Below are positions 1 to 64,000 of a stretch of DNA of 64,000 bases, one piece after another. This DNA is from Burkholderiaceae bacterium (GTDB lineage: Bacteria; Pseudomonadota; Gammaproteobacteria; Burkholderiales; Burkholderiaceae_E). The stretch spans positions 1-64,000 of the forward strand of contig JAJPES010000027.1 in assembly GCA_021166725.1 (NCBI GenBank), read 5' to 3'. The notes beneath the pieces are model-generated. The model was not told where the DNA came from. It was given only the letters and a program-made list of their open reading frames with translations, and did not search any database. The first letter of the stretch is position 1. The number at the start of each line of letters is the position of its first letter. The translations under genes were made by a program, and so were the position numbers.

Positions 1-77
1 ACGTCGAAGGCAGCCAGATGACGATGGGCGCTGCTGCGTCGCTGCGCGACCCAGCAGCGCCCTCACGAGAGAACCAG

Positions 78-125
78 GTGGGTCAGATTTACTCCGACGT
101 TTCCTATCGAAAGTGGGTCAGATTT
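78..125. repeat. Two copies of a 13-bp motif, likely IS end remnant
   Basis: The motif GTGGGTCAGATTT occurs at 78-90 and again at 113-125, 35 bp apart in the same orientation. Short repeated motifs of this kind occur near the tips of some insertion sequences (IS21-type elements are one example), and the stretch lies directly before a transposase fragment. I infer a remnant of an element end. No matching second end is visible in the window. Confidence 0.4.
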
Positions 126-138
126 CAACCGACGTTGA

Positions 139-314
139 CACTCAAGCGGGAGCGCATTCGACGCAGGATCTATCCGGGCCGCGACGCCGCCCGCCAGGAC
201 GTGTTCGAGTACATTGAGATGTTCTACAACCCGGTGAGGCGTCACGGATATACCGACCGGCTCTCGCCGGTCGAGTTTGAACGGCGCCACACAAACCGGC
301 TCGAATGTGTCTAG
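139..314 (+). pseudogene. IS3-group transposase (OrfB), C-terminal fragment
   Basis: Translation gives about 58 residues that match the end of IS3-family OrfB integrases. They include a Lys-Arg-Glu-Arg-Ile-Arg stretch, the FEYIEMFYNPVRRHG motif and the SPVEFERR tail. This is the last part of the DDE catalytic core, containing the final glutamate region. The first two thirds of the protein are missing, and the sequence before 139 belongs to other IS-like debris, so the copy is dead. It marks an old mobile-element scar beside the large helicase gene. The reading frame is open back to 18, but those residues look unrelated. Confidence 0.8.
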
Positions 315-549
315 AGAAGCCGGGGCGATTCACTTGTACGTTGCCCTCGAGTGGCCTCCGGAAGGTTGAAACATTGCGCCGTCGAAAGTCGGAAACTGCC
401 CATTCAGCCGAGAAACCCGCTGCGAACGCTTCGATATCCGAATAATCGGGACTACTTTAACTAGTGCGAACGATCCCGGGTCTCGCGAGCCATAATTTCG
501 CAGGCCGTACCACGAACTCACGCAGGTCGCGTCCCGTGCGCACGTCGCC

Positions 550-3500
550 ATGCAAGTCGCCTTTTCTCCCATCGAAGAGACGCACTCCGCCGTCCTGGCT
601 AGCCGCCTCGAAGGTCTGGCCTGCCTGTCCGTTGACGTCGAATCCAACCCCGAAAAGAACGACCGCATCTTCAAACTGGGCGCCGCACGTTCGGACATCG
701 ACGCGACGCTCGAGCTCGACACCGTCCGCACGTCCCAGCGACACGTCGCGCAACGCCTGAACCAGTTCGCCGATGGCGCCGACCTGATCGTCGGCCACAA
801 CGTCCGCCGTCACGACCTCCCCGCGCTCGACGCTCAGTTCCCGGGCCTCGACTGGCTGCACCTCCCGATCCTCGACACGCTCGAGCTCTCGCCGCTCGCG
901 TTCCCGCGCAATCCGTATCACCGCCTGGTCAAGGGCTACAAGCTCGTCTCCGACAGTCGCAACGATCCGCTGAAGGATGCGCGCCTTGCGCTCGACCTGC
1001 TCGCCGAAGAGATCGGAGCGTTCGCGCAGATGGGCGCCACCGACCCGGCCTGGATCGGCGTGCTGCATTTCCTGTTCCGTGACGACGCGGCGCTGAACCG
1101 CATCTTCGGGGAGCTGCGCGGAAGGCCGCCGCCGGACCTCGAGCAGGCGCGCAACGCCGTGCGCAGCGGATTTACCGATCTGTGTTGTCGCACCCGCCTC
1201 GCACAGCTCGTCCAGGTTGATCTCGACGGCGACCTCGAACAACGTTGGGCTCTCGCCTACACCCTCGCCTGGCTGCGCGTCGCCGGTGGCAACTCCGTGC
1301 TGCCACCCTGGGTCTATGCCACCGCGCCAAGGGTGCGAGCGCTCATCCAGGAACTGCGCGAGATCGACTGCAGCCACCCGGACTGCGACTACTGCAGGCA
1401 CCAGCACAACCCCGAATCGCTGCTGCTGCAGAACTTCCAGCTCCCCGGCTTCCGTGCGAAGCCGGCGAACGCGAACGGCGGCTCCCTGCAGCGCGACATC
1501 GTCGATGCCGGCCTGAAACGCCGCAGCCTGCTCGCCATCCTGCCCACCGGTGGCGGCAAGTCGATCTGCTATCAGCTACCCGCGCTCGCCCATTACTGGC
1601 GCAGCGGCAAGCTCACGGTCATCGTCTCGCCGCTGCAGTCGCTGATGAAGGATCAGATCGACAACCTCGTCGCCCGCGGCATCCAATGCGCGGTCACGAT
1701 CAACGGCTTGCTGACGGCGCCCGAGCGCACGGCCGCGCTCGACAAGATTCGCCTCGGCGACGCCGGCATCGTGCTGGTCTCCCCCGAGCAGTTCCGCAAC
1801 AAGCGTTTCGTTGAAGCGATCCGCCTGCGACAGATCGCCACGTGGGTTTTCGACGAAGCGCACTGCCTGTCGAAGTGGGGCCACGATTTCCGCACCGACT
1901 ATCTGTACGTCGCGCGTTTCATTCGTGAGAACTTCTCGGGGCAGGGCGCACCGGTCGCCTGTTTCACGGCCACGGCCAAGCCGGACGTCATCGACGATCT
2001 GCTCGATCACTTCAAGGCGGAGCTCGGCCTCGAACTGCAGCAGTTCCTCGGCGGGCACGAACGCACCAATCTCGAATACGTCGTGGTTCCCGTGGAGGAG
2101 GCCGGGAAGGCGCAGCGCATCGTCGAGTTGCTCGCGCGCGAATTGCGCCATGGCGGCGCCGGGGTCGTCTTCTGCTCGCGTCGAAAGAACACCGAGCTGT
2201 ATGCCGAGCTGATCGCGGCCTCGCGCCTGCGCTGCAAGCGGTTCCACGGCGGCCTGCAGCCGAACGAGAAAAAGGAGATCCAGCAGGCCTTCCTCGACGG
2301 CGAGCTCGACGTGATCACCGCCACCAACGCCTTCGGCATGGGCGTCGACAAGCCGGATATCCGCGTCGTCATCCATGCCGACATCCCCGGTTCGCTGGAG
2401 AGCTATCTGCAGGAAGCCGGCCGCGCCGGGCGCGACGGCCAGCCGGCGAAATGCATCCTGCTCTTCGACGAGAAGGACGTCGAAGCGCAGTTCCGGCTGG
2501 CCGCGATGTCGCAGCTGAATCATCGCGACTTCGTCGGCCTGCTCAAGGGCATTCGTCGTCGCGCGCAGCGCTTCCGCAGCGACGAGATCGTCGTGTCGGC
2601 GAAGGAGTTGCTCGCCGAGTCGGAGGGCGTCGACATCGAGCTTGCCGCCTCCGACGCCACCACGAAAGTCAACACTGCCGTCGCATGGCTCGAGCGCAGC
2701 GGGTTCCTGAAGCGCAACGAGAACCGCAGCCGCGTGTTTCCGGCGAGTCTGCGCGTGGCGTCGCTCGACGAAGCGCTCGCGAAGATCCGGTCGGCGTCGT
2801 TGAAGAACGACGACCGCGAGCATTACGAGGCGGTCGCGGCAGCGCTCTACCGCAACCCGACCCCCGACGGGCTGAGCACCGACGACCTTCAGCTCGAGGC
2901 CGGAATCGCGCCGGAGGATTGCTTCCGCATCCTGCACGGTCTCGAGCAGCTCGGCATTCTCGCCAACGATCTCGGGCTGACCGCCACCGTCACCAAGGGC
3001 GTGAACGGCGCGTCCGACAAGGCGCTCGAGCGGCTCGATCGTTTCGAGCGCGCACTGCTGCAACTGATGACCGAGCAGGCGCCCGACGCGGACACCGACG
3101 GCACGGCGCAGCTGCTGAGCATCCGCCCGATGTGCTCGGAGCTGCGCCGCCGGATGGAGCTGCCCGAGGGCGACCCGAGCGTGAATCCGGAGCAGCTCTA
3201 CAAGTGCATCCGCTCGCTCACCGAGAGCTTCGGCTCGGGTCACGAGCGGCGCAGCGCGATGCAGGTGCGCAGGGTGGGCGCCGACAGCCTGCGCATCGAG
3301 CTGCATCGAAGCTGGCAGAACATCCGCGAGATCTGCGATCGCCGACGCGCCGTCTCGCGCGTCGTGCTCGCCTGCCTGATGTCGAAGGTGCCGGCGGACA
3401 CGCGGCAAGCGAACTATCTCGTCGAATGCAAGGCGAAGGAGCTGCTGGAGGCGATCGATGCCGATCTCGACCTGCGCGGCAGCCTCCACGAACCGGCGAC

Positions 3501-5763
3501 GGCGCTCGAGCATGCGCTGCTGTATCTGCACGAAACCGGCGTGATCCAGCTCGACAAGGGCCGCGCCGTGTTCCGCGCGGCGATGACGATCGAGATGACC
3601 GGCGAAGACCCGAAACGCCGCTTCCGGAAGGAAGACTACGCGCCATTGCAGGAGCATTACCGCGAGCGCACGTTCCAGACGCACGTGATGCACGAGTACG
3701 CGAAGCTCGGTGCGCAGAAGACGGCCGGCGCGCTCGCGCTCGTCGCCGCCTACTTCAGCTGGCCGCGCAAGCGTTTCGTGAAGGAGTTCTTCAAGGGTCG
3801 CACCGAGCTGCTCGAGCTGGCGACCACCGACGATTCGTACCGGCGCATCGTCGACGCGCTGCGCAATCCGGTGCAGCAGGAGCTGGTGCAGAAGCCCGAT
3901 CGCGGCAACCACCTGGTGCTCGCCGGCCCGGGTTCCGGCAAGACGCGGGTGCTGGTGCACCGCATCGCGTACCTGCTGCGCGTGCGGCGCATTGCCGGCA
4001 CCCGGATCATCGCGCTGGCCTTCAACCGCAGTGCGGCCGCCGAGCTGCGGCGTCGTCTGTTCGCGCTGGTGGGCGACGACGCGCATGGCGTCACGGTGAT
4101 GACCTATCACGCGCTGGCGCTGCGTCTTACCGGCACGAGCCTCGCCGGATCGGAGTCGCACGGTCGCACGATCGACTTCGACAGGCTGCTCGCCGATGCG
4201 GTCGATCTGCTCGAGGGCCGCACTGAACTCTTCACCGACGCCGACGAGGCACGCGACCGTCTGCTGCAGGGCTACGAGTACATCTTCGTCGACGAGTACC
4301 AGGACATCAACCAGGTGCAATACGCGCTGGTCAGCGCGCTCGCAGGGCGCAAGTTGGCGGATGCCGACGGGCGCATGAGCATCATGGCGGTGGGCGACGA
4401 CGACCAGAACATCTACGCGTTCAATGGCGCCAGCGTCGAGTTCATCCGGCGTTTCCGCAACGACTACGACGCCGAGATCACGTACCTGGTCGAGAACTAC
4501 CGCTCGACGCAGCACATCATCACGGCGGCCAATCACGTCATTCAGCCGGCGCGCGACCGGATGAAGATCGATCACCCGATCCGCATCGACGCGCGGCGTG
4601 CCGATCATCCGGCCGGTGGGCGCTGGAGCATCGTCGATCCGGAGCATCGCGGACGCGTGAGGCTGATTGCAGCGCCCGCCGATGCGAACCGGCAGGCGCA
4701 ACTCGTCGCCGCGGAGATCGGCCGCATCCGCAGGCTCGCGCCCGACACCGCGCTCGGCGACATCGCGGTGCTCGCGCGCACGCACGAGACGCTCGAGCCG
4801 ATGCAGGCGCTGTGCGAGATCGACGGCATCCGGTATTCGATCGTGAAGCCGCAGGAGATGGGCGGCGCGATCTCGCTGATGCAGTCACGCGAGGGACGGC
4901 GCACGCTCGATGTCGTGCGCGGATATCGCAGGACGCTGATGTCGCCTGCCGTGCTCGGTCGATGGCTTCGGGCGCGTCTGCGCGCGCAGCCCGCCAACCC
5001 GGCGTGGCAGGATCTGAGCGCCGCGGCGGTCGACCTGATGCTCGCGTATTCGCAGACCAGGCTGCCGGTGTGCGAAGTCGTCGACTGGCTCTACGAAAGT
5101 TCGGGCGCCGCGCGCCGCGACGGCAGCCTCGACGCGTTGCGCTTGATGACCGCGCATCGCGCCAAGGGACTCGAGTTCCGGCACGTCATCGTGATGGATT
5201 GCGGCGAGTGGAACCGCGCGGAGGACGAACGCCGGTTGCTCTACGTGTCGATGACGCGTGCAAAGGAGACGTTGACGCTGTTTCGCGCGGACTCTTCGCC
5301 GAATCCATTTCTTGCCGATCTCGACGCGGCCGAGAGCGTGGTCGCGTTCGTTCCCGAAGGGATGCCGAGCGTACGGCCGGAATTGCAGACACGGTATCGA
5401 TCGCTGAGCCCGGCGGACGTCGATATCGGCTTCGCGGGGCGGCATCCGGACGGGCATCGCGTGCATGGCGACATCGCGTGCCTGGAGCCGGGCGATGCGG
5501 TGCAGATTTGCGATCGCGAACTGGTTACTGCCGACGGTCGCGTCGTCGGCAAGCTGTCGAAGAACACCAGCCTGCCGGACGGAAATTACGCGGCGAAGGT
5601 GACGGGTGTGATGGTGCGCGCGCGCGAGCAGACGCCGCCGGCGTATCTGGACTCGGTTCGGGTGGATCGGTGGGAGGTGTTGCTGGTGGAGGCGGTCGAG
5701 CCGCCCAGGGGCGCGGAACGTCGAGACTACGGCGTCTCCACTTCGCGTTTCTTGAGCCGGTAG
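550..5763 (+). CDS. DnaQ-like exonuclease / RecQ helicase / UvrD helicase fusion protein
   Basis: This is a 1737-aa protein with three visible modules. Residues about 20-160 resemble a DEDD 3'-5' exonuclease (VDVES near 27, GHNVRRHD near 80, a late Asp-rich helix near 140). A small Cys/His cluster, CSHPDCDYCRHQH, lies near residue 274. Residues about 310-680 form a RecQ-type SF2 helicase with Walker A TGGGKS (about 333), DEAH (about 434) and a typical AGRAGRDG motif VI. Residues about 1110-1640 form a UvrD/Rep-type SF1 helicase with GPGSGKT (about 1126), DEYQD (about 1248) and VSMTRAKE (about 1567). The domains argue for a role in DNA repair or nucleic-acid defence (inference). The start is the ATG at 550. 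The 3' end overlaps the convergent regulator gene by 37 bp. Confidence 0.88.
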   Translation: MQVAFSPIEETHSAVLASRLEGLACLSVDVESNPEKNDRIFKLGAARSDIDATLELDTVRTSQRHVAQRLNQFADGADLIVGHNVRRHDLPALDAQFPGLDWLHLPILDTLELSPLAFPRNPYHRLVKGYKLVSDSRNDPLKDARLALDLLAEEIGAFAQMGATDPAWIGVLHFLFRDDAALNRIFGELRGRPPPDLEQARNAVRSGFTDLCCRTRLAQLVQVDLDGDLEQRWALAYTLAWLRVAGGNSVLPPWVYATAPRVRALIQELREIDCSHPDCDYCRHQHNPESLLLQNFQLPGFRAKPANANGGSLQRDIVDAGLKRRSLLAILPTGGGKSICYQLPALAHYWRSGKLTVIVSPLQSLMKDQIDNLVARGIQCAVTINGLLTAPERTAALDKIRLGDAGIVLVSPEQFRNKRFVEAIRLRQIATWVFDEAHCLSKWGHDFRTDYLYVARFIRENFSGQGAPVACFTATAKPDVIDDLLDHFKAELGLELQQFLGGHERTNLEYVVVPVEEAGKAQRIVELLARELRHGGAGVVFCSRRKNTELYAELIAASRLRCKRFHGGLQPNEKKEIQQAFLDGELDVITATNAFGMGVDKPDIRVVIHADIPGSLESYLQEAGRAGRDGQPAKCILLFDEKDVEAQFRLAAMSQLNHRDFVGLLKGIRRRAQRFRSDEIVVSAKELLAESEGVDIELAASDATTKVNTAVAWLERSGFLKRNENRSRVFPASLRVASLDEALAKIRSASLKNDDREHYEAVAAALYRNPTPDGLSTDDLQLEAGIAPEDCFRILHGLEQLGILANDLGLTATVTKGVNGASDKALERLDRFERALLQLMTEQAPDADTDGTAQLLSIRPMCSELRRRMELPEGDPSVNPEQLYKCIRSLTESFGSGHERRSAMQVRRVGADSLRIELHRSWQNIREICDRRRAVSRVVLACLMSKVPADTRQANYLVECKAKELLEAIDADLDLRGSLHEPATALEHALLYLHETGVIQLDKGRAVFRAAMTIEMTGEDPKRRFRKEDYAPLQEHYRERTFQTHVMHEYAKLGAQKTAGALALVAAYFSWPRKRFVKEFFKGRTELLELATTDDSYRRIVDALRNPVQQELVQKPDRGNHLVLAGPGSGKTRVLVHRIAYLLRVRRIAGTRIIALAFNRSAAAELRRRLFALVGDDAHGVTVMTYHALALRLTGTSLAGSESHGRTIDFDRLLADAVDLLEGRTELFTDADEARDRLLQGYEYIFVDEYQDINQVQYALVSALAGRKLADADGRMSIMAVGDDDQNIYAFNGASVEFIRRFRNDYDAEITYLVENYRSTQHIITAANHVIQPARDRMKIDHPIRIDARRADHPAGGRWSIVDPEHRGRVRLIAAPADANRQAQLVAAEIGRIRRLAPDTALGDIAVLARTHETLEPMQALCEIDGIRYSIVKPQEMGGAISLMQSREGRRTLDVVRGYRRTLMSPAVLGRWLRARLRAQPANPAWQDLSAAAVDLMLAYSQTRLPVCEVVDWLYESSGAARRDGSLDALRLMTAHRAKGLEFRHVIVMDCGEWNRAEDERRLLYVSMTRAKETLTLFRADSSPNPFLADLDAAESVVAFVPEGMPSVRPELQTRYRSLSPADVDIGFAGRHPDGHRVHGDIACLEPGDAVQICDRELVTADGRVVGKLSKNTSLPDGNYAAKVTGVMVRAREQTPPAYLDSVRVDRWEVLLVEAVEPPRGAERRDYGVSTSRFLSR
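4661..4703. repeat. 43-bp segment of the helicase gene repeated at 18638
   Basis: These 43 bases inside the UvrD module are found again at 18638-18680 with three mismatches (40/43). All three are transitions. In both places the same frame reads LIAAPADANRQAQL. This copy is the intact source, since it continues as a normal helicase sequence on both sides. Confidence 0.75.
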
Positions 5764-7418
5764 GCGAGTTGCGGGCGCGTGATTCCGAGCGCCCGCGCAG
5801 CGGAACTCAGGTTGCCGCCGGCACGCTCGACGGCGGCGTCGAGCAGAATGCGCTCGACGTCGTCGAGGCTCGCCTTCTTCGACGCGACGTAATCGAGGAA
5901 ATTGCTGACCGTATCCTCGTCGTGCGAAAGCATGCGGCCGTCGCGCCCGAGCCCCTGCATTCGTTGCCTGCGCGGTTCGGCGGCGATCGACGGAAACAGG
6001 TCGGAGCGGTCGATGTACGAACCCGCCGAAGCGAGGATCACTCCGCGCTCGATCACGTTCTCGAGTTCGCGCACGTTGCCCGGCCATGCGTAATGGCGCA
6101 GCGCGTGCAGCGCGCGATCGGTGACACCCGGCACGCGCTTGCTGTGCCGCGCGCCGTACCGCTCGACGAAACACTTGACCAGTTCCGGGATGTCTTCGGT
6201 TCGCTCGCGCAGCGGCGGAATCGTGATCGGATAGACGTTGAGCCGGTAATACAGGTCGCGACGGAACCGGCCCTGCGCCACCGCGTTTTCCAGATCGACG
6301 TTGGTCGCCGCGATCACGCGCACGTCGACCCTGCGTGTGCGCACGTCGCCGACACGCTCGACTTCGCCCTCCTCGAGCACCCGCAGCAGCTTGGCCTGCG
6401 CCGATGCGGTCAGTTCGCCGACCTCGTCCAGGAACAGCGTTCCGCCGTGCGCGCGCTCGAAACGGCCCGGGCGCGACTGGTGCGCTCCAGTGAACGCGCC
6501 CTTCTCGACGCCGAACAACTCCGACTCGATCAGCGACTCGGGCATCGCCGCACAGTTCATCGCCACGAACGCCGCGCTCGCTCGCGGACCGCTCCCGTGC
6601 AACGCGCGCGCAAACATCTCCTTACCAACGCCGGTCTCGCCCAGCAGCAGCACCGTGACCTGGCTCGGCGCTGCCTTGCGGATCAGCTCCCACGAAGCGA
6701 CGAACGCCGGCGACTGGCCCACGAGATCGCTGCCGCAGGTGTTGCCGTCCAGCGAACCGCGCAGGTTCTTCACCTCGTCCTGCAGGCGCAGGATGTCTTC
6801 GGCGACCGAGTCGGGCTCGAAGTACTTCAACTGCTCGGCTGCGTCGGGCCACTCGTCGGTGGTGCGCCCGACGATGTGGCACTCGTGCGCTCCCGCGGCG
6901 CGGCACGCGGTTTCCCGGTACAGGATCATGCGCCCCATCAGCGCCGTCGAATATCCCGACGCGTACCCGAGTTGCATCCAGCAGGCGGGCTCCGTGGAGA
7001 TTCCGAAGAGCTGGCAATGCACGTCGGCCTCGTACGAGTCCTCCCAAGTGAACTCGCCACGGAATATGCCGCGCGCGACGTCCATCGTCATCGAGTCGGA
7101 ACGCGCACGAACGATTCCTTCGAGCGTGTGCAGCATCGGACCCATCGCGAGCAGTTCGGTGTCGGACGCGTCCGGATAGAGCTCGCGTGCCCACGCGGCG
7201 TCGCGCGCGCCCGATGCGAAACCCATACGCAGCAGAACTCCGCGTGCTCGATCCACGCCGAGCGAATCGATCAGCTCCTTTCGCAACGCCGCGACCGATG
7301 CGCCGTGCAACAGCAGCATCCGCTGTTCGCCCAGCCAGATGTGACCGGTCGCTACCGAGAACCGCAGGCGCGATGCGAGCGCGTCGAGCCGCTGCGAGAA
7401 ATCCGCTGGTTGCAACAT
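5727..7418 (-). CDS. DmpR/XylR-type sigma-54-dependent transcriptional activator
   Basis: The protein has 563 aa with the usual plan of phenol or toluene sensors. It starts with an XylR_N sensor domain (MLQPADFSQRLDALASRLRF), followed by a V4R segment and a central AAA+ domain with Walker A GETGVGKE (about residue 260) and the sigma-54 contact loop GAFTGA (about 307). It ends with a Fis-type helix-turn-helix (AARALGITRPQLAYRL). An upstream Met at 7589 is in frame, but family alignment favours the Met at 7418. Members bind an aromatic effector through the N-terminal domain and then activate -24/-12 promoters. It is divergent from the cytochrome/flavoprotein operon and is its likely activator. 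The exact ligand (cresol, alkylphenol or eugenol-like) cannot be read from the sequence. Confidence 0.92.
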   Translation of the reverse strand: MLQPADFSQRLDALASRLRFSVATGHIWLGEQRMLLLHGASVAALRKELIDSLGVDRARGVLLRMGFASGARDAAWARELYPDASDTELLAMGPMLHTLEGIVRARSDSMTMDVARGIFRGEFTWEDSYEADVHCQLFGISTEPACWMQLGYASGYSTALMGRMILYRETACRAAGAHECHIVGRTTDEWPDAAEQLKYFEPDSVAEDILRLQDEVKNLRGSLDGNTCGSDLVGQSPAFVASWELIRKAAPSQVTVLLLGETGVGKEMFARALHGSGPRASAAFVAMNCAAMPESLIESELFGVEKGAFTGAHQSRPGRFERAHGGTLFLDEVGELTASAQAKLLRVLEEGEVERVGDVRTRRVDVRVIAATNVDLENAVAQGRFRRDLYYRLNVYPITIPPLRERTEDIPELVKCFVERYGARHSKRVPGVTDRALHALRHYAWPGNVRELENVIERGVILASAGSYIDRSDLFPSIAAEPRRQRMQGLGRDGRMLSHDEDTVSNFLDYVASKKASLDDVERILLDAAVERAGGNLSSAARALGITRPQLAYRLKKREVETP

Positions 7419-7580
7419 CGAGGTTCGATCAATCGTTGCCGGCGCGCCCGACGGCGCATCGTTGCGATGCGCTGTTGCAGGCCGGAAATGCCACTGTAGC
7501 GCAGTCGACATCGGGCTCATCGAGCCCGTCGCGATGTCGGCTCGTGCACCCCGCCGTAGCCCGCGCATCGCCTTCGACCA

Positions 7581-7617
7581 TTTGATCAATCGCCTCTTCG
7601 TTTGATGATTTGATCAA
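7581..7617. promoter_or_regulatory. Pair of TTTGATCAA upstream activator sites
   Basis: TTTGATCAA occurs at 7581-7589 and again at 7609-7617, 28 bp apart. Each contains the palindrome TTGATCAA, which matches the known XylR/DmpR upstream activating half-site. They lie 70-105 bp before the -24 element of the divergent operon, where an enhancer-binding activator would sit. The link to the regulator at 5727-7418 is an inference from family knowledge. Confidence 0.72.
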
Positions 7618-7684
7618 CGCCGCCCGCTCGATTGTTGCTGTGCGGCGTAGGGATATCTGCATTGAAATCAATGCTCTTCGATTC

Positions 7685-7700
7685 CGGCACGCATGTTGCT
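7685..7700 (+). promoter_or_regulatory. Sigma-54 (-24/-12) promoter of the cresol-type operon
   Basis: The sequence cGGCACgcatgTTGCT agrees with the consensus TGGCAC-N5-TTGCW, with invariant GG and GC elements at correct spacing. It lies 36 bp before the ATG of the cytochrome gene, leaving a short leader with a clear GAGGAGGA ribosome site. It fits a promoter driven by the divergent DmpR/XylR-like activator. Confidence 0.82.
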
Positions 7701-7735
7701 ATGACTCAGCGCAAACCCGCTCGAGGAGGAGACCC

Positions 7736-8050
7736 ATGCGGAACCCGAGAACCCGCGCGACCGTGTCGCGCTGCCTCGCATTGCTTGCATTCGCGGGCAT
7801 CACATCGACTGCCATCGCCGACAGCAGCGGCAAGTGGCAGAACGGCCAGGAGATCTACCAGAAAGTCTGCGGCTACTGCCACGAAGCGAACGTCGGGCCG
7901 GTGCTCAAGGGACGTTCGCTGCCGGTCGAGTACGTGAGCTACATCGTCCGCCACGGCAACCGGGCGATGCCCAGTTTCCGCCCCAGCGAAATCGACGACG
8001 AGATGCTCGCGCAAGTCGCCCGGCTGATCTCCGGCAAGCCGGTGCAATGA
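7736..8050 (+). CDS. Periplasmic cytochrome c, electron acceptor subunit of 4-cresol dehydrogenase/eugenol hydroxylase type
   Basis: A 104-aa precursor with a Sec signal peptide (residues about 1-28), a single heme motif CGYCH at 45-49, and a probable axial Met at 78 in NRAMPSF. Size and motif fit the small cytochrome subunit (PchC/EhyA) that takes electrons from the flavoprotein encoded 0.65 kb downstream. The ribosome site GAGGAGGA lies just before the ATG. It is the first gene after the sigma-54 promoter. Its stop overlaps the next start (ATGA), so translation is coupled. Confidence 0.85.
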   Translation: MRNPRTRATVSRCLALLAFAGITSTAIADSSGKWQNGQEIYQKVCGYCHEANVGPVLKGRSLPVEYVSYIVRHGNRAMPSFRPSEIDDEMLAQVARLISGKPVQ

Positions 8051-8706
8051 TGGAGCGGCGCGATTTTCTCGGCACCCTCGCGGGCGGCGTCCTGCTCGCC
8101 GGCGCGCCGGTGTTCGTGCGCTCGGCAGCGGCGATGCCCGCGTCAGCGGCGTCGACCGCAACGACGATCGCGCCGAGCGCACGCGGCGAATCCGTACTCG
8201 TCGTCCACCGCAGCGATCTCCCGGGCGCCACTGCGCTCGCAGCAGCCATCGTCGATTCGCTGCGCGAAGCCGGTACGCCGGCGACGATGCTCGGTCGCAG
8301 CGCGGAAGACCTCGCGTCGTTCGCCGCAATCGACGCCGTTCTGCGAGACGCGAACGGCACGCGCATCACCGGCGTCATGGACGACGCAGGCGCGCTGCTG
8401 TTTCAGCAACTCGCCGCATCGCAGGGCCGCACCTGGCTCGTCGAGGGCCAGCACCGCTTCGAAGGTGCGGACGTACGGCATCGTTTGCACGCCGCCGGCG
8501 CTGCGCCCGCGCTCGCCTGGTCCGAGCCCGCCGAAGGATGGGCGCCGCGGATCGCGCGGCACTACACCGGCATCGTTACGGGACGACCCACGCCCCGAGC
8601 AATCGACGCCGGCGCATCGTCGGCGAAGGCTCAAGCGAACGGGACCGGGCTGGTTTCGTTCGTCATCGACTCGAACCAGAGATCCAACGGGAGATCGGCA
8701 CGATGA
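8047..8706 (+). CDS. Tat-signal protein of unknown function within the cresol-type operon
   Basis: A 219-aa product (ATG at 8047; a second ATG follows at 8050). The N terminus ERRDFLGTLAGGVLLAGAP is a twin-arginine signal, so the protein is likely exported folded. The mature part has a short alpha/beta-like stretch (VLVVHRSDLPGATALAAAIV) and no motif I recognise. It overlaps its neighbours by ATGA at both ends, between the cytochrome and flavoprotein subunits, so a role in assembly, flavin or heme loading, or electron transfer is plausible. That is inference from position only. Confidence 0.75.
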   Translation: MMERRDFLGTLAGGVLLAGAPVFVRSAAAMPASAASTATTIAPSARGESVLVVHRSDLPGATALAAAIVDSLREAGTPATMLGRSAEDLASFAAIDAVLRDANGTRITGVMDDAGALLFQQLAASQGRTWLVEGQHRFEGADVRHRLHAAGAAPALAWSEPAEGWAPRIARHYTGIVTGRPTPRAIDAGASSAKAQANGTGLVSFVIDSNQRSNGRSAR

Positions 8707-10250
8707 CTACCCACGACAAGGCGCTACCGAAGGGCGTCGACGCTTCGAAATTCGACAAGGCGCTGGCCGAGCTGCGCACGATCCTGGGCGCCGAACACGT
8801 GCTCGCCGACCCCGAGCGTCTCGTCCCGTACAACAAGATCATGATGCCGGTTCCCGACGAGCAGCACGCGCCGTCTGCGGCGATCACGCCGGCGAACGTC
8901 GAACAGGTGCAGCAGGTGATGAAAGTGCTCAACGAGCACCGGATTCCCGTATATCCGATCTCGACGGGAAAGAACCTGGGCTACGGCTCGGCAGCGCCGG
9001 TGCAGCGCGGGCAGATCGTCATGGACCTGCGCCGGATGAACCGGATCCTGTCGGTCGACGCCGATCTGTGCACGGCACTGGTCGAACCGGGCGTCACCTA
9101 TCAGCAGCTCTACGATTACCTGCAAGAGAAGAAGCTGCCGCTGTGGTTCTCGTGTCCGGCTCCGTCGGCGATCGCGGGCCCGCTGGGCAACACGGTGGAC
9201 CGCGGTGTCGGATATACGCCGTACGGCGAGCATTTCCTGTTCTCGTCGGGGATGGAGGTCGTACTCGCCAATGGAGAGGTGCTGCGCACCGGAATGGGCT
9301 CGATGCCGAACTCGAACACCTGGCAGGTGTTCAAGTGGGGATACGGACCGACGCTCGACGGGATCTTCACGCAGTCGAACTATGGAATCGTCACGAAGCT
9401 CGGCATGTGGTTGATGCCGGCGCCGCCGGACTTCCGGCCTTTCTGCATCCAGTACCCCGACGAGGCCGACATCACGAAGATCGTCGATGCGCTGCGGCCG
9501 CTGCGCATCGCGATGGTGATCCCCAACGCGGTGGTCATCGCGCACACGTTGTGGGAAGCGCCGTGCACGCCGGTGAATCGAGCCGACTACCACAAGGGTC
9601 CCGGCGCGATCGGCGACGATGCGGTGAAGAAGATTCAGAAGGACCACAACATCGGCGCGTGGAACGTCTACGCCGGGCTGTACGGTACGAAGGAAACCAA
9701 CGACGCCAACTGGAAGATCATCGAGGCGGTCGCCGCCGGTACCGGCGGCAAGATCGTACGCGCCGAGGAGGCGCGCGGCAGCAAGGCGCTCGAGTACCGC
9801 TTCGACCTGATGAAGGGCAAGCCGAACCTCGGCGAGTTCGGGCTGTACAACTGGCGCGGCGGCGGCGGCTCGATCTGGTTCGCGCCGGTATCGCAGGCCA
9901 AGGGCAGCGAGACGCAGAAGCAGATGCAGATGGCCAAGCGCATCCTGGCGAAGTACGGTTTCGATTACGTGGGCGAGTTCATCGTCGGCTGGCGCGACAT
10001 GCACCACGTGATCGACCTGCTGTACGACCGCACCGACGCAGAGCAGACGAAGAACGCATACGCCTGCTACGATGAACTGCTGCACACGTTCGCGCGCGAG
10101 GGATACGGCATGTACCGCGCGAACACGGCGTTCGCCGAGAAAGTCGCTGCCACGTACGGGCCGGTCAAACGCGACGTCGAGAGGAAGCTGAAACAGGCGC
10201 TCGATCCGAACAACATCATCGCGCCCGGGCGCTGCGGCATCAGCTTGTGA
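8703..10250 (+). CDS. 4-cresol dehydrogenase (hydroxylating)/eugenol hydroxylase-type flavoprotein
   Basis: A 515-aa VAO/PCMH-family FAD oxidoreductase. The N-terminal FAD-binding region (residues about 50-250) shows YPISTGKNLGYGSAAP and GNTVDRGVGYTPYGEH, typical of PchF, EhyB and vanillyl-alcohol oxidase. The C terminus ends with DPNNIIAPGRCGI. These enzymes oxidise a 4-alkylphenol through a quinone methide that is then hydrated, and PchF/EhyB pass electrons to a cytochrome c. The partner cytochrome lies two genes upstream. The start is the ATG at 8703 overlapping the previous stop. The substrate (p-cresol, 4-ethylphenol, eugenol or vanillyl alcohol) is not decided by sequence alone. Confidence 0.9.
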   Translation: MTTHDKALPKGVDASKFDKALAELRTILGAEHVLADPERLVPYNKIMMPVPDEQHAPSAAITPANVEQVQQVMKVLNEHRIPVYPISTGKNLGYGSAAPVQRGQIVMDLRRMNRILSVDADLCTALVEPGVTYQQLYDYLQEKKLPLWFSCPAPSAIAGPLGNTVDRGVGYTPYGEHFLFSSGMEVVLANGEVLRTGMGSMPNSNTWQVFKWGYGPTLDGIFTQSNYGIVTKLGMWLMPAPPDFRPFCIQYPDEADITKIVDALRPLRIAMVIPNAVVIAHTLWEAPCTPVNRADYHKGPGAIGDDAVKKIQKDHNIGAWNVYAGLYGTKETNDANWKIIEAVAAGTGGKIVRAEEARGSKALEYRFDLMKGKPNLGEFGLYNWRGGGGSIWFAPVSQAKGSETQKQMQMAKRILAKYGFDYVGEFIVGWRDMHHVIDLLYDRTDAEQTKNAYACYDELLHTFAREGYGMYRANTAFAEKVAATYGPVKRDVERKLKQALDPNNIIAPGRCGISL

Positions 10251-10276
10251 ACTGCCCAGACCACGAGGAGACAACC

Positions 10277-11479
10277 ATGAGCATCCAGTCCGTCACCCGC
10301 CGCAATGCGTTGCAGACCCTCGGCGCCGGCGCCGCCGGGCTTGCGATGCCGGCGCTCGCGCTGGCGCAGACCGGCCCGGTTCGAATCGGTTATGCGATCG
10401 CGCGAACCGGGCCGTGGGCCGGCGGCGCGCAGGTGAGCCAGGAACCGAACTACCTGATGTGGGCCGAGCAGCAGAACACCGCGGGCGGCATGGACGTCAA
10501 GGGCGTGCGTCGGCGCGTCGAACTGATCGGCCTCGACGACCGCAGCGAGATCGAGACCTGCATCCGCAGCTACGAGAAGCTGATGGGAAGCGACAAGGTC
10601 GACCTGATCCTGCCGCCGTGGGGGTCCAATGCGAACTTCGCGCTTGCGCCGCTGGCGAACCGCTTCGGTTATCCGATGCTCGCGCCGACCGCGTTGTCGC
10701 GCAAGCTCGTCGACATGCAGTTGCCGTACTTCTTCGCGACGCTGCAGCAGCCCGATCGGATGATGGGTGCGCTGGTCGACATGCTCGTCGCGAACGACGT
10801 GAAGACGATCGCGATTCTCTACATGGACGACCTGTTCGGCCTGGAGAACTTCGCGGCGCTGAACGCCGCGTTGAAGAAGACGAAGATCCAGGTCGTCGAG
10901 CGCAAGGGATATCCGCTGGGCGTCAAGGACCTGTCGCAGGTGCTGCGCACGATCAAGGACCAGAACCCCGACGCGTTCATCGGCATCACGTATCCACCCG
11001 ACACGATCCTCGCCAGCAAGCAGGCCAAGGAGATCGGTTTCAACCCGAAGCTGTTCTACGCGTCGGTCGGCACCGCGTTCCAGTTGTACCGCAACGTCGT
11101 CGGCGCGAGCGCCGATGGCGTGACCGGAATGGGGTCGTGGAACGCAAAGACGAGTCCCGCAGCGAAAGCGTATTTCGAGGCGCACACCGCGAAGTTTGGC
11201 GGCAAGGAGCCCGATCGCTGGGCCAGCGGCCACTGCTGGGCCGGGCTGGAGATCATGGCGCAGGCGGTGGCGAAAGTGGGCCTCGACCGCAAGGCGATGC
11301 GCGACTACGTCGCCCGCAACGAGCACCCGACGATCATCGGACCGATCCGCTTCGAAGGAAGCGAGAACGTGGCAACGCCAGGCAGCGTGGGTCAGTGGCA
11401 GAACGGCGAATTCGAGGTCGTCTGGCCGCGCGAGATCGCGACCGCATCGCTGGTCACGCCGAAGCCCGCGTGGAAGTGA
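10277..11479 (+). CDS. ABC transporter periplasmic substrate-binding protein (LivK-type, probable aromatic ligand)
   Basis: A 400-aa type-I periplasmic binding protein with an N-terminal Tat-like signal (RRNALQTLGAGAAGLAMPALALA). The mature protein begins QTGPVRIGYAIARTGPWAGG, typical of branched-chain amino-acid/aromatic-acid binding proteins (PBP1 group). The start at 10277 is supported by the ribosome site GAGGAGA. It heads an importer cassette with two permeases and two ATPases inside a 4-alkylphenol operon. Uptake of the aromatic substrate is therefore more likely than leucine (inference from context). Confidence 0.88.
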   Translation: MSIQSVTRRNALQTLGAGAAGLAMPALALAQTGPVRIGYAIARTGPWAGGAQVSQEPNYLMWAEQQNTAGGMDVKGVRRRVELIGLDDRSEIETCIRSYEKLMGSDKVDLILPPWGSNANFALAPLANRFGYPMLAPTALSRKLVDMQLPYFFATLQQPDRMMGALVDMLVANDVKTIAILYMDDLFGLENFAALNAALKKTKIQVVERKGYPLGVKDLSQVLRTIKDQNPDAFIGITYPPDTILASKQAKEIGFNPKLFYASVGTAFQLYRNVVGASADGVTGMGSWNAKTSPAAKAYFEAHTAKFGGKEPDRWASGHCWAGLEIMAQAVAKVGLDRKAMRDYVARNEHPTIIGPIRFEGSENVATPGSVGQWQNGEFEVVWPREIATASLVTPKPAWK

Positions 11480-11488
11480 CGTCCCGGA

Positions 11489-12364
11489 ATGTCGTTCGGG
11501 GCATGGTTCGAGCTCGTCGCCTCCGGCTTGATCACCGGGGGCGTCTATGCGCTCGTCGCGCTCGGGCTGAACCTGCAATACGGTTTGATGCGCATCCTGA
11601 ACATCGCGCACGGCGAGTTCCTGATGCTCGGCGCGTTCGCGACCTGGTTCGCGCACACGAGTTTCGGGATTTCTCCGCTGGCGCTCGCGCCGCTAGCCTT
11701 CGTCGTCATGACCGGAATCGGAGTGGCGATCCACCGGCTCACGTTCCGGCGGCTGGCTGCGACGTCGCCGAACGTCGACGTGTTCGAAGCGCGCGGCCTG
11801 ATGGTCAGCTTCGGGTTGATGTTCCTGGTGCAGAACTTCGCGTCGCTGGTCTGGGGCGGCGAGCTGCGCGGGTATGACTACCTGACCGAGCCGCTGGCCG
11901 TCGGCGGTACGCAGTTCGCCGCCAACAAGTTGCTGCTGCTGGCGATCGCGCTCGCGGTGAGCATCGCGCTGATCGTCGTGTTGATGAAAACGCTGCTCGG
12001 CAAGGGCGTACGTGCGCTGATGCAGTCGACTGTCGGCGCGCAACTCGTCGGCATCGACACGGCGCGATTGCACCCGCTGATGTTCGGAATCGGGCTGGGG
12101 CTGTCGGGACTGGCCGGCAGCCTGTTGTCGATGACGTATGCGATCTCCCCTGCGATCGGCGAGCCGTACACGCTGACTGCGCTGATCGTGATCACGCTGG
12201 GCGGCTTCGGCAGCATGGTCGGCAGCCTGTTCGCGGGAATCGCGCTCGGCGTCATCGAGGCGCTCGGCACGCACTTCACGAGCCCATCGCTCAAGCCGCT
12301 GCTGTCGTACGGGATCTTCATCGCCGTGTTGCTGTGGAAACCGAACGGGTTGTTTCGCAAATGA
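11489..12364 (+). CDS. livH: Branched-chain-type ABC transporter permease LivH
   Basis: A 291-aa integral membrane protein with about eight hydrophobic helices and the LivH signatures GGVYALVALGLNLQYG near the start and a GGFGSMVGSLFAG segment near the end. It starts 9 bp after the binding-protein stop. With LivM it would form the inner-membrane pore of the importer. The substrate follows from the operon context, not from this sequence. Confidence 0.9.
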   Translation: MSFGAWFELVASGLITGGVYALVALGLNLQYGLMRILNIAHGEFLMLGAFATWFAHTSFGISPLALAPLAFVVMTGIGVAIHRLTFRRLAATSPNVDVFEARGLMVSFGLMFLVQNFASLVWGGELRGYDYLTEPLAVGGTQFAANKLLLLAIALAVSIALIVVLMKTLLGKGVRALMQSTVGAQLVGIDTARLHPLMFGIGLGLSGLAGSLLSMTYAISPAIGEPYTLTALIVITLGGFGSMVGSLFAGIALGVIEALGTHFTSPSLKPLLSYGIFIAVLLWKPNGLFRK

Positions 12365-12382
12365 CGCGCAGGTGAGCGAACG

Positions 12383-13366
12383 ATGAGCGATCGCCGCGTC
12401 CTTCTGCGCGACCTGCTGGTGCTGCTGGTGCTCACGGCAGGCGCACTCGCGCTGCCGGCTTTCGCGAGCGAGTTCGCCGTTTCGATGGCGCTCACCTGCC
12501 TGATGTACGTGGCGCTCGCCTCGAGTTGGGGCCTGTTCTGCGGCGCGACGCGGTACCTGTCGCTGGCGACCTCGGCGTTCTTCGGCGTCGGCGCGTACAC
12601 GAGCGCGCTGCTGCTATCGGATCTGCCGTGGCTTCTGACGATCGCGCTCGGCGGCGCGATGGCGGTCGTGCTCGCGGTGGTGATGGGCAGTGCGGTATTG
12701 CACCTGCGTGGCACCTATTTTGCGGTGCTCACATTCGGCATGACCGAACTGATCCGCCACGCAATCACCTACGCCGAGAAGACCTTCGCCGGCACGGTCG
12801 GCCGCGTGCTCGCCGTGGTCCCCGAGCGCGACACCGTCTACCTGACCTTGCTCGGGCTTGCGGTGCTCGCGGTCGCCACGTCGATCGCAGTGCGGCGCAG
12901 CCGGCTCGGACTGGCGCTCGCCGGCATCGGCAACGACGAGCAGCGGGCGCAGACGCTCGGCGTGGACACGCGCACCGTGAAGGTGATCGGCTTCGCGATC
13001 ACCGCGGCGTTCGCCGGCGCGACCGGCGCGGCGATGAGCGTGCGCTGGACCTACATCGACCCGATGACCGTCTTCAATCCGTTCATCGGGTTCCAGACCG
13101 TACTGATCGCGCTGATCGGTGGCGCGGCGACGCTGTGGGGTCCGCTGATCGCGGCGATCGTGTTCAGCGTCATCGCCGAGGCGTTGCGCCTGCAGCTGCC
13201 ACAGCTGTACATGATGGCACTCGGTCTGCTGCTGATCCTCTCGGTGCTCTACCTGCCGGGCGGACTGGCGTCGTTGCGGCCGAGCAGCTTCGTCGGATGG
13301 CGCGACCACATCGTCGGCTGGCGCAACCAGCCGCGCGCGGTCGCGAAGAAGGTGCACGATGGCTGA
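12383..13366 (+). CDS. livM: Branched-chain-type ABC transporter permease LivM
   Basis: A 327-aa permease with nine or so hydrophobic helices and the LivM segments LRGTYFAVLTFGMTELIR and GGAATLWGPLIAA. It begins 18 bp after livH and its last 8 bases overlap the livG start. It forms the second half of the membrane channel of the importer. The short basic tail after residue 305 (RDHIVGWRNQPRAVAKKV) is cytosolic. Confidence 0.9.
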   Translation: MSDRRVLLRDLLVLLVLTAGALALPAFASEFAVSMALTCLMYVALASSWGLFCGATRYLSLATSAFFGVGAYTSALLLSDLPWLLTIALGGAMAVVLAVVMGSAVLHLRGTYFAVLTFGMTELIRHAITYAEKTFAGTVGRVLAVVPERDTVYLTLLGLAVLAVATSIAVRRSRLGLALAGIGNDEQRAQTLGVDTRTVKVIGFAITAAFAGATGAAMSVRWTYIDPMTVFNPFIGFQTVLIALIGGAATLWGPLIAAIVFSVIAEALRLQLPQLYMMALGLLLILSVLYLPGGLASLRPSSFVGWRDHIVGWRNQPRAVAKKVHDG

Positions 13367-14141
13367 GTACGCGCGCGCCGTGGGCGTGCCGCACGGCGCA
13401 GACGTGTTGCTGGAGTCGCGCGCGGTGACCGTGCGTTTCGGCGGACTGATCGCGGTCGACGCGATCGATGCGCAGTTCCGCGTCGGCGAACTGGTCGGGA
13501 TCATCGGACCGAACGGCGCGGGCAAGACGACGTTCTTCAATGCGTTGTCGGGCGTGATCGCACCGACGTCGGGCGAACTCGTCGTCGACGGTCGAAATCT
13601 GACCGGCGCGCGGCCGCATCGCTACGCGCAGCACGGGATCGCGCGAACGTTCCAGACTCCGCGCGTGTTCGCTGAATTGAGCGTGATGGCCAACGTCGAC
13701 TTCGGGCTGCAGTTCGCCGGCCGCGGGCGCGGCGGCCCGCCGACGCTGAAGGACGCATCGAGCATCCTCCAGCTGATCGGACTCGCCGGACATGCGGCGC
13801 TGCCGGCGGCGGCGATCACGCCGTCGCAACAACGGCTGCTCGAGATCGGGATGGCGCTGGCCACGCGCCCGCGGCTGCTGCTGCTCGATGAGGTTGCCGC
13901 AGGGCTGACAGAAAACGAGGTCGAGAACACCGCGCAACTGATTCGACGGCTGCGCGGCGAGCTCGGCCTCACGGTGATCTGGATCGAACACGCGGTGACT
14001 ACGCTGATGCGCCACGTGGAGCGCGTGCTGGTGCTGCACCAGGGACGCAAGCTCGCAGACGGCACGCCGGGTGACGTCGTTCGCAATGCGGAGGTCGTCG
14101 AGGCGTACCTGGGCGACGAAATGCTCGAGCCCGCCGAATGA
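13359..14141 (+). CDS. livG: Branched-chain-type ABC transporter ATPase LivG
   Basis: A 260-aa ABC ATPase. Walker A is GPNGAGKTT (about residue 49), Walker B is LLLLDEVAAGL (about 170), and the H-loop His lies in WIEHAV. The signature motif is atypical: TPSQQRLLEIGMAL where LSGGQ-like sequence is usual, a variation seen in several LivG proteins. It overlaps livM at its start and livF at its end (ATGA). It would energise import together with LivF. Confidence 0.9.
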   Translation: MAEYARAVGVPHGADVLLESRAVTVRFGGLIAVDAIDAQFRVGELVGIIGPNGAGKTTFFNALSGVIAPTSGELVVDGRNLTGARPHRYAQHGIARTFQTPRVFAELSVMANVDFGLQFAGRGRGGPPTLKDASSILQLIGLAGHAALPAAAITPSQQRLLEIGMALATRPRLLLLDEVAAGLTENEVENTAQLIRRLRGELGLTVIWIEHAVTTLMRHVERVLVLHQGRKLADGTPGDVVRNAEVVEAYLGDEMLEPAE

Positions 14142-16348
14142 AGCCCGCGCACTTGCGCGTCGAAGGGCTGAGCGCCGGATACGGACGGTTCCTCGTGCTG
14201 CGCGACATCACGCTCGAGGCGCGGCCGGGAATCACCGTGATCCTCGGCCCCAACGGCGCGGGCAAGACGACGTTGCTGAAGGCAATCGCGGGGCTGATTG
14301 CGCGCAGCGGCCGCGTACTGCTCGACGGTACGGCGGTACCGCCCGAGGCCCGCCCCAGCCAGATCGTCGAACGCGGGCTGGCGCTGGTGCCCGAGGGACG
14401 GCAATTGTTCCCGCAAATGACCGTTCGCGAGAACCTCGAACTCGGCGGATGGTTGACGGCGTCCGCCGACCGAGCGCGCCGGCTGCAGCAGGCATTCGAC
14501 GATTTCCCGAAACTCGCGCAGCGCGCGGTCCAACTCGCCGGCACGATGAGCGGAGGGGAACAGCAGATGGTCGCGGTGGCGCGCGCCATGATGAGCGCGC
14601 CACGACTGCTGATGCTCGACGAACCGTCGCTCGGACTTGCGCCGCGGATGGTCGACGAACTGCTTGCGATCGCGCGGCGCATCGCGAATCAGGGAACCAC
14701 GGTGCTGATGGTCGAGCAGAACGTTCGCAAATCGCTCGCCATTGCCGACCGCGGGTACGTACTCGAACGCGGACGGCTGGTGGCCAGCGGCCCCGCTGCC
14801 CTGCTGGCCCGCTCGTCGGTCGTTCGTTCCGCCTACCTCGGCGCACAGGGCGCTACAGGCGCCGCTGCCCACTCGTCTTCGAAGGAGAAAACCATGTCCG
14901 ATCTGTCGATGTTGATCAACGGCCTCGCGGTGAGCGCCGAGAAAGCCGCCACGTTCGAGCGGCGCAATCCGCTCGACGGCAGCGTGGCTACGCGCGCGCC
15001 GGCGGCCAGCGCCGGCGACGCCGTCGCGGCAGCCGAAGCCGCCGCTGAGGCGTTCAAGACGTGGAGCCGCACCGGTCCCACCGAGCGCCGGATGCTGCTG
15101 CTGAAAGCCGCCGACGCGTTGGAGTCGAAGATGCCCGATTTCGTCGCGGCAGTCGCGTCGGAGACCGGCGCAAGCGGAATGTGGGCCGGCTTCAACGTGC
15201 AATTGGCAGCAGGGATGCTGCGCGAAGCAGCGGCGCTGACCACGCAGGTGGCCGGCGAAGTGATTCCTTCCGATGTTCCCGGTTCGCTGGCGATGGCCGT
15301 GCGCCAGCCGGCCGGCGTCGTGCTCGGGATCGCGCCGTGGAACGCGCCGGTGATCCTCGGCGTACGCGCCATCGCCACGCCGCTGGCTTGCGGGAACACG
15401 GTCGTGCTCAAGGGCAGTGAGAATTGCCCGCGCACGCACCAGCTGATCATCGATGCGCTGCAGAAAGCCGGCTTCCCCGCCGGGGTCGTCAACTACATCA
15501 CGAACGCGCCGGCCGATGCCGGGACCGTGGTCGAAGCGATGGTTGCGCATCCGGCAGTGCGCCGCGTGAACTTCACCGGCAGCACGCGGGTTGGCCGGAT
15601 CATCGCGGCAACCTGCGCGAAATACTTGAAACCGGTGCTGCTCGAGCTCGGCGGCAAGGCGCCGATGATCGTGCTCGACGACGCGGATCTCGACGCGGCG
15701 GTGGACGGCGCCGCGTTCGCGTGCTTTGTCAATTCGGGCCAGGTCTGCATGAGCACCGAGCGGCTGATCGTCGACTCACGGATCGCCGACGCTTTCGTCG
15801 AGCGCTTCGTCGCGAAGGCACGCAGCCTGCCGCTGGGCGACCCGCGCGAGCCCGATCCGGTCGTACTCGGATCGGTGATCGGCATGGGCACCGTCGAACA
15901 CTGCAATGCGCTGATCGACGACGCGCTGGGCAAGGGTGCGAAGCTGCTGTGCGGCGGCAAATCTGCCGACACGCTGATGCCGGCAACGGTACTCGATCGG
16001 GTCACACGTGAGATGCGGATCTTCCACGAGGAAACCTTCGCGCCGGTGAAGTGCATCGTGCGCGTCGACGGCGTCGAAGAGGCGGTGGCCTGCGCCAATG
16101 AAAACGAATTCGGACTGTCGGCGTCGGTCTTCGGACGCGACCTCGCGCGCGCGATCGAGGTGGCGCGCCGGATCGAATCGGGGATCTGCCACGTCAACGG
16201 CCCCAGCGTGCACGACGAAGCGCAGATGCCGTTCGGTGGAGTCAAGGGCAGCGGCATGGGGCGTTTCGGCGGCAAGGCCGGCATCCACGAGTTCACCGAG
16301 TTGCGCTGGGTCACCGTGCAGACGACACCGCGACACTATCCGTTCTGA
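14138..16348 (+). CDS. livF: LivF-type ABC ATPase whose frame continues into the aldehyde dehydrogenase
   Basis: Residues 1-235 are a complete LivF ATPase: Walker A GPNGAGKTT, signature MSGGEQQMVAVARAM, Walker B LLMLDEPSLGLAP and a C terminus at RSAYLG. No stop follows. The frame runs through a 17-residue linker (AQGATGAAAHSSSKEKT) straight into the aldehyde dehydrogenase, giving a potential 736-aa fusion. The linker DNA contains a good ribosome site (AAGGAG, 14882-14887) six bases before an ATG at 14894. Separate translation of the second half is therefore likely, with or without read-through. The ATPase module proper is 14138-14893. A lost stop codon or a sequencing error would also explain this. 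Confidence 0.8.
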   Translation: MKPAHLRVEGLSAGYGRFLVLRDITLEARPGITVILGPNGAGKTTLLKAIAGLIARSGRVLLDGTAVPPEARPSQIVERGLALVPEGRQLFPQMTVRENLELGGWLTASADRARRLQQAFDDFPKLAQRAVQLAGTMSGGEQQMVAVARAMMSAPRLLMLDEPSLGLAPRMVDELLAIARRIANQGTTVLMVEQNVRKSLAIADRGYVLERGRLVASGPAALLARSSVVRSAYLGAQGATGAAAHSSSKEKTMSDLSMLINGLAVSAEKAATFERRNPLDGSVATRAPAASAGDAVAAAEAAAEAFKTWSRTGPTERRMLLLKAADALESKMPDFVAAVASETGASGMWAGFNVQLAAGMLREAAALTTQVAGEVIPSDVPGSLAMAVRQPAGVVLGIAPWNAPVILGVRAIATPLACGNTVVLKGSENCPRTHQLIIDALQKAGFPAGVVNYITNAPADAGTVVEAMVAHPAVRRVNFTGSTRVGRIIAATCAKYLKPVLLELGGKAPMIVLDDADLDAAVDGAAFACFVNSGQVCMSTERLIVDSRIADAFVERFVAKARSLPLGDPREPDPVVLGSVIGMGTVEHCNALIDDALGKGAKLLCGGKSADTLMPATVLDRVTREMRIFHEETFAPVKCIVRVDGVEEAVACANENEFGLSASVFGRDLARAIEVARRIESGICHVNGPSVHDEAQMPFGGVKGSGMGRFGGKAGIHEFTELRWVTVQTTPRHYPF
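14894..16348 (+). CDS. Aldehyde dehydrogenase, salicylaldehyde/vanillin/4-hydroxybenzaldehyde type
   Basis: From the internal ATG this is a 484-aa NAD(P)-dependent aldehyde dehydrogenase. Visible motifs are the Asn region IAPWNAPVILG, the general-base motif LELGGKAP, the catalytic Cys in FVNSGQVCMSTER, and the C-terminal PFGGVKGSGMGRFGG. Overall it resembles vanillin and salicylaldehyde dehydrogenases, which oxidise aromatic aldehydes to acids. As the last gene of the operon it would convert the 4-hydroxybenzaldehyde-type product of the flavoprotein. It is preceded by the ribosome site AAGGAG and is in frame with livF. Confidence 0.88.
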   Translation: MSDLSMLINGLAVSAEKAATFERRNPLDGSVATRAPAASAGDAVAAAEAAAEAFKTWSRTGPTERRMLLLKAADALESKMPDFVAAVASETGASGMWAGFNVQLAAGMLREAAALTTQVAGEVIPSDVPGSLAMAVRQPAGVVLGIAPWNAPVILGVRAIATPLACGNTVVLKGSENCPRTHQLIIDALQKAGFPAGVVNYITNAPADAGTVVEAMVAHPAVRRVNFTGSTRVGRIIAATCAKYLKPVLLELGGKAPMIVLDDADLDAAVDGAAFACFVNSGQVCMSTERLIVDSRIADAFVERFVAKARSLPLGDPREPDPVVLGSVIGMGTVEHCNALIDDALGKGAKLLCGGKSADTLMPATVLDRVTREMRIFHEETFAPVKCIVRVDGVEEAVACANENEFGLSASVFGRDLARAIEVARRIESGICHVNGPSVHDEAQMPFGGVKGSGMGRFGGKAGIHEFTELRWVTVQTTPRHYPF

Positions 16349-16658
16349 CGCAGGGTCGCGAAGTCGGCGCGCTCGAGCAGCAGGGACACCGGGTGCCCCG
16401 CCACCAGCCGCGCCGGGGCGTGCTGGTTGAGGAGATGGGCCAGACTTGGCTGATCGAGCGCGATGCCGACGGGGAGGAGGCGCCCACGCTGCGGCCGCTG
16501 CAGGCGGCGGTCACATCATCGCAAAGCACCTACTGCGGGTAAGACCTCGATTCACGCGCCGTCGCCCTGCGCGCCGAAATGATGTGGATGAGGTCGAAGA
16601 GAGCGACGTAGTCGGAAGGCGACGCGTCGAATACTTGAAGACCGGAGACGGTGCGCCT
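16349..16658. other. Gene-poor stretch at the left edge of the accessory island
   Basis: No convincing gene is present here. A short frame ends at the TAA at 16540-16542 and reads MGQTWLIERDADGEEAPTLR followed by QSTYCG. It may be the tail of a lost gene, but I do not recognise it and see no proper start. The 55-bp repeat described separately begins at 16526. Confidence 0.4.
16526..16580. repeat. Left copy of a 55-bp direct repeat bounding the island
   Basis: Bases 16526-16580 match 19207-19261 in the same orientation with four mismatches in 55. Between the two copies lie only toxin-antitoxin remnants, the internal 110-bp repeats and one unknown gene. The pair could be boundary repeats of an inserted segment or two relics of one duplicated sequence. 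Confidence 0.75.
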
Positions 16659-16972
16659 TCAGTCCGGCAAGAGCAGGTTCCGGAACGGTGAGCGCTGCTT
16701 CCAGCGATACGTCCGGAAGTGCGCAGCATGCGCTGCGTTCAGATCGTGGACGTCGAAGCTGCCCTTGACCCAGCTTTCGACAAAGCGCCGTTGCGTGGCG
16801 CTGCCGCCCCTGCGCAGCAGAATGTGGCACGTCTCGGTGAGCACCGGCCCGTCGTGACAAGCCGACGCTCGAGGCCCTCGAGAACCTCTACGGCCCGTGC
16901 GTGATGCGTGTCGCTGCGGTTGGTCAGCGCAACCCAGAACCCGGTGTCAGCGATGACCGGGGAACTTGTCAT
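16659..16972 (-). pseudogene. VapC-type PIN-domain toxin, frameshifted and internally deleted
   Basis: The start, MTSSPVIADTGFWVALTNRS, is a normal PIN-domain N terminus with its first catalytic Asp. After residue about 40 (RRLVTT) the frame breaks. The expected Trp codon lacks one base near 16850, and the continuation is read in another frame as WPVLTETCHILLRRGG. The tail FRTYRWKQRSPFRNLLLPD is the usual C terminus. However, the middle of the domain, which carries the later acidic residues, is missing, so there is also an internal deletion. It cannot be an active RNase. It overlaps the vapB stop by 26 bp, as in living vapBC pairs. Confidence 0.82.
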
Positions 16973-17081
16973 CGAGCGCCTCGGCGATAAGCTGCGTTAC
17001 GCTCTTCCCGGTTCGTGCCTGGATGCGCTCGAGCGTGGCTCTCGTCTCGTCGTTGAGTCGCGCACTGATGCGGGCGGTCAT
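16947..17081 (-). CDS. VapB-type ribbon-helix-helix antitoxin (orphaned)
   Basis: The 44-aa product MTARISARLNDETRATLERI... is a short ribbon-helix-helix protein (strand ARISARL, then two helices with the ARTGKSVTQLI turn). The start at 17081 has a ribosome site GGGAGA. A longer frame reaches 17171 but lacks family support. Its cognate toxin just downstream is broken, so it survives as an orphan antitoxin or DNA-binding regulator. A strong palindrome lies 47 bp upstream. Confidence 0.7.
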   Translation of the reverse strand: MTARISARLNDETRATLERIQARTGKSVTQLIAEALDDKFPGHR

Positions 17082-17127
17082 GAGCGATCTCCCATTTGGG
17101 TCAGCTGCGAGATGCAGCGGGTTTACG

Positions 17128-17148
17128 TTGTCTGACAGCGTCAGACAA
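17128..17148. promoter_or_regulatory. Perfect 9-bp inverted repeat, likely VapB operator
   Basis: The arms TTGTCTGAC and GTCAGACAA are perfectly complementary and separated by three bases (agc). The site lies upstream of vapB, where VapBC-type complexes bind to repress their own promoter. That the encoded VapB binds here is inference. Confidence 0.65.
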
Positions 17149-17222
17149 GCGCCTCGTGCGCAACCTCTCATGAGCGGTCCGTGCCTCAGCTCGCCGGCCG
17201 CACCAGCGTCCCGGGGGCGCCA

Positions 17223-17332
17223 CTACCAATCGTTGCGTTTCCGCTCTTGGAATCGATCGCACGAACGAAAACGCATCGATCGGTAGCGCTTGGTAGCGAG
17301 TGCAGAGTGCCGATCGTCGGGCTGGCGGGCGC
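17223..17332. repeat. Left copy of a ~110-bp repeat with nested palindrome (degenerate)
   Basis: This block matches 18522-18632 in the same orientation along its whole length, with scattered mismatches and one indel. The outer arms (CTACCAATCG at the left, CGATCGGTAG at the right) still form an imperfect inverted repeat, and the inner palindrome around GGAATCGATC has decayed. It ends 49 bp before the start of the unknown gene at 17382. Confidence 0.85.
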
Positions 17333-17381
17333 TGGCCAGGGGATCACCCCTGCCGCTCGGCCTCGGAGGAGAATCACCCTC

Positions 17382-18464
17382 GTGACTTCCGCATCCGACC
17401 TTTCATTGCCCATCGGCTTCGACCGCTGGACGCCCGAACTGCGACGTGCGGTTATGGTCGCCCGGCCCGAGTTCTTCACGTGGTCGGCCGAGCAACAGCT
17501 TCGGTATCGAGTGAATCTGCCCGACGACGATCGCGAAGGCATCATCGCTGCGCTGCTGCGCGAGCACGGTGAGCGTCGTCCCGCAGCGCGGGCCAGGCTC
17601 GAGTCACGCGGCCGCGTCCCGCTCGAGCTGCAGGACCGCATCAACGAGTGGTTGCAGCCGCTCCGGGGAATCGGCGAGGACGCCTTTTCGCTGAACGAGC
17701 ACTTTGCCGAAGGCAGCAGCATTCTCGAATTCGCGACGCTGCTCGACTACGACCGCGACGACCACGCATTCCAGCAGGACGCCAATCAGCGTGACTTCAA
17801 GGACTACGTGGTGGAGCCCCATACCGGTTCGCTGCACAGCACATGGGCGCGCGTGCTCGTGGACGGACGACTGTGCTACGTGACGCTGACGATGGCGTCG
17901 TGGCACCTCTTCGGCACCATGGAGGAAGCCGCGAACGCGGAGATCGAGATCCGTATTCCGCATCGCCACGTCCGTGGACCGGAAGACGGCAAGCGCGACG
18001 AACGCGGGTCGGTTCGGTGGGACATGCGGGTGGAGGCCGGTGGACAGGAAGCGCTGCTCGAAGAGTTGCAGCATCGGGTCTGGGACGAGCAGTTTAGGCG
18101 CCGCCGCGAACTGGGTCGGGTCTTCTGCGAGCAGCGCCGGCGGGCGTGCTTCCTCGACGACCACCCGTGGGAGTATCAGCCCCCGAACGAACGCAACCTG
18201 CTCGTCGTCTTCAGCGATCCGGAGGCGCTCGCGGCGGTCCGGTTCGCGTCGTTCCTGAACGACTGCAGGCGCATCGAAAGTGCGTTGTCCGAATTGCGTG
18301 CGCTGGAAGCGCGCGAAGCCGAGGGGATGCGCGAGTTCGTTGCTGCGCAGCACGAAGACCTGCTGAGGAACTTCGATCCGCGGGTCGCGCCGCTGCGCAG
18401 GAAATTCAAGGTGATGATCCACCCCGACGCGCTACGGGACATGGAGGACGACGGGCTGCTGTAG
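17382..18464 (+). CDS. Unknown 360-aa protein enclosed by direct repeats
   Basis: The GTG at 17382 with the ribosome site GGAGGAG is the best start. The open frame goes back to 17181, but that part runs through the repeat. The protein is soluble, acidic and rich in Arg/Glu, without signal peptide or membrane segment. Visible features are a Trp-rich start (FDRWTPELRRAV), a basic segment IRIPHRHVRGPEDGKRDERG, WEYQPPNERNLLVVFSDPEA, and a charged probable coiled coil from about residue 290 (SALSELRALEAREAEGMREF). I do not recognise a family. It is intact, while every toxin-antitoxin gene around it except the small vapB is broken. Two copies of a ~110-bp palindromic repeat flank it, suggesting it is the cargo of a small mobile cassette (inference). 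Confidence 0.72.
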   Translation: MTSASDLSLPIGFDRWTPELRRAVMVARPEFFTWSAEQQLRYRVNLPDDDREGIIAALLREHGERRPAARARLESRGRVPLELQDRINEWLQPLRGIGEDAFSLNEHFAEGSSILEFATLLDYDRDDHAFQQDANQRDFKDYVVEPHTGSLHSTWARVLVDGRLCYVTLTMASWHLFGTMEEAANAEIEIRIPHRHVRGPEDGKRDERGSVRWDMRVEAGGQEALLEELQHRVWDEQFRRRRELGRVFCEQRRRACFLDDHPWEYQPPNERNLLVVFSDPEALAAVRFASFLNDCRRIESALSELRALEAREAEGMREFVAAQHEDLLRNFDPRVAPLRRKFKVMIHPDALRDMEDDGLL

Positions 18465-18521
18465 CGCCGATCCGCTCAGGTTGCTTTCTTCGATGCGAAG
18501 CGAAGCCGCACGCGTGGCCCG

Positions 18522-18632
18522 CTACCGATTGATGCGTTTCCCGCTCGTGGAATCGATTCCACGGATGAACACGCATCAATCGGTAGCGCTCGGTAGCGAG
18601 TGCAGCGTGCCGATCGTCGGGCTGGCGGGCGC
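18522..18632. repeat. Right copy of the ~110-bp repeat with perfect nested palindromes
   Basis: This better-preserved copy has a perfect 16-bp outer inverted repeat: CTACCGATTGATGCGT at 18522-18537 pairing with 18571-18586. Between the arms sits a perfect 18-nt palindrome, CGTGGAATCGATTCCACG (18546-18563). The single strand could fold as one long hairpin or cruciform. About 46 bp of conserved sequence follow the hairpin up to 18632. Classic integron attC core sites (RYYYAAC/GTTRRRY) are not visible. Confidence 0.85.
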
Positions 18633-18637
18633 ATCAA

Positions 18638-18680
18638 GGCTGATCGCGGCGCCCGCCGATGCGAACCGGCAGGCGCAGCT
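18638..18680. repeat. 43-bp copy of a segment of the helicase gene
   Basis: It is identical to 4661-4703 at 40 of 43 positions and reads in the same frame (LIAAPADANRQAQL). It begins six bases after the end of the right 110-bp repeat and is fused to a HigA-like remnant. No other helicase sequence is found nearby, so it is a captured scrap and not a decayed second gene. Confidence 0.75.
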
Positions 18681-18741
18681 TGGCGGCATGAGCTATTCGA
18701 TCGTCTGGGTGAAGCTCGTCGGAACGCCTGCCCCGTACGAT

Positions 18742-18864
18742 CGCTTCTCCGAGGTGCTGAACCGCAAGCGACCGCTCAGCCTGCGGATGGTCAAGCGACT
18801 GCACGACGGGCTGAAGATCCCGTACGAGAGTCTGCTGGCCGAGTTGCCTCGACGCGCGGATCCG
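18742..18864 (+). pseudogene. HigA-type antitoxin, C-terminal remnant
   Basis: The frame reads RFSEVLNRKRPLSLRMVKRL followed by HDGLKIPYESLLAEL. This is the second half of the XRE helix-turn-helix region and the C terminus of HigA-family antitoxins. The first half is replaced by the repeat and the helicase scrap, and no HigB partner is present. It is a dead fragment, although it could be translated as part of a chimeric open frame starting upstream at 18481. Confidence 0.7.
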
Positions 18865-18891
18865 GGGGAAGGTGTTCTGGGGTTGCTCGCG

Positions 18892-19102
18892 TTAGCGTTC
18901 TTGAGCTTGTCCCGCGGCGTAGCGCAATGCCTGCAGGATGTCCTCGCTCTCAAGGTATGGGTAGTCGGTCAGGAGCTCATCGATGCTGCGCCCCGCTCCG
19001 ATCTGGCCAACGATCATGCCCGACGGTGATTCTCATGCCCCGAATGCAAGGCTTCCCCCCCATCACTCCCGGTCGCTGAGTGATTCGGTCGAGTTCGTTC
19101 AT
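18892..19102 (-). pseudogene. DUF433 antitoxin gene with a one-base insertion
   Basis: The start MNELDRITQRPGVMGGKPCI and RGMRITVG match DUF433 proteins, which are VapB-like antitoxins of PIN-type systems. After ITVG one extra C in the run at 19019-19021 shifts the frame. The other frame continues correctly as MIVGQIGAGRSIDELLTDYP, then YLESEDILQALRYAAGQAQ, to a TAA at 18892. Apart from this single insertion the gene is full length (about 70 codons), so decay may be recent or the base may be a sequencing error. No partner toxin is adjacent. Confidence 0.82.
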
Positions 19103-19206
19103 TGCGCCTCCCCAGCCTCGTCGAGTCGAATGATGATCTGCTTTTTCAACTGCGAGGCGTATGGGTTCCTGCGAGACCTGGGAAAATCGTATTCCTTGCG
19201 CATGCT

Positions 19207-19261
19207 GCACCTACTGTGGGTAAGACGTTGATTCACGCGCCGTCGCCTTGCGCGCCGAAAT
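19207..19261. repeat. Right copy of the 55-bp direct repeat bounding the island
   Basis: It matches 16526-16580 at 51 of 55 positions in direct orientation. It marks the end of the toxin-antitoxin-rich segment; the next gene begins its 3' end at 19394. The 291 bases between the DUF433 remnant and that gene hold nothing else I can identify. Confidence 0.75.
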
Positions 19262-19393
19262 ATGCGAATCAGGCTGTCTCACCGGCGGTAGCCATGAGAA
19301 ACGACGAGCAACCGAAGATGAAGCAACGTGATCCTTTCGAGACGCCGCGCAACGACAGGCACTGAGGCTGCGCGCAGCGGCCGACTTTGCCTG

Positions 19394-20116
19394 TCAGAGC
19401 AGTCCCTGCTCGTCGCCCACCAGCCCGCTGACCGGCGTTGCCCTGGCCAGCGCCAGCCACACGTGCAGCGGCAGCCGCTCGACGGGCCTGCGCGGCGCCG
19501 GCCGCAATACCTCGAGCTTGTCGCCGAACGCCCGCATCACACCGCACTCGAGCGGAATCTCCTCGGGCCGCGCGATCGGCTTGCCCGCGGCGTCGCTGGC
19601 AAGCACGTACCAGCACTCGCCGCCGACGTCGAGGTAGGCCGCGCGCTTCGCGGGTTTCTTCAGGTCGCCGAGCAGGTCGGCCCGGCTGGCTTTCACTTCG
19701 TGGACGATCGGCTCGAGATACGCCTCGACGGTCGTGTTGCGGATCGAGAACACGTCGGGGCAGGCGATGCACCAGCCCGCCGTTTGCGCGGGCGTGTTCG
19801 CTTCGGCTTCGCCTCCGACGCGCGCTCGAAGGCTCAGGCCTCGCCAGGCGAGCCGGCCGGCCCGACTCATTTCGATCGCCACGCGTTCGACGAGCGCTTC
19901 GTGCGCGCTTCGCGCCGCCTTGTTCGCCTGGTAAACCTCGGCGAGCAGCGCCAGCCCGGCGTCGGTGACGCGCATCGTTTCGTTGCCGTCCGGGTGGACG
20001 ACGCGCGCAACGAGCCCCGCGGCCAGCAACTCGACTTCGAGCATGTCGCGGCACGGCCATCCCGCCGACCGGTAGAGGTCGCGCAGCCGCTGGTGATGCC
20101 GGCGCGTGAGGGTCAT
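19394..20116 (-). CDS. Predicted PD-(D/E)XK-type nuclease, divergent partner of the XPD/DinG-like helicase
   Basis: The 240-aa product starts MTLTRRHHQRLRDLYRSAGW with a helical, possibly DNA-binding, N-terminal domain (residues about 1-100). A nuclease-like core follows: CPDVFSIRNT near residue 120, then IVHEVKASRADLLGDL near 138. The latter has the D...E-x-K spacing of the PD-(D/E)XK fold, resembling MmcB-like repair proteins. The open frame extends to 20224, but the Met at 20116 leaves the SOS box free. It is divergent from a nuclease-helicase gene with a LexA site between them, so the two are probably induced together after DNA damage (inference). Confidence 0.72.
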   Translation of the reverse strand: MTLTRRHHQRLRDLYRSAGWPCRDMLEVELLAAGLVARVVHPDGNETMRVTDAGLALLAEVYQANKAARSAHEALVERVAIEMSRAGRLAWRGLSLRARVGGEAEANTPAQTAGWCIACPDVFSIRNTTVEAYLEPIVHEVKASRADLLGDLKKPAKRAAYLDVGGECWYVLASDAAGKPIARPEEIPLECGVMRAFGDKLEVLRPAPRRPVERLPLHVWLALARATPVSGLVGDEQGLL

Positions 20117-20130
20117 GTCTGCGGCGGTGT

Positions 20131-20150
20131 AACTGTCGTTGCGTACAGTA
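20131..20150. promoter_or_regulatory. LexA (SOS) box in the divergent promoter
   Basis: The site reads aaCTGT-N8-ACAGta, with CTGT at 20133-20136 and ACAG at 20145-20148. It is an exact match to the CTGT-N8-ACAG core of proteobacterial LexA sites, with the preferred flanking bases on the right arm. It lies 15 bp from the minus-strand start and 32 bp from the plus-strand start, well placed to repress both genes. Confidence 0.78.
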
Positions 20151-20181
20151 CTATATCCGGCTCGCTTCTTTCGACCGCCCG

Positions 20182-22458
20182 ATGCTCGCGCCTGCGGATC
20201 CCGCGCTTCTCCCGGTATCGGCACGCACGCTGTGCGAGTTTGCCGCCCGCCGCGGCGACCTCGACATGCGCTTCGGCAACGCTCCCACCGCGCTCGACGG
20301 CATCGCCGGCCACCGGCTCGTCGGCTCGCGGCGCAGCCCCGGCTACGAGCGCGAGTTGCGGCTCGAAGGGCGCTTCGACTCGCTGCTCGTGCGCGGGCGC
20401 GCCGACGGCTACGACCCGGTCGCCAACCGGCTCGAGGAAATCAAGACCCACCGTCGCGGCGACGCGCCGGTGCCAGGCGACCAGCTTGCGCTGCACCGCG
20501 CACAGGCGAACGTCTACGGCTGGCTGCTGTGCTCGAGCCGTGGCCTGTCCGAACTCGAAGTGGCGCTGGTCTACTTCGACATCGGCTCGCAACGCGAGAC
20601 CGTGCTGAGCGAACGCCATTCGGCCGAAGCGCTGAAGGCGGTCTTCGAAAAGCTTTGCCGGCGCTTTCTCGACTGGGCGCGCGAGCAGGTCCGCCATCGC
20701 GCGGATCGGGATGCAGCGCTGTCTGCACTCGGCTTTCCGCACGCCGGGTTCCGCGACGGGCAACGCCGTCTCGCCGAGTCCGTGTACCGGGCGACCGTAT
20801 CGCGCCGTTGCCTGCTCGCGCAGGCGCCGACCGGAATCGGCAAGACGATCGGGACGCTGTTCGCCGCGTTGAAGGCGGCGCCAGGCCAGCAGCTCGACAA
20901 GGTCTTCTACCTGACCGCGAAGACGCCGGGACGCCAGCTGGCGCTCGATGCGCTGGAGCGGATTCGTGCGTCGCACCCGGGCGGAGCGCCGCTGCGTGTA
21001 ACCGAGCTCGTCGCTCGCGAGAAGGCGTGCGAACACCCGGACAAGGCCTGTCACGGCGAGTCCTGCCCATTGGCGGCCGGCTTCCACGACCGGCTGCCGC
21101 AGGCCCGTCGGTCGGCGGCCGAAGCGCAGTGGCTCGACCGGCTCGCATTGCGCGAGATCGCGTCGTCGCACCGGATCTGCCCCTACTACCTCGGCCAGGA
21201 GATGGTCCGCTGGAGCGACATCGTCGTCGGCGACTACAACCACTTCTTCGACCGTGGCGGGATGCTGCACGGGCTGTGCGTGCAGGAAGGCTGGCGCGCG
21301 AGCCTGCTGGTCGACGAAGCGCACAACCTGGTCGATCGTGCCCGCGCGATGTACACCGCCGAATTGTCGATGTCGGACCTGAAGGCCATTCGGAAGACCG
21401 CGCCGGCCTCGCTGCGACGGCCGATCGGTGCGCTGCAACGCGCGTGGCCGGTGACGGCGCCGCCACCGGCCGATGCCTACCGGGTCCTCGAGCGCCCGCC
21501 CGCCGCATTCGACGCGGCGCTCGCTCGTCTCACGGGTGCCCTCGGCGAACACTTCGGCGAGCATCCGGGCGACGAGACCCCGGAGCTGCTCGCCTGGTAC
21601 TTCGCGCTGCTGCGCTTCCAGGACATCGCCGAGCTGCACGGACCGCATTCGATCTGCGACCTCCGGCGCGACGAAGCCGCGCGCGATGCGACGATCTGCA
21701 TCCGCAACGTCGTGCCGGCGCCGCTGCTGCAGGCGCGTTGGGCGGCCGCCCATTCCGCGACGCTTTTCTCGGCGACGCTGTCGCCCTCGGCGCACTACGT
21801 CGACCTGCTCGGCTTGCCCGAATCGACGGTGTTCGTCGACGTTCCGTCGCCGTTTCGCTGCGGGCAACTGGCCGCGCGCGTAATACGAAACGTCTCGACC
21901 CGCTTCCGTGACCGCGAGCGCTCGCTCGACTCGGTGGTCTCGGTGATGGCCGGGCAATTTCGCGAGCGGCCCGGGAACTACCTGGCCTTCTTCGGCAGCT
22001 TCGACTACCTGCAGCGTGCCGCCTCACGGCTGAACGAACTGCATCCGGGAATCGCCACCTGGGCGCAGTCGCGCCGGATGCCCGAGGCGCAACGCGACGA
22101 ATTCCTCGCGCGCTTCACCTGCGATTCGAAGGGCATCGGCTTCGCCGTGCTCGGCGGCGCATTCGCCGAAGGCATCGACCTGCCCGGCGCCCGCCTGATC
22201 GGCGCCTTCGTCGCCACGCTCGGCCTGCCGCAGGTGAACGAAGTAAACGAGCAGTTCAGGCGGCGGATCGACGCGAATCTCGGCGACGGCTACGAGCACA
22301 CGTACCTGTATCCCGGCGTGCGCAAGGTCGTCCAGGCCGCGGGCCGGGTCGTGCGCACGCCCGAGGATCGCGGCACCGTCTTCCTGATCGACGACCGCTA
22401 TGCGCGCAGCGAGGTACGAAGGCTGCTGCCCGGATGGTGGTCGATTCACGATGCATAG
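20182..22458 (+). CDS. XPD/DinG-family SF2 DNA helicase with N-terminal PD-(D/E)XK domain
   Basis: A 758-aa protein. Residues about 40-140 hold a RecB/Cas4-like nuclease motif (GRADGYDP, then LEEIKTHRR near 85). Helicase motifs follow: Walker A APTGIGKT (about 215), an iron-sulfur-type Cys set (ACEHPDKACHGESCP and HRICPYY, about 280-335), DEAH (about 378), SATLSPSAHY and the C-terminal QAAGRVVRTPEDRG. The family unwinds DNA 5'-3' during repair. The nuclease fused to the same chain and the SOS box upstream suggest processing of damaged or foreign DNA. The start is the ATG at 20182. Confidence 0.88.
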   Translation: MLAPADPALLPVSARTLCEFAARRGDLDMRFGNAPTALDGIAGHRLVGSRRSPGYERELRLEGRFDSLLVRGRADGYDPVANRLEEIKTHRRGDAPVPGDQLALHRAQANVYGWLLCSSRGLSELEVALVYFDIGSQRETVLSERHSAEALKAVFEKLCRRFLDWAREQVRHRADRDAALSALGFPHAGFRDGQRRLAESVYRATVSRRCLLAQAPTGIGKTIGTLFAALKAAPGQQLDKVFYLTAKTPGRQLALDALERIRASHPGGAPLRVTELVAREKACEHPDKACHGESCPLAAGFHDRLPQARRSAAEAQWLDRLALREIASSHRICPYYLGQEMVRWSDIVVGDYNHFFDRGGMLHGLCVQEGWRASLLVDEAHNLVDRARAMYTAELSMSDLKAIRKTAPASLRRPIGALQRAWPVTAPPPADAYRVLERPPAAFDAALARLTGALGEHFGEHPGDETPELLAWYFALLRFQDIAELHGPHSICDLRRDEAARDATICIRNVVPAPLLQARWAAAHSATLFSATLSPSAHYVDLLGLPESTVFVDVPSPFRCGQLAARVIRNVSTRFRDRERSLDSVVSVMAGQFRERPGNYLAFFGSFDYLQRAASRLNELHPGIATWAQSRRMPEAQRDEFLARFTCDSKGIGFAVLGGAFAEGIDLPGARLIGAFVATLGLPQVNEVNEQFRRRIDANLGDGYEHTYLYPGVRKVVQAAGRVVRTPEDRGTVFLIDDRYARSEVRRLLPGWWSIHDA

Positions 22459-22723
22459 CTTGTGCTGGACGGAGTGGGCCGGCCGCTTGCAGGCTCGGGC
22501 GAGCATCGTGCGCGCGTCCGGGAATTGCAGCGCACCCTGCTGTCGAACCTTCGACGGATCGGCCGGTGGCGTCGGAGCGACCGGCCTTCGACGCAGCACT
22601 GATGCACCGGTGACGCGGACCGATCGCGCACAATGGCTCCCTGGAAGCACCGATGAGACTGCGTCCGCTGGTCGACGACCGGCTGCGGCCACCTGTCTCA
22701 TTCACATGCAAGGAGAGCCCGAG
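22459..22723. other. Intergenic stretch with one hairpin
   Basis: No gene is evident. GGCCGGT at 22561-22567 pairs with ACCGGCC at 22580-22586 across a 12-base loop. No T-run follows, so it is only a weak terminator candidate for the helicase gene. Confidence 0.3.
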
Positions 22724-23308
22724 TTGACAGCGAGAGAATCCGAAGCGGCAGACCTGAATGCCAGGCATGGCTTGAACCCGCCGCACAGCGAGGTGGTTCG
22801 CGCATGCCGCATCATCGAGCCGGGCAAGGCGCTCGACATGGGTTGCGGCGCCGGGCGCAATGCACTGTACCTGAGCCGGCTCGGTTTCGACGTGACCGCG
22901 GTCGATGCCAACCCGAGCGCCATCGGCATGCTGCAGTCGATCATCGATCAGGAGCGGATCGACAACATCGAGGCGCGTGTCTACGACATCAACCAGGCGG
23001 CTCTGGGGGCGACCTACGATTTCATCGCCTGTACGGTCACCTTGATGTTTCTCGACCCGATGCGCGTCGATGACGTGCTCGCCGACATGCAACGGTGCAC
23101 TCGCGCCGGCGGCCACAACCTGATCGTCGCCGCCATGGACACCGCCGAGCATCCCTGCCCGATGAATTTCCCGTTCACGCTGCGCACGGGGCAGCTGAGC
23201 GCGGCCTATGCCGGCTGGGAACTGCTCGAGTACAACGAGGATCTGGGCACGATGCACAACGGCGCGCAGTTGCAGTTCGCCACTTTGCTGGCGCGCAAGC
23301 CGGCGTGA
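22724..23308 (+). CDS. tehB: TehB-like SAM-dependent methyltransferase
   Basis: A 194-aa class I methyltransferase. The SAM motif ALDMGCGAGRNALYL and the acidic end of strand 2, VTAVDANP, are clear, and the length fits TehB (about 197 aa). I prefer the TTG at 22724 because AAGGAG lies eight bases before it and because TehB alignment begins there. An in-frame ATG at 22706 would add six residues. TehB-type enzymes methylate tellurite and related oxyanions; the real substrate here is unknown. It follows the helicase after a 265-bp gap, so it is probably a separate unit. Confidence 0.82.
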   Translation: MTARESEAADLNARHGLNPPHSEVVRACRIIEPGKALDMGCGAGRNALYLSRLGFDVTAVDANPSAIGMLQSIIDQERIDNIEARVYDINQAALGATYDFIACTVTLMFLDPMRVDDVLADMQRCTRAGGHNLIVAAMDTAEHPCPMNFPFTLRTGQLSAAYAGWELLEYNEDLGTMHNGAQLQFATLLARKPA

Positions 23309-23417
23309 GGGCGGCACGCATCGCCGGACATCGCAGAGGCCGACGAAGAAGAGCCGGTCGTAAACCTCGGCCGGGTCATCGGTCGTGCTCGGGGCGTTCG
23401 TGGTCATGCCCCGCGGA

Positions 23418-23789
23418 TCATTTCGGCGTGACCACCGCGGCGAAGGTCTGCCAGCGGATCAGGCCATCGACGACGAACAGCGTGTCGGTGGCGAACGCGT
23501 AGCGATTCTGCGGCGTCTCGGCCGACCAGGTGACATGCACCAACGCACCGCTGGCGTGCTGCTCGTGCAGTTTCAGCGTCGTGCCGGGTGCCGAGAACTC
23601 GGCGATCAAGCCATCGAACAGTGAACGGATCGCCGCCTTGCCTTCGAACACGCCCTGCGGCGTGACGAATACCGAGTCTTCGCCGTAGTCGGCCATTACG
23701 GCATCGATGTCGTGGTTCGCGAAAGCGGCAACATGGCGCCCGAACGCAGCCTCGGCGGGTGACGGGCTGACAGCAGCTTGGGAGTTCAT
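23418..23789 (-). CDS. SnoaL/NTF2-like fold protein
   Basis: A 123-aa cone-fold protein of the SnoaL-like group: FGRHVAAFANHDIDAVMADY at the start, and GVFEGKAAIRSLFDGL and DTLFVVDGLIRWQTF later. Members are ketosteroid-isomerase-like enzymes or small ligand-binding proteins. The Met at 23789 has GGACC before it, whereas the longer frame to 23975 runs into the divergent AraC gene. It is probably controlled by that regulator. Confidence 0.82.
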   Translation of the reverse strand: MNSQAAVSPSPAEAAFGRHVAAFANHDIDAVMADYGEDSVFVTPQGVFEGKAAIRSLFDGLIAEFSAPGTTLKLHEQHASGALVHVTWSAETPQNRYAFATDTLFVVDGLIRWQTFAAVVTPK

Positions 23790-23838
23790 CGTCGGGTCCT
23801 TCTCGATGATCGAACATGTGCGTAGCATCGACCGGGCG

Positions 23839-24864
23839 ATGAACGAAGGCCATGACCAAGCGTCCGTGCCGGCTGCTGCAGCGTCCGGCGTCGATGTCCT
23901 GTCCGACGTGCTTGCATCGGTGCGGCTGACCGGATCGATGCTGTTTCTGGTCGACGCGACGACACCGTGGGTCACCTGGGCACCGCCGGCCGAGGTATTC
24001 CGGCCGGTCGTGCTGCCGTCTGCGCAGCAGCTGGTCTCCTACCATGTCGTCACGCAAGGCAGCTGCTGGGCGGGGCTGCGTGGCCGGCCGCCCGAACGCT
24101 TCGAGACCGGCGACGTGCTCGTCGTGCCGCACGGCGACGCGTACTTCCTCGCCGAGCCGGCCGACGCGCCGGACAACTACGGACACGAGCAGGCGATCGA
24201 ATTCTTCCGCTGCATGGCTGCCGGCGAAGTTCCGACCGCGGTCAACGCCGGTGGCGGCGGCGCACCGCAAACGCAGTTCATTTGCGGCTTCCTGGGTTGC
24301 CGCACGCGGCCGTTCAACCCGGTGCTGGCGGCGTTGCCGTCGATGATCCACCTGCGCGCTGCGACGCCGGCCAGCGCGCGCATGCAGCACCTGATCGACT
24401 TCGCGCTGGCCGAGTTGCGCGACGATGCCGACGGCACCCGCGGCGTCCTGCTGCGGCTGGCCGAGCTGATGTTCGTGGAGGTCGTGCGCCGCCAGCTCGA
24501 AGCCCTCGCGGGCGCGCAAAGCGGTTGGCTGGCCGGGTTGCACGACCCGATCGTCGCGCGAGCGCTGGCAGCGCTGCATGCCGAACCGGCGCGACGCTGG
24601 ACGCTCGATGCGCTGGCGGCGCGGGCCTGCACGTCGCGCTCGGTGCTGGCCGAACGTTTCGCGCACTTCGTCGGTCAGCCGCCGATGCAGTACTTGACGC
24701 AATGGCGCATGCAGCTGGCTGCTCACGAACTGGCGCAGCCGGGGTCGAAGCTGGTCGCGGTGTCGCAGGCGGTCGGCTATGAATCGGAAGCCGCATTCAG
24801 CCGCGCATTCAAGCGTGCGGTCGGGTCGACGCCGGCGGCGTGGCGCGAGCAGCAGGCGCTCTGA
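23839..24864 (+). CDS. AraC-family transcriptional regulator with cupin sensor
   Basis: A 341-aa protein. The N-terminal half is a cupin-like ligand domain (DVLSDVLASVRLTGSMLF; ETGDVLVVPHGDAYFLAEP). The C-terminal 100 residues carry the AraC double helix-turn-helix (LAARACTSRSVLAERFAHF, then VGYESEAAFSRAFKRAVG). Starts at 23806 and 23839 are both possible; the second leaves 49 bp for a divergent promoter and fits family length. Its natural target is the divergent SnoaL-like gene. Confidence 0.85.
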   Translation: MNEGHDQASVPAAAASGVDVLSDVLASVRLTGSMLFLVDATTPWVTWAPPAEVFRPVVLPSAQQLVSYHVVTQGSCWAGLRGRPPERFETGDVLVVPHGDAYFLAEPADAPDNYGHEQAIEFFRCMAAGEVPTAVNAGGGGAPQTQFICGFLGCRTRPFNPVLAALPSMIHLRAATPASARMQHLIDFALAELRDDADGTRGVLLRLAELMFVEVVRRQLEALAGAQSGWLAGLHDPIVARALAALHAEPARRWTLDALAARACTSRSVLAERFAHFVGQPPMQYLTQWRMQLAAHELAQPGSKLVAVSQAVGYESEAAFSRAFKRAVGSTPAAWREQQAL

Positions 24865-24928
24865 GGCGTTCTCATGCCGGACGCTCCGTGTCGGAGACCG
24901 GTTCGTGGGCCACGACGCACACCTCCCT

Positions 24929-25177
24929 TCACCGCAACGGCAGTGGTGGTGCCAGTCCGACGAGTGCGAGCAGCCCCCATACGGCGAGCGCGGTGCCCGA
25001 TGCGTAGTAGAGCGCCAGGAAGAAGTGGAAGGCAAGCGGGTTGTCGTCGCGGTTCGGGCGGTACGGTCGGAAGAAATTCGAGCCGGCCGGAAGCTCGCCT
25101 TCGCGATACCCTCGCCATCCGACGGCGAGCACGATCGCGCCCACGGTGATGAGGAACAGGGCGCCGAAAGTGCGCAT
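24929..25177 (-). CDS. Small membrane protein, unknown
   Basis: An 82-aa protein with two hydrophobic helices (FGALFLITVGAIVLAVGW and FLALYYASGTALAVWGLLAL) separated by a polar loop with RPYRPNRDDNP. No family is recognised. It overlaps the preceding gene of the pair by ATGA and so is co-translated with it. Confidence 0.6.
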   Translation of the reverse strand: MRTFGALFLITVGAIVLAVGWRGYREGELPAGSNFFRPYRPNRDDNPLAFHFFLALYYASGTALAVWGLLALVGLAPPLPLR

Positions 25178-25980
25178 CAGCGGCGCTGGCCCGCGCCTGC
25201 GCCGAAGCGGTGCAGCACCACGAGCACCACGACGGCGCCGGTGCTCGCTACGCCCGCCAGCAGGATCTCGAACGGCCACAGGTTGTGCGACGTGGGATCG
25301 CGCGCGGTGCCGAGCACGATGCGCAGCACGACGAACGCCATCATGATTGCCGGCACGGCGGCCGCGATGCGCCAGCCGCCGCGCCACCTGCGGAAAGTCC
25401 ACGCCGGTGCGACGAATCCGAGCAGGCCCACGACCAGCATGCCGATCATGAAGCCGCCGAGCAGCAGCGTGTCCCCGGGGTCCGACGGCGTTGCGCTTTG
25501 CGCTTCCCGCGCCTGTCGCGCGGCTACCGTGGCGCGTTCGCCCAGTTCGGTCACCCAGGTCGGCGGCGTATCGGCAGACGCGGTCGCGCTGCCGCCCACG
25601 ATGTGCACGCGAACCGTCGCCACGACCGGTGTGCTGCGCAGGCCGCCGTCGCCTGCTGTGATGTGGATCTCGTCGACCTCGACACCCGGCTCCATCAGGA
25701 AGAACCAGCCGAGCACTTCGCCCTCGCCCGAGAGACGCAAAGACGGACTCGTGCCGGCGTTTGCCGGCTTGCCGCGGAAGTACGGCTTCACCCAGATGCC
25801 GACCGGTGTGTCGCTCGCGTAGGCGAGGCGCAGGTAGAAGTTCTGGTTGCGAGCGAGCGTGATGCGCTCGCCTGCCGGCCATGTCTCGAGCACGTGGACC
25901 TGCGGTGCAGCGTCAGCGTTCACTTGCGCGATCGGCAGGAGCGCGAGCAGGGCGAGTGCGAGGCGGAGGAGCCGGCGCAT
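25177..25980 (-). CDS. Exported membrane-anchored protein, unknown
   Basis: A 267-aa protein. It has a signal peptide (MRRLLRLALALLALLPIAQVNA), then an extracytoplasmic beta-rich domain (residues about 25-165) containing GERITLARNQNFYLRLAYAS. This is followed by three to four membrane helices in the C-terminal 100 residues (LLLGGFMIGMLVVGLLGF and later). The layout suggests a periplasmic sensor or ligand domain tied to the inner membrane, but I do not recognise a family. It forms a two-gene operon with the small membrane protein at 24929-25177. Confidence 0.65.
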   Translation of the reverse strand: MRRLLRLALALLALLPIAQVNADAAPQVHVLETWPAGERITLARNQNFYLRLAYASDTPVGIWVKPYFRGKPANAGTSPSLRLSGEGEVLGWFFLMEPGVEVDEIHITAGDGGLRSTPVVATVRVHIVGGSATASADTPPTWVTELGERATVAARQAREAQSATPSDPGDTLLLGGFMIGMLVVGLLGFVAPAWTFRRWRGGWRIAAAVPAIMMAFVVLRIVLGTARDPTSHNLWPFEILLAGVASTGAVVVLVVLHRFGAGAGQRR

Positions 25981-26139
25981 GGTCGCTACTCTAGCCTGAT
26001 CGGGTGCGCCTCGAGCTTGCGTTCGTCGCCACCGGGCGACCGCGTGCCACTTCTTCGCCGCCAGCCGCTGCATCCGTCCCGGCGACGTTCGGTTCGTGGC
26101 GGGGTTGCCTGCAGGAACCCGGCGCCGATCGATCCCCGG

Positions 26140-26586
26140 TCAGGCCGGCAGGAAGCGCATCCGGTGCCTCGCCGCGATCTCCGGCACCTTCGCGAGGTCT
26201 CGCGGCAGCTCGCGCACTTCGCGGTCGACGTCCCGGAAGAACCCCTCGGCGGCAGCGGGCGCATCGAACACCAACACGCGTGCGGGCGTCGCCGACGCGC
26301 CCTGGAATCCGTGCACGGTGCCGGCGGGCGCGTAGAGGAAGTCGCCCGAGCCGAAGACGTCGACGCGCTCGCCCATCGTGAAACGCACTTCACCTTCGAT
26401 GATGTAGTAGCACTCGTCCCACGGGTGCTCGTGCGCCGGCGGGCCGGCTTCGAACGGCAGCGTGACCTCCATCAGCGACCATGCTTCGCCCGTCTGCTTC
26501 GGCAGGCAAAGGAAACGGACGTCCGCGCCGAGCGCCTGCAGACGCTCGCCGTCGCCGCGCGGCACGATGACGGGTGACTTGTCCAT
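26140..26586 (-). CDS. Cupin-domain protein
   Basis: A 148-aa single-domain cupin. The first motif is HEHPWDECYYIIEGEVRFTMGE, shown here in part as its metal ligands His, His and Glu; the second motif is FLYAPAGTVHGFQG with its His. Such proteins bind a metal and act as small dioxygenases, isomerases or sensors. It is divergent from a TetR gene and shares the operator region, so the TetR protein likely controls it. Confidence 0.82.
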   Translation of the reverse strand: MDKSPVIVPRGDGERLQALGADVRFLCLPKQTGEAWSLMEVTLPFEAGPPAHEHPWDECYYIIEGEVRFTMGERVDVFGSGDFLYAPAGTVHGFQGASATPARVLVFDAPAAAEGFFRDVDREVRELPRDLAKVPEIAARHRMRFLPA

Positions 26587-26639
26587 GATCGGCTCCCGGA
26601 AGTCAGCGGTGAATCAGCGGTGGACGAATTGTCATACTG

Positions 26640-26656
26640 TGTGACATAGTGTCACA
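26640..26656. promoter_or_regulatory. Perfect 7-3-7 palindrome, likely TetR operator
   Basis: TGTGACA and TGTCACA flank a three-base spacer (tag), ending 3 bp before the TetR ATG. The position and perfect symmetry fit autoregulation and control of the divergent cupin gene. Confidence 0.68.
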
Positions 26657-26658
26657 CC

Positions 26659-27357
26659 ATGCGACAATCCACGTCAAGCGCTTCGAGGGCGCAGCCGGTT
26701 GCCCATCGCCTCCCGCTCGTCGACCGCCGCAGCGAGTTCACCCGGCAGGCGATCCTCGACGCCGCATTGCTGGTGCTCGAGGAGAATTCGGTAGCGCAAC
26801 TCACCGTGCGCGCGATTGCGCACGTGGCCGCGATGTCCGAACGCACGGTGTTTCGCCATTTCGACACCCGCGAAGCGCTGCTCGACGCCGTCGCCGCCGA
26901 GACGCGCCTGAGGCTTGCGCTGCCGGATCCGCCGTCCACCATCGCCGAGCTCGTCGCTGCGCCGCGCGAGCTCTACGGCGCTTTCGAGGCGCGCAGCAGC
27001 CTGACGCGGGCCGCGTTGCAATCGGAGATCTTCGACCGGATGAGACTCTCGCAGGCGCACGAGCGATGGAACGCCGTGCGCATGCTCGTCGACAAGCACG
27101 CTCCGGGCCGCAGCGCGCGCGAGCGCCGCATTGCCGCCGCGAACATCCGCTACTACCTGAGCGCCACCTGCTGGAACTACTACCGCTCTCATTTCGGCTT
27201 CACGCTCGACGACACGATCGCGTGCGCCGAGACGGCGATCGAGCAATCACTCGCCGGAATCGGGCTGCGCGGCCGCGCGCTTCAGGCGCACGCCAGGCGT
27301 CGGACCGGAGGCCGGCACGCTGCGCAGGCGCGGGGAGTGACGGTTCTGGACCGCTGA
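26659..27357 (+). CDS. TetR-family transcriptional regulator
   Basis: A 232-aa repressor. The helix-turn-helix is standard: TRQAILDAALLVLEENSVAQ, then MSERTVFRHFDTREALLDAV. The C-terminal domain (residues about 90-200) has no recognised ligand signature. It starts just after a perfect palindrome and is divergent from the cupin gene, which is its likely target. The last 25 residues are basic and low in complexity. Confidence 0.87.
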   Translation: MRQSTSSASRAQPVAHRLPLVDRRSEFTRQAILDAALLVLEENSVAQLTVRAIAHVAAMSERTVFRHFDTREALLDAVAAETRLRLALPDPPSTIAELVAAPRELYGAFEARSSLTRAALQSEIFDRMRLSQAHERWNAVRMLVDKHAPGRSARERRIAAANIRYYLSATCWNYYRSHFGFTLDDTIACAETAIEQSLAGIGLRGRALQAHARRRTGGRHAAQARGVTVLDR

Positions 27358-27493
27358 GGCGTCTGCGTCACCGCGTACCGAGTGACAGTTCGGCATCGGC
27401 ATCCAGGCTTCGCCGGGGTCCGCGCTTGCGTCACCGGTCGGGGCGGCCGCGATCGCGCGTGAGCGCGAGGGCGAGCACCCGCTTCGCCGGCCC

Positions 27494-28402
27494 TCATCCC
27501 GCGAAAAATCCGCGCAGTTCTCGCGCCGTCTCCTGCGGCAGTTCCTCCGGAATGAAGTGCCCGGCCGGCATCGCGTGGCCGCGGACCTCGCCGCTGCACT
27601 GCGCGCGCCACAGCGCCAAAGGATCGAAAAGCCGGTGCACCACGCCGCGTTCGCCCCACAGCACGAGGACGTCGCATGCGATGCGTTCGCCTGCCGCCCG
27701 CGACGCGCGGTCGTGTTCGAGGTCGATGCCCGCGCTGGCGCGGTAGTCCTCGCAGGCAGCGTGGATCGTCTCGGGCAGGGCGAAGCAGCGCTCGTATTCC
27801 GCCAGCGCCTGTGGTTCGATGAAGTCGAGCCCGCGGCTGCCCCAGCCGCCGAGCTTCGCGTGCAGGTAGAAGCGCGGATCGGCGCCGATCAGGCGTTCGG
27901 GCAGTGGCGCCGGCTGGATCAGGAAGAACCAGTGGTAGTAGGCGCGCGCGAAGGCCATGTTGGTGGCTTGGTACATGTCGAGCGTGGGCGCGATGTCCAT
28001 CAGGCATAGACGCGTCACTCGCTGCGGGTAGTCGAGCGCCAGGCGATGCGCGACGCGCGCGCCGCGATCGTGTGCGGCGATGAAGAAGCGCTCGTGGCCG
28101 AGGCGCTGCATCAGCCCCGCGAAGTCGGCCGCCATGCGGCGCTTGCTGTAGTTCGCGTGATCGGATTCGCCCGGCGGCCTGGCCGAATCGCCGTAGCCGC
28201 GCAGGTCGGGCAGCACGAGTCGGAAGTGCGGCGCGAGCTGTTGCGCGACGCGCTGCCACATCGCGTGCGTCTGCGGGAAGCCGTGCAGCAGCAGCAGCGG
28301 CGGCGCATCGATGCGCCCGCCGATGCGCGCGTACAGGCGGATGCCGTCGACGTCGTGGAACGCGGGTTCGAAGCCGTCGAACCAGGGGCGATCAGTGGCC
28401 AT
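27494..28402 (-). CDS. Fluoroacetate/haloacetate dehalogenase-like alpha/beta hydrolase
   Basis: A 302-aa alpha/beta hydrolase. The nucleophile elbow AAHDRGARVAHRLALDYP has Asp followed by Arg, as in fluoroacetate dehalogenase (D-R-x-x-R). MDIAPT, then ARAYYHWFFLIQPAPLPE, contains the His-Trp pair that forms the halide pocket in that family. The catalytic His lies in AGHFIPEE. The oxyanion motif is LHGFPQTHAMW. The Met at 28402 is preceded by GGAG. The match is close to DehH1/FAc-DEX proteins, although the true substrate could be another haloacid or an ester. Confidence 0.85.
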   Translation of the reverse strand: MATDRPWFDGFEPAFHDVDGIRLYARIGGRIDAPPLLLLHGFPQTHAMWQRVAQQLAPHFRLVLPDLRGYGDSARPPGESDHANYSKRRMAADFAGLMQRLGHERFFIAAHDRGARVAHRLALDYPQRVTRLCLMDIAPTLDMYQATNMAFARAYYHWFFLIQPAPLPERLIGADPRFYLHAKLGGWGSRGLDFIEPQALAEYERCFALPETIHAACEDYRASAGIDLEHDRASRAAGERIACDVLVLWGERGVVHRLFDPLALWRAQCSGEVRGHAMPAGHFIPEELPQETARELRGFFAG

Positions 28403-28643
28403 AGGGGCTCCTCCCATCGCTGCCGATACGAGAAGATCGGCAGGCGCCACGCCGACGATACGCTCGCATGACGTCGGCGCCGGAACACGATGCGCGGCAC
28501 GAAGTTTCCCGCGGTCGATTTCCGGAAGAAAGGTGCGGCATCGAGCGTCTGCGGTCGGGCGTGCCGATTGCTCCCGCTTTTCCTCTTCGGTCGAACGGAC
28601 GGCGCGAGGTTGCGCGGGAAGTTCGATCTGCAGGGAGGACGAA

Positions 28644-29060
28644 GTGGCCGAACTCGTTGTGGTCGGAATCGACAATGCCTACGACGCGCGCCGGATCCTG
28701 GCGGAAATGAGCGATGTGGATGCCGGGCGTGCGCCCGAGCAAGACAACGACGACGGAGTCGCGGGCTTGCTGGTCGCGGATCCGTCCATGCAGTCGAGGC
28801 TCGGACCGCGCGCAGGCGGCGGTGACATTTCGGGGTCCTTGTACGACTGCGGCGTCGAAGAAGAGTTCGTCCTGTCGCTTGCCGAGATGCTGGAGGCCGA
28901 CGCCGCCGCGTTGTTCCTGGTCGTGCGCAAGTCGCAAGCCGGACAGGTGCTGGAAGAACTTTCCGGTTTCCAGGGGCGGGTGCTGCGTTCGTCGTTTTCC
29001 GTCGATCAGATCCCGCGCCTGCGGCGTGCTTTGTCGGACGTCTGCGCGGCGTCGGGTTGA
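28644..29060 (+). CDS. DUF1269-like protein lacking the membrane hairpin
   Basis: A 138-aa protein. The start VAELVVVGIDNAYDARRILA and the C-terminal half (GSLYDCGVEEEFVLSLAEML, then ALFLVVRKSQAGQVLEEL) match DUF1269 proteins, usually about 170 aa. In typical members a glycine-rich double membrane segment sits in the middle. Here that part is replaced by a short polar stretch rich in Asp and Gly, so the protein looks soluble. The GTG at 28644 has GGAGG five bases upstream. Confidence 0.72.
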   Translation: MAELVVVGIDNAYDARRILAEMSDVDAGRAPEQDNDDGVAGLLVADPSMQSRLGPRAGGGDISGSLYDCGVEEEFVLSLAEMLEADAAALFLVVRKSQAGQVLEELSGFQGRVLRSSFSVDQIPRLRRALSDVCAASG

Positions 29061-29138
29061 CCACCGTTCACCCGCCGTTTCCGCCGTTGCAGCGGTTCCC
29101 GCTGTGGCGCATCGGGTCCGTGTCAGGCCGTCGTCCAG

Positions 29139-29161
29139 AAGATATACTTCTCGAGCATCTT
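29139..29161. promoter_or_regulatory. NsrR-like palindrome upstream of the DUF2249 gene
   Basis: AAGAT and ATCTT bound a 23-bp imperfect palindrome. The left arm AAGATATACTT fits the NsrR half-site AAGATGYATTT at 9 of 11 positions, and the right arm fits at 7. It lies 27 bp before the ATG. DUF2249 genes often occur in nitric-oxide regulons, which supports the idea, but it remains tentative. Confidence 0.4.
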
Positions 29162-29187
29162 CACAACGCACCCGAGGATCCGCATTC

Positions 29188-29496
29188 ATGAAAGAAGTCA
29201 CCCGTTCGCGCACCGCCGACTCCGCAACGATCGCCGAAGCGGTCCCCGCGGTCATCGACGTCCAGGCCATCGCTCCGCACGAGCGTCACGAGCTGATCTT
29301 TTCCTCGTTCAACCGGCTGCCGCAGGGCGGCGCGCTGGAGCTGGTGAACGATCACGATCCGGCGCCGCTGCATCGGCAGTTCAAGTCGAACTTTCACGGG
29401 CTCTTCACCTGGGACTACCTCGAGCAGGGTCCGGAACGCTGGCGCGTGCGCATCGGCAAGGCGCCCGGCAACTGCTGCGGCAGCTGCGGCGGCTGA
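29188..29496 (+). CDS. DUF2249-domain protein
   Basis: A 102-aa protein. The core VIDVQAIAPHERHELIFSSF and LELVNDHDPAPLHRQFKSNF belongs to DUF2249, a small alpha/beta domain of the SirA/TusA-like superfamily, often linked to nitric oxide or hemerythrin genes. The tail ends with NCCGSCGG, a Cys cluster that could bind metal or react with NO. GAGGA lies before the ATG. Confidence 0.8.
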   Translation: MKEVTRSRTADSATIAEAVPAVIDVQAIAPHERHELIFSSFNRLPQGGALELVNDHDPAPLHRQFKSNFHGLFTWDYLEQGPERWRVRIGKAPGNCCGSCGG

Positions 29497-29513
29497 AGAG
29501 AGGTGGCATGCGG

Positions 29514-29535
29514 GGAGCGCGCGGTTGCGCGCTCC
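29514..29535 (+). terminator. Strong GC hairpin after the DUF2249 gene
   Basis: GGAGCGCGC and GCGCGCTCC pair perfectly around a GGTT loop, 17 bp after the stop codon. No U-tract follows, so it is an incomplete intrinsic terminator or an mRNA-end stabiliser. Confidence 0.5.
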
Positions 29536-29617
29536 GCCAACATGGCCGGTCCGAGACTCGACGGCCGGCCGGCGTAGTGGGAAGCTCTTGCGGACGTCCG
29601 CCTGACGTTTCGCGGGG

Positions 29618-30478
29618 GTGTTCTTGCGCACGTTCCTGCTTACCTGCGTGTCGATGCTCGCCTTCGCGGCGAACTCGCTTTTGTGCCGGCTCGCGCTCGT
29701 CGAACCGCGGATCGATCCGGCCAGCTTCGGGCTGCTCAGGCTCGCTTCGGGCGCACTGGTCCTCACGCTGATCGTGCGCTCGCGCGCCGGTGTCGGCACG
29801 ACTGCTGCGCGGCACGCCATCGACTGGCTGGCAGCGATGATGCTGTTCGCCTACGTTGCACTGTTCTCCTTCGCCTACCTCAGCCTGTCGGCAAGCGTCG
29901 GCGCGCTGATTCTCTTCGGCGCCGTGCAACTGACGATGATCGCCGCAGGACTGCGAGCGGGTGAGCGCTTCGCGCCCGCTGCGTGGGCAGGACTGGCGAT
30001 GGCGGTCGTCGGACTCGTCTACCTGGTATCGCCGGGCCTGACCGCGCCTTCGGCAGCGGGCGCCGCATCGATGGCGTTGGCCGGCGCGGCCTGGGGCGTC
30101 TATTCGCTGCGCGGTCGAGGCGTAGTCGATGCGCTGGCCGCCACCGCGTCGAATTTCGCTCGTGCGGTCTTGCCGGCCCTGGTGCTTTCGTTGGCCACGA
30201 TCGGCTACGCCGCAGCGGACGGGGTCGGCATCGCGCTGGCGATCGCCTCCGGCGCGCTCACTTCCGGAATCGGCTACGTAATCTGGTACTCGGCGCTGCG
30301 CGGACTGACGGCGATGCGCGCGGCGTCGGTGCAACTGTCGGTGCCGCCGATCGCGGCGCTCGGCGGCGTGCTGGTGCTGTCCGAGCCGCTGACGTCGAGG
30401 TTGGTGATCGCGTCGGCAGCGATCCTCGGGGGGATTGCCGTGGTGCTGCTGGTGCGCGCGAGGTCGGTGAAACGTTGA
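29618..30478 (+). CDS. EamA/DMT-family transporter
   Basis: A 286-aa protein with about ten hydrophobic helices arranged as two EamA repeats. The first begins SMLAFAANSLLCRLAL and the second SGALTSGIGYVIWYSALRGL, ending with PPIAALGGVLVLSEPLTSRL. These signatures are typical of drug/metabolite exporters. The start is the GTG at 29618 after GGGGG. The substrate is unknown. Confidence 0.85.
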   Translation: MFLRTFLLTCVSMLAFAANSLLCRLALVEPRIDPASFGLLRLASGALVLTLIVRSRAGVGTTAARHAIDWLAAMMLFAYVALFSFAYLSLSASVGALILFGAVQLTMIAAGLRAGERFAPAAWAGLAMAVVGLVYLVSPGLTAPSAAGAASMALAGAAWGVYSLRGRGVVDALAATASNFARAVLPALVLSLATIGYAAADGVGIALAIASGALTSGIGYVIWYSALRGLTAMRAASVQLSVPPIAALGGVLVLSEPLTSRLVIASAAILGGIAVVLLVRARSVKR

Positions 30479-30481
30479 CGC

Positions 30482-30909
30482 TCATTGCGTGCGCAGGGGG
30501 TTCTCCACTCTCACGTCGTCGAAGCGCTGCCCATCGGCAAGGTTCGGACCACAGCAAAGGTGCACGCGCGCGTTGAGCCGCAGCAACGATGAGGCTGTCC
30601 CAGAAGCTGAGCTTCCAGCGCGTCTGTGCTTCGACCGCTGAAGCGAGGAGCATTCGGTCGTTGTCGATGACCTTCCACGCGAGATAGTCGCTTACCCGTC
30701 GCCAGGATACCGAAGCAGCGAGCCCGCCTTTACGTATCAGGTTGACGTGCAACTCCTGCAGAACCTGTACGCTGACCGCGGCCTTGCCGGGGTCGGTCCA
30801 CAGCGCTTCGATGAGATTGCGGGCGCGGGCGCGGGCGTGGCGTGGGTCCGGTGAGCGCGTGTTGGCGTAGGTAGAGCAGGTTGGTATCGACGAATACCTC
30901 AACGCTCAT
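30482..30909 (-). pseudogene. VapC-type PIN-domain toxin with two frameshifts
   Basis: The first frame reads MSVEVFVDTNLLY, a normal PIN start. A tandem duplication of CTAC then shifts the frame. Removing it restores NLLYANTRSPDPRHARARA and the full domain (VSVQVLQELHVNLIRKGG; KLSFWDSLIVAAAQRARAPL). A second shift near the end turns LADGQRFDDVRVENPLRTQ out of frame; the true stop is the TGA at 30482. All catalytic Asp/Glu segments remain. Two small lesions therefore inactivate an otherwise complete toxin. It overlaps its antitoxin gene by 11 bp. Confidence 0.85.
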
Positions 30910-31129
30910 TTGCCTGCTCACGCCCAAGGGGGCCTTCCTGCACCTCGATGGGTTGTTTCAGCGCGCGAAGGGCGCGACGGCGAGCCGGCTCGAAAGCGTC
31001 CAACTCGGCCACGGTCTGCGCGACGAGATTACCGACCCATGCCGACACCGAGGTCTGCTGATCGACGGCAAGATGCCGGATTCGGCGCAGCGTTTTTTCG
31101 TCGAGGCGCAAGGTAATGTTGGTGGTCAT
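30899..31129 (-). CDS. VapB-type ribbon-helix-helix antitoxin
   Basis: A 76-aa protein from the Met at 31129: MTTNITLRLDEKTLRRIRHL, then QQTSVSAWVGNLVAQTVAEL, a clear ribbon-helix-helix plus a C-terminal toxin-binding tail. The upstream extension to 31204 is not conserved in type. A short inverted repeat (GCTAT/ATAGC, 31133-31149) just upstream could be its operator. The downstream toxin is broken, so this antitoxin is likely a survivor of decay. Confidence 0.78.
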   Translation of the reverse strand: MTTNITLRLDEKTLRRIRHLAVDQQTSVSAWVGNLVAQTVAELDAFEPARRRALRALKQPIEVQEGPLGREQANER

Positions 31130-31148
31130 GTCGCTATCGCTCGTATAG

Positions 31149-31559
31149 CTACATTGTGCTGCACACTTTTCGTGCAAGGCTGGCGCAGGAGGAGATTCGC
31201 TCATCCGTCAGGGCGTGACCCCGCCCAGGCGCATCCCGCACCGCCGCCTCGTACGCCCGGGAATCGAAACGCCACGGCCGGGCGCGGAAATCGGCGATCA
31301 CGCGATTGCCGATGCGCAGACCGGCCCAGTCGAAGTCGCCGTGATAGCGTAGCCGCGCTTCGCGCTGCCGGAGTTGCCCGAGCAACGTGCGCTGCGCAGC
31401 GGCCGGCATGCCGTCGGTGCAAACGAGCGAGGCACAGTCGGCGCCGAGTTGCGCGGCCGCGATCGCAACCAGGTTCGGGTTCTCGCAGACGAAGACCTCG
31501 CGATCCGACACGTCGAAGGCGGCGTTTTCCATCGGCGGACGGATGCGTACTGCGGGAAC
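31149..31559 (-). pseudogene. Fragment of a JetD/TIGR02679-like protein (DUF2399, Toprim-like)
   Basis: About 135 residues match the C-terminal DUF2399 region of TIGR02679 proteins: REVFVCENPNLVAIAAAQLG, CTDGMPAAAQRTLLGQL and RLRYHGDFDWAGLRIGNRVI. The last contains the Toprim-like Asp pair. TIGR02679 proteins are the JetD-type nuclease subunits of Wadjet plasmid-defence operons. An in-frame stop closes the fragment upstream near 31556, and the end is replaced by unrelated sequence after ALTDE. No JetA, JetB or JetC sequence is present. It is a scrap of a lost defence operon. Confidence 0.75.
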
Positions 31560-31723
31560 GGTGCCGTTTTACCCGAAATGGCGACGGCGCGATCGGGAAC
31601 GTGCGATATCCGCGATTTTTCGTCGGCGCGTGTTCGACGAGCGGAAAGGACGTGGCATTCTGCCGACGACTTTCGCTGCAGCGCCGACCGGCGGATGCCA
31701 CGTCGAACGAGATCGGAAAACAG

Positions 31724-31927
31724 ATGAAGATGACGCGCGTCTTCGATTCGCTTCTTGGAGTCGCCTTCGTGGCGATCGCGCTCTACCTCTTGCTTCGGCC
31801 GCATCCGTCCTCGCTCGCCGGCTCCCTTGCGGCAGCACTCGTGCTCGGAGTGCTCGGCGTGGACGCGCTCGTCAGCGCGTTGCGCAGCAGGCGCTCGCTG
31901 CTTTCGCGAATCGGGCCTTTGCCGTAA
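31724..31927 (+). CDS. Small membrane protein, unknown
   Basis: A 67-aa protein with two hydrophobic helices (VFDSLLGVAFVAIALYLLLR and a second Ala/Leu/Val-rich one) and a basic C terminus (SALRSRRSLLSRIGPLP). The ribosome site is weak. Its length and composition look real, but I know no family. Confidence 0.5.
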   Translation: MKMTRVFDSLLGVAFVAIALYLLLRPHPSSLAGSLAAALVLGVLGVDALVSALRSRRSLLSRIGPLP

Positions 31928-31954
31928 ACCGGATGGGCCGGCGTCAGTGGATGC

Positions 31955-32380
31955 TCACGATCCCGCGCCGACCGTTGCAGTCGCAAGCCGTGCGATCTGC
32001 CGGCCGGTCATCGTGTGTGCCACCGCAATGAAGATCGGCAGCGCCAACTCCGGAATCAGGTACCCGAGCCACAGCCCGTGCGGTTCGGGCAAGCCCACCT
32101 GGCTGATCGACACCAGTCGTCCGAGGCCCGCGAAGAACACGCCGAGCGCAAGCAGGTATACCAGCGTGCCTTGATCCCGGATCGTGCTTGCCGCCCACAG
32201 ACAGATGATTCCGGTCGAGAGATAGACGCCCGCCATGAAGCGGTGCACGTTGTCGAGGCGCGCCGAGACCTGCGGTTCCCCGAGATACAACTGCAGGGAG
32301 CCGCCGAGGATGGCGATCGCGGCCACGACATACAGGCAAGCCTGTACGACGCGCTGACTCGGGAGCAGGGACATGGCCAT
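31955..32380 (-). CDS. DUF4345-like four-helix membrane protein
   Basis: A 141-aa membrane protein with four helices. The segments LDNVHRFMAGVYLSTGIICL and LVYLLALGVFFAGLGRLVS resemble DUF4345 proteins. Met codons at 32380 and 32374 are both usable. It is divergent from the act-cox operon, with 246 bp between them, and no shared role is evident. Confidence 0.7.
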   Translation of the reverse strand: MAMSLLPSQRVVQACLYVVAAIAILGGSLQLYLGEPQVSARLDNVHRFMAGVYLSTGIICLWAASTIRDQGTLVYLLALGVFFAGLGRLVSISQVGLPEPHGLWLGYLIPELALPIFIAVAHTMTGRQIARLATATVGAGS

Positions 32381-32626
32381 GGCGTGTTTCCGTGTTGCGG
32401 CCCGGGAACCGGCCGTCGCGCCTTGGCGAATCGCCGAGCGCCGAGAAGACGATAGGCCGGGCGACGCACCGCCGGGCCATTCGTGCGGTCGGGAAAGGGG
32501 TTTCGACTGGCGTGCGCGTGCGCATGCGGTGCCCCGGGAACACGACGTGCAAAGGCCCCGCCGCGCACCGGTTTCCGAGGCTCGCCTTCGCCTCCGGCCG
32601 CGCGTGCGTCCAAAGGTACAGGCGAC

Positions 32627-33274
32627 ATGGCGCAATTGTTTCCGCGTCGCTTCGGTTTTTTCTTCCGACTCGGCCTGCTGGCATTCGTCGCGCTCGCGGT
32701 CGTCGCCGCCTTCGCGTGGCGCGCGACGACGGCGCGCCCGGCGGGGTTGAACGATCCGCTGCAGCAGCCCGTTGCCTTCAGCCACAAGCATCACGTGGGC
32801 GACGACGGCATCGATTGCCGCTATTGCCACGCGTCGGTGGAAACGTCGGCCTTCGCCGGCATTCCGCCGCTGTCGACCTGCCTGACCTGCCACTCGCAGC
32901 TCTTCACCGGGCAACCCGCACTCGCGCCCGTCATCCGCGCCTTCGAAAGCGGGTTCGCATTTCACTGGCAGCGGGTGCATCAGCTTCCCGATTTCGTCTA
33001 TTTCGATCACAGCGTGCACGTGAACAACGGCGTGGGCTGCGCCAGTTGCCACGGGCCGGTGGATCGCATGCCGTTCACGCGACGTGTTGCGCCGCTGACC
33101 ATGCAGTGGTGCCTGGAGTGTCATCGCCAGCCGGAGAAGTTCCTGCGTCCGCCCGAGCGGGTCTTCGACTTGCATTGGAGCGCCGACGACCAGCAGGTCC
33201 TGGGTCGCCGACTCGTTGCCTTCTTCCACATCGACAAGCAGCGCCTGACCGATTGCTCGATATGCCACCGTTGA
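32627..33274 (+). CDS. actA: Alternative complex III subunit ActA, pentaheme cytochrome c
   Basis: A 215-aa membrane-anchored cytochrome. An N-terminal helix (FFFRLGLLAFVALAVVAAFA) is followed by five CxxCH motifs (CRYCH, CLTCH, CASCH, CLECH, CSICH), the exact number in ActA. It accepts electrons from the quinol-oxidising core and passes them on toward the monoheme subunit or the oxidase. The Met at 32627 is preceded by AGGCG. It is the first gene of an 11-gene respiratory operon and overlaps actB by 13 bp. Confidence 0.9.
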   Translation: MAQLFPRRFGFFFRLGLLAFVALAVVAAFAWRATTARPAGLNDPLQQPVAFSHKHHVGDDGIDCRYCHASVETSAFAGIPPLSTCLTCHSQLFTGQPALAPVIRAFESGFAFHWQRVHQLPDFVYFDHSVHVNNGVGCASCHGPVDRMPFTRRVAPLTMQWCLECHRQPEKFLRPPERVFDLHWSADDQQVLGRRLVAFFHIDKQRLTDCSICHR

Positions 33275-36243
33275 AGCGTGAGCAGGGCAGGCGATTCTGG
33301 CGCAGCCTCGAGGAAGCGGCGGGCAGCGAAGACCTGGAGCAGTGGCTGCTCGACGAGTTTCCGCGCTTCGCCGATGCGCTGCCCACCGATCGGCGCGACT
33401 TCCTTCGCTTTCTCGGCGCATCGCTCGCACTGGGCGGCCTTTCCGGCTGCGGTCGCCCGCCGCAGGAAGAGATCGTTCCCTACGTGCATGGGCAGGAAGG
33501 GCAGGTCGCCGGCGTGCCGCGCTTCTTCGCGAGCGCGCTGAACCGGGAAGGCTACGCGCAGGGCGTGCTCGTCGAGAGTCACATGGGTCGTCCGACGAAG
33601 ATCGAGGGCAACCCGCGCCATCCGGCGAGCCTGGGCGCCACCGACATCCACGCGCAGGCGAGCGTGCTGCAGATGTGGGACCCCGACCGTTCGCAGGTCG
33701 TGCTGCATAGCGGTGAGCCGGCGCGCTGGGATGACTTCGCAGCCGCGCTAGTCGCGTCGATGGCGCGCTTCGACGCGAACGAGGGCGCAGGCCTGCGCGT
33801 GCTGACCGGCACCGTGACGTCGCCGACGCTGGCCGCGCAACTGGACGAAATCGCGCGCCGCTACCCGCGCGCGCATTGGCACGCACACCAGCCGTGCGAA
33901 AACGCGAATGCGCTCGCCGGCGCGCGCCTCGCCTTCGGTGCGCCGATGGCCACGCGGCATCGCTTCGATCGTGCGCGCTGCGTGCTTGCGCTCGACGCCG
34001 ACTTCCTCACCGATCCGGCGGCCGGCGTGCGCAACGCGCGCGACTTCGTCGCGGCGCGCGACGTCGATGCCCGGGCACGGATGAACCGCTTGTACGTCGT
34101 CGAAGCGACGCCGTCGCTGACCGGCGCGATGGCCGATCATCGGCTGCCGCTCGAAGCCGCAGGCATCGAGGGCTTCGCGCGGCAACTGGCGCAGCGACTC
34201 GACATTCGGCCGGCATCATCGGCGTCGCAGTCGCAGGCTTCGTCCTCGTTCTCCGCGGCGTCGTCTTCGAGATCGCCGCCCGCGTCGTCCGGGCATGAAC
34301 GCTGGCTGGACGCGCTCGCCGCCGATCTGCAGGCAAATCGCGGCTCTTCGCTCGTCGTCGTCGGCCGGTCGCAGCCGCCGTCCCTGCACGCGCTGGCGCA
34401 TGCGATCAACGCGCACCTGGGCAACGTCGGTCGCACGCTCGATTATTGCGAACCGATCGAACGCGTGCCCGGTGAAGACGGCAAGCTCGCCGATCTCGTG
34501 GCCGCGATGAACGCCGGTGAGGTCGACACGCTGTTCGTACTCGGCGCCAATCCGGTCTACGACGCGCCGTCCGATCTCGCCTTCGCCGACGCTGCGAAGA
34601 AGGTTGCGCATCTCGTGCATCTCGGCCTGTATCGCGACGAGACCGCGGAACTGGCCGAGTGGCACCTGCCACAGGCGCACGAACTCGAGAGCTGGGCGGA
34701 CCTGCGCGCCTGGGACGGTACGGCGAGCGTCGTGCAACCGCTGATTGCGCCGCTCTACGACGCAAAGTCGTCGCAGCAGTTGCTCGCGATGCTGCTCGGC
34801 GATTTCCGGTCCGACGGCAGGACGCTCGTGCGCGCCCATTGGCAATCGGTCGTGAAGAGCGACTTCGAGTCTTTCTGGACGAAGGTGTTGCAGACGGGCG
34901 TCGTCGCGGACACGGCCTTCGCAGCACAGGCGGTGACGCCCGATGCGCCGGAATCGGTCGACGCGCGGGCGCCCGTCGTCGAAGCCCGGCTCGAGCTCCT
35001 GTTCCGTCCCGATCCCACGATCGGCGACGGTTCGTGGGCGAACAACGGCTGGCTGCAGGAGTTGCCCAAGCCGCTGACGCAACTGACCTGGGACAACCCG
35101 GCGCTGGTCAGCCCTGCGCTGGCTGCTCGTCATGGGCTGTCCAACGGCCAATGGGTCGAGCTGCGCTCGCAAGGGCGCAGTCTCGCCGTGCCGGTCTGGA
35201 TCATGCCGGGGCAGGCGCCGGCGAGCGTCACGCTGCACCTGGGCTACGGACGACGGCGCGCCGGACGCATAGGCGACGGGCAGGGTTTCGACGCCTACGC
35301 GCTGCGCACGTCGGCCGCACCGTGGATCGCCGACGATCTCGAGCTCGTGCCGCTCGGCGGGCACTACGAGCTCGCCGGCACGCAGCATCACTTCCTGATG
35401 CAGGGCGAAGGGCTCGTGCGCACGGCGACGCTCGAAGCATTTCTACGCGATCCGCACTTCGTCGATGCGTACGATGCGCACGCGCCGAAGCCGCCGAGCC
35501 TGTATCGCAAGGTCGCGCGCGGGCAGTACGCCTGGGGCATGAGCATCGACCTGAATGCGTGCATCGGCTGCAAGGCGTGCACGATCGCCTGCCAGGCGGA
35601 GAACAACATCCCCGTGGTCGGAAAGGACCAGGTGCAGCGCGGCCGCGAGATGCACTGGATTCGCGTCGATCACTACTACGAGGGCGAGGCGGCCGACCCG
35701 CGCACGGTGTCGCAACCGGTGCCGTGCATGATGTGCGAGCGCGCGCCTTGCGAGGTCGTCTGTCCGGTCGGCGCCACCGTGCACGATCACGAAGGGCTGA
35801 ACGTGCAGGTCTACAACCGTTGCGTCGGCACGCGCTTCTGCTCGAACAACTGCCCGTACAAGGTGCGCCGCTTCAACTTCCTGCAGTACGCCGACAGGGA
35901 CACGGCGCAGCTGAAGGCGCAGCGCAATCCGCAGGTCTCGGTGCGCCGCCGCGGCGTGATGGAGAAGTGCACCTACTGCATCCAGCGCATCCAGGCCGCG
36001 CGCATCGTCGCCGACCGCGAGCATCGCCACGTCGACGACGGTGAAGTGCGCACCGCCTGCCAGGCGGTGTGTCCGACGCAGGCGATCCGCTTCGGCGACA
36101 TGTCGGATCCGACCACCGACGTCTCGCGGCACAAGGCGTCGGCGCGCAATTACGTGCTGCTCGACGAACTCGATACCCGTCCCCGCACGAGCTATCTCGC
36201 GCGCATCCGCAATCCGAACCCGGATCTCGACGAGGCAGGCTGA
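33262..36243 (+). CDS. actB: Alternative complex III subunit ActB, iron-sulfur protein fused to molybdopterin-type domain
   Basis: A 993-aa protein. A Tat motif (DRRDFLRFLGASLALGGL) is near residue 50. A large domain of the molybdopterin-oxidoreductase fold follows (residues about 80-730), which in ActB carries no Mo cofactor. The C-terminal 250 residues hold four iron-sulfur cluster motifs (CIGCKACTIACQAENN, CMMCERAPCEVVCPVG, CVGTRFCSNNCPYKVRR, CTYCIQ). This fusion is specific to ActB. It faces the periplasm and relays electrons from ActC to ActA. A Ser-rich tract at 34218-34290 (SSASQSQASSS) is a likely flexible loop. Confidence 0.9.
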   Translation: MPPLKREQGRRFWRSLEEAAGSEDLEQWLLDEFPRFADALPTDRRDFLRFLGASLALGGLSGCGRPPQEEIVPYVHGQEGQVAGVPRFFASALNREGYAQGVLVESHMGRPTKIEGNPRHPASLGATDIHAQASVLQMWDPDRSQVVLHSGEPARWDDFAAALVASMARFDANEGAGLRVLTGTVTSPTLAAQLDEIARRYPRAHWHAHQPCENANALAGARLAFGAPMATRHRFDRARCVLALDADFLTDPAAGVRNARDFVAARDVDARARMNRLYVVEATPSLTGAMADHRLPLEAAGIEGFARQLAQRLDIRPASSASQSQASSSFSAASSSRSPPASSGHERWLDALAADLQANRGSSLVVVGRSQPPSLHALAHAINAHLGNVGRTLDYCEPIERVPGEDGKLADLVAAMNAGEVDTLFVLGANPVYDAPSDLAFADAAKKVAHLVHLGLYRDETAELAEWHLPQAHELESWADLRAWDGTASVVQPLIAPLYDAKSSQQLLAMLLGDFRSDGRTLVRAHWQSVVKSDFESFWTKVLQTGVVADTAFAAQAVTPDAPESVDARAPVVEARLELLFRPDPTIGDGSWANNGWLQELPKPLTQLTWDNPALVSPALAARHGLSNGQWVELRSQGRSLAVPVWIMPGQAPASVTLHLGYGRRRAGRIGDGQGFDAYALRTSAAPWIADDLELVPLGGHYELAGTQHHFLMQGEGLVRTATLEAFLRDPHFVDAYDAHAPKPPSLYRKVARGQYAWGMSIDLNACIGCKACTIACQAENNIPVVGKDQVQRGREMHWIRVDHYYEGEAADPRTVSQPVPCMMCERAPCEVVCPVGATVHDHEGLNVQVYNRCVGTRFCSNNCPYKVRRFNFLQYADRDTAQLKAQRNPQVSVRRRGVMEKCTYCIQRIQAARIVADREHRHVDDGEVRTACQAVCPTQAIRFGDMSDPTTDVSRHKASARNYVLLDELDTRPRTSYLARIRNPNPDLDEAG

Positions 36244-36245
36244 AG

Positions 36246-37613
36246 ATGGCATCGACCGCTCGGTCGTCCCCGCTCGCACCGGTGATCGCTCCCGGCGAGA
36301 CGGCGACGTCGGTGAGCGAGACGATCTCCGCCATCGCTTCGGCGCGGCGCTTCGGCCTGCTGTGGCTGGCCGGCTTCGCCGTTTCGCTGCTGCTCACGGC
36401 GCTGCTCGCCTTCGGCGTCGGCTGGCTGCTCTACGAAGGCGTGGGCATCTGGGGATTGAGTATTCCGGTGGCGTGGGCGTTCGCGATCGCCAACTACGTC
36501 TGGTGGATCGCGATCGGCATGGGCGGCACCTTCATCTCGGCAGCGATGTATCTCGCGCGCCAGCCGTGGCGCACGTCGATCAACCGTTTCGCGGAGACGA
36601 TGACCGTGATGGCCGTCTCCGTGTCGGGCATCTTCCCGATCCTGCATCTGGGCCGGCCCTGGTTCTTCTACTGGCTGTTCCCGTACCCCGACGTGATGAA
36701 CGTCTGGCCGCAGTGGCGCAGTTCGCTCGAGTGGGACTTCTGGGCGATCCTCGCCTACCTGATCGTCTCGATCCTGTACTGGTACGTCGGGATGCTGCCC
36801 GACCTCGCCACGCTGCGCGATCGTGCGCGCACGCGCACGCGGGCACGCTTCTACGGACTGCTGTCGCTCGGCTGGCGCGGCGAGGCGCGGCACTGGCGTC
36901 GCTTCGAGTCGTTGAACCTGCTGCTGGCCGGGCTCGCCGTGCCGCTGGTCTTCTCGGTGCACAGCATGGTCGCGCTCGACTTCTCCGAAGGTCTCGTGCC
37001 CGGCTGGCACTCGACGATCTTTCCGCCGTTCTTCGTCGCCGGCGCGCTGTTCTCGGGCTTCGCGATGGTGCTCGTGCTCGCGCTGTCGATCCGCCGTCAC
37101 TTCGGCCTGCAGGCCTATCTCACCGATCGCCACGTCTCGAACATGGCGAAGATGATGCTCGCCGCCGGCCTGGTCGTGGACTACAGCTACTTCTCCGAGA
37201 TCTTCACGGCGTTCTACGGCATGGACCGCTACGAAGTGGCGATGACGCTGAACCGGATGTTCGGCGCCTACGCCTGGGTGTTCTGGGGAACGATCGTCTT
37301 CAACGTGCTGGCGATCCAGCTGCTGTGGTCGGCCCGCCTGCGCCGCAACCACACGGTCGTGTTCCTGGTGAGCCTGGGCGTGCTGTTCGGCATGTGGCTC
37401 GAGCGCTTCATGCTGATCGTCACCAGCCTGTATCGCGACTTCGTGCCGTCGTCCTGGGGAATGTTCTATCCGACCTTCTGGGACATCGCGTTCCTCGCCG
37501 GGTCGATCGGGCTGTTCCTGGTGATGTTCCTCGTCTTCGTGCGCCTGATGCCGGTGCTGTCGATGTCGGAGCTGCGCAAGCTCGTGCATCGCCGCGACGA
37601 GGGCCGGACATGA
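36246..37613 (+). CDS. actC: Alternative complex III subunit ActC, NrfD-like quinol-binding membrane protein
   Basis: A 455-aa NrfD/PsrC-family protein with about ten membrane helices. Signature segments are WWIAIGMGGTFISAAMYLAR, HLGRPWFFYWLFPYP and GLVVDYSYFSEIFTAFYG. It provides a quinol site facing the periplasmic side and hands electrons to ActB. It starts 2 bp after actB and its end overlaps actD (ATGA). Confidence 0.9.
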   Translation: MASTARSSPLAPVIAPGETATSVSETISAIASARRFGLLWLAGFAVSLLLTALLAFGVGWLLYEGVGIWGLSIPVAWAFAIANYVWWIAIGMGGTFISAAMYLARQPWRTSINRFAETMTVMAVSVSGIFPILHLGRPWFFYWLFPYPDVMNVWPQWRSSLEWDFWAILAYLIVSILYWYVGMLPDLATLRDRARTRTRARFYGLLSLGWRGEARHWRRFESLNLLLAGLAVPLVFSVHSMVALDFSEGLVPGWHSTIFPPFFVAGALFSGFAMVLVLALSIRRHFGLQAYLTDRHVSNMAKMMLAAGLVVDYSYFSEIFTAFYGMDRYEVAMTLNRMFGAYAWVFWGTIVFNVLAIQLLWSARLRRNHTVVFLVSLGVLFGMWLERFMLIVTSLYRDFVPSSWGMFYPTFWDIAFLAGSIGLFLVMFLVFVRLMPVLSMSELRKLVHRRDEGRT

Positions 37614-38152
37614 GCGACGACGCGCGCATCCATGGCCTGCTCGCCGAGTTCGGCGCGGCCGACGAGTTGCTGCGAGCGGTCGAGCGCGCGCGCGCCGAGC
37701 GCTACTCGGCGATCGAGGCGTTCTCGCCCTTTCCGATCGACGGCCTGGCCGAGGCGATCGCGCCCGGTACCCACGGCGGCGTCGCACCGTGGATGCTGGC
37801 GGGCGCGGTGCTGGGCGGGGGCGGTACGTACCTGCTGGAGTGGTATTCGGCGGTGATCGACTATCCGATCCTCGTCGGCGGACGCCCGCTGAACAGCTGG
37901 CCGGCATTCCTGCCGCCGGCCATCGAGATGACCGTGCTGGGGGCGGTGATCTTCGGCGTGCTCGCCATGCTGATCGCCAACGGCCTGCCGCGACTGCATC
38001 ACCCGCTGTTCGGCATCGCGGCGTTCGAGCGTGCCAGCTCCGATCGCTTCTTCCTCCTCGTGCACGCCGACGATCCGCGCTACCAGCGCGAGCGCACGCG
38101 GGCGTTCCTCGCTGCGCTCTCGCCGCTGTCGCTGACCGAGGTCGCGGCATGA
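37610..38152 (+). CDS. actD: Alternative complex III subunit ActD (DUF3341)
   Basis: A 180-aa DUF3341 protein. A soluble N-terminal part starts DDARIHGLLAEFGAADELLR and contains YSAIEAFSPFPIDGL. Two membrane helices follow (residues about 58-78 and 100-125), then a C-terminal stretch with RFFLLVHADDPRYQ. It is a structural subunit of the complex. Its start and end overlap the neighbouring genes by ATGA. Confidence 0.9.
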   Translation: MSDDARIHGLLAEFGAADELLRAVERARAERYSAIEAFSPFPIDGLAEAIAPGTHGGVAPWMLAGAVLGGGGTYLLEWYSAVIDYPILVGGRPLNSWPAFLPPAIEMTVLGAVIFGVLAMLIANGLPRLHHPLFGIAAFERASSDRFFLLVHADDPRYQRERTRAFLAALSPLSLTEVAA

Positions 38153-38712
38153 GCGCGCGCCTGGCTTGCCTCGGGGTCGTGCTGGCAAGCGGACTTCTCG
38201 CCGGCTGCGAGCGCGCGATGCACGAGATGTACGATCAGCCGAAGTACGAGCCGCTCGAGCCGAGCACGCTCTTCGCCGACGGCAATTCGTCGCGTCCGCA
38301 GGTGCCGGGCACGATGGTCGCCGCAAAGGGCGAGACCGCGGCAATGCAGCGCGGCTTCACCGACCCGCTGCCGGTTACGCCGGCGCTGCTCGCGCGCGGA
38401 CGCGAGCGCTTCGACATCTACTGCGCGCCCTGCCACAGCCGCGCCGGCGACGGCGACGGCATGCTGCCGCGGCGGGGATTTCCCTCCCCGCCCAGCTATC
38501 ACAGCGAGCGTCTGCGCAACGTGTCCGACGGCTACCTCTACCAGGTGATCCGCGACGGCTATGGCGCGATGTATCCGTATGGAGACCGGATCGCGCCGCA
38601 CGATCGATGGGCGATCGTCTCCTACATCCGTGCGCTGCAACTGAGCCAGCACGCGGCCGTTTCCGCACTGGGCGCCGACGACCGCCGCAAGCTCGAAGAG
38701 GCGACGCGATGA
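38149..38712 (+). CDS. actE: Alternative complex III subunit ActE, monoheme cytochrome c lipoprotein
   Basis: A 187-aa lipoprotein. The signal ends with LLAGC (lipid-attached Cys near residue 20). One heme motif, CAPCHSRAGDGDGM, lies near residue 91, and a Met in GAMYPYGDR may be the axial ligand. It probably takes electrons from ActA and gives them to the caa3 oxidase encoded downstream. It is ATGA-coupled to actD and actF. Confidence 0.9.
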   Translation: MSARLACLGVVLASGLLAGCERAMHEMYDQPKYEPLEPSTLFADGNSSRPQVPGTMVAAKGETAAMQRGFTDPLPVTPALLARGRERFDIYCAPCHSRAGDGDGMLPRRGFPSPPSYHSERLRNVSDGYLYQVIRDGYGAMYPYGDRIAPHDRWAIVSYIRALQLSQHAAVSALGADDRRKLEEATR

Positions 38713-39875
38713 GCGGCCTGCCGCTCTCGCGCGCACGATGGGCGATGCCGGCGGTCGGCGTCGTCGCGCTTCTCGCCTGCCTGCTGCTCGGGTTCCCGCA
38801 GCCGAGACAGGCGTTGCTGTCCTACCTGCTGGCGTGGTTCTTCTTCACCGGGCTGACGCTGGGCAGCCTGGCGCTGCTGATGGTGCATCCGCTCACCGGC
38901 GGGCGCTGGGGCGAGTCGATCCGCCCGCAACTGCTGGCAGCGGCGCGCGCGCTGCCGCTGCAGGCGCTGCTCGTGTTGCCGATCCTGTTCGGGATGCGCG
39001 TGCTCTACCTCTGGGCGCAACCGCAGGCGATCGCGGCCAGCGAGCAGCTGCAGGCGCAGGGCTGGTATCTCGCCGAGCGCTTCTTCGTGATCCGCACGAT
39101 CGCCTGGTTCGCGCTGTGGCTATGGTTGTGGAGCGCGATCGATCGCCGGCTGCGCGATCCGGCGCGGATCGACCGCCTGCCCGCACTGGCCGCCGGTGGC
39201 CTGATCGTCTACGCGCTGAGCATGTCGCTGGCGGCGACCGACTGGGTGATGTCGCTGCTGCCGCAGTGGCGCTCGTCGATCTTCGGAATGCTGGTCGTTA
39301 CCGGCCAGATGCTCGCCGCGGCAGCGCTCGCGACGTGGATGGCCGCGCGCCGCGATCCGCGTTCGCGCCGGGCGGCGCCCGATTCCGCGTTGCTGGCCGA
39401 TCTCGGCAACCTGCTGCTGATGTTCGTGCTCGCCTTCGCCTATCTGGCGTTCATGCAGTACCTGACGGTGTGGATCGCCGATCTTCCCGCCGAGCGAAGC
39501 TGGTACGTGCCGCGCACGCTGACGAGCTGGCGATGGCTCGCGTGGTTCCTCGTCGCGTTCCTCTTCGTCGTGCCCTTTGCCGTGCTGCTGTCGCGGCGCG
39601 CCAAGCGCATGCCGGTCGTGCTCGCGGCGGTGGCAGCGATGCTGCTCGCCGGTTCGATGGCGCACGCGCTGTGGCTCGTGGTGCCGAGCTTCCGGGCGCA
39701 AGGGTTCTCGTTGCGCTGGACCGACCTGTTCGCCGTGCTCGGTATCGGCCTGCTCTGGATCAGCCTCTATCGCGTGCAGTGGAACGCGCTGCGCGATCTG
39801 CCGTTCGCGGCGATGCCTGCACGAGCGGGGCCGCCGGGGCATGTGCAATCCGGGAAGGAACATCGGCATGGCTGA
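38709..39875 (+). CDS. actF: Alternative complex III subunit ActF, second NrfD-like membrane subunit
   Basis: A 388-aa membrane protein with about ten helices. It is a shorter paralogue of ActC, with LLMVHPLTGGRWGESIRPQL and SLAATDWVMSLLPQWRSSIF typical of ActF. It supports complex structure and may take part in proton movement. Its last 8 bases overlap the next small gene. Confidence 0.9.
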   Translation: MSGLPLSRARWAMPAVGVVALLACLLLGFPQPRQALLSYLLAWFFFTGLTLGSLALLMVHPLTGGRWGESIRPQLLAAARALPLQALLVLPILFGMRVLYLWAQPQAIAASEQLQAQGWYLAERFFVIRTIAWFALWLWLWSAIDRRLRDPARIDRLPALAAGGLIVYALSMSLAATDWVMSLLPQWRSSIFGMLVVTGQMLAAAALATWMAARRDPRSRRAAPDSALLADLGNLLLMFVLAFAYLAFMQYLTVWIADLPAERSWYVPRTLTSWRWLAWFLVAFLFVVPFAVLLSRRAKRMPVVLAAVAAMLLAGSMAHALWLVVPSFRAQGFSLRWTDLFAVLGIGLLWISLYRVQWNALRDLPFAAMPARAGPPGHVQSGKEHRHG

Positions 39876-40245
39876 GTCGGCGCCCCGCTTCGGCCACGAG
39901 AGCTCGTCCGTCTCGTGGCGCCTCGTTCTCGGTGTCGTCGCGATTCTCGTCGTCGTCGTCGTCGTCGCGGTCGTCGCGCTGCATTTCGTGCTGACGGACT
40001 GGGCCATGCCGCAGCACGAGCAGGTCGTCGCGCGGCGCGGCACCGTTCCGCCGGCGCCGCGGCTGCAGCCCGATCCGCGCACCGACCTGGCGGAACTGCG
40101 CAGGGAGAAGAGCGCGCTGCTATCGGGGTACGCGTGGGCCGATGCCGAGCACGAGTTCGCGCGCATTCCGATCGAACGCGCGATGGCGCTGTATGCGCAG
40201 CGGCGCTCGGCGCAGGCGCGCGAAGCCTCGTCGGTGGCGCGATGA
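39868..40245 (+). CDS. Small single-helix membrane protein between act and cox genes
   Basis: A 125-aa protein. One very regular Val-rich helix (LVLGVVAILVVVVVVAVVAL) is followed by a periplasmic part of about 75 residues (QPDPRTDLAELRREKSALLSG, then EFARIPIERAMALYAQRR). Such a tail recurs in small proteins encoded in act-cox operons. It could link the two complexes or help assembly (inference from place). It overlaps actF and coxB. Confidence 0.72.
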   Translation: MAESAPRFGHESSSVSWRLVLGVVAILVVVVVVAVVALHFVLTDWAMPQHEQVVARRGTVPPAPRLQPDPRTDLAELRREKSALLSGYAWADAEHEFARIPIERAMALYAQRRSAQAREASSVAR

Positions 40246-41210
40246 ACGACTTCTTCCATTTCCTGCCGGAAGCGTCCAGCGTCGCTTTCCGCCTCGACGT
40301 GCTGTTCTGGTCGCTGATCGCGTTGTCGGCCGTGGTCGCGCTCGGCGTGTCGATCGCGCTCGTCTGGTTCTCGGTCAAGTACCGGCGCGGCAGCCGTGCC
40401 GATCGCAAGGACCGGCACCGCCAGAGCCTGCCGGTCGAGCTCACCTGGACGCTCGTGCCGCTCGTCGTCTTCCTCGCGATCTTCGGCTGGAGCTTCGTGC
40501 TGTTCGCCGAGCTGCACACGCCGCCGGCCGATGCGACGACGATCTACGTCGTCGCCAAGCAGTGGATGTGGAAGGCGCAGCATCCCGGAGGCCAGCGCGA
40601 GATCAACGTGCTGCACGTGCCGCTGGGGCATCCGGTGCGATTGACGATGACCTCGCAGGACGTGATCCACGATTTCTACGTGCCGGCGTTTCGCGTCAAG
40701 CAGGACGTGATTCCCGGACGCTACACCGAGATGTGGTTCACGCCGACGGAACTGGGCGAGTTTCCGTTGTTCTGCGCCGAATTCTGCGGACTCGATCACT
40801 CGCGCATGACCGGCTCGATCGTCGTGATGCGACCGGCCGAGTTCGCCGACTGGCTCGACGGCCAGCGCGGCGGCGAAGGGCTCGCCGCGCGCGGCGCGCT
40901 GCTCTTCCGGCGTCTGGGCTGCAGCGGCTGCCACGGCGCGAACTCGAGCGTGCACGCGCCCGATCTCGACGGCCTGCTCGGCCGGCCGGTACATCTGTCG
41001 GACGGCACGACGGTGGTCGCCGATGCCACCTACATCCGCGACTCGATCCTGCTGCCGGCCCGCCAGGTCGTTGCCGGCTTCGCGCCGATCATGCCGAGCT
41101 TCGCCGGGCAGGTCAGCGAGGAGGACCTGCTCGCGCTGGTCTCCTACCTCGCGTCGACGCCGTCGGCGGCGGCCAACGGCACCACGGAGAACTCGCATGA
41201 GCGCCGTTGA
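40242..41210 (+). CDS. coxB: Cytochrome c oxidase subunit II with C-terminal cytochrome c (caa3 type)
   Basis: A 322-aa protein. Two membrane helices (residues about 15-40 and 65-90) precede the cupredoxin domain with the CuA ligands: the first His in VIHDFYVP, then [14 protein letters not shown] with two Cys, His and Met. A fused cytochrome c follows with CSGCHGANS near residue 228. This marks a caa3 oxidase, which needs no separate soluble cytochrome. It overlaps coxA by 14 bp. Confidence 0.92.
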
Positions 41211-42825
41211 TCCATCGATCCCGGTTGCGATCGACTCGAGCGCCTCCGGCAGTTACCTCGTCGGCGACGACTCGATCATCGGCTGGCTCACCACGCGCGA
41301 CCACAAGCGCATCGCGATCCTCTACGCGCTGGCGATCACCTTCTTCTTCTTCCTCGGCGGCGCCGCCGCCACGCTCGTGCGGCTGAACCTTTTCGATCCG
41401 AGCGGCTCGCTGCTGAGCGCGTCCACCTACAACAAGGCCTTCACCTTCCACGGCGTGGTGATGGTCTGGTTCTTCCTGATCCCGTCGATTCCGGCCACGC
41501 TGGGGAACTTCCTCGTGCCGCTGATGATCGGTGCTCGCGATCTCGCGTTTCCCCGCCTGAACCTGGCGAGCTGGTACCTGTTCGTCGGCGGAGGGCTGTT
41601 CGCCATCGCGGCACTGCTCGCCGGAGGCGTAGACACCGGCTGGACCTTCTATACGCCGTTCTCGACGATGTTCTCGAACTCGAACGTGATGCTGGCGGTG
41701 ATCGGCGTGTTCATCACCGGCTTCTCGTCGATCCTCACCGGGTTGAACTTCATCGTGACGGTGCACACGATGCGCGCGACCGGCATGCACTGGATGCGCC
41801 TGCCGCTGTTCGTGTGGGCGATCTACGCCACATCGCTCGTGATGGTGCTGGCCACGCCCGTGCTCGCGATGACGCTGTCGCTGATCGGACTGGAACGCAT
41901 CGCCGGCGTCGGCATCTTCGACCCGGCGCTGGGCGGCGACCCGGTGCTCTTCCAGCACCTGTTCTGGTTCTACTCGCACCCGGCCGTCTACATCATGGTG
42001 CTGCCCGCGATGGGCGTTACGAGCGAGCTGATCAGCTGCTTCGTGCAGCGGCGCGTCTTCGGCTACCGCTTCATGACGTGGTCGATCCTGGCGATCGCCG
42101 TCATCAGCTTTCTCGTCTGGGGCCACCACATGTTCGTCGCCGGACAGTCGATCTACGCGAGCATGGTGTTCTCGATCCTCAGCTACCTGGTTGCCGTGCC
42201 GTCGGCGATCAAGATCTTCAACTGGACGGCCACGCTCTACAAGGGCGACATCACCTTCGAGGCGCCGATGCTGTACGCGCTGGGCTTCGTCGGCCTGTTC
42301 CTGATCGGCGGCCTCACCGGCCTGATCGTCGCCGCCACCGCCGTCGACGTGCACCTGACCGACACCTACTTCGTCGTCGCGCACTTCCACTACATCATGG
42401 TCGGCGGCTCGGTGATGGCCTACCTCGGCGGCATCCACTTCTGGTGGCCGAAGATCACCGGGCGCCGCTATTCCGAAAGCTGGGCGCGCTTCGCCGCGAT
42501 CCTGATGTTCTTCGGCTTCAACCTCACGTTCTTCCCGCAGTTCCTGCTCGGCTACCTCGGCATGCCGCGGCGCTACCACGCCTATCCGCCGCAGTTCGAG
42601 GGGCTGAACGTGCTGTCGTCGGCGGGCGCCTCGATCCTCGCCGTCGCCTACCTGCTGCCGCTGTTCTACCTGCTTTGGTCGCTGCGCTACGGCGAGGCGG
42701 CGAGCCACAACCCGTGGAACGCGCGCGGCATCGAGTGGCAGACCGCGTCGCCGCCGCCGCAGGAGAACTTCGTGCGCGCGCCGGTCGTGCGCGAGGCCTA
42801 CGCCTACGACGAGCCCGCGCCGTGA
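41197..42825 (+). CDS. coxA: Cytochrome c oxidase subunit I
   Basis: A 542-aa heme-copper oxidase core with 12 or more helices. Ligands visible: the heme a His in [12 protein letters not shown], the CuB His-Tyr segment [15 protein letters not shown], the HH pair in WGHHMFVAG, and the heme His pair in [12 protein letters not shown]. The YSHPAVY motif replaces the Glu of classical A1 enzymes. The subunit therefore looks like an A2-type oxidase with the Tyr-Ser alternative at the end of the D channel. It reduces oxygen and pumps protons. Confidence 0.93.
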
Positions 42826-43496
42826 GCAGCGCCGCCGTCTCCGCACGCGACGCGCCGCATCGGGCGCCGCAGCCCGCGATGCAGTTCGACAACGCCGGAC
42901 AGCAGCGCGCCGCGGCGCAACTCGGGATGTGGGTGTTCCTCGCCACCGAGGTGCTGTTCTTCGGCGTGCTCTTCGCCAGCTACGTGCTGTGCCGCATCCG
43001 CTTTCCCGAGGCCTTCGCGCTCGGCAGCCGCCATACCGACGTGGTGCTCGGTTCGATCGAGGCGGTGATCCTGCTCGTGAGCAGCGCCGTCGTCACCTGG
43101 GCGGTGGCGCTGGTCGCACTCGACGAGCGGCGCCTGGTCGTGCGCCTGCTCGCGTTCGCTGCCCTGCTCGGGCTGGCCTTCCTCGCGCTGCACGGCATCG
43201 AGTACTGGAACGAGTACCACGAGGGATTGATGCCCGGCGTCGCCTGGACGCAGGTGGGCGAGCACGCGGCGACGATGCAGCAGTTCTTCTTCCTCTACTA
43301 CGCGATGACGCTCTACCACAGCCTGCACGTGACGATCGGCGTCGGCGTGCTGGTCACGCTCGCGGTGATGATGCACAACGGACGCATCGGCAGCATCTGG
43401 CCGACGCCGCTCGTCGTCGGCGGACTGTACTGGCATCTGGTCGACATCGTCTGGATCTTCCTGTTCCCGCTGATCTACCTGGTCGATCGGAGCTGA
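42822..43496 (+). CDS. coxC: Cytochrome c oxidase subunit III
   Basis: A 224-aa protein with five helices. It starts at the GTG at 42822 overlapping coxA. Motifs: [20 protein letters not shown] with its conserved Glu, [16 protein letters not shown], and [20 protein letters not shown]. The short, five-helix type is usual for caa3 oxidases of this layout. It stabilises subunit I. Confidence 0.9.
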
Positions 43497-43503
43497 GAAG
43501 CCG

Positions 43504-43803
43504 ATGAGACGCGAAGTGCTGGCCAGCGCGCGTACGCCCGCAGCGGCGCTGCTCGTCCTGCTCGTGCTGCTGGCGATCAACATCGGCTGCGCGTGGCTGC
43601 CGCTGGGCGCATACCGCCCGCTGATCGCCGTCCTGTTGTCGGTGGCGATGACGCTGGTCCTGATGATCTTCTGCATGCACCTGCGTCATGCCAGCGCGAC
43701 GCTGCGGCTGACCGCGGCGGCGGGCTTCTTCTGGTTGTCGATCCTGATCGCGCTGTCGCTGACGGACTTCCTCGCGCGCGCGCCGGTGCCCGCGCCGTGG
43801 TAG
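43504..43803 (+). CDS. Cytochrome c oxidase subunit IV-like small membrane protein
   Basis: A 99-aa protein with three helices and the motif VAMTLVLMIFCMHLRH, which matches prokaryotic COX4-type subunits (the conserved FCMHLRH at the end of helix 2). It is the last gene of the operon, 7 bp after coxC. No Sco or Cox11 copper-insertion genes follow, so these must lie elsewhere. Confidence 0.85.
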   Translation: MRREVLASARTPAAALLVLLVLLAINIGCAWLPLGAYRPLIAVLLSVAMTLVLMIFCMHLRHASATLRLTAAAGFFWLSILIALSLTDFLARAPVPAPW

Positions 43804-43818
43804 CGTCGCAATCTCATC

Positions 43819-45666
43819 ATGCCGACCGAACCCAGCCCGGAACTGGTCAAGACGGTTGTCCTGCTCGCGGCCGGCGTGCTGGCAGTGCCGCTGTTCAAGC
43901 GCCTTCGGCTCGGCTCGGTGCTGGCCTATCTGGTTGCCGGACTGCTGATCGGTCCGTTCGGACTTCGCTTCTTCACCGAGCCCGAGCACATCCTGCGGGT
44001 TGCCGAACTCGGCGTCGTGATGTTCCTGTTCATCATCGGCCTCGAAATGCGCCCGCGACGCCTGTGGGGCATGCGCCGGCAGATCTTCGGCGCCGGGTTG
44101 GTGCAGGTGGTCGTCTGCGGCGCGGCGCTTAGCGCGCTGGGCATGCTCGCCGGCTATCGACCCGCGGTGGCGTTCGTCGCCGCGATGGGCTTCGTGCTGA
44201 CGTCCACCGCCACGGTGATGCAGCTGCTCGACGAGCGCGGCGAAACGCTCACTCCGCCCGGCCAGCGCATCGTTTCGATCCTGCTGCTCGAGGACCTGGC
44301 GATCGTTCCGCTGCTGGCGATCGTCGCCGTCCTTTCCCCGGAGGCGGGCGGTGCGGCCTCCGCGAGCCGCGCGGCGTCGAACTGGCTCACCGTGGGCGCT
44401 GCTCTCGCGGCGGTGATCGGCCTCGTGGCGGTGAGCCGCTGGTTGCTGAATCCGATGTTCGAGGTACTGGCGCGCTCGAAGGCGCGCGAGGTGATGACCG
44501 CGGCCGCGTTGCTGGTCGTGCTCGGCGCAGCGCTGGCGATGCAATGGAGCGGACTGTCGATGGCGATGGGGGCCTTCGTCGCCGGGGTGATGCTCTCGGA
44601 GTCGAGCTTCCGCAACGAGCTCGAGGCGGACATCGAACCGTTTCGCGGCATCCTGCTGGGGCTGTTCTTCATCAGCGTCGGCATGTCGCTCGATCTCGGG
44701 CTGGTGATCGACGCCTGGGCGCCGATCCTGCTGATGGTCGCCGCCTACATGGCGGTGAAGGCGCTCGGCGTCTACGCGGTAGCGCGCCTGGGCCGCGCCG
44801 GGCGTGGCGAGTCGCTGGTGCGCGCGACGCTGATGGCGCAGGGCGGTGAGTTCGCGTTCGTCCTGTACGCGGCTGCGGCCGCGACCGGACTCCTCGATGC
44901 ACCCACCGCTGCGGTGCTGTCCGCCGTCGTCATCGTTTCGATCGCGATCACGCCGCTCCTCGTGCCGCTGTTGCGCCTGCTTCCCGAAAGGCGCAGCAAC
45001 CTCGACGGCGTCGAGGCGGTGCAGGATGCGAGCGACGTCGCGGCTTCGGTGCTGCTGATCGGATTCGGGCGCTTCGGCCAGATTGCCAGCCAGGCGTTGC
45101 TCGCGCGCGGCATCGACCTCGCGATCATCGACAGCGACCCCGACATGATCCGCGCTGCTGCCGGCTTCGGCTTCAAGGTCTATTACGGCGACGGCACGCG
45201 GCTCGACGTGCTGCATGCGAGCGGAGCCGGGCGGTCGCGGGCGATCCTGGTGTGCGTCGACGACAAGCGCAGCACCGCGCGCATCGTCGAACTGGCGAAG
45301 CACGAATGGCCGCTGGTGCCGGTGCTCGCGCGCTCGTACGACCGCCAGCATGCGATAGAGCTGATCAACGCGAACGTCGACTACCAGATCCGCGAGACCT
45401 TCGAATCGGCGCTTGCCTTCAGCATCGCCACGCTGGAGAAACTCGGCGCGACGACAGAGGAAGCGGCCGAGGTTTGCCGTGAGATCCGCCGACGCGACGC
45501 CGCGCGGCTCGAGCTTCAGGTGGCCGGCGACCTGCGCAGCGGCGGCGACCTGATCCTGCGCGATCACCGGATGACGCCCACCCCGCTGACGACGCCGCGG
45601 CGTCCCGGCGAGGCGCTCAGCGAGGAGACCGCCGAGGCGCTCGGCGAGCGCCCGCCTGCGGGATGA
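43819..45666 (+). CDS. CPA2-family cation:proton antiporter (KefB/YbaL-like) with TrkA-N domain
   Basis: A 615-aa protein. The first 385 residues form a membrane antiporter domain (VLAYLVAGLLIGPFGLRFFT; LGVVMFLFIIGLEMRPRRLW; GFVLTSTATVMQLLDERGE). Residues about 410-525 are a Rossmann TrkA-N domain (LLIGFGRFGQIASQALLARG) that senses NAD(H) or glutathione adducts in relatives. A 50-residue tail follows. It probably exports K+ against H+ for pH or electrophile stress. It starts 15 bp after the oxidase operon, so co-transcription is possible. Confidence 0.88.
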   Translation: MPTEPSPELVKTVVLLAAGVLAVPLFKRLRLGSVLAYLVAGLLIGPFGLRFFTEPEHILRVAELGVVMFLFIIGLEMRPRRLWGMRRQIFGAGLVQVVVCGAALSALGMLAGYRPAVAFVAAMGFVLTSTATVMQLLDERGETLTPPGQRIVSILLLEDLAIVPLLAIVAVLSPEAGGAASASRAASNWLTVGAALAAVIGLVAVSRWLLNPMFEVLARSKAREVMTAAALLVVLGAALAMQWSGLSMAMGAFVAGVMLSESSFRNELEADIEPFRGILLGLFFISVGMSLDLGLVIDAWAPILLMVAAYMAVKALGVYAVARLGRAGRGESLVRATLMAQGGEFAFVLYAAAAATGLLDAPTAAVLSAVVIVSIAITPLLVPLLRLLPERRSNLDGVEAVQDASDVAASVLLIGFGRFGQIASQALLARGIDLAIIDSDPDMIRAAAGFGFKVYYGDGTRLDVLHASGAGRSRAILVCVDDKRSTARIVELAKHEWPLVPVLARSYDRQHAIELINANVDYQIRETFESALAFSIATLEKLGATTEEAAEVCREIRRRDAARLELQVAGDLRSGGDLILRDHRMTPTPLTTPRRPGEALSEETAEALGERPPAG

Positions 45667-45685
45667 AGCGCGCGGCCGACAGCGT

Positions 45686-46777
45686 TCAGTCCGACTTGTC
45701 CTGCAGCACGCCGCGGCGAATCTGGTCGCGCTCCATCGACTCGAACAGCGCCTTGAAGTTTCCCTCGCCGAAGCCCTCGTCGCCCTTGCGCTGGATGAAC
45801 TCGAAGAACACCGGGCCGAACAGCGGTTGCGAGAAGATCTGCAGCAACAGGCGCTTCTTCCCGTCCGCGGTGCTGCCGTCGAGCAGGATTCCGCGCGTGC
45901 GCAGCTCGTCGACGTTCTCGCCGTGGCCCGGCAGCCGTTCGTCGAGCATCTCGTAGTAGATGTCGTTGGGCGCGCTCATCACCGGAATGCCCGCCATCTG
46001 CAGGCTGTCGACGCTCGCGCGCAGATCGTCGCTGAGCAGCGCGATGTGCTGGATTCCCTCGCCGTTGAACTGCATCAGGAACTCCTCGATCTGCCCGGAG
46101 CCCCGTCCCGATTCCTCGTTCAGCGGAATGCGGATCCTGCCGTCGGGTGCCGTCATCGCCTTCGAGGTCAGCCCCGTGTACTCGCCCTCGATATCGAAGT
46201 AGCGGATCTCGCGGAAGTTGAACAGGCGCTCGTAGAACTGCGCCCAGTACGCCATCCGTCCCCGGTAGACGTTGTGCGTCATGTGATCGATGGCGCTGAA
46301 GCCGTGGCCGCGCGGATGGCGCTCGACGCCGTCGAGCCACTCGAAGTCGATGTCGTAGATCGACCGGCCTTCCTCGAAGCGGTCGATCAGGTACAGCGGC
46401 GCGCCGCCGATGCCTTTGATCGCCGGCAGTCGCAACTCCATCGGGCCGGTGGGCAGTTCGACCGGTTGCGCGCCGAGCGAGAGCGCGCGCTCGTAGGCCG
46501 CATGCGAGTCGTTCACGCGGAACGCGAGCCCGCAGGCGGAGGGCCCGTGCTCGGCAGCGAAGTACGACGCGACGCTGTTCGGCTCGTCGTTGACGATGAA
46601 GTTGATCGCGCCCTGGCGATACAGGCTCACCCGCTTCGAGCGATGGCGAGCGACTTTCGTGAAGCCGAGCTTCTCGAGCACCGGCTCGAGGACATTCGGC
46701 GTCGGCGAGGCGAATTCGACGAATTCGAAGCCCGCCAGGCCCATCGGGTTGTCGAGATTGTCGAGTGTGTGCGGCAT
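45686..46777 (-). CDS. hppD: 4-hydroxyphenylpyruvate dioxygenase
   Basis: A 363-aa non-heme iron dioxygenase that turns 4-hydroxyphenylpyruvate into homogentisate in tyrosine breakdown. Iron ligands fit the family: the His in [14 protein letters not shown], the His in [14 protein letters not shown], and the Glu in [20 protein letters not shown]. Two VOC-fold halves are visible. The Met at 46777 gives a normal bacterial length. It is convergent with the antiporter gene, 19 bp apart. Confidence 0.93.
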
Positions 46778-46863
46778 CTGATGCTCTCGCAGCCTTTGCC
46801 GCCCCACGATACCGCGCGGCGAACAACGCGCCACGGCGCGGGGGGTATCGCTTCGGTGTCGGC

Positions 46864-47328
46864 CTACATCTGCGCCTGCAGGTAGTCCTGCAACCCCACC
46901 CGGTCGATCAGGCTCAGCTGCTTGCGCAGCCAGTCGAGGTGCAATTCCTCGTCGTCGAGCATCTCGGCGAGCAGGTCGCGGCTGACGTAATCGCTGCACT
47001 GCTCGCAGACGCCGACCGCGGCGCGCAGGTGGTCGATCGCCTCGCCGACGAGCTCGCGGTCGTAGTCGAGCTGTCTGGCGACGGTATCGCGCGCATCGAT
47101 CTCGCGACGGCTCCTCATCGACGGCGTGGCGCCGAGCAGCAGGATGCGCGCCATGATCCGGCCGGCGTGCGTCGTTTCCTCTTCGCTGTAGGCGTACTGC
47201 GCGTCGGCCAGGCGCGAGAAGCCCCAGTGGCGGCAGGTGGCGCCGTGCAGCAGGTACTGCCGGTGCCCGGTGAGTTCGAAGGAGAGGTATTCGTCCAGTG
47301 CAAGGGTGACGCGCGGGTCGCCTTTCAT
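46864..47328 (-). CDS. bfr: Bacterioferritin-like protein without the heme-ligand Met
   Basis: A 154-aa four-helix ferritin. Ferroxidase ligands are conserved: Glu in [15 protein letters not shown], Glu and His in [10 protein letters not shown], Glu in [12 protein letters not shown], and Glu and His in [10 protein letters not shown]. In E. coli-type bacterioferritin the heme ligand Met52 sits in DEMKHAD. Here the position reads EETTH, so Thr replaces Met and heme binding at the subunit interface is not expected. It should still oxidise and store iron. The Met at 47328 fits the family start. Confidence 0.88.
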
Positions 47329-47475
47329 GTCTCTCTTGTCGCTTGTTCGGATGTCCTGGTTCTTGCCGGAATGATGCACGTCGAATCGGGCCAGGGCCAG
47401 ACCACCCTGCGCGCGCCGGCGCCATCGGCCGAGGAGCGCTTCTCGAAGGGAGCATCATCGCTCTCGAAGAACCAT

Positions 47476-49032
47476 ATGAGCGCTGCACCGCACACGAGCA
47501 CCGAAATCGATTCGCGCAGGCGAGGCTGGATTCTCGTCGCGTTGATGTTCGCGATGATGCTCGCCGCGATGGACACGACCATCGTCTCGACGGCGATCCC
47601 GCAGATCGTCGACGACCTCGGCGGCTTCGCGATGATCACCTGGGTGTTCTCGATCTACCTGCTGGCGCAGACGGTCACCATCCCCATCTACGGAAATCTC
47701 GCCGACATGTTCGGGCGCAAGCCCGTGCTGGTCATCGGCACGCTGATCTTCCTGGCAGGTTCGGCTGCCTGCGCGCTGGCCTGGAACATGGTCTGGCTGA
47801 TCGTCTTCCGCGCACTGCAGGGTCTGGGTGCCGGCTCGATCATGGCCACGGTGAACACGATCGCCGGCGACCTCTATTCGGTGCGCGAGCGGGCGCGCGT
47901 GCAGGGATGGCTGTCCAGCGTCTGGGGCGTGGCGGCGGTGGCCGGGCCGCTGCTCGGCGGCGCATTCGCCGAACACGCGACCTGGCGCTGGATCTTCCTG
48001 ATCAACCTGCCGATCGGCGCTGCGGCGCTGGGCCTGCTCGTGCGCTTCCTGCACGAGAAGCCGAGCCACCGCTCGCACCGCATCGACTACCTGGGAGCGG
48101 TACTGATCCTGTGCACGGGTTGCGTGCTGATCTACGGGCTGCTGCAGGCAGGGCAGGCGTGGCCCTGGGGATCGGCACCGAGCATCGCGGTCTTCGCGCT
48201 GGTCGCTGCGCTGGTTGTCGTCACCGTGCGGGTCGAGCGGCGAGCGGCCGAGCCGGTCATGCCGGGCTGGCTGTGGCGCGACCGCTTGCTGATGGGCACC
48301 AATCTGTCGATGATCGGCATGGGCGCGGTGCTGATGGGGCCGAACGTCTATCTGCCGACGTTCGGGCAGTCGGTGCTCGGGTTGGGTGCCATCGCGGCCG
48401 GCTTCGTGCTCGCCAGCCTGAGCCTGGGCTGGCCGTTGGCTTCGGCATTGTCGGGACGCGTGTATGCGCGCATCGGCTTTCGCGACGCGGGTCTTGCCGG
48501 TGCCGCATTGATGACGATCGCGGCCTTCGCCTTTCTCGCGTTGCCCGACCCGCCGTCCGTCTGGCTGCTGTTGCTCGACCAGGTCGCGCTGGGCGCCGGC
48601 TTCGGCCTGCTCTCGACGCCGCTGCTGGTCGGCGTGCAGGCTACCGTCGGCTGGAGCCGGCGCGGCACCGTCACGGGCGCCAACATCTTCTCGCGCTACC
48701 TCGGCCAGACGCTCGGCGCTGCGATCTTCGGCGCGATCTTCAACGCGGCGTTGCGCGAGCGATTGCTCGACGCGCCGGCGGACCTGCACGCGCAGTTGCC
48801 GCGACACGTCGATGGGGTGATCGATGCGCTGCACGGCTCGGCGCTTTCGATGCCGGCTCGGCAGTATCTGCAGGACGCGATCGGCGCCGCCACCGCGCAC
48901 GTCTACGTGGGGCTGTCGGTGATCGCCGCCTGCACGCTCGTCGTGCTGTTCGTGGCGCCGCGACGATTTCCGCTGGTGGACGATGCGCCGCCGGCGAGGA
49001 CGGACTCGTCGCGACAGGGTACGGCGCGCTGA
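47476..49032 (+). CDS. DHA2-family MFS drug exporter (14 helices)
   Basis: A 518-aa transporter. The DHA2 motif [19 protein letters not shown] opens helix 1, motif A is [13 protein letters not shown], and motif C-like [20 protein letters not shown] is in helix 5. About 14 membrane helices are present. It is likely a proton-driven exporter of drugs or other amphiphiles. The Met at 47476 has only a weak ribosome site. Confidence 0.87.
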
Positions 49033-49132
49033 GCCACCGTGCGAGCCGATCGTCCATGCCCGTCTCGATGGGCAGCACTGCCCGAGGTTGCTTCGCAACC
49101 CTCCATGCGTGCGCCGGCGTACCCTGTGGTCG

Positions 49133-50647
49133 ATGACACTCGACGACGAATCCGCACCGAAGGCCTTCGCTTTCGACAACACCTACGCGCGCGAACTGGC
49201 CGGCACCTACGTGCCGTGGAAGCCGGTTGCCGTGCCGAACCCGCGGCTGCTGTTCCTGAACCGCGAGCTCGGGCTCGAGCTCGGCCTCGACGCCGAATCG
49301 CTCGACGGCGACGCCCTCGTGCCGCTGTTCGCCGGCAACGTGGTGCCCGAGGGCGCCGAGCCGCTGGCGCAGGCCTACGCCGGGCATCAGTTCGGCATGT
49401 TCTCGCCGCAGCTGGGGGACGGTCGCGCGCTGCTCCTCGGTGAAGTCGTCGACCGCTTCGGACGGCGCCGCGATATCGCCTTCAAGGGATCGGGACGCAC
49501 GCCCTTCGCGCGTGGCGGCGACGGCAAGGCAGCCGTCGGTCCGATGCTGCGCGAAGCGCTGATCGGCGAATGGATGCACGCCGCGGGCATTCCGAGCACG
49601 CGCGCGCTGGCCGTCGTCGCAACCGGCGAACCGGTGTATCGCGAAGAGCCGCTGCCCGGCGCCGTGCTCACGCGCGTGGCGTCGAGCCACCTGCGCGTGG
49701 GTACGCTGCAGTTCTTCGCGGCGCGCGGCGAGCGCGACGTGCTGCGCCGCCTGGTCGATTACGCGATCGCGCGCCACGATCCGCAGCTCGCGGACGCGCC
49801 CGAAGCCGAGCGCTACGTCGGGTTGCTGCACGCCGTCGCCGTGCGCCAGGCGCGACTCGTCGCACAGTGGATGAACGTCGGCTTCATCCACGGCGTGATG
49901 AACACCGACAACATGACGCTGTCGGGCGAGACGATCGACTACGGCCCGTGCGCCTTTCTCGAGGCCTACGATCCGGCGACCGTGTTCAGCAGCATCGACG
50001 AGGGCGGGCGCTACGCCTACGAGAACCAGCCGTCGATCGCGCGCTGGAATCTCGCGCGCCTGGCCGAGACGCTGGTGATGCTGATCGCCGATCCGGACGA
50101 CGAAGCGGCGGTGAAGCAGGCGGTGGCGCGGCTCACCGAGCCGATCGACGCGTTTCCCCGCCTGTACGAGGCGGCGTGGCGCGAGGGCCAGCGCGCGAAG
50201 CTCGGGTTGCTCTCGAGTGAACACGCGGACGCGGCTGCGCTGGCCGACGACTGGCTGGCGCTGCTGCAGGCGCAGCGGGTGGATTTCACGCTCGCCTGGC
50301 GCCGGCTGGCCGATGCTGCCGAGGGCGACGAGGCGCCGTTGCGTGCGCTGTTCGGCGATCGTGCTGTGCTCGATGCGTGGATCGTGAGATGGCGCGAGCT
50401 TTGCGGACCCGGCAACGACGTCGAACGCGCGCAGCGGATGCGGTGCGTCAACCCGTGGCTGATTCCGCGCAATCACCGCGTCGAGGAAGCGCTGTCGGCG
50501 GCGTCGCGCAACGACGACCTCGCCGTCTTCGACGATCTGCTTGCCGCTTTGCGCAAGCCTTTCGACGAATCGATGGCCGCGGCCCGCTACGCGCAGCCGG
50601 CGCCGCCGGAAACGACGGCCGCCTACCGCACGTTCTGCGGCACGTGA
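49133..50647 (+). CDS. selO: SelO (YdiU) protein adenylyltransferase
   Basis: A 504-aa pseudokinase-fold protein that transfers AMP to Ser/Thr/Tyr and takes part in redox stress responses. Signatures are YAGHQFGMFSPQLGDGRALL, FKGSGRTPFARGGDGKAAVG, and the catalytic region FIHGVMNTDNMTLSGETIDYG. Bacterial SelO lacks selenocysteine; here the C terminus ends FCGT, with Cys near the end. A 14-bp tandem duplication covers the stop codon. The Met at 49133 is the family start. Confidence 0.92.
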   Translation: MTLDDESAPKAFAFDNTYARELAGTYVPWKPVAVPNPRLLFLNRELGLELGLDAESLDGDALVPLFAGNVVPEGAEPLAQAYAGHQFGMFSPQLGDGRALLLGEVVDRFGRRRDIAFKGSGRTPFARGGDGKAAVGPMLREALIGEWMHAAGIPSTRALAVVATGEPVYREEPLPGAVLTRVASSHLRVGTLQFFAARGERDVLRRLVDYAIARHDPQLADAPEAERYVGLLHAVAVRQARLVAQWMNVGFIHGVMNTDNMTLSGETIDYGPCAFLEAYDPATVFSSIDEGGRYAYENQPSIARWNLARLAETLVMLIADPDDEAAVKQAVARLTEPIDAFPRLYEAAWREGQRAKLGLLSSEHADAAALADDWLALLQAQRVDFTLAWRRLADAAEGDEAPLRALFGDRAVLDAWIVRWRELCGPGNDVERAQRMRCVNPWLIPRNHRVEEALSAASRNDDLAVFDDLLAALRKPFDESMAAARYAQPAPPETTAAYRTFCGT

Positions 50648-50663
50648 GCTGCGGCACGTGAGC
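50636..50663. repeat. Tandem 14-bp duplication over the selO stop codon
   Basis: TGCGGCACGTGAGC is repeated twice head to tail (50636-50649 and 50650-50663) and a third, shorter match begins at 50664. The first unit contains the TGA stop of selO. It looks like a slippage product. Confidence 0.75.
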
Positions 50664-50739
50664 TGCGGCAGCGCGGTCGACGAACCCGGGGCGTCGACCG
50701 CCGATCCGGGCGGCCGCGGCAGCGAGACGTTCCCCTCGC

Positions 50740-51519
50740 TCAGCCGTCCTGCGGAACCTTCGCGCGAACCAGCGTCGAACCATCCGACGCGCGCAACTCG
50801 TACCTCTCGATCGACGTGAGGATCGTGCCGCCGGCAGCGCCCGGCTGCACGCCGGCGATGCGCAACTGGATGTCCAGCTTCGTATTGCCGCGCGCCGTCC
50901 GGTCGCGCACCAGTCCTGCCTGTGCTGCAGGCACGGACCAGTGCTGCGCCGTTTCCCCGTTGACGAACTGCACCGTCACCTTCTGGCGCAGCGCCTGGAA
51001 ATCGAACTGCGACGCCGGCGACAGCGCGCCGATCGTGAACTCCTGATAGCCGGCGTCGTAGTCGCTCAGCCCCGCATTGGACACCGACAGTCGCAGGCGA
51101 CCGATGTCTCGCACGGCGGCGCGCGCCGCTTCGAACTCGGCGCGCACCGCGGCACGCTGCGCGGCTTTGTCGGCCGGACGCGACTGCTGCACCCGGGAGT
51201 CGTCTTCGACCCAACGCTCGAGCGGTGGATCGATGCCGGCGAGATCGAAGTACAGCAGCACCATCGTGGCGGCATCGGGGTTCACCGCTTCGCGCGTACG
51301 AGCGGGGACCGGGGCGCCCGCCGCGGGCGACGACACGCCCGGCGCGGCGTGGGCGGGAGCGATGCCCGTCGCTGCGCCCGACAGCGCCGAAGCGGCGGCG
51401 ACGGCCAGCGTCATCGCCGCCCGTCGCACCCGCACGCTCTGTGACGGATGCCCACGTTCCCGCGAGCGGATGTCGGCGAGCCTCCGTCTTCCGGCTGCGT
51501 ACTGCGTGTCGTCGTTCAC
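50740..51519 (-). CDS. Exported protein of unknown function (third gene of a coupled trio)
   Basis: A 259-aa protein from the GTG at 51519, which overlaps the stop of the preceding gene (GTGA). The signal segment MTLAVAAASALSGAATGIAP, ending AHA, is followed by a Pro/Ala-rich linker. A folded part comes next (ATMVLLYFDLAGIDPPLERW; SNAGLSDYDAGYQEFTIGAL; KLDIQLRIAGVQPG). The last looks like a beta-sandwich domain. No family is recognised. It is co-translated with two other exported proteins. Confidence 0.68.
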   Translation of the reverse strand: MNDDTQYAAGRRRLADIRSRERGHPSQSVRVRRAAMTLAVAAASALSGAATGIAPAHAAPGVSSPAAGAPVPARTREAVNPDAATMVLLYFDLAGIDPPLERWVEDDSRVQQSRPADKAAQRAAVRAEFEAARAAVRDIGRLRLSVSNAGLSDYDAGYQEFTIGALSPASQFDFQALRQKVTVQFVNGETAQHWSVPAAQAGLVRDRTARGNTKLDIQLRIAGVQPGAAGGTILTSIERYELRASDGSTLVRAKVPQDG

Positions 51520-52502
51520 AGCGTCGGTCCCTTCGCGTTCTTCGACGCGCGCTCGATCTCGCCGGCGCGCCGCTGCTGGTCGGCCTGGCGCAGCGCCTGC
51601 TCGGTGGCGCCGAGGCGCTTGTAGCCGCCACCCATGTCGACAACGCCGACCATCATGTATTCGACCAGTGCCTTGTTGTCGCGCTTGGGACGCAGGTCTG
51701 CCGAGACGACGATGCCGCAGTCGGGCGTGAGGCTCACGCCGGCATCCGGATCGGCGGCGCCCGTGCATTTCCCGAACAGCGGCGAGGCTTCGCCGATGCG
51801 CCGTCCCAGCGGGTCGTAGGCCCAGGTAAGGAGTGCGCGGCCGTCGCCCGGATCCATGCGGCGGGTAGGCTCGCCGTACTTTGCCACGAGCGCCTTCTCC
51901 ACCGATTCGACGGTCATGTCCTGTCCGTCGGCGGTACGTTCCTTGCGCGCGGCGTTCAATACGCGCTCGTCACCCGGCACACCCATCGTGCCGACGAACC
52001 ACTTCACTTCGCCGGGTTGCAGGTCGTCGCGGCGGGCGTTCATGCCGCGCGCCATCGCGTCGCGCTGCATCTCCGCCATGATCTGCCGTCCGGTGCGTTC
52101 GACGCGCGGCTTGGCGACGCTCGCGTCGAAGCCCTGCCGGATCTTCTGCCCGTAGGACTGCATCGTGAAGCCGCGCGAGTTGTCCTCGCGAACGACCAGC
52201 AGCGGATGGCTGCACATCACGGTGGTGGCGGCGTCGTCCCAGCTCATTCCGGGCTGCACGCCGACCACGTCGACGACCGGCGCGCCCGCCGCGCGCGGAG
52301 CCGGCTTCGCTGCCGGACATTTCAGGTCGCCGCGCGCCGCCTGCGCGACTTCCTTGGCGCTCGCTCCGGCGGCCTGCGCGGCGGTCCCGGCGAGCAACGC
52401 AACGGCCGCGACGAGCGTGCGCAGGAACGGCGTGGCGCGGTAGCCGAACGCGGTGTGCGATCGATGCCCGGCGATGTTCCTTCGAGATGCTGTGGCGTTC
52501 AT
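51516..52502 (-). CDS. Exported protein of unknown function (second gene of a coupled trio)
   Basis: A 328-aa protein with a long signal region (residues about 1-45, FLRTLVAAVALLAGTAAQA). The mature part contains VQPGMSWDDAATTVMCSHPL, a pattern seen in periplasmic proteins that begin with a GMS.(D/E) helix. Two later Cys lie in FGKCTGAADPDAGVSLTPDC and may form a disulfide. The C-terminal 50 residues are charged and helical (ALRQADQQRRAGEIERASKN). Function unknown. It overlaps both neighbours. Confidence 0.68.
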   Translation of the reverse strand: MNATASRRNIAGHRSHTAFGYRATPFLRTLVAAVALLAGTAAQAAGASAKEVAQAARGDLKCPAAKPAPRAAGAPVVDVVGVQPGMSWDDAATTVMCSHPLLVVREDNSRGFTMQSYGQKIRQGFDASVAKPRVERTGRQIMAEMQRDAMARGMNARRDDLQPGEVKWFVGTMGVPGDERVLNAARKERTADGQDMTVESVEKALVAKYGEPTRRMDPGDGRALLTWAYDPLGRRIGEASPLFGKCTGAADPDAGVSLTPDCGIVVSADLRPKRDNKALVEYMMVGVVDMGGGYKRLGATEQALRQADQQRRAGEIERASKNAKGPTL

Positions 52503-53257
52503 TTCGAGAATCCCTTGAACAACTGGATCATCTGGCCCACTGCCTGGATCGCTTGTCCTGCCTCGCCGCCTCCGGAGGGCGCGTCCGCGTACTGCCCGCC
52601 TTCCTGAAGCACGCCGCCGCCGGCCGTCGGCATCGATCCGAGGCCTGCGATACCTGCGCCGAGACCGCTGCTGGCGGTGAGGTTGGAGAAGCTCACGGCG
52701 TACTCGCGCTCGGTGCGCAATTGCCGGTTGCCGATGACGGCGAGCTGGGCCAGCGTCAGGTCGAGGCTGAAGACGTTGCCCGGAACCGCGTTGCGTTTGT
52801 TGTACTGCAGGATGCGTTCGAACGAGGCCTCGCGCGCCTCGCCGGGCGCGAGCCGGAACTGCGGATCGGCACCGTTGCGGCTGACCTCGCCGATGCCTTG
52901 CACGTAGCGCGCCTCCGAAGTGCCGGAGCGGCCCCACGCGTACGAATGCCCCTGGTTGTCGGTAAGCGAGGCGCTGCCTGTGCGGTAGCCGACGATCACC
53001 GGCTGGCTGCCCAGGTTGCGGATTCGCAGCGTGGTTCGCACGCTGTGGTAGGCGGTGACGCGACCCGAGTCGGTGACGTTGACCTTGACCACCTGCGACA
53101 TCAGCGGACCGTCCACCCGACAGTTCGGTGCGCCGTTGCACGGATCGGCGGCGTTTGCCCCATGCGTCGCGCCGGTACAGAGCAGCAGCGCGAGCGCGCT
53201 GCCCGCCGCCCTGCGAGTGTGCCGGCGCCGTAGGTCGATGGCGCGGTTGTTCGTCAT
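52499..53257 (-). CDS. Exported protein of unknown function (first gene of a coupled trio)
   Basis: A 252-aa protein with a basic start and signal peptide (AAGSALALLLCTGATHGANA). The mature domain is beta-rich (VNVTDSGRVTAYHSVRTTLR; VIVGYRTGSASLTDNQGHSY), resembling an immunoglobulin-like fold. It ends in a Gly-rich tail (GAGIAGLGSMPTAGGGVLQE). CNGAPNC near the mature start may form a disulfide. It is the first gene of a three-gene operon and its 3' end overlaps the next start by ATGA. Confidence 0.68.
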   Translation of the reverse strand: MTNNRAIDLRRRHTRRAAGSALALLLCTGATHGANAADPCNGAPNCRVDGPLMSQVVKVNVTDSGRVTAYHSVRTTLRIRNLGSQPVIVGYRTGSASLTDNQGHSYAWGRSGTSEARYVQGIGEVSRNGADPQFRLAPGEAREASFERILQYNKRNAVPGNVFSLDLTLAQLAVIGNRQLRTEREYAVSFSNLTASSGLGAGIAGLGSMPTAGGGVLQEGGQYADAPSGGGEAGQAIQAVGQMIQLFKGFSK

Positions 53258-53318
53258 GATTTCCTCGCGAATACGGCTGTCGTGCGAGGAAATCTAGGGC
53301 GCGACGCGGCGCCCCGCA

Positions 53319-53334
53319 CCTCCCGAACGGGAGG
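53319..53334. promoter_or_regulatory. Short perfect palindrome between the LuxR gene and the exported trio
   Basis: CCTCCCG and CGGGAGG are separated by two bases (AA). It lies 15 bp after the LuxR stop and 62 bp before the trio start. It may be an operator for the trio or part of a terminator; no T-run follows on either strand. Confidence 0.35.
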
Positions 53335-53348
53335 GAATTCTGCGCTGC

Positions 53349-54476
53349 TCAGGCGCGGTTTTCCCGTAGCAGCAGCGCTACCAGTTCGGCCTGGCGGTGC
53401 GTTCCGGTCTTCTGGAAGAGGATCTTCAGATAGCCGCGTGCGGTGCCGTAGCCGATGCCGCAGCGCTCGGCCGCTTCACGAAGTCCGCAGCCGGCGGTCA
53501 GTTGCAGCGCCAGGCGTGATTCCGCGCTCGTGAAGCGGTAGCGCTCCCGGATGCGCTGCAGGTTCTCGCCCGCGTCGCAACGCGGCTCGGTAAACATCAA
53601 CAGCACGTAGCTGCGCAGCGGCTGGTAGGCGACGACGCCGCCTCGCGCCGGCAGCGCACGGACCTCGAGCGTGCAATCGTTCGTGCCGTGCAGCACGAGG
53701 CGATCGTTGCGCGGCGCCAACCCGCACGCGGCGTCGACGATCAGGCCGGCAAGCGCCTGGCGCGCCGACGGCAGGCGCGCCTGCAGGCGACCGGCTCGCG
53801 ACTCGAGCACGGTGCCGTTCTGCAGCCAGCGCTCGAGTGCCGGATTCGCGTGACGCAGCGCGCCTTGTTCGTCGACCAGCGCGTACCCCTCGGGCAGTGC
53901 GTCGAGCGCGGCCAGTCCGAGCCGTTCCGATTGCCTTGCCGAATCGATCCGCATGCAGAAGGCGAGCGCGCGCTGGAAGTGCGGCGCGAGCGCCCGCATG
54001 GCCGCGATGTCGTCGTCGTCGAAGGGCGGCATCTCCGAGGGCCGGAACAGCGACAGATTGGCGACCACACCGCGCTGCGCATACGGAGTCAGGCCGATCG
54101 TGTGCGCGAAGTACTGTGGCCGCATCCATTCGTTGAAATACGTCGAGCGTCGAAGGATGTCGGGGTCGCCGGTGAATCGAGCGAGAGTCTCGGCCGTGCG
54201 CACGACGCCCGGACGATGCAGTTGCGCCGTGTATCGCGCCCACGGGTTGTCGGGGTGGAAGTACAGCGGATTGAACTGCTGCAGCCAGCTCGATGCGACG
54301 CCGTGCAGTTCGACGATGTGGGTGCGGCGTTCGGTGAAGTCGAGGAAGTAGAGCGCTTCCATGTTGCTGTCGTAGCGCTCGTGCAGCAGGCGCATCGCAC
54401 TGCGCCAGCCGCCCTCCTCCATGGGGGCGGCGTAGATCGCCTCGATCATCTCGTCGGTGGGCTGCGTTCGCGTCAT
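53349..54476 (-). CDS. LuxR-family regulator with PAS-like sensor region
   Basis: A 375-aa protein. Residues about 1-160 are of unknown type (EMIEAIYAAPMEEGGWRSAM). A PAS-like part follows (LAALDALPEGYALVDEQGAL, then HANPALERWLQNG). The C terminus is a GerE-type helix-turn-helix (FTSAESRLALQLTAGCGLRE, then GIGYGTARGYLKILFQKTGT). The ligand is unknown. It could control the exported trio directly downstream or the divergent Bug protein. Confidence 0.85.
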   Translation of the reverse strand: MTRTQPTDEMIEAIYAAPMEEGGWRSAMRLLHERYDSNMEALYFLDFTERRTHIVELHGVASSWLQQFNPLYFHPDNPWARYTAQLHRPGVVRTAETLARFTGDPDILRRSTYFNEWMRPQYFAHTIGLTPYAQRGVVANLSLFRPSEMPPFDDDDIAAMRALAPHFQRALAFCMRIDSARQSERLGLAALDALPEGYALVDEQGALRHANPALERWLQNGTVLESRAGRLQARLPSARQALAGLIVDAACGLAPRNDRLVLHGTNDCTLEVRALPARGGVVAYQPLRSYVLLMFTEPRCDAGENLQRIRERYRFTSAESRLALQLTAGCGLREAAERCGIGYGTARGYLKILFQKTGTHRQAELVALLLRENRA

Positions 54477-54617
54477 GCGGCTCGCTCGCGCCGGCAGATC
54501 TCGGTGAGATCGTCGAACCGAAGATGATACCGGCAGGCGGCAGCGTGCGCGATGCCGGCGCGAGATGCTGCCGCAGGCATGCATAATCGCCGGACGGCAC
54601 GCTGCGAACGCTTTCCG

Positions 54618-55658
54618 ATGCTCGTTCCCGACTCCCGTTGCTCCTCCGCGCTGGCCGCTCGTCTGCGGCACGCACTCGTCGCGGTTGCGGCGTGGCTGGC
54701 GCTGGCCGGTGTCGCGGCGCCGGTGCGCGCCCAGTCGCCGCTGGTCGTTCTGGTGCCGTATCCGGTGGGTGCGCTGTCCGACGGCGTGGCTCGTGTTGTA
54801 GCGCCCGCGCTCGCGCGTGCGCTCGACCGCCCGGTGGTCGTCGAGAACCTCGGAGGCGCGGGCGGAGCGCTTGCGGCGCGCCGGGCGCTGAAGGCTCCCG
54901 CCGACGGCGAACTGCTGCTGCAGGGCTCGCCCAACGAACTGATCCTCGCGCCGAGGGCGCAGCCCTCTGCCGGCTTCGCTGCCGCGGATTTCCGCATGGT
55001 GCAGATCATCGGCTCGGCGCCGCTCGTCATCGTCGCGCGCGCCGACCTGCCGGCGTCGTCGTTCGGTGAACTGGCCGAACTCGCCAGCCGATCGGCGCCC
55101 GCCCAGCCGCTCAGCTACGGAAGCGTCGGCGTCGGTTCGCTGTACCACCTGCTCGGCCGCCAACTCGCGCAGCGTCTTCACGTGCCGATGACGCACGTTC
55201 CCTACTCCGGAGGCGCGCCGCTGATGCGGGACCTGGCGGGCGGCGTCGTTGATTTCGCGATCCTTCCGGCCGCGGTTTCCACGTTCGCTCTGGTCGATGC
55301 CGGCAGGCTGAAGCTGCTCGGCACGCTCGAACCGGCACGGGCGCAGCAGGCAAAGCCGCGGCTGCGCTCGCTGCCCAGCCTGGCCGGCGACGCGCGCATG
55401 TCCGACTTCACCTACTCGATCTGGTCCGGATATTTCGTCCGGGCCGATACGCCGTCCGAGCTTGCGCAACGGCTGAACGAGGCACTGGCGATCGTGCTGC
55501 GCGATCCGCAGGTGATCGCCCGCATCGCAGCACAGGGCGCGGATCCGATGCCGGCAATGGATCTTGACGAGTCGCAGGCGTTCTACCTGCGCGAGATTGC
55601 GCGCTACGACGCGCTGGCTTCGGACGGCACCGACGACGGCGCACACTCGCCGCGTTGA
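54618..55658 (+). CDS. Bug/TctC-family tripartite tricarboxylate substrate-binding protein (orphan)
   Basis: A 346-aa periplasmic binding protein. The signal peptide ends at APVRA, and the mature protein starts QSPLVVLVPYPVGALSDGVA. It also shows VVVENLGGAGGALAARRALK and the YGSVGVGSLYHLLG motif. These Bug proteins bind carboxylates and are very numerous in Burkholderiales, often without transporter genes nearby. None lie nearby here. The Met at 54618 is chosen because it precedes the signal peptide. Confidence 0.85.
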   Translation: MLVPDSRCSSALAARLRHALVAVAAWLALAGVAAPVRAQSPLVVLVPYPVGALSDGVARVVAPALARALDRPVVVENLGGAGGALAARRALKAPADGELLLQGSPNELILAPRAQPSAGFAAADFRMVQIIGSAPLVIVARADLPASSFGELAELASRSAPAQPLSYGSVGVGSLYHLLGRQLAQRLHVPMTHVPYSGGAPLMRDLAGGVVDFAILPAAVSTFALVDAGRLKLLGTLEPARAQQAKPRLRSLPSLAGDARMSDFTYSIWSGYFVRADTPSELAQRLNEALAIVLRDPQVIARIAAQGADPMPAMDLDESQAFYLREIARYDALASDGTDDGAHSPR

Positions 55659-55710
55659 CGCCGCTTCGGACGGGCCTGACGGGTTGCGCGAAAGGCCGGC
55701 GTGAGCGCTC

Positions 55711-56094
55711 CTACAGCTGCATCTCGCAGCGCTCGATGTCGATCACCAGCGCGCCGCGCGCCCACGGGAACACGGCCTTGGCGCGCGCGGCGAGTTCGCC
55801 TTCGGCCTGCACGCTGCCCTTGCCGAAAATGACGCCGCCCTGGCCGGGACCGCGCGAGCCACGCACGCCGCGCGAGGCGGCCATCAACTGGATGCGGTCG
55901 TCGCGCTTGAGGTTCTCCTCGGTGCGCTCGTAATGGCCGGCGGGAAGGACGATGCGCGCGTCGTCGATGCCGATGCGCCGCGCGTAGTCGCCCCAGTTGC
56001 CGACGAGGTGCGGGCCGTCGGGGCCCTGCGTGACGATCGCGACGAACTCGGCTTTCTCGAGCAGTTCGCGGGCGGTGGGGTCGAGTGCGGCCAT
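55711..56094 (-). CDS. Pyridoxamine 5'-phosphate oxidase-like flavin-binding protein
   Basis: A 127-aa split-barrel protein. LLEKAEFVAIVTQGPDGPHL at the start and DDRIQLMAASRGVRGSRGPG in the middle fit the PNPOx-like group, which binds FMN or F420. The short length rules out true PdxH. GGGA lies before the Met at 56094; Met codons at 56100 and 56127 are alternatives. Confidence 0.75.
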   Translation of the reverse strand: MAALDPTARELLEKAEFVAIVTQGPDGPHLVGNWGDYARRIGIDDARIVLPAGHYERTEENLKRDDRIQLMAASRGVRGSRGPGQGGVIFGKGSVQAEGELAARAKAVFPWARGALVIDIERCEMQL

Positions 56095-56242
56095 GTGCAT
56101 TCCCTGGTTTGGTGAAGCGGCGAGCATTGCGCCGCCTGCGTGCCGGCGGAATGATGTGGCTCAATTCAGCCCCTGCCGGCCGGCCCGCGATTCCCTCCGT
56201 TTGACAATGACCCCGCCGCGCTGCTCCAATCCGGCTGCCTCC

Positions 56243-56441
56243 GAAGGGGAGTAGCTCGCGGGGATCGCTCTCCGATCCTCGTGCTGCGGCGTCGTCAGTA
56301 CGGATCCGGTTGCGGCTACGACCGATCGATCCCGGCGCCGCAGATCGGCGCGCAGCAACGCGCGCCGCTCGGCAAGACCGACGTCGGCGCCTGTTCCACG
56401 CAAAGCCCGTCCTCGCCACGCGGGCCGAAGAGGCACTCCCC
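56243..56441 (+). promoter_or_regulatory. Probable yybP-ykoY manganese riboswitch upstream of terC
   Basis: The leader holds the core yybP-ykoY elements in order: GGGGAGTAGC (56246-56255), the second conserved block GTCGTCAGTACGG (56291-56303), and GGTTGCGGCTACGACCG (56308-56324). The bases ACTCCCC at 56435-56441 can pair with GGGGAGT at 56246-56252, closing the structure directly before the terC ATG and beside its AAGAGG ribosome site. In E. coli the alx (TerC) leader is of this class and responds to Mn2+ and alkaline pH. Translational control is likely here. Confidence 0.75.
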
Positions 56442-57506
56442 ATGATGAGCATCGGCACCCCGCTGATGTGGTCGTTGTTCGCAGCCTTCGTCGTCGTCGC
56501 GCTGCTCGTCGATTTCCTCGCGCTGAAGGGCCAGGGTGCGCACGCCGTCTCGATGAAGGAGGCAGCGACCTGGTCGCTGCTGTGGATCGCCGTGTCCTTC
56601 GTCTTCGTCGGCTGGCTCTGGTGGCACCTCGGCGGTGCGTCGGGCGACGCGGCCGCACGCGCGCTGGCCAACGACAAGGCGCTCGAATTCGCCACCGGCT
56701 ACCTGGTGGAGAAGGCGCTCGCCGTCGACAACATCTTCGTCTTCCTGATGGTGTTCACCTATTTCGCGGTGCCCGGCGAATTCCAGAAGCGCGTGCTGAT
56801 GATCGGCATCCTCGGCGCACTCGTGCTGCGCGCAGCGATGATTCTCGTCGGCGCGTGGCTGATCGTTCGTTTCCACTGGGTGCTGTACCTGTTCGGCGCG
56901 TTCCTCGTCTTCACCGGGGCGAAGATGTGGTGGACTGCCGGCAAGGAGCCCGACCTGGCGTCGAACCCGGCGTTGCAGTGGATCAACCGGCGACTGAAGG
57001 TTTCGCCCGGCTACGACGGCGAGCGCTTCTTCACGCGCATCGACGGCGTGCGGATGGTCACGCCGCTGTTCGTCGTGATCCTGCTGATCGGTATCGTCGA
57101 CGTTGTGTTCGCGGTCGATTCGATCCCCGCGATCTTCGCGATCACGACCGATCCGTTCATCGTGCTCACGTCGAACGTTTTCGCGATCCTCGGGCTGCGC
57201 GCGATGTACTTCCTGCTCGCCGGCCTGCACGATCGATTCCACCTGCTCAGCTACGGCCTTGCCGTCGTGCTGGTGTTCATCGGCGCGAAGATGCTGCTGA
57301 TCGACGTGTACAAGATCCCGGTGGCATGGTCGCTGGCGGTTACCGTGCTGGTACTCGCGGCGTCGATGATCCTGTCGCTGATGGTCGCGCCACGCGGCAG
57401 CGGAGGCAGCGCGTACCCGTTTCGCGCCAGGCGCCCCGATGCGTCGTCGCCGGGCGACGCGACGAAACGCGATCGCTCGCCGCAGGGTGCGCGCAATCGT
57501 CGCTGA
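56442..57506 (+). CDS. TerC/Alx-family membrane protein
   Basis: A 354-aa protein with about nine helices. TerC signatures are present: LEFATGYLVEKALAVDNIFV with the conserved acidic residues, and IGIVDVVFAVDSIPAIFAIT, then FIVLTSNVFAILGLRAMYFL. Relatives (Alx, MeeY) export manganese or assist metal loading of exported proteins. The riboswitch upstream supports a Mn2+ role. The last 35 residues are polar and basic. Met codons at 56442 and 56445 both fit. Confidence 0.88.
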   Translation: MMSIGTPLMWSLFAAFVVVALLVDFLALKGQGAHAVSMKEAATWSLLWIAVSFVFVGWLWWHLGGASGDAAARALANDKALEFATGYLVEKALAVDNIFVFLMVFTYFAVPGEFQKRVLMIGILGALVLRAAMILVGAWLIVRFHWVLYLFGAFLVFTGAKMWWTAGKEPDLASNPALQWINRRLKVSPGYDGERFFTRIDGVRMVTPLFVVILLIGIVDVVFAVDSIPAIFAITTDPFIVLTSNVFAILGLRAMYFLLAGLHDRFHLLSYGLAVVLVFIGAKMLLIDVYKIPVAWSLAVTVLVLAASMILSLMVAPRGSGGSAYPFRARRPDASSPGDATKRDRSPQGARNRR

Positions 57507-57544
57507 TCGGCCCCGGCCTGCTTTCCACTGAAGAAGGGCGACTC

Positions 57545-58342
57545 ATGCTCCCCGACGCTGCCTACACCGCACTCGACGCGCGCGTCTTTCGCGCCAGTAC
57601 GCTAACGCGAGGTCCGTGGGATCCCGCTCACCAGCATGCGGGACCGCCGATCGCGCTCGTCTGTCGTGCGATCGAGCAGGCGGCGCGCGAGCACGGGCTC
57701 ACCCATATCGCGCGCCTCACCGCGAACCTGCTGCGTCCGGTGCCGATCGGCGAGTTGATCGTCGAGGTGAGCACCGAGTACGCCGGCCGCAACGCGGCGC
57801 ACTTCTCCGCTCAACTGCTGGCCGGCGACAAGGACATCGCGCGCTTCACCGCGCTGGCGCAGCGCGAAACGCCGATCGAGCTGCCGGGGAACCTGATCGG
57901 GCATCCGCTGCCGAAGGCGCCGCTGTCGCCGGACGAATCGCCTGCGGCGAACTTCCCCTTCGCGGGCAGGGCGGTGGGCTACGCCGATCTCGTCGAGACG
58001 CGCATCGCCCGCGGCAGCTTCTGGAACGGGCCATGCGCCGTCTGGTTTCGACTGCGCCATCCGCTGCTGGCAGGAGAGCCGCCGAGCCCGTTCCAGCGTG
58101 TCGCGGTGGTCGCCGACTCGGGCAACGGCGTCAGCGCGGTGCTCGATTACGAGCGCTACACCTTCGTGAACTTCGACCTGACGATCAACCTGCTGCGTCG
58201 GCCGGTGGGCGAGTGGATCTGCCTCGACGCGCGCACGGCGCTCGGTTCCACCGGCGGCGGTCTCGCCGAGTCGGCGCTCTACGACGCGGACGGGTTGATC
58301 GGCCGCGCGACGCAGAGCCTGGCGGTGCGGGCGAGGGCCTGA
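57545..58342 (+). CDS. TesB-like double-hotdog acyl-CoA thioesterase
   Basis: A 265-aa protein of the thioesterase-like superfamily. HAGPPIALVCRAIEQAAREH and LTANLLRPVPIGELIVEVST belong to the first hotdog, and DFDLTINLLRRP-like sequence near residue 215 to the second. The probable helix of the second half begins at NGVSAVLDYERYTFVNFD. Substrate unknown. It lies 38 bp after terC and converges on the MBL gene, 4 bp apart. Confidence 0.78.
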   Translation: MLPDAAYTALDARVFRASTLTRGPWDPAHQHAGPPIALVCRAIEQAAREHGLTHIARLTANLLRPVPIGELIVEVSTEYAGRNAAHFSAQLLAGDKDIARFTALAQRETPIELPGNLIGHPLPKAPLSPDESPAANFPFAGRAVGYADLVETRIARGSFWNGPCAVWFRLRHPLLAGEPPSPFQRVAVVADSGNGVSAVLDYERYTFVNFDLTINLLRRPVGEWICLDARTALGSTGGGLAESALYDADGLIGRATQSLAVRARA

Positions 58343-58346
58343 AGGT

Positions 58347-59474
58347 TCAAAGCGGGACGGTGATTCCCTCGTCGTCCCCGTGGGGGAACACCGCCTCGAA
58401 GCCGAGTTCGTGCTGCAGGTCGGCCTTGCCCCACGCTTCGTTCGTCGCGCAGCGGTAGTTGAAGACCAGCTTCGGCGGTTGCACCAGTGAACGCGCGACG
58501 ATGCGCTGCACCGCTTCCTCGTCCGGATGTCCGAAGATCGCGCCGTTCGTGCTGACGAGGTAGCACGGCGAGCGCAGGAGCGACATCAGCTCGTCGGTGG
58601 TGTTCGCCTTACTGCCGTGGTGCGCGACCTTCACGGCATCGACCTCGAGCGTCTGCAGTCCTCGCTCGTCGAGCAGCCGGCGCAGCGATGCGCAGACGAC
58701 GTCGGGGTGCGCGTCGGCCAGGAACAGCGCGCTCTTGCCGGCCGGCTCGAACTCGGCGAGGAACGCGATGCTCGCGCCGTTGGCGGCGGCGTTGTCGGGC
58801 CGCGACTGCTTCTCGAGCAGCGCATCGAGCTCGGGTGTGCTGCCGAGCAGGCCTTCGGCCGGCAGGTACTTCTTCTGGCGCGCCAACAGCTTCCAGGCGG
58901 CGTCGAAATCGCCCGGATCGAGGTCGCGCACGTCCTTGCGCCAGGCATTGCGCATCCGGTCGAGCGTTGCGAGGGTGGGGGAGAGCAGCGTCAGCGACAG
59001 ACCGTCGGGAAGAACCACGCACGGCAGCGGCGCGTCGTCGCGAACGACGATGGGGCCGCCGTCGAACGCGCCGTTCCACTGGCGCTCGTCGAGCCGTTGC
59101 GCGAGCAGCGCGCTGAAGAACTCTCCCTGCCGTCCGCCGAGAAGACCGTGCGCCCGCTCGAGATGCCGCCAGCCGTTGAACCAGACGTCGTGGACGACGA
59201 AGGGCCACGGCGGCGGCTCGGCGAACAGCCGCACGAGGCCATCCACATGGTCGGTGTCGACGTGCGTGAGCACGACGAGCTCGATGCGGGTATCGCCCCT
59301 CGGCAGCGAGCGCATCTGCGCGTCGAGCGCGCTCCAGGCGCCGATCGGGCCGCCGTCGATCAACACGCGGCGCGTACGCTTGCCGGTTCCGTATTCGATC
59401 CACAGGCAGTCGCCGTGCAGCGCGGGAAGCATCCGGATGCGCAGGAAGGAATCGGCGTTCGCGGCGTCGGGCAT
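58347..59474 (-). CDS. Metallo-beta-lactamase-fold hydrolase (ComEC-like), third gene of the patatin-CHAT operon
   Basis: A 375-aa MBL-fold protein. Metal-binding motif LTHVDTDHVDGL is at residues 69-80, preceded by VLIDGGP. The later motifs ALFLADAH and VKVAHHGSKANTTDEL match ComEC-type MBL domains, which act on nucleic acids or nucleotides. No membrane part is present. The Met at 59474 lies 7 bp after the CHAT gene stop, so the genes are one unit. It could be a nuclease effector or a nucleotide-signal hydrolase. Confidence 0.86.
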   Translation of the reverse strand: MPDAANADSFLRIRMLPALHGDCLWIEYGTGKRTRRVLIDGGPIGAWSALDAQMRSLPRGDTRIELVVLTHVDTDHVDGLVRLFAEPPPWPFVVHDVWFNGWRHLERAHGLLGGRQGEFFSALLAQRLDERQWNGAFDGGPIVVRDDAPLPCVVLPDGLSLTLLSPTLATLDRMRNAWRKDVRDLDPGDFDAAWKLLARQKKYLPAEGLLGSTPELDALLEKQSRPDNAAANGASIAFLAEFEPAGKSALFLADAHPDVVCASLRRLLDERGLQTLEVDAVKVAHHGSKANTTDELMSLLRSPCYLVSTNGAIFGHPDEEAVQRIVARSLVQPPKLVFNYRCATNEAWGKADLQHELGFEAVFPHGDDEGITVPL

Positions 59475-59481
59475 GGTCGGT

Positions 59482-62421
59482 TCACAGCCTCCAGTCGGCG
59501 TCGCCGAAAGCGACGATGCACAGTGCCATCGGCAGGCTCTCGAGCATCGCCTCGCGGCGCGCATCGAGGATCAGCTCGCCGAGCTGGTCGGCCTCGGCGC
59601 CGCCCGCGCGCAGCAGGCGTGCGAGGATCTTCGAGCCGACCGTGACCGCGTGCTCGCCGAACACGGTGGCGGTCGTCGAGATCACAACGGCCGCGCCCGC
59701 CTGGCGAAAGTAGCGGATGTGGTTCGAGAACGGCTCGGCGGTGCCCGCAACATCGCAGCCGAGCAGGAACACCAGCGGCGGCGGGGCGCCTTCCGGGCGA
59801 ACGTAGTCGCGCGGCAGGCGCAGCGTGGCGAGGAAGTCGCCGCCGATTTCCAGCTTCAGGTCCTGGCGGCGGCCTTCGTTGTGCGGAAACGCGACGAGCA
59901 GGGCCGGCTTGCGCTGGCCGACCGTTTCCTTCCACGCCTGCCACGTCCGGGCTTCGAGTGTCGCGTCGCCGAAACGCGGCGACAGCATCGCCAGCAGCGG
60001 CGTGCGCGCGTCCTTCGGCACCTGGGCGCTGAAGCCGAGCACGGCGCAGCGGCCCAGATCGAGCCGGTCGCGGCCCTCGGCCGGCTCGGACTGGATCACC
60101 ACTTCGGCACCGTCCGGCCTGCCGAGCGCCGGGCTGTAGACGTGACGTTCGACGACCTTGCGCAGACCCCAGAATCCCATCGGGCAGACGTAGGCGGCCG
60201 GATCGGCGCGTCCGGCGCAGTCGGACGGACAACTACCGGTCTTCAGTGCTTGGCGAAAGCCGGGGCAGAGCTGGTCTGCGTCGGGCGCCGGCGGTGGGTA
60301 GTCGTAGAAGAACTCGATCGGGACGACTGCATCGGCGCGCGCACTGACGACCTGGATGTGCGTGAGCGCGTCGTCACGCGGATCGAATCCGCCGTGCGCA
60401 AGCTCGACGAACTGGTCGAGGCACAGCGCCGAGTAGAGATCGGCGCCGACGCGTGCGAGCCGCACGAGCAGTTGCGGGTTCTCGCCCTGGTCGAGTCCGT
60501 CGGCGTGATCGGCGATGCTGTGCGCGGCGTCGGACAGCGCCTCGTTCAACTGCAGCAGCGGCTCCGAGAGGCCTTCGAGGCTGGTCGCCCAGGCGCGTCG
60601 CTCGGCGACCGCCGTGAGCCTGGGTACGCCGTCGGTCTCGCCGTGGTTCAGCACCAGCGCCAGATCGAAGGGGCGCCGGGCGCCCAGGTCGCTCCAGTCG
60701 AAGCGCACCTGCGTTTCGTCGAGCAATGCGATGCCTTCGCCGCGCTCGTCGCGCCTTTCTCGCACCTGCGTGCGCAGTCGCGCGGTCTGCAGCACCCGAC
60801 CGCGGTGCAGGACGCCGATGCGCGCATCGAAGGCGCCGCTGCTGCGTGGGGTGAAGACGAACTCGGCTTCGGTGCTCGGACCGGCGCGCGGCAGCGTGAT
60901 CTCGCGCAGCATCGGCTCGTCGAACTGCCGCGCTTCGTGCACGACGATCTGCAGCGTGTGCGTATCGCGATCCTTCGGCAGCTCGTGCTCGGGAAAGGGC
61001 GTCGCAACGCTGTCCCAGCTTGCATCGTCGGGGGTGCCGATGCGCACGAGGAGCATCACCGGCTCGCCCTGTACGTAGCCGTCGTGGATCGCTTCGAGCG
61101 CATCGTCGACCGTCTTGCGCAGGCTGCGCTGCTGCAGGTGGCGCGCCGGGCGGTGCTCGTCGTCCAGTGGACGGCTGCGCGCCGTGTGGGGAGGCGGTGT
61201 GACGGGTGGCGGAGGAGGCGGTTCCCCGGCCGGCGCCTCTTCGACGGGCGACGGAGCGGCGCGCGGTCCCTTCATGCGTTCGACCTCACGGCGCCGTTCG
61301 AACGGCCAACCCCACCGCGCGCCGGACTTGCCCGGCGAGGTCGCGCGCGGTGGAGCACCGGGCATCGGCGCCGAGGGAGCGGTCGGGCGCATCGGCGCCG
61401 ATTCCGACCGAGGAGCGGCCGGCGCTGCAGCCGAGCTCGCCTGCCGCGCCGGCGCACGTTCGCTGATCTCGATCAGCTTCGCGCCGAGCCAGGCGACGTG
61501 GCCCGGCCCGATCGAGCGCATCAGGGCGACGTCCAGTGGACATCCGCGCGCCATCTCATCGGAAAGTTTCGCCAGCGCGCTCGACAATCGCTCGGCGGGC
61601 ATGGCCGGCGCGACGACGACGCCGTCTGCCTGCACCCGCGCGGCCAGCGCGCGAACGAGCGGTGCCGAGCGGGTCGGCCACTCGGAACCGAATCCGGCAA
61701 CGACCGCGAGTGCGCAGCGAGGCAGCGCCGCGGCCTCGAGCACGCGTGCGAGCGCGAACGGCAACGGCTGTGCGAGTGCGAGCAGTTCGACGCGCGGCGT
61801 GCGGCGCGAGGCGATGACGAAACGCGCGCCCTGCGCAGGCCACGCGTACTTCTCCGCGATCGCGAGACGATACTTGCCGAGCGGATCGCCGGGCAGTGCC
61901 GAGACCGTGAACGGCCAGCGCCATTGCGTGGGATGTTCCGGCTTCCATCCCGACTGCACGTGCACGCCTGCGAGCTTCGCCGCGGGATGCGACAGCGCCT
62001 CGACGAAGTCGAGGACCCGTCCTTCGTGTTCGATCTCCTCCAACGCAGCGAGCCGAACGAACGACTCGCTCGCGGTGAAGCGCTCCCAGGCGTCGGCGAG
62101 AGACGCGGCGGACGGCCATTGCCGCAGCCCCGCCGGTGCCGCGCGGGCTCCGGCGGGCGCGGTCGGCACCCGCCACCCGAGAATGCCGTGCGTCGTCCAC
62201 GAGTCCGCCGCGATGGTTCTCAGTAGCTCGAACAGTGCCGACGACGACTCGCCCGCTTCGGCCGCGTCGACTGCAGCGATCCGCCGCGCCCATTGCGGAT
62301 CGACGGGCTGCCCGGCGACGGTGCGATCGAAGGCCGTCAGCACGCCGAGCGCGGCGAGCGCGGCGACGAAGCGCTCGTCTTCGACGCCGAGGCTCCAGGC
62401 GCCCAGGTGGTGCCGGTCCAT
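59482..62421 (-). CDS. CHAT-type caspase-like protease, large multidomain protein
   Basis: A 979-aa protein. The N-terminal half (residues about 1-320) is of unknown type. A Pro-rich linker follows (about 330-430, including GEPPPPPPVTPPP). Next come a beta-rich part and a Cys-rich stretch near residue 735 (LCPGFRQALKTGSCPSDC, then YVCP). The last 250 residues are CHAT-like, with the catalytic His in LLVAFPHNEG (about 847) and Cys in VFLLGCDVAG (about 889), then FRQAGAAVVISTTATVFGEH. CHAT proteases activate partner effectors in several immune systems. It lies 13 bp after the patatin gene and 7 bp before the MBL gene. Confidence 0.82.
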   Translation of the reverse strand: MDRHHLGAWSLGVEDERFVAALAALGVLTAFDRTVAGQPVDPQWARRIAAVDAAEAGESSSALFELLRTIAADSWTTHGILGWRVPTAPAGARAAPAGLRQWPSAASLADAWERFTASESFVRLAALEEIEHEGRVLDFVEALSHPAAKLAGVHVQSGWKPEHPTQWRWPFTVSALPGDPLGKYRLAIAEKYAWPAQGARFVIASRRTPRVELLALAQPLPFALARVLEAAALPRCALAVVAGFGSEWPTRSAPLVRALAARVQADGVVVAPAMPAERLSSALAKLSDEMARGCPLDVALMRSIGPGHVAWLGAKLIEISERAPARQASSAAAPAAPRSESAPMRPTAPSAPMPGAPPRATSPGKSGARWGWPFERRREVERMKGPRAAPSPVEEAPAGEPPPPPPVTPPPHTARSRPLDDEHRPARHLQQRSLRKTVDDALEAIHDGYVQGEPVMLLVRIGTPDDASWDSVATPFPEHELPKDRDTHTLQIVVHEARQFDEPMLREITLPRAGPSTEAEFVFTPRSSGAFDARIGVLHRGRVLQTARLRTQVRERRDERGEGIALLDETQVRFDWSDLGARRPFDLALVLNHGETDGVPRLTAVAERRAWATSLEGLSEPLLQLNEALSDAAHSIADHADGLDQGENPQLLVRLARVGADLYSALCLDQFVELAHGGFDPRDDALTHIQVVSARADAVVPIEFFYDYPPPAPDADQLCPGFRQALKTGSCPSDCAGRADPAAYVCPMGFWGLRKVVERHVYSPALGRPDGAEVVIQSEPAEGRDRLDLGRCAVLGFSAQVPKDARTPLLAMLSPRFGDATLEARTWQAWKETVGQRKPALLVAFPHNEGRRQDLKLEIGGDFLATLRLPRDYVRPEGAPPPLVFLLGCDVAGTAEPFSNHIRYFRQAGAAVVISTTATVFGEHAVTVGSKILARLLRAGGAEADQLGELILDARREAMLESLPMALCIVAFGDADWRL

Positions 62422-62434
62422 CCGACTGCCTGCG

Positions 62435-63544
62435 TCAGGCGAGCGCGTGCATCGGCGCTGGCAGGCCGGGAGCGGGCGACAGTGCGAGCCTCGCGCGCTG
62501 GCGCAGTGCCGCGTCGCACAGCGCGTAGCCCCAGTTCATCAGCCGGCCCTGCAGCCGCTCGTCGAAAGCGGCCAGCCTCGTCGGCACTTCGTCGAGTTCG
62601 CCGGTGATCGTGTTGTCGGCGGCCAGCGGATCGCTTGCCTCGTAGTCGCCGATTCGCGTGCCGATCCCCCAGTACGCGCCGTGCTGGCGTCCCGCCTCGA
62701 ACTCCGCGATGAGCCAGCGCTTGCGAAGCGCGCGTGCCTGGTCGATCAGGATGTCGCGCACGCGGCCCAGCTGCATCACGTTGTCTTCCCAGGGCTCTTC
62801 CTGGATGCCGAAGGGCGCGCCGGCATCGCTGACCAGGACGAGGTCGACGCGACCGACGAGCGATTCGAGCCCCATGTTGTCGTAGACGCCGCCGTCGGTA
62901 AGGACGACGCGATCGCGCAGCGCTTCGAATTCGGGCGCCTTGCTGCCGTCGCGCCACTCGCCGGGATCGGTGTCGAGGACGATCGGCGAGAACACCGGCG
63001 GGAACGCGCTCGACGCCGCCACCGCAATCGACAGCGGCACGGACTCGCTGCGGTTCGTGCCGAGCAGGTAGTCGGCAATGAAGTCCTGTCGGAAGCGGAA
63101 GCTGCGCCCGGTCTGCAGGCTCGTCGCATAGAAGACGAAGCGCGGGTTGCCGGGGCGCGACGCGTCCGGGATGTCCTTCAGCATCGCGCCGTGGAAGAGA
63201 TCCTTGTCGTATCGGTGGGCGAGGAAGTCGCCTGCCGTCCTGAACGGCGTCAGCAGGCCCTTCAGTCCGGCGCCGACGTCGATCGTGCGGCCGCAGAACG
63301 CGCGCACCGGGTCGACGACCAGCGCGTCGAAGTTCGCGGCTCGACCGTCGTCGAACTGCAGGTCCTTCCAGCGATGCGCGAGCACGCCGGCGAGGATCGA
63401 GCCGCCCGAGACGCTGGTGATGCGGTCGAGCTTGCCGAGCAGTCCGGCGTCGTTGAGCCGCTGCAGCGAGCCGAGGCCGAAGAGCGTTGCACGGTACCCG
63501 CCGCCGGACAACGCGATGCCGACCGTCTTTCCGTCGATTGCCAT
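62435..63544 (-). CDS. Patatin-like phospholipase, first gene of the patatin-CHAT-MBL operon
   Basis: A 369-aa patatin. The oxyanion motif is ALSGGGYRATLFGLGSLQRL (residues 11-30), the nucleophile Ser46 lies in TSVSGGSI, and the Asp of the dyad in VVLTDGGVYDNMG (about 217). The catalytic set is complete. Relatives degrade membrane lipids, and several (CapV-type) are anti-phage effectors. There is no signal peptide, so it acts inside the cell. It is followed at 13 bp by the CHAT gene, suggesting control by proteolysis or complex formation (inference). Confidence 0.88.
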   Translation of the reverse strand: MAIDGKTVGIALSGGGYRATLFGLGSLQRLNDAGLLGKLDRITSVSGGSILAGVLAHRWKDLQFDDGRAANFDALVVDPVRAFCGRTIDVGAGLKGLLTPFRTAGDFLAHRYDKDLFHGAMLKDIPDASRPGNPRFVFYATSLQTGRSFRFRQDFIADYLLGTNRSESVPLSIAVAASSAFPPVFSPIVLDTDPGEWRDGSKAPEFEALRDRVVLTDGGVYDNMGLESLVGRVDLVLVSDAGAPFGIQEEPWEDNVMQLGRVRDILIDQARALRKRWLIAEFEAGRQHGAYWGIGTRIGDYEASDPLAADNTITGELDEVPTRLAAFDERLQGRLMNWGYALCDAALRQRARLALSPAPGLPAPMHALA

Positions 63545-63644
63545 GGGCGCTCTCCGTCGCAGCCGTGTCGTGCGTCATCGTCGAACGAAGCACGCGCCGG
63601 CGCAAGCGCGGCGCTCGATGATTCGCGCGCTCGGCGCACGGCGT

Positions 63645-64000
63645 TCAGTTCGGCGGCGCCGGGATCGCCAGCCCTTTGGCCACCGCCGGGCGCTTCACGA
63701 AGGCGGCGAGCACGCGCGCCACCTGCGGGAAATCGTCGAAGCCGACGAGCTCGCGCGCGCCGTAGAACCCGACCAGGTTGCGTACCCACGGAAAGATCGC
63801 GATGTCGGCGATCGTGTACTCGTCGCCCATCATCCACTGGCGCCCCGCGAGGCGCTGCTCGAGCACGCGCAGCATCCGCTTCGACTCGTTCACGTAGCGG
63901 TCGCGCGGGCGTTTGTCCTCGTAGTCCTTGCCGGCGAACTTGTGGAAGAAACCCACCTGCCCGAACATCGGGCCGATGCCGCCGACCTGGAACATCAGCC
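63645..64000 (-). CDS. Glutathione S-transferase, YghU/YfcG-like (5' end outside the window)
   Basis: The visible 118 or so residues are the C-terminal all-helical domain: MFQVGGIGPMFGQVGFFHKF, then KDYEDKRPRDRYVNESKRML and DEYTIADIAIFPWVRNL. This is very close to YghU/YfcG disulfide-bond reductase-type GSTs. The thioredoxin-like N-terminal domain lies beyond base 64000. The frame is open to the window edge. It lies 100 bp upstream of the patatin operon in the same direction. Confidence 0.9.
   Translation of the reverse strand, partial: LMFQVGGIGPMFGQVGFFHKFAGKDYEDKRPRDRYVNESKRMLRVLEQRLAGRQWMMGDEYTIADIAIFPWVRNLVGFYGARELVGFDDFPQVARVLAAFVKRPAVAKGLAIPAPPN

Follow-up and report, generated by a model that had tools for sequence, protein, structure and literature searches.

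We describe a compact three-gene operon in a Burkholderiaceae bacterium that probably encodes an antiphage system of the abortive-infection type, in which a CHAT-like protease would activate an MBL-fold DNase and a patatin would act as a second, membrane-damaging effector. The operon was found in a 64,000-nucleotide stretch of genomic DNA (hereafter the window, meaning the whole stretch analysed) and encodes, in order, a patatin, a 979-aa protein and an MBL hydrolase, all on the minus strand (63544-58347). Our analysis upholds the proposal, made in an earlier note on this DNA, of a candidate defence system combining a CHAT-type protease with a patatin.

Operon structure and genomic context

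The open reading frames of the patatin (63544-62435), the 979-aa protein (62421-59482) and the MBL hydrolase (59474-58347) are separated by gaps of 13 and then 7 bp, exactly the same-strand arrangement first read from the sequence, and the list of reading frames holds no fourth gene of the operon. The MBL protein is 375 aa long if translated from the ATG at 59474; an alternative in-frame start at 59564 would give a longer product whose gene overlaps that of the 979-aa protein. A consensus scan of 58250-63800 returned neither sigma-70-like promoters nor terminators; thus, we infer a single transcript for the three genes from their spacing only.

The operon is flanked by genes for an acyl-CoA thioesterase (57521-58342, plus strand) and a glutathione S-transferase (GST; ending at 63645, minus strand). 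Only the three genes lie between them, and the CD-NTase expected for a CBASS operon with a CapV patatin is absent from the operon. Other neighbours tested, with an annotation that covers the window beyond its first 41 kb, encode TerC, a tripartite-transporter receptor, a pyridoxamine-oxidase-type protein, SelO, an MFS transporter, a cation exchanger, COX1 and a CLC channel. As these are metabolic and transport genes, the stretch does not qualify as a defence island.

The MBL-fold protein is a predicted gated pro-nuclease

The MBL-fold protein (58347-59474, minus strand) belongs to the Avs1a/LmuA/Canu group of nucleases and resembles ComEC. It barely exceeds the Pfam Lactamase_B cut-off (E = 5.1e-5; 23.7 bits vs 22.7) and scores only 31.8 bits against the 220 of the 6A-MBL model. 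PADLOC models of LmuA (2.7e-65), Avs1a (3e-42) and RTasMBL (3e-36) match it, as does the NCBIfam Avs1a model (E = 2.3e-61), at 207.6 bits vs a cut-off of 420 bits. The top fold match of its predicted structure (mean pLDDT 72.2, pTM 0.80, four input sequences) is the ComEC domain 9ic4 (E = 6.6e-10), which bears out the ComEC-like hydrolase recognised earlier. The metal site of this ComEC-like protein is complete: H71, D73, D75 and H76 of the HVDTDH motif (residues 71-76; 59247-59264, minus strand), together with D254, H285 and H286, are invariant in all 18 rows of the alignment.

Tuck et al. (2025; PMC12799240) showed that in Hachiman and Avs1 the MBL nuclease is a pro-enzyme whose two gating insertions are cut by a trypsin-type partner, with isoleucines reported in these trypsin-partnered gates, and that the MBL protein of Canu is activated by a caspase complex and has gates with conserved glycines. 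In the window protein, pLDDT falls below 50 at residues 102-112, 134-140, 180-213, 215-217 and 219-231. The model thus has two predicted disordered insertions near the active site, as gated pro-nucleases require: one at about residues 101-140 (59055-59174, minus strand), with Gly113 and Gly117 inside, and one at residues 180-231 (58782-58937, minus strand), with Gly211 inside.

The glycine columns were read from a MAFFT alignment of 18 MBL proteins, and their positions depend on that alignment. Gly113 is present in 7/7 CHAT-linked and 7/7 Canu-type proteins, as well as in one linked to an ABC-three-component system (L019), and is missing from both subtilase-linked proteins (L025 and L029) and from the MoxR-linked L012. 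Gly211 is found in 7/7 CHAT-linked and 4/7 Canu-type proteins, the other three Canu-type proteins having alanine, so that across the pooled CHAT- or caspase-linked proteins the counts are 14/14 for Gly113 and 11/14 for Gly211. Four residues past Gly113, Gly117 is conserved in 17 of the 18 proteins and in all partner classes except one. The two subtilase-linked proteins share it, and therefore a first-loop glycine is not unique to CHAT or caspase partners. Judged from these columns, each predicted insertion carries a conserved residue, with Gly113 and Gly211 as candidate cut sites and, within the first loop, Gly117 as no less good a candidate.

On a Providencia plasmid (L019, 7004-13142), the MBL protein of the window family is joined to the ABC-three-component system, and at L012 a MoxR-type operon with the MBL gene last (2998-8098) faces a second region (8986-15071) that encodes another MBL protein and a large protein annotated as an S8 peptidase, which also matches the zincin profile.

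The 979-aa protein is probably CHAT-like

With moderate confidence, we consider the 979-aa protein (59482-62421, minus strand) to be a CHAT-like protease. Its AlphaFold2 model is weak (mean pLDDT 55.7, pTM 0.31, four input sequences) and predicts an N-terminal alpha/beta region, a disordered linker (residues about 314-423), a beta-rich region that is possibly a beta sandwich (residues 428-555; 60757-61140, minus strand) and a CHAT-like C-terminal region (residues about 587-979; 59485-60663, minus strand), the last also supported by alignment and Foldseek. The C-terminal His/Cys pair reported earlier was recovered: His847 (codon 59881-59883, minus strand) and Cys889 (codon 59755-59757, minus strand), both predicted to be catalytic, are invariant in all eight aligned rows, the window protein included. 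They are a predicted dyad placed after strands of a caspase-like core, at two residues past strand 841-845 and three residues past strand 883-886, respectively, the strand positions coming from the weak model.

In a Foldseek search of the PDB, six chains matched this model at E <= 0.001: five from the SAVED-CHAT structure 8tl0 (best 1.6e-5) and chain A of 7zoq (4.3e-5), an entry titled as a CRISPR effector with a caspase regulator; we interpret this last chain as the TPR-CHAT subunit. The next hits, at ranks 7 and 8, are to human separase. The best fold matches are therefore CHAT proteases, in agreement with the C-terminal CHAT fold suggested earlier, at the low precision of a model with pTM 0.31 and TM-scores of at most 0.30.

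No Pfam family matches the protein at its cut-off; below the cut-offs, and up to E = 1, C25 peptidases alone give a match (residues 882-960, E = 0.081). The Pfam CHAT family PF12770 matches neither this protein (up to E = 1) nor its five scanned relatives (up to E = 0.5), and the caspase family PF00656, the mark of a CanA protein, is likewise without a match in the window protein. Comparison of its domains by hhalign with the caspases, CanB-like proteins and annotated CHAT proteins of the plasmid loci returned no match, and none of the four PDB sequences matched by a profile of the CHAT alignment (best E = 0.13) is a CHAT protein. We also considered the 979-aa protein as a fused CanA-CanB and rejected this for want of any BLAST or hhalign match. 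At residues 719-746, Cys719, Cys735 and Cys746, likewise invariant in the eight aligned rows, surround a conserved CPM(G/R)F motif and are perhaps a metal site.

Conservation and patchy distribution

The gene order is kept in three other genomes. Identities to the patatin, CHAT protein and MBL protein are 85% (on-contig part), 69% and 81%, respectively, in the Burkholderiales MAG PRO4, and 69%, 58% (C-terminal half) and 65% in the Proteobacteria MAG VITREO1. The PRO4 locus (L002) was counted once, since it lies wholly inside another contig of our set (G010:C97). The third genome, G017, belongs to another family of the order and carries the trio at 46%, 30% and 34% identity, and conservation thus extends beyond close relatives, as the earlier proposal required. 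In six pairwise comparisons with the two MAGs, dN/dS values of 0.22-0.49 indicate that the trio is under purifying selection.

The 979-aa protein was detected in 3/21 genomes searched, its own included, namely 2/13 of the genus plus G017, and in the family of G017 only in G017 itself (1/4 genomes); with searches covering 1, 21, 4 and 18 genomes, any estimate of prevalence from these counts is correspondingly poor. A scan of the genome collection used six exact short peptides and detects close relatives only. A phage origin of the locus was considered and rejected: the window patatin has no match among 50,697 phage records, and the viral contigs contain no confirmed relative of the 979-aa protein.

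The interval between the thioesterase and GST genes is variable. In G012 the two genes are less than 40 bp apart and the slot lacks the trio, in G010 the trio adjoins the thioesterase gene as it does in the window, and in G002 and G004 other genes lie in between. In the remaining genomes with a thioesterase match, no GST gene was found within the sequence examined. The interval is a possible integration hotspot of the genus. Among the interval genes of G002 and G004 (L048, 8466-9109; L052, 4133-4612), one resembles an HTH antitoxin by eye.

This distribution bears on whether the operon has a role in defence at all. A cell-envelope or stress-response operon would be in keeping with the metabolic neighbourhood of the trio; the patchy presence within the genus, the variable slot, the plasmid-borne relatives (some with defence neighbours, see below) and the family to which the MBL protein belongs make such a function very unlikely.

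On plasmids, a CHAT-MBL pair occurs in Sinorhizobium (two), Cupriavidus (two alike records) and Azospirillum, with 26-29% identity to the window protein over the CHAT half and 33-34% for the MBL protein. A profile scan found no patatin in the available flanks of four of these pairs (L005-L008, including one of the two Cupriavidus records), and the patatin is thus dispensable in part of the family.

The earlier note had made the patatin the protease target. Since the MBL protein is a member of a protease-activated pro-nuclease group, it is instead the best-supported target. A CHAT protease acting chiefly to activate or free the patatin, beside an MBL protein that hydrolyses a nucleic acid or a signal independently, would suit the position of the patatin gene at the head of the operon and the occurrence of patatin relatives with several protease classes. 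We regard this as distinctly unlikely given that the MBL protein falls in a group of DNase pro-enzymes, has gate-like insertions and remains with the CHAT protein where the patatin is unseen.

The patatin and its recurrence with MBL proteins and other proteases

The patatin-like phospholipase (369 aa; 62435-63544, minus strand), the predicted second effector, matches PF01734 (E = 3.7e-15). The intact Ser-Asp dyad noted earlier proved to be fully conserved: the predicted nucleophile Ser46 in the SVSGGS motif (codon 63407-63409, minus strand) and the predicted catalytic Asp217 in DGG (codon 62894-62896, minus strand) are invariant in 13/13 aligned rows, the window protein counted in, and are presumably the catalytic dyad, going by what is known of the patatin family. 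The protein thus has both the family match and the dyad of a patatin phospholipase. A simple hydropathy scan revealed no clear membrane helix. A gate comparable to those of the MBL protein was looked for and rejected, as the alignment contains no clear insertion. Columns 34, 91 and 105 hold glycine in all three CHAT-type patatins and in 4, 4 and 3, respectively, of nine other rows (CHAT-type and S. americanum sequences excluded).

We searched 72,556 plasmid records with the patatin alone and obtained 43 matches, the best 20 of the 43 being 39-48% identical to it. From these best 20, 16 loci were examined with flanks of 6-7 kb (H47, H51, H53 and H56 were left out); 15 were obtained through the patatin and one, L011, through its MBL protein. 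An MBL protein of the window family, defined by a profile match at E <= 1e-5 with a profile built without L025 and L029 and with L011 included, is present in 12/16 of these loci from the best 20 of 43, or 11/15 without L011 (L011, L022-L027, L029, L030 and L058-L060). At L028, L057, L061 and L062 none was found at this threshold in the 6-7 kb flanks. The MBL matches in the zincin loci and L030 are weak, at roughly 2.6e-8 to 5.4e-12. As a control we took 237 kb from the window and from related chromosomal regions, DNA that is chromosomal and unmatched to the plasmids; its MBL, patatin and CHAT matches were to the trio itself only.

A protease or JAB partner accompanies 11 of the 12 patatin-MBL loci. 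L011 encodes a caspase with a CanB-like protein. Zincins are found at L022-L024, L026, L058 (broken), L059 (3.6 kb away from the patatin) and L060; the HExxH motif, the mark of zincins, is present in 6/6 intact partners checked. Subtilases are found at L025 and L029, and an E2-E1-JAB protein at L030. The window order of patatin, protease and MBL is seen again with the zincin (L022-L024) and with the subtilase, at L025 and, with an additional gene, at L029. At L027 an IS element sits between the patatin and MBL genes. At L058 (2116-4303), the zincin gene next to the patatin and MBL genes is apparently broken over several reading frames.

Three of the plasmid relatives adjoin Hachiman or CBASS genes. 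At L022 (8121-12685) and L023 (8121-12683), the patatin-zincin-MBL genes immediately precede a Hachiman-type pair (DUF1837 and a DEAD/DEAH helicase), and a CBASS cyclase gene is located near the operon in L023 and L024. On an Agrobacterium plasmid (L030, 3502-8128), the MBL, E2-E1-JAB fusion and patatin genes form one gene run, in effect a 6A-type operon plus a lipase. At L010 (3238-8080), a gene for a Tle1-like phospholipase (PF09994, E = 2.3e-71) is located 8 bp upstream of a Canu-type operon of caspase, middle gene and MBL; thus, another lipase can occupy the place of the patatin. This operon adjoins a convergent subtilase and AAA ATPase pair.

How closely the patatin is coupled to the protease is the question on which the remaining readings differ. 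The patatin and the protease-nuclease may be separate effectors that share only an operon or a trigger, the protease leaving the patatin untouched. We consider this unlikely: the CHAT-MBL pairs without a patatin in their available flanks, a patatin in S. americanum that is divergent from an adjacent complete Canu-type operon and the failure to see a patatin gate in the alignment favour it, whereas the co-oriented patatin, protease and MBL genes found with three unrelated protease folds suggest coupling. A broader reading, doubtful at present, is that the patatin and the gated MBL protein form a two-effector cassette, directed at membrane and DNA, that recurs beside proteases of at least four unrelated kinds (CHAT, HExxH zincin, subtilase and caspase) and beside E2-E1-JAB, where each protease would trigger release of both effectors and the nuclease loop residues would vary with the protease class.

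Relation to known systems

The protease-MBL core of the operon is already known in kind: Canu, Avs1 and HamMAB have been published as systems built on a protease and a gated MBL protein (PMC12799240). Among the closest systems is Canu (CanABC), compared here by way of Canu-type plasmid loci, defined by their order of caspase, middle gene and MBL, and not with KaeCanABC itself. The window MBL protein is 28-40% identical to seven MBL proteins of such loci, its gene is likewise downstream of a cysteine protease gene, the loop glycines are conserved in both, and the Canu-type L011 is adjoined by a patatin 47% identical to that of the window. Unlike Canu, the window has a CHAT-like protease without BLAST or hhalign matches to CanA-like or CanB-like proteins, lacks a CanB-like gene and carries the patatin inside the operon.

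Avs1, the nuclease-protease Lamassu and HamMAB, with its trypsin-type protease, also pair a gated MBL nuclease with a partner protease, and the window MBL protein matches the Avs1a and LmuA models. However, its partner has no trypsin or STAND match, the operon has no SMC or Hachiman gene, and its loops carry glycines where those of trypsin-partnered proteins carry isoleucines. Membership in Avs1 was rejected on the score of 207.6 vs 420 bits and on the partner without a trypsin or STAND match. The pairing of E2-E1-JAB with an MBL protein has been noted since 2006 (6A operon; PMC1779556, row 6a). Its MBL protein is of the same broad group and at L030 occurs together with a patatin of the window family, while a JAB/ubiquitin-like module stands where the window has the CHAT protein. 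Craspase (Cas7-11/TPR-CHAT) and SAVED-CHAT share the CHAT protease and supply the best Foldseek matches of the weak 979-aa model; in contrast to them, the window genes tested include no CRISPR effector or SAVED domain, and the likely target is the MBL protein.

The earlier description of the system as undescribed stands only in part. The protease and gated MBL core has been published (PMC12799240), whereas the CHAT-like partner and the patatin were not found among the literature matches listed. These were titles and the beginnings of abstracts, exclusive of preprints and supplements, and they include no patatin-CHAT-MBL operon, although such evidence of absence is weak. The main text of PMC12799240 nowhere contains the words CHAT, patatin or phospholipase, and the accessible portion of PMC12419801 has nothing on such an operon. 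The CHAT-like partner, and a patatin recurring with this MBL protein across protease classes, thus appear to be undescribed among the matches listed.

Proposed mechanism

In the antiphage reading that we favour, infection would be sensed, the probable sensor being the N-terminal part of the 979-aa protein or another partner, whereupon the C-terminal CHAT-like cysteine protease (His847/Cys889) would be switched on. The protease would then cut the two flexible loops over the MBL active site, at or near the conserved glycines, and the freed MBL protein would degrade DNA. The patatin would attack membrane lipids as the second effector, and may be controlled by the protease too. The weakest steps are the coupling of the patatin to the protease and the sensing itself, for which the analysis revealed no candidate domain; the patatin may be a substrate, an effector acting in parallel or a maker of a lipid signal.

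Counting against this scheme are the non-defence neighbourhood, the weak CHAT model, the missing PF12770 match and the lack of profile matches to CHAT or caspase proteins, as well as the patatin missing near L005-L008, the lack of a recognised patatin gate, the 4/16 patatin loci without an MBL protein and the presence of Gly117 in subtilase-linked proteins. In its favour are the family and fold of the MBL protein, the low-pLDDT insertions where gates are expected and loop glycines in line with Canu, along with the CHAT-MBL pairs on plasmids, the trio in three genomes, the recurrence of patatin with MBL, the variable slot and the defence neighbours.

Implications

The locus offers a testable case in which a gated nuclease and a lipase accompany a CHAT-like protease: a probable switch for defence against viruses, closely akin to recently described ones, but with another protease and a lipase besides. 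With four protease folds swapped around a recurring patatin-MBL pair, co-evolution of the cut sites with the protease becomes a question that can be addressed, as does the existence in bacteria of a caspase-like cascade that has two executioners. If the two-effector cassette is real, bacterial immunity would have in the patatin a second effector under proteolytic control.
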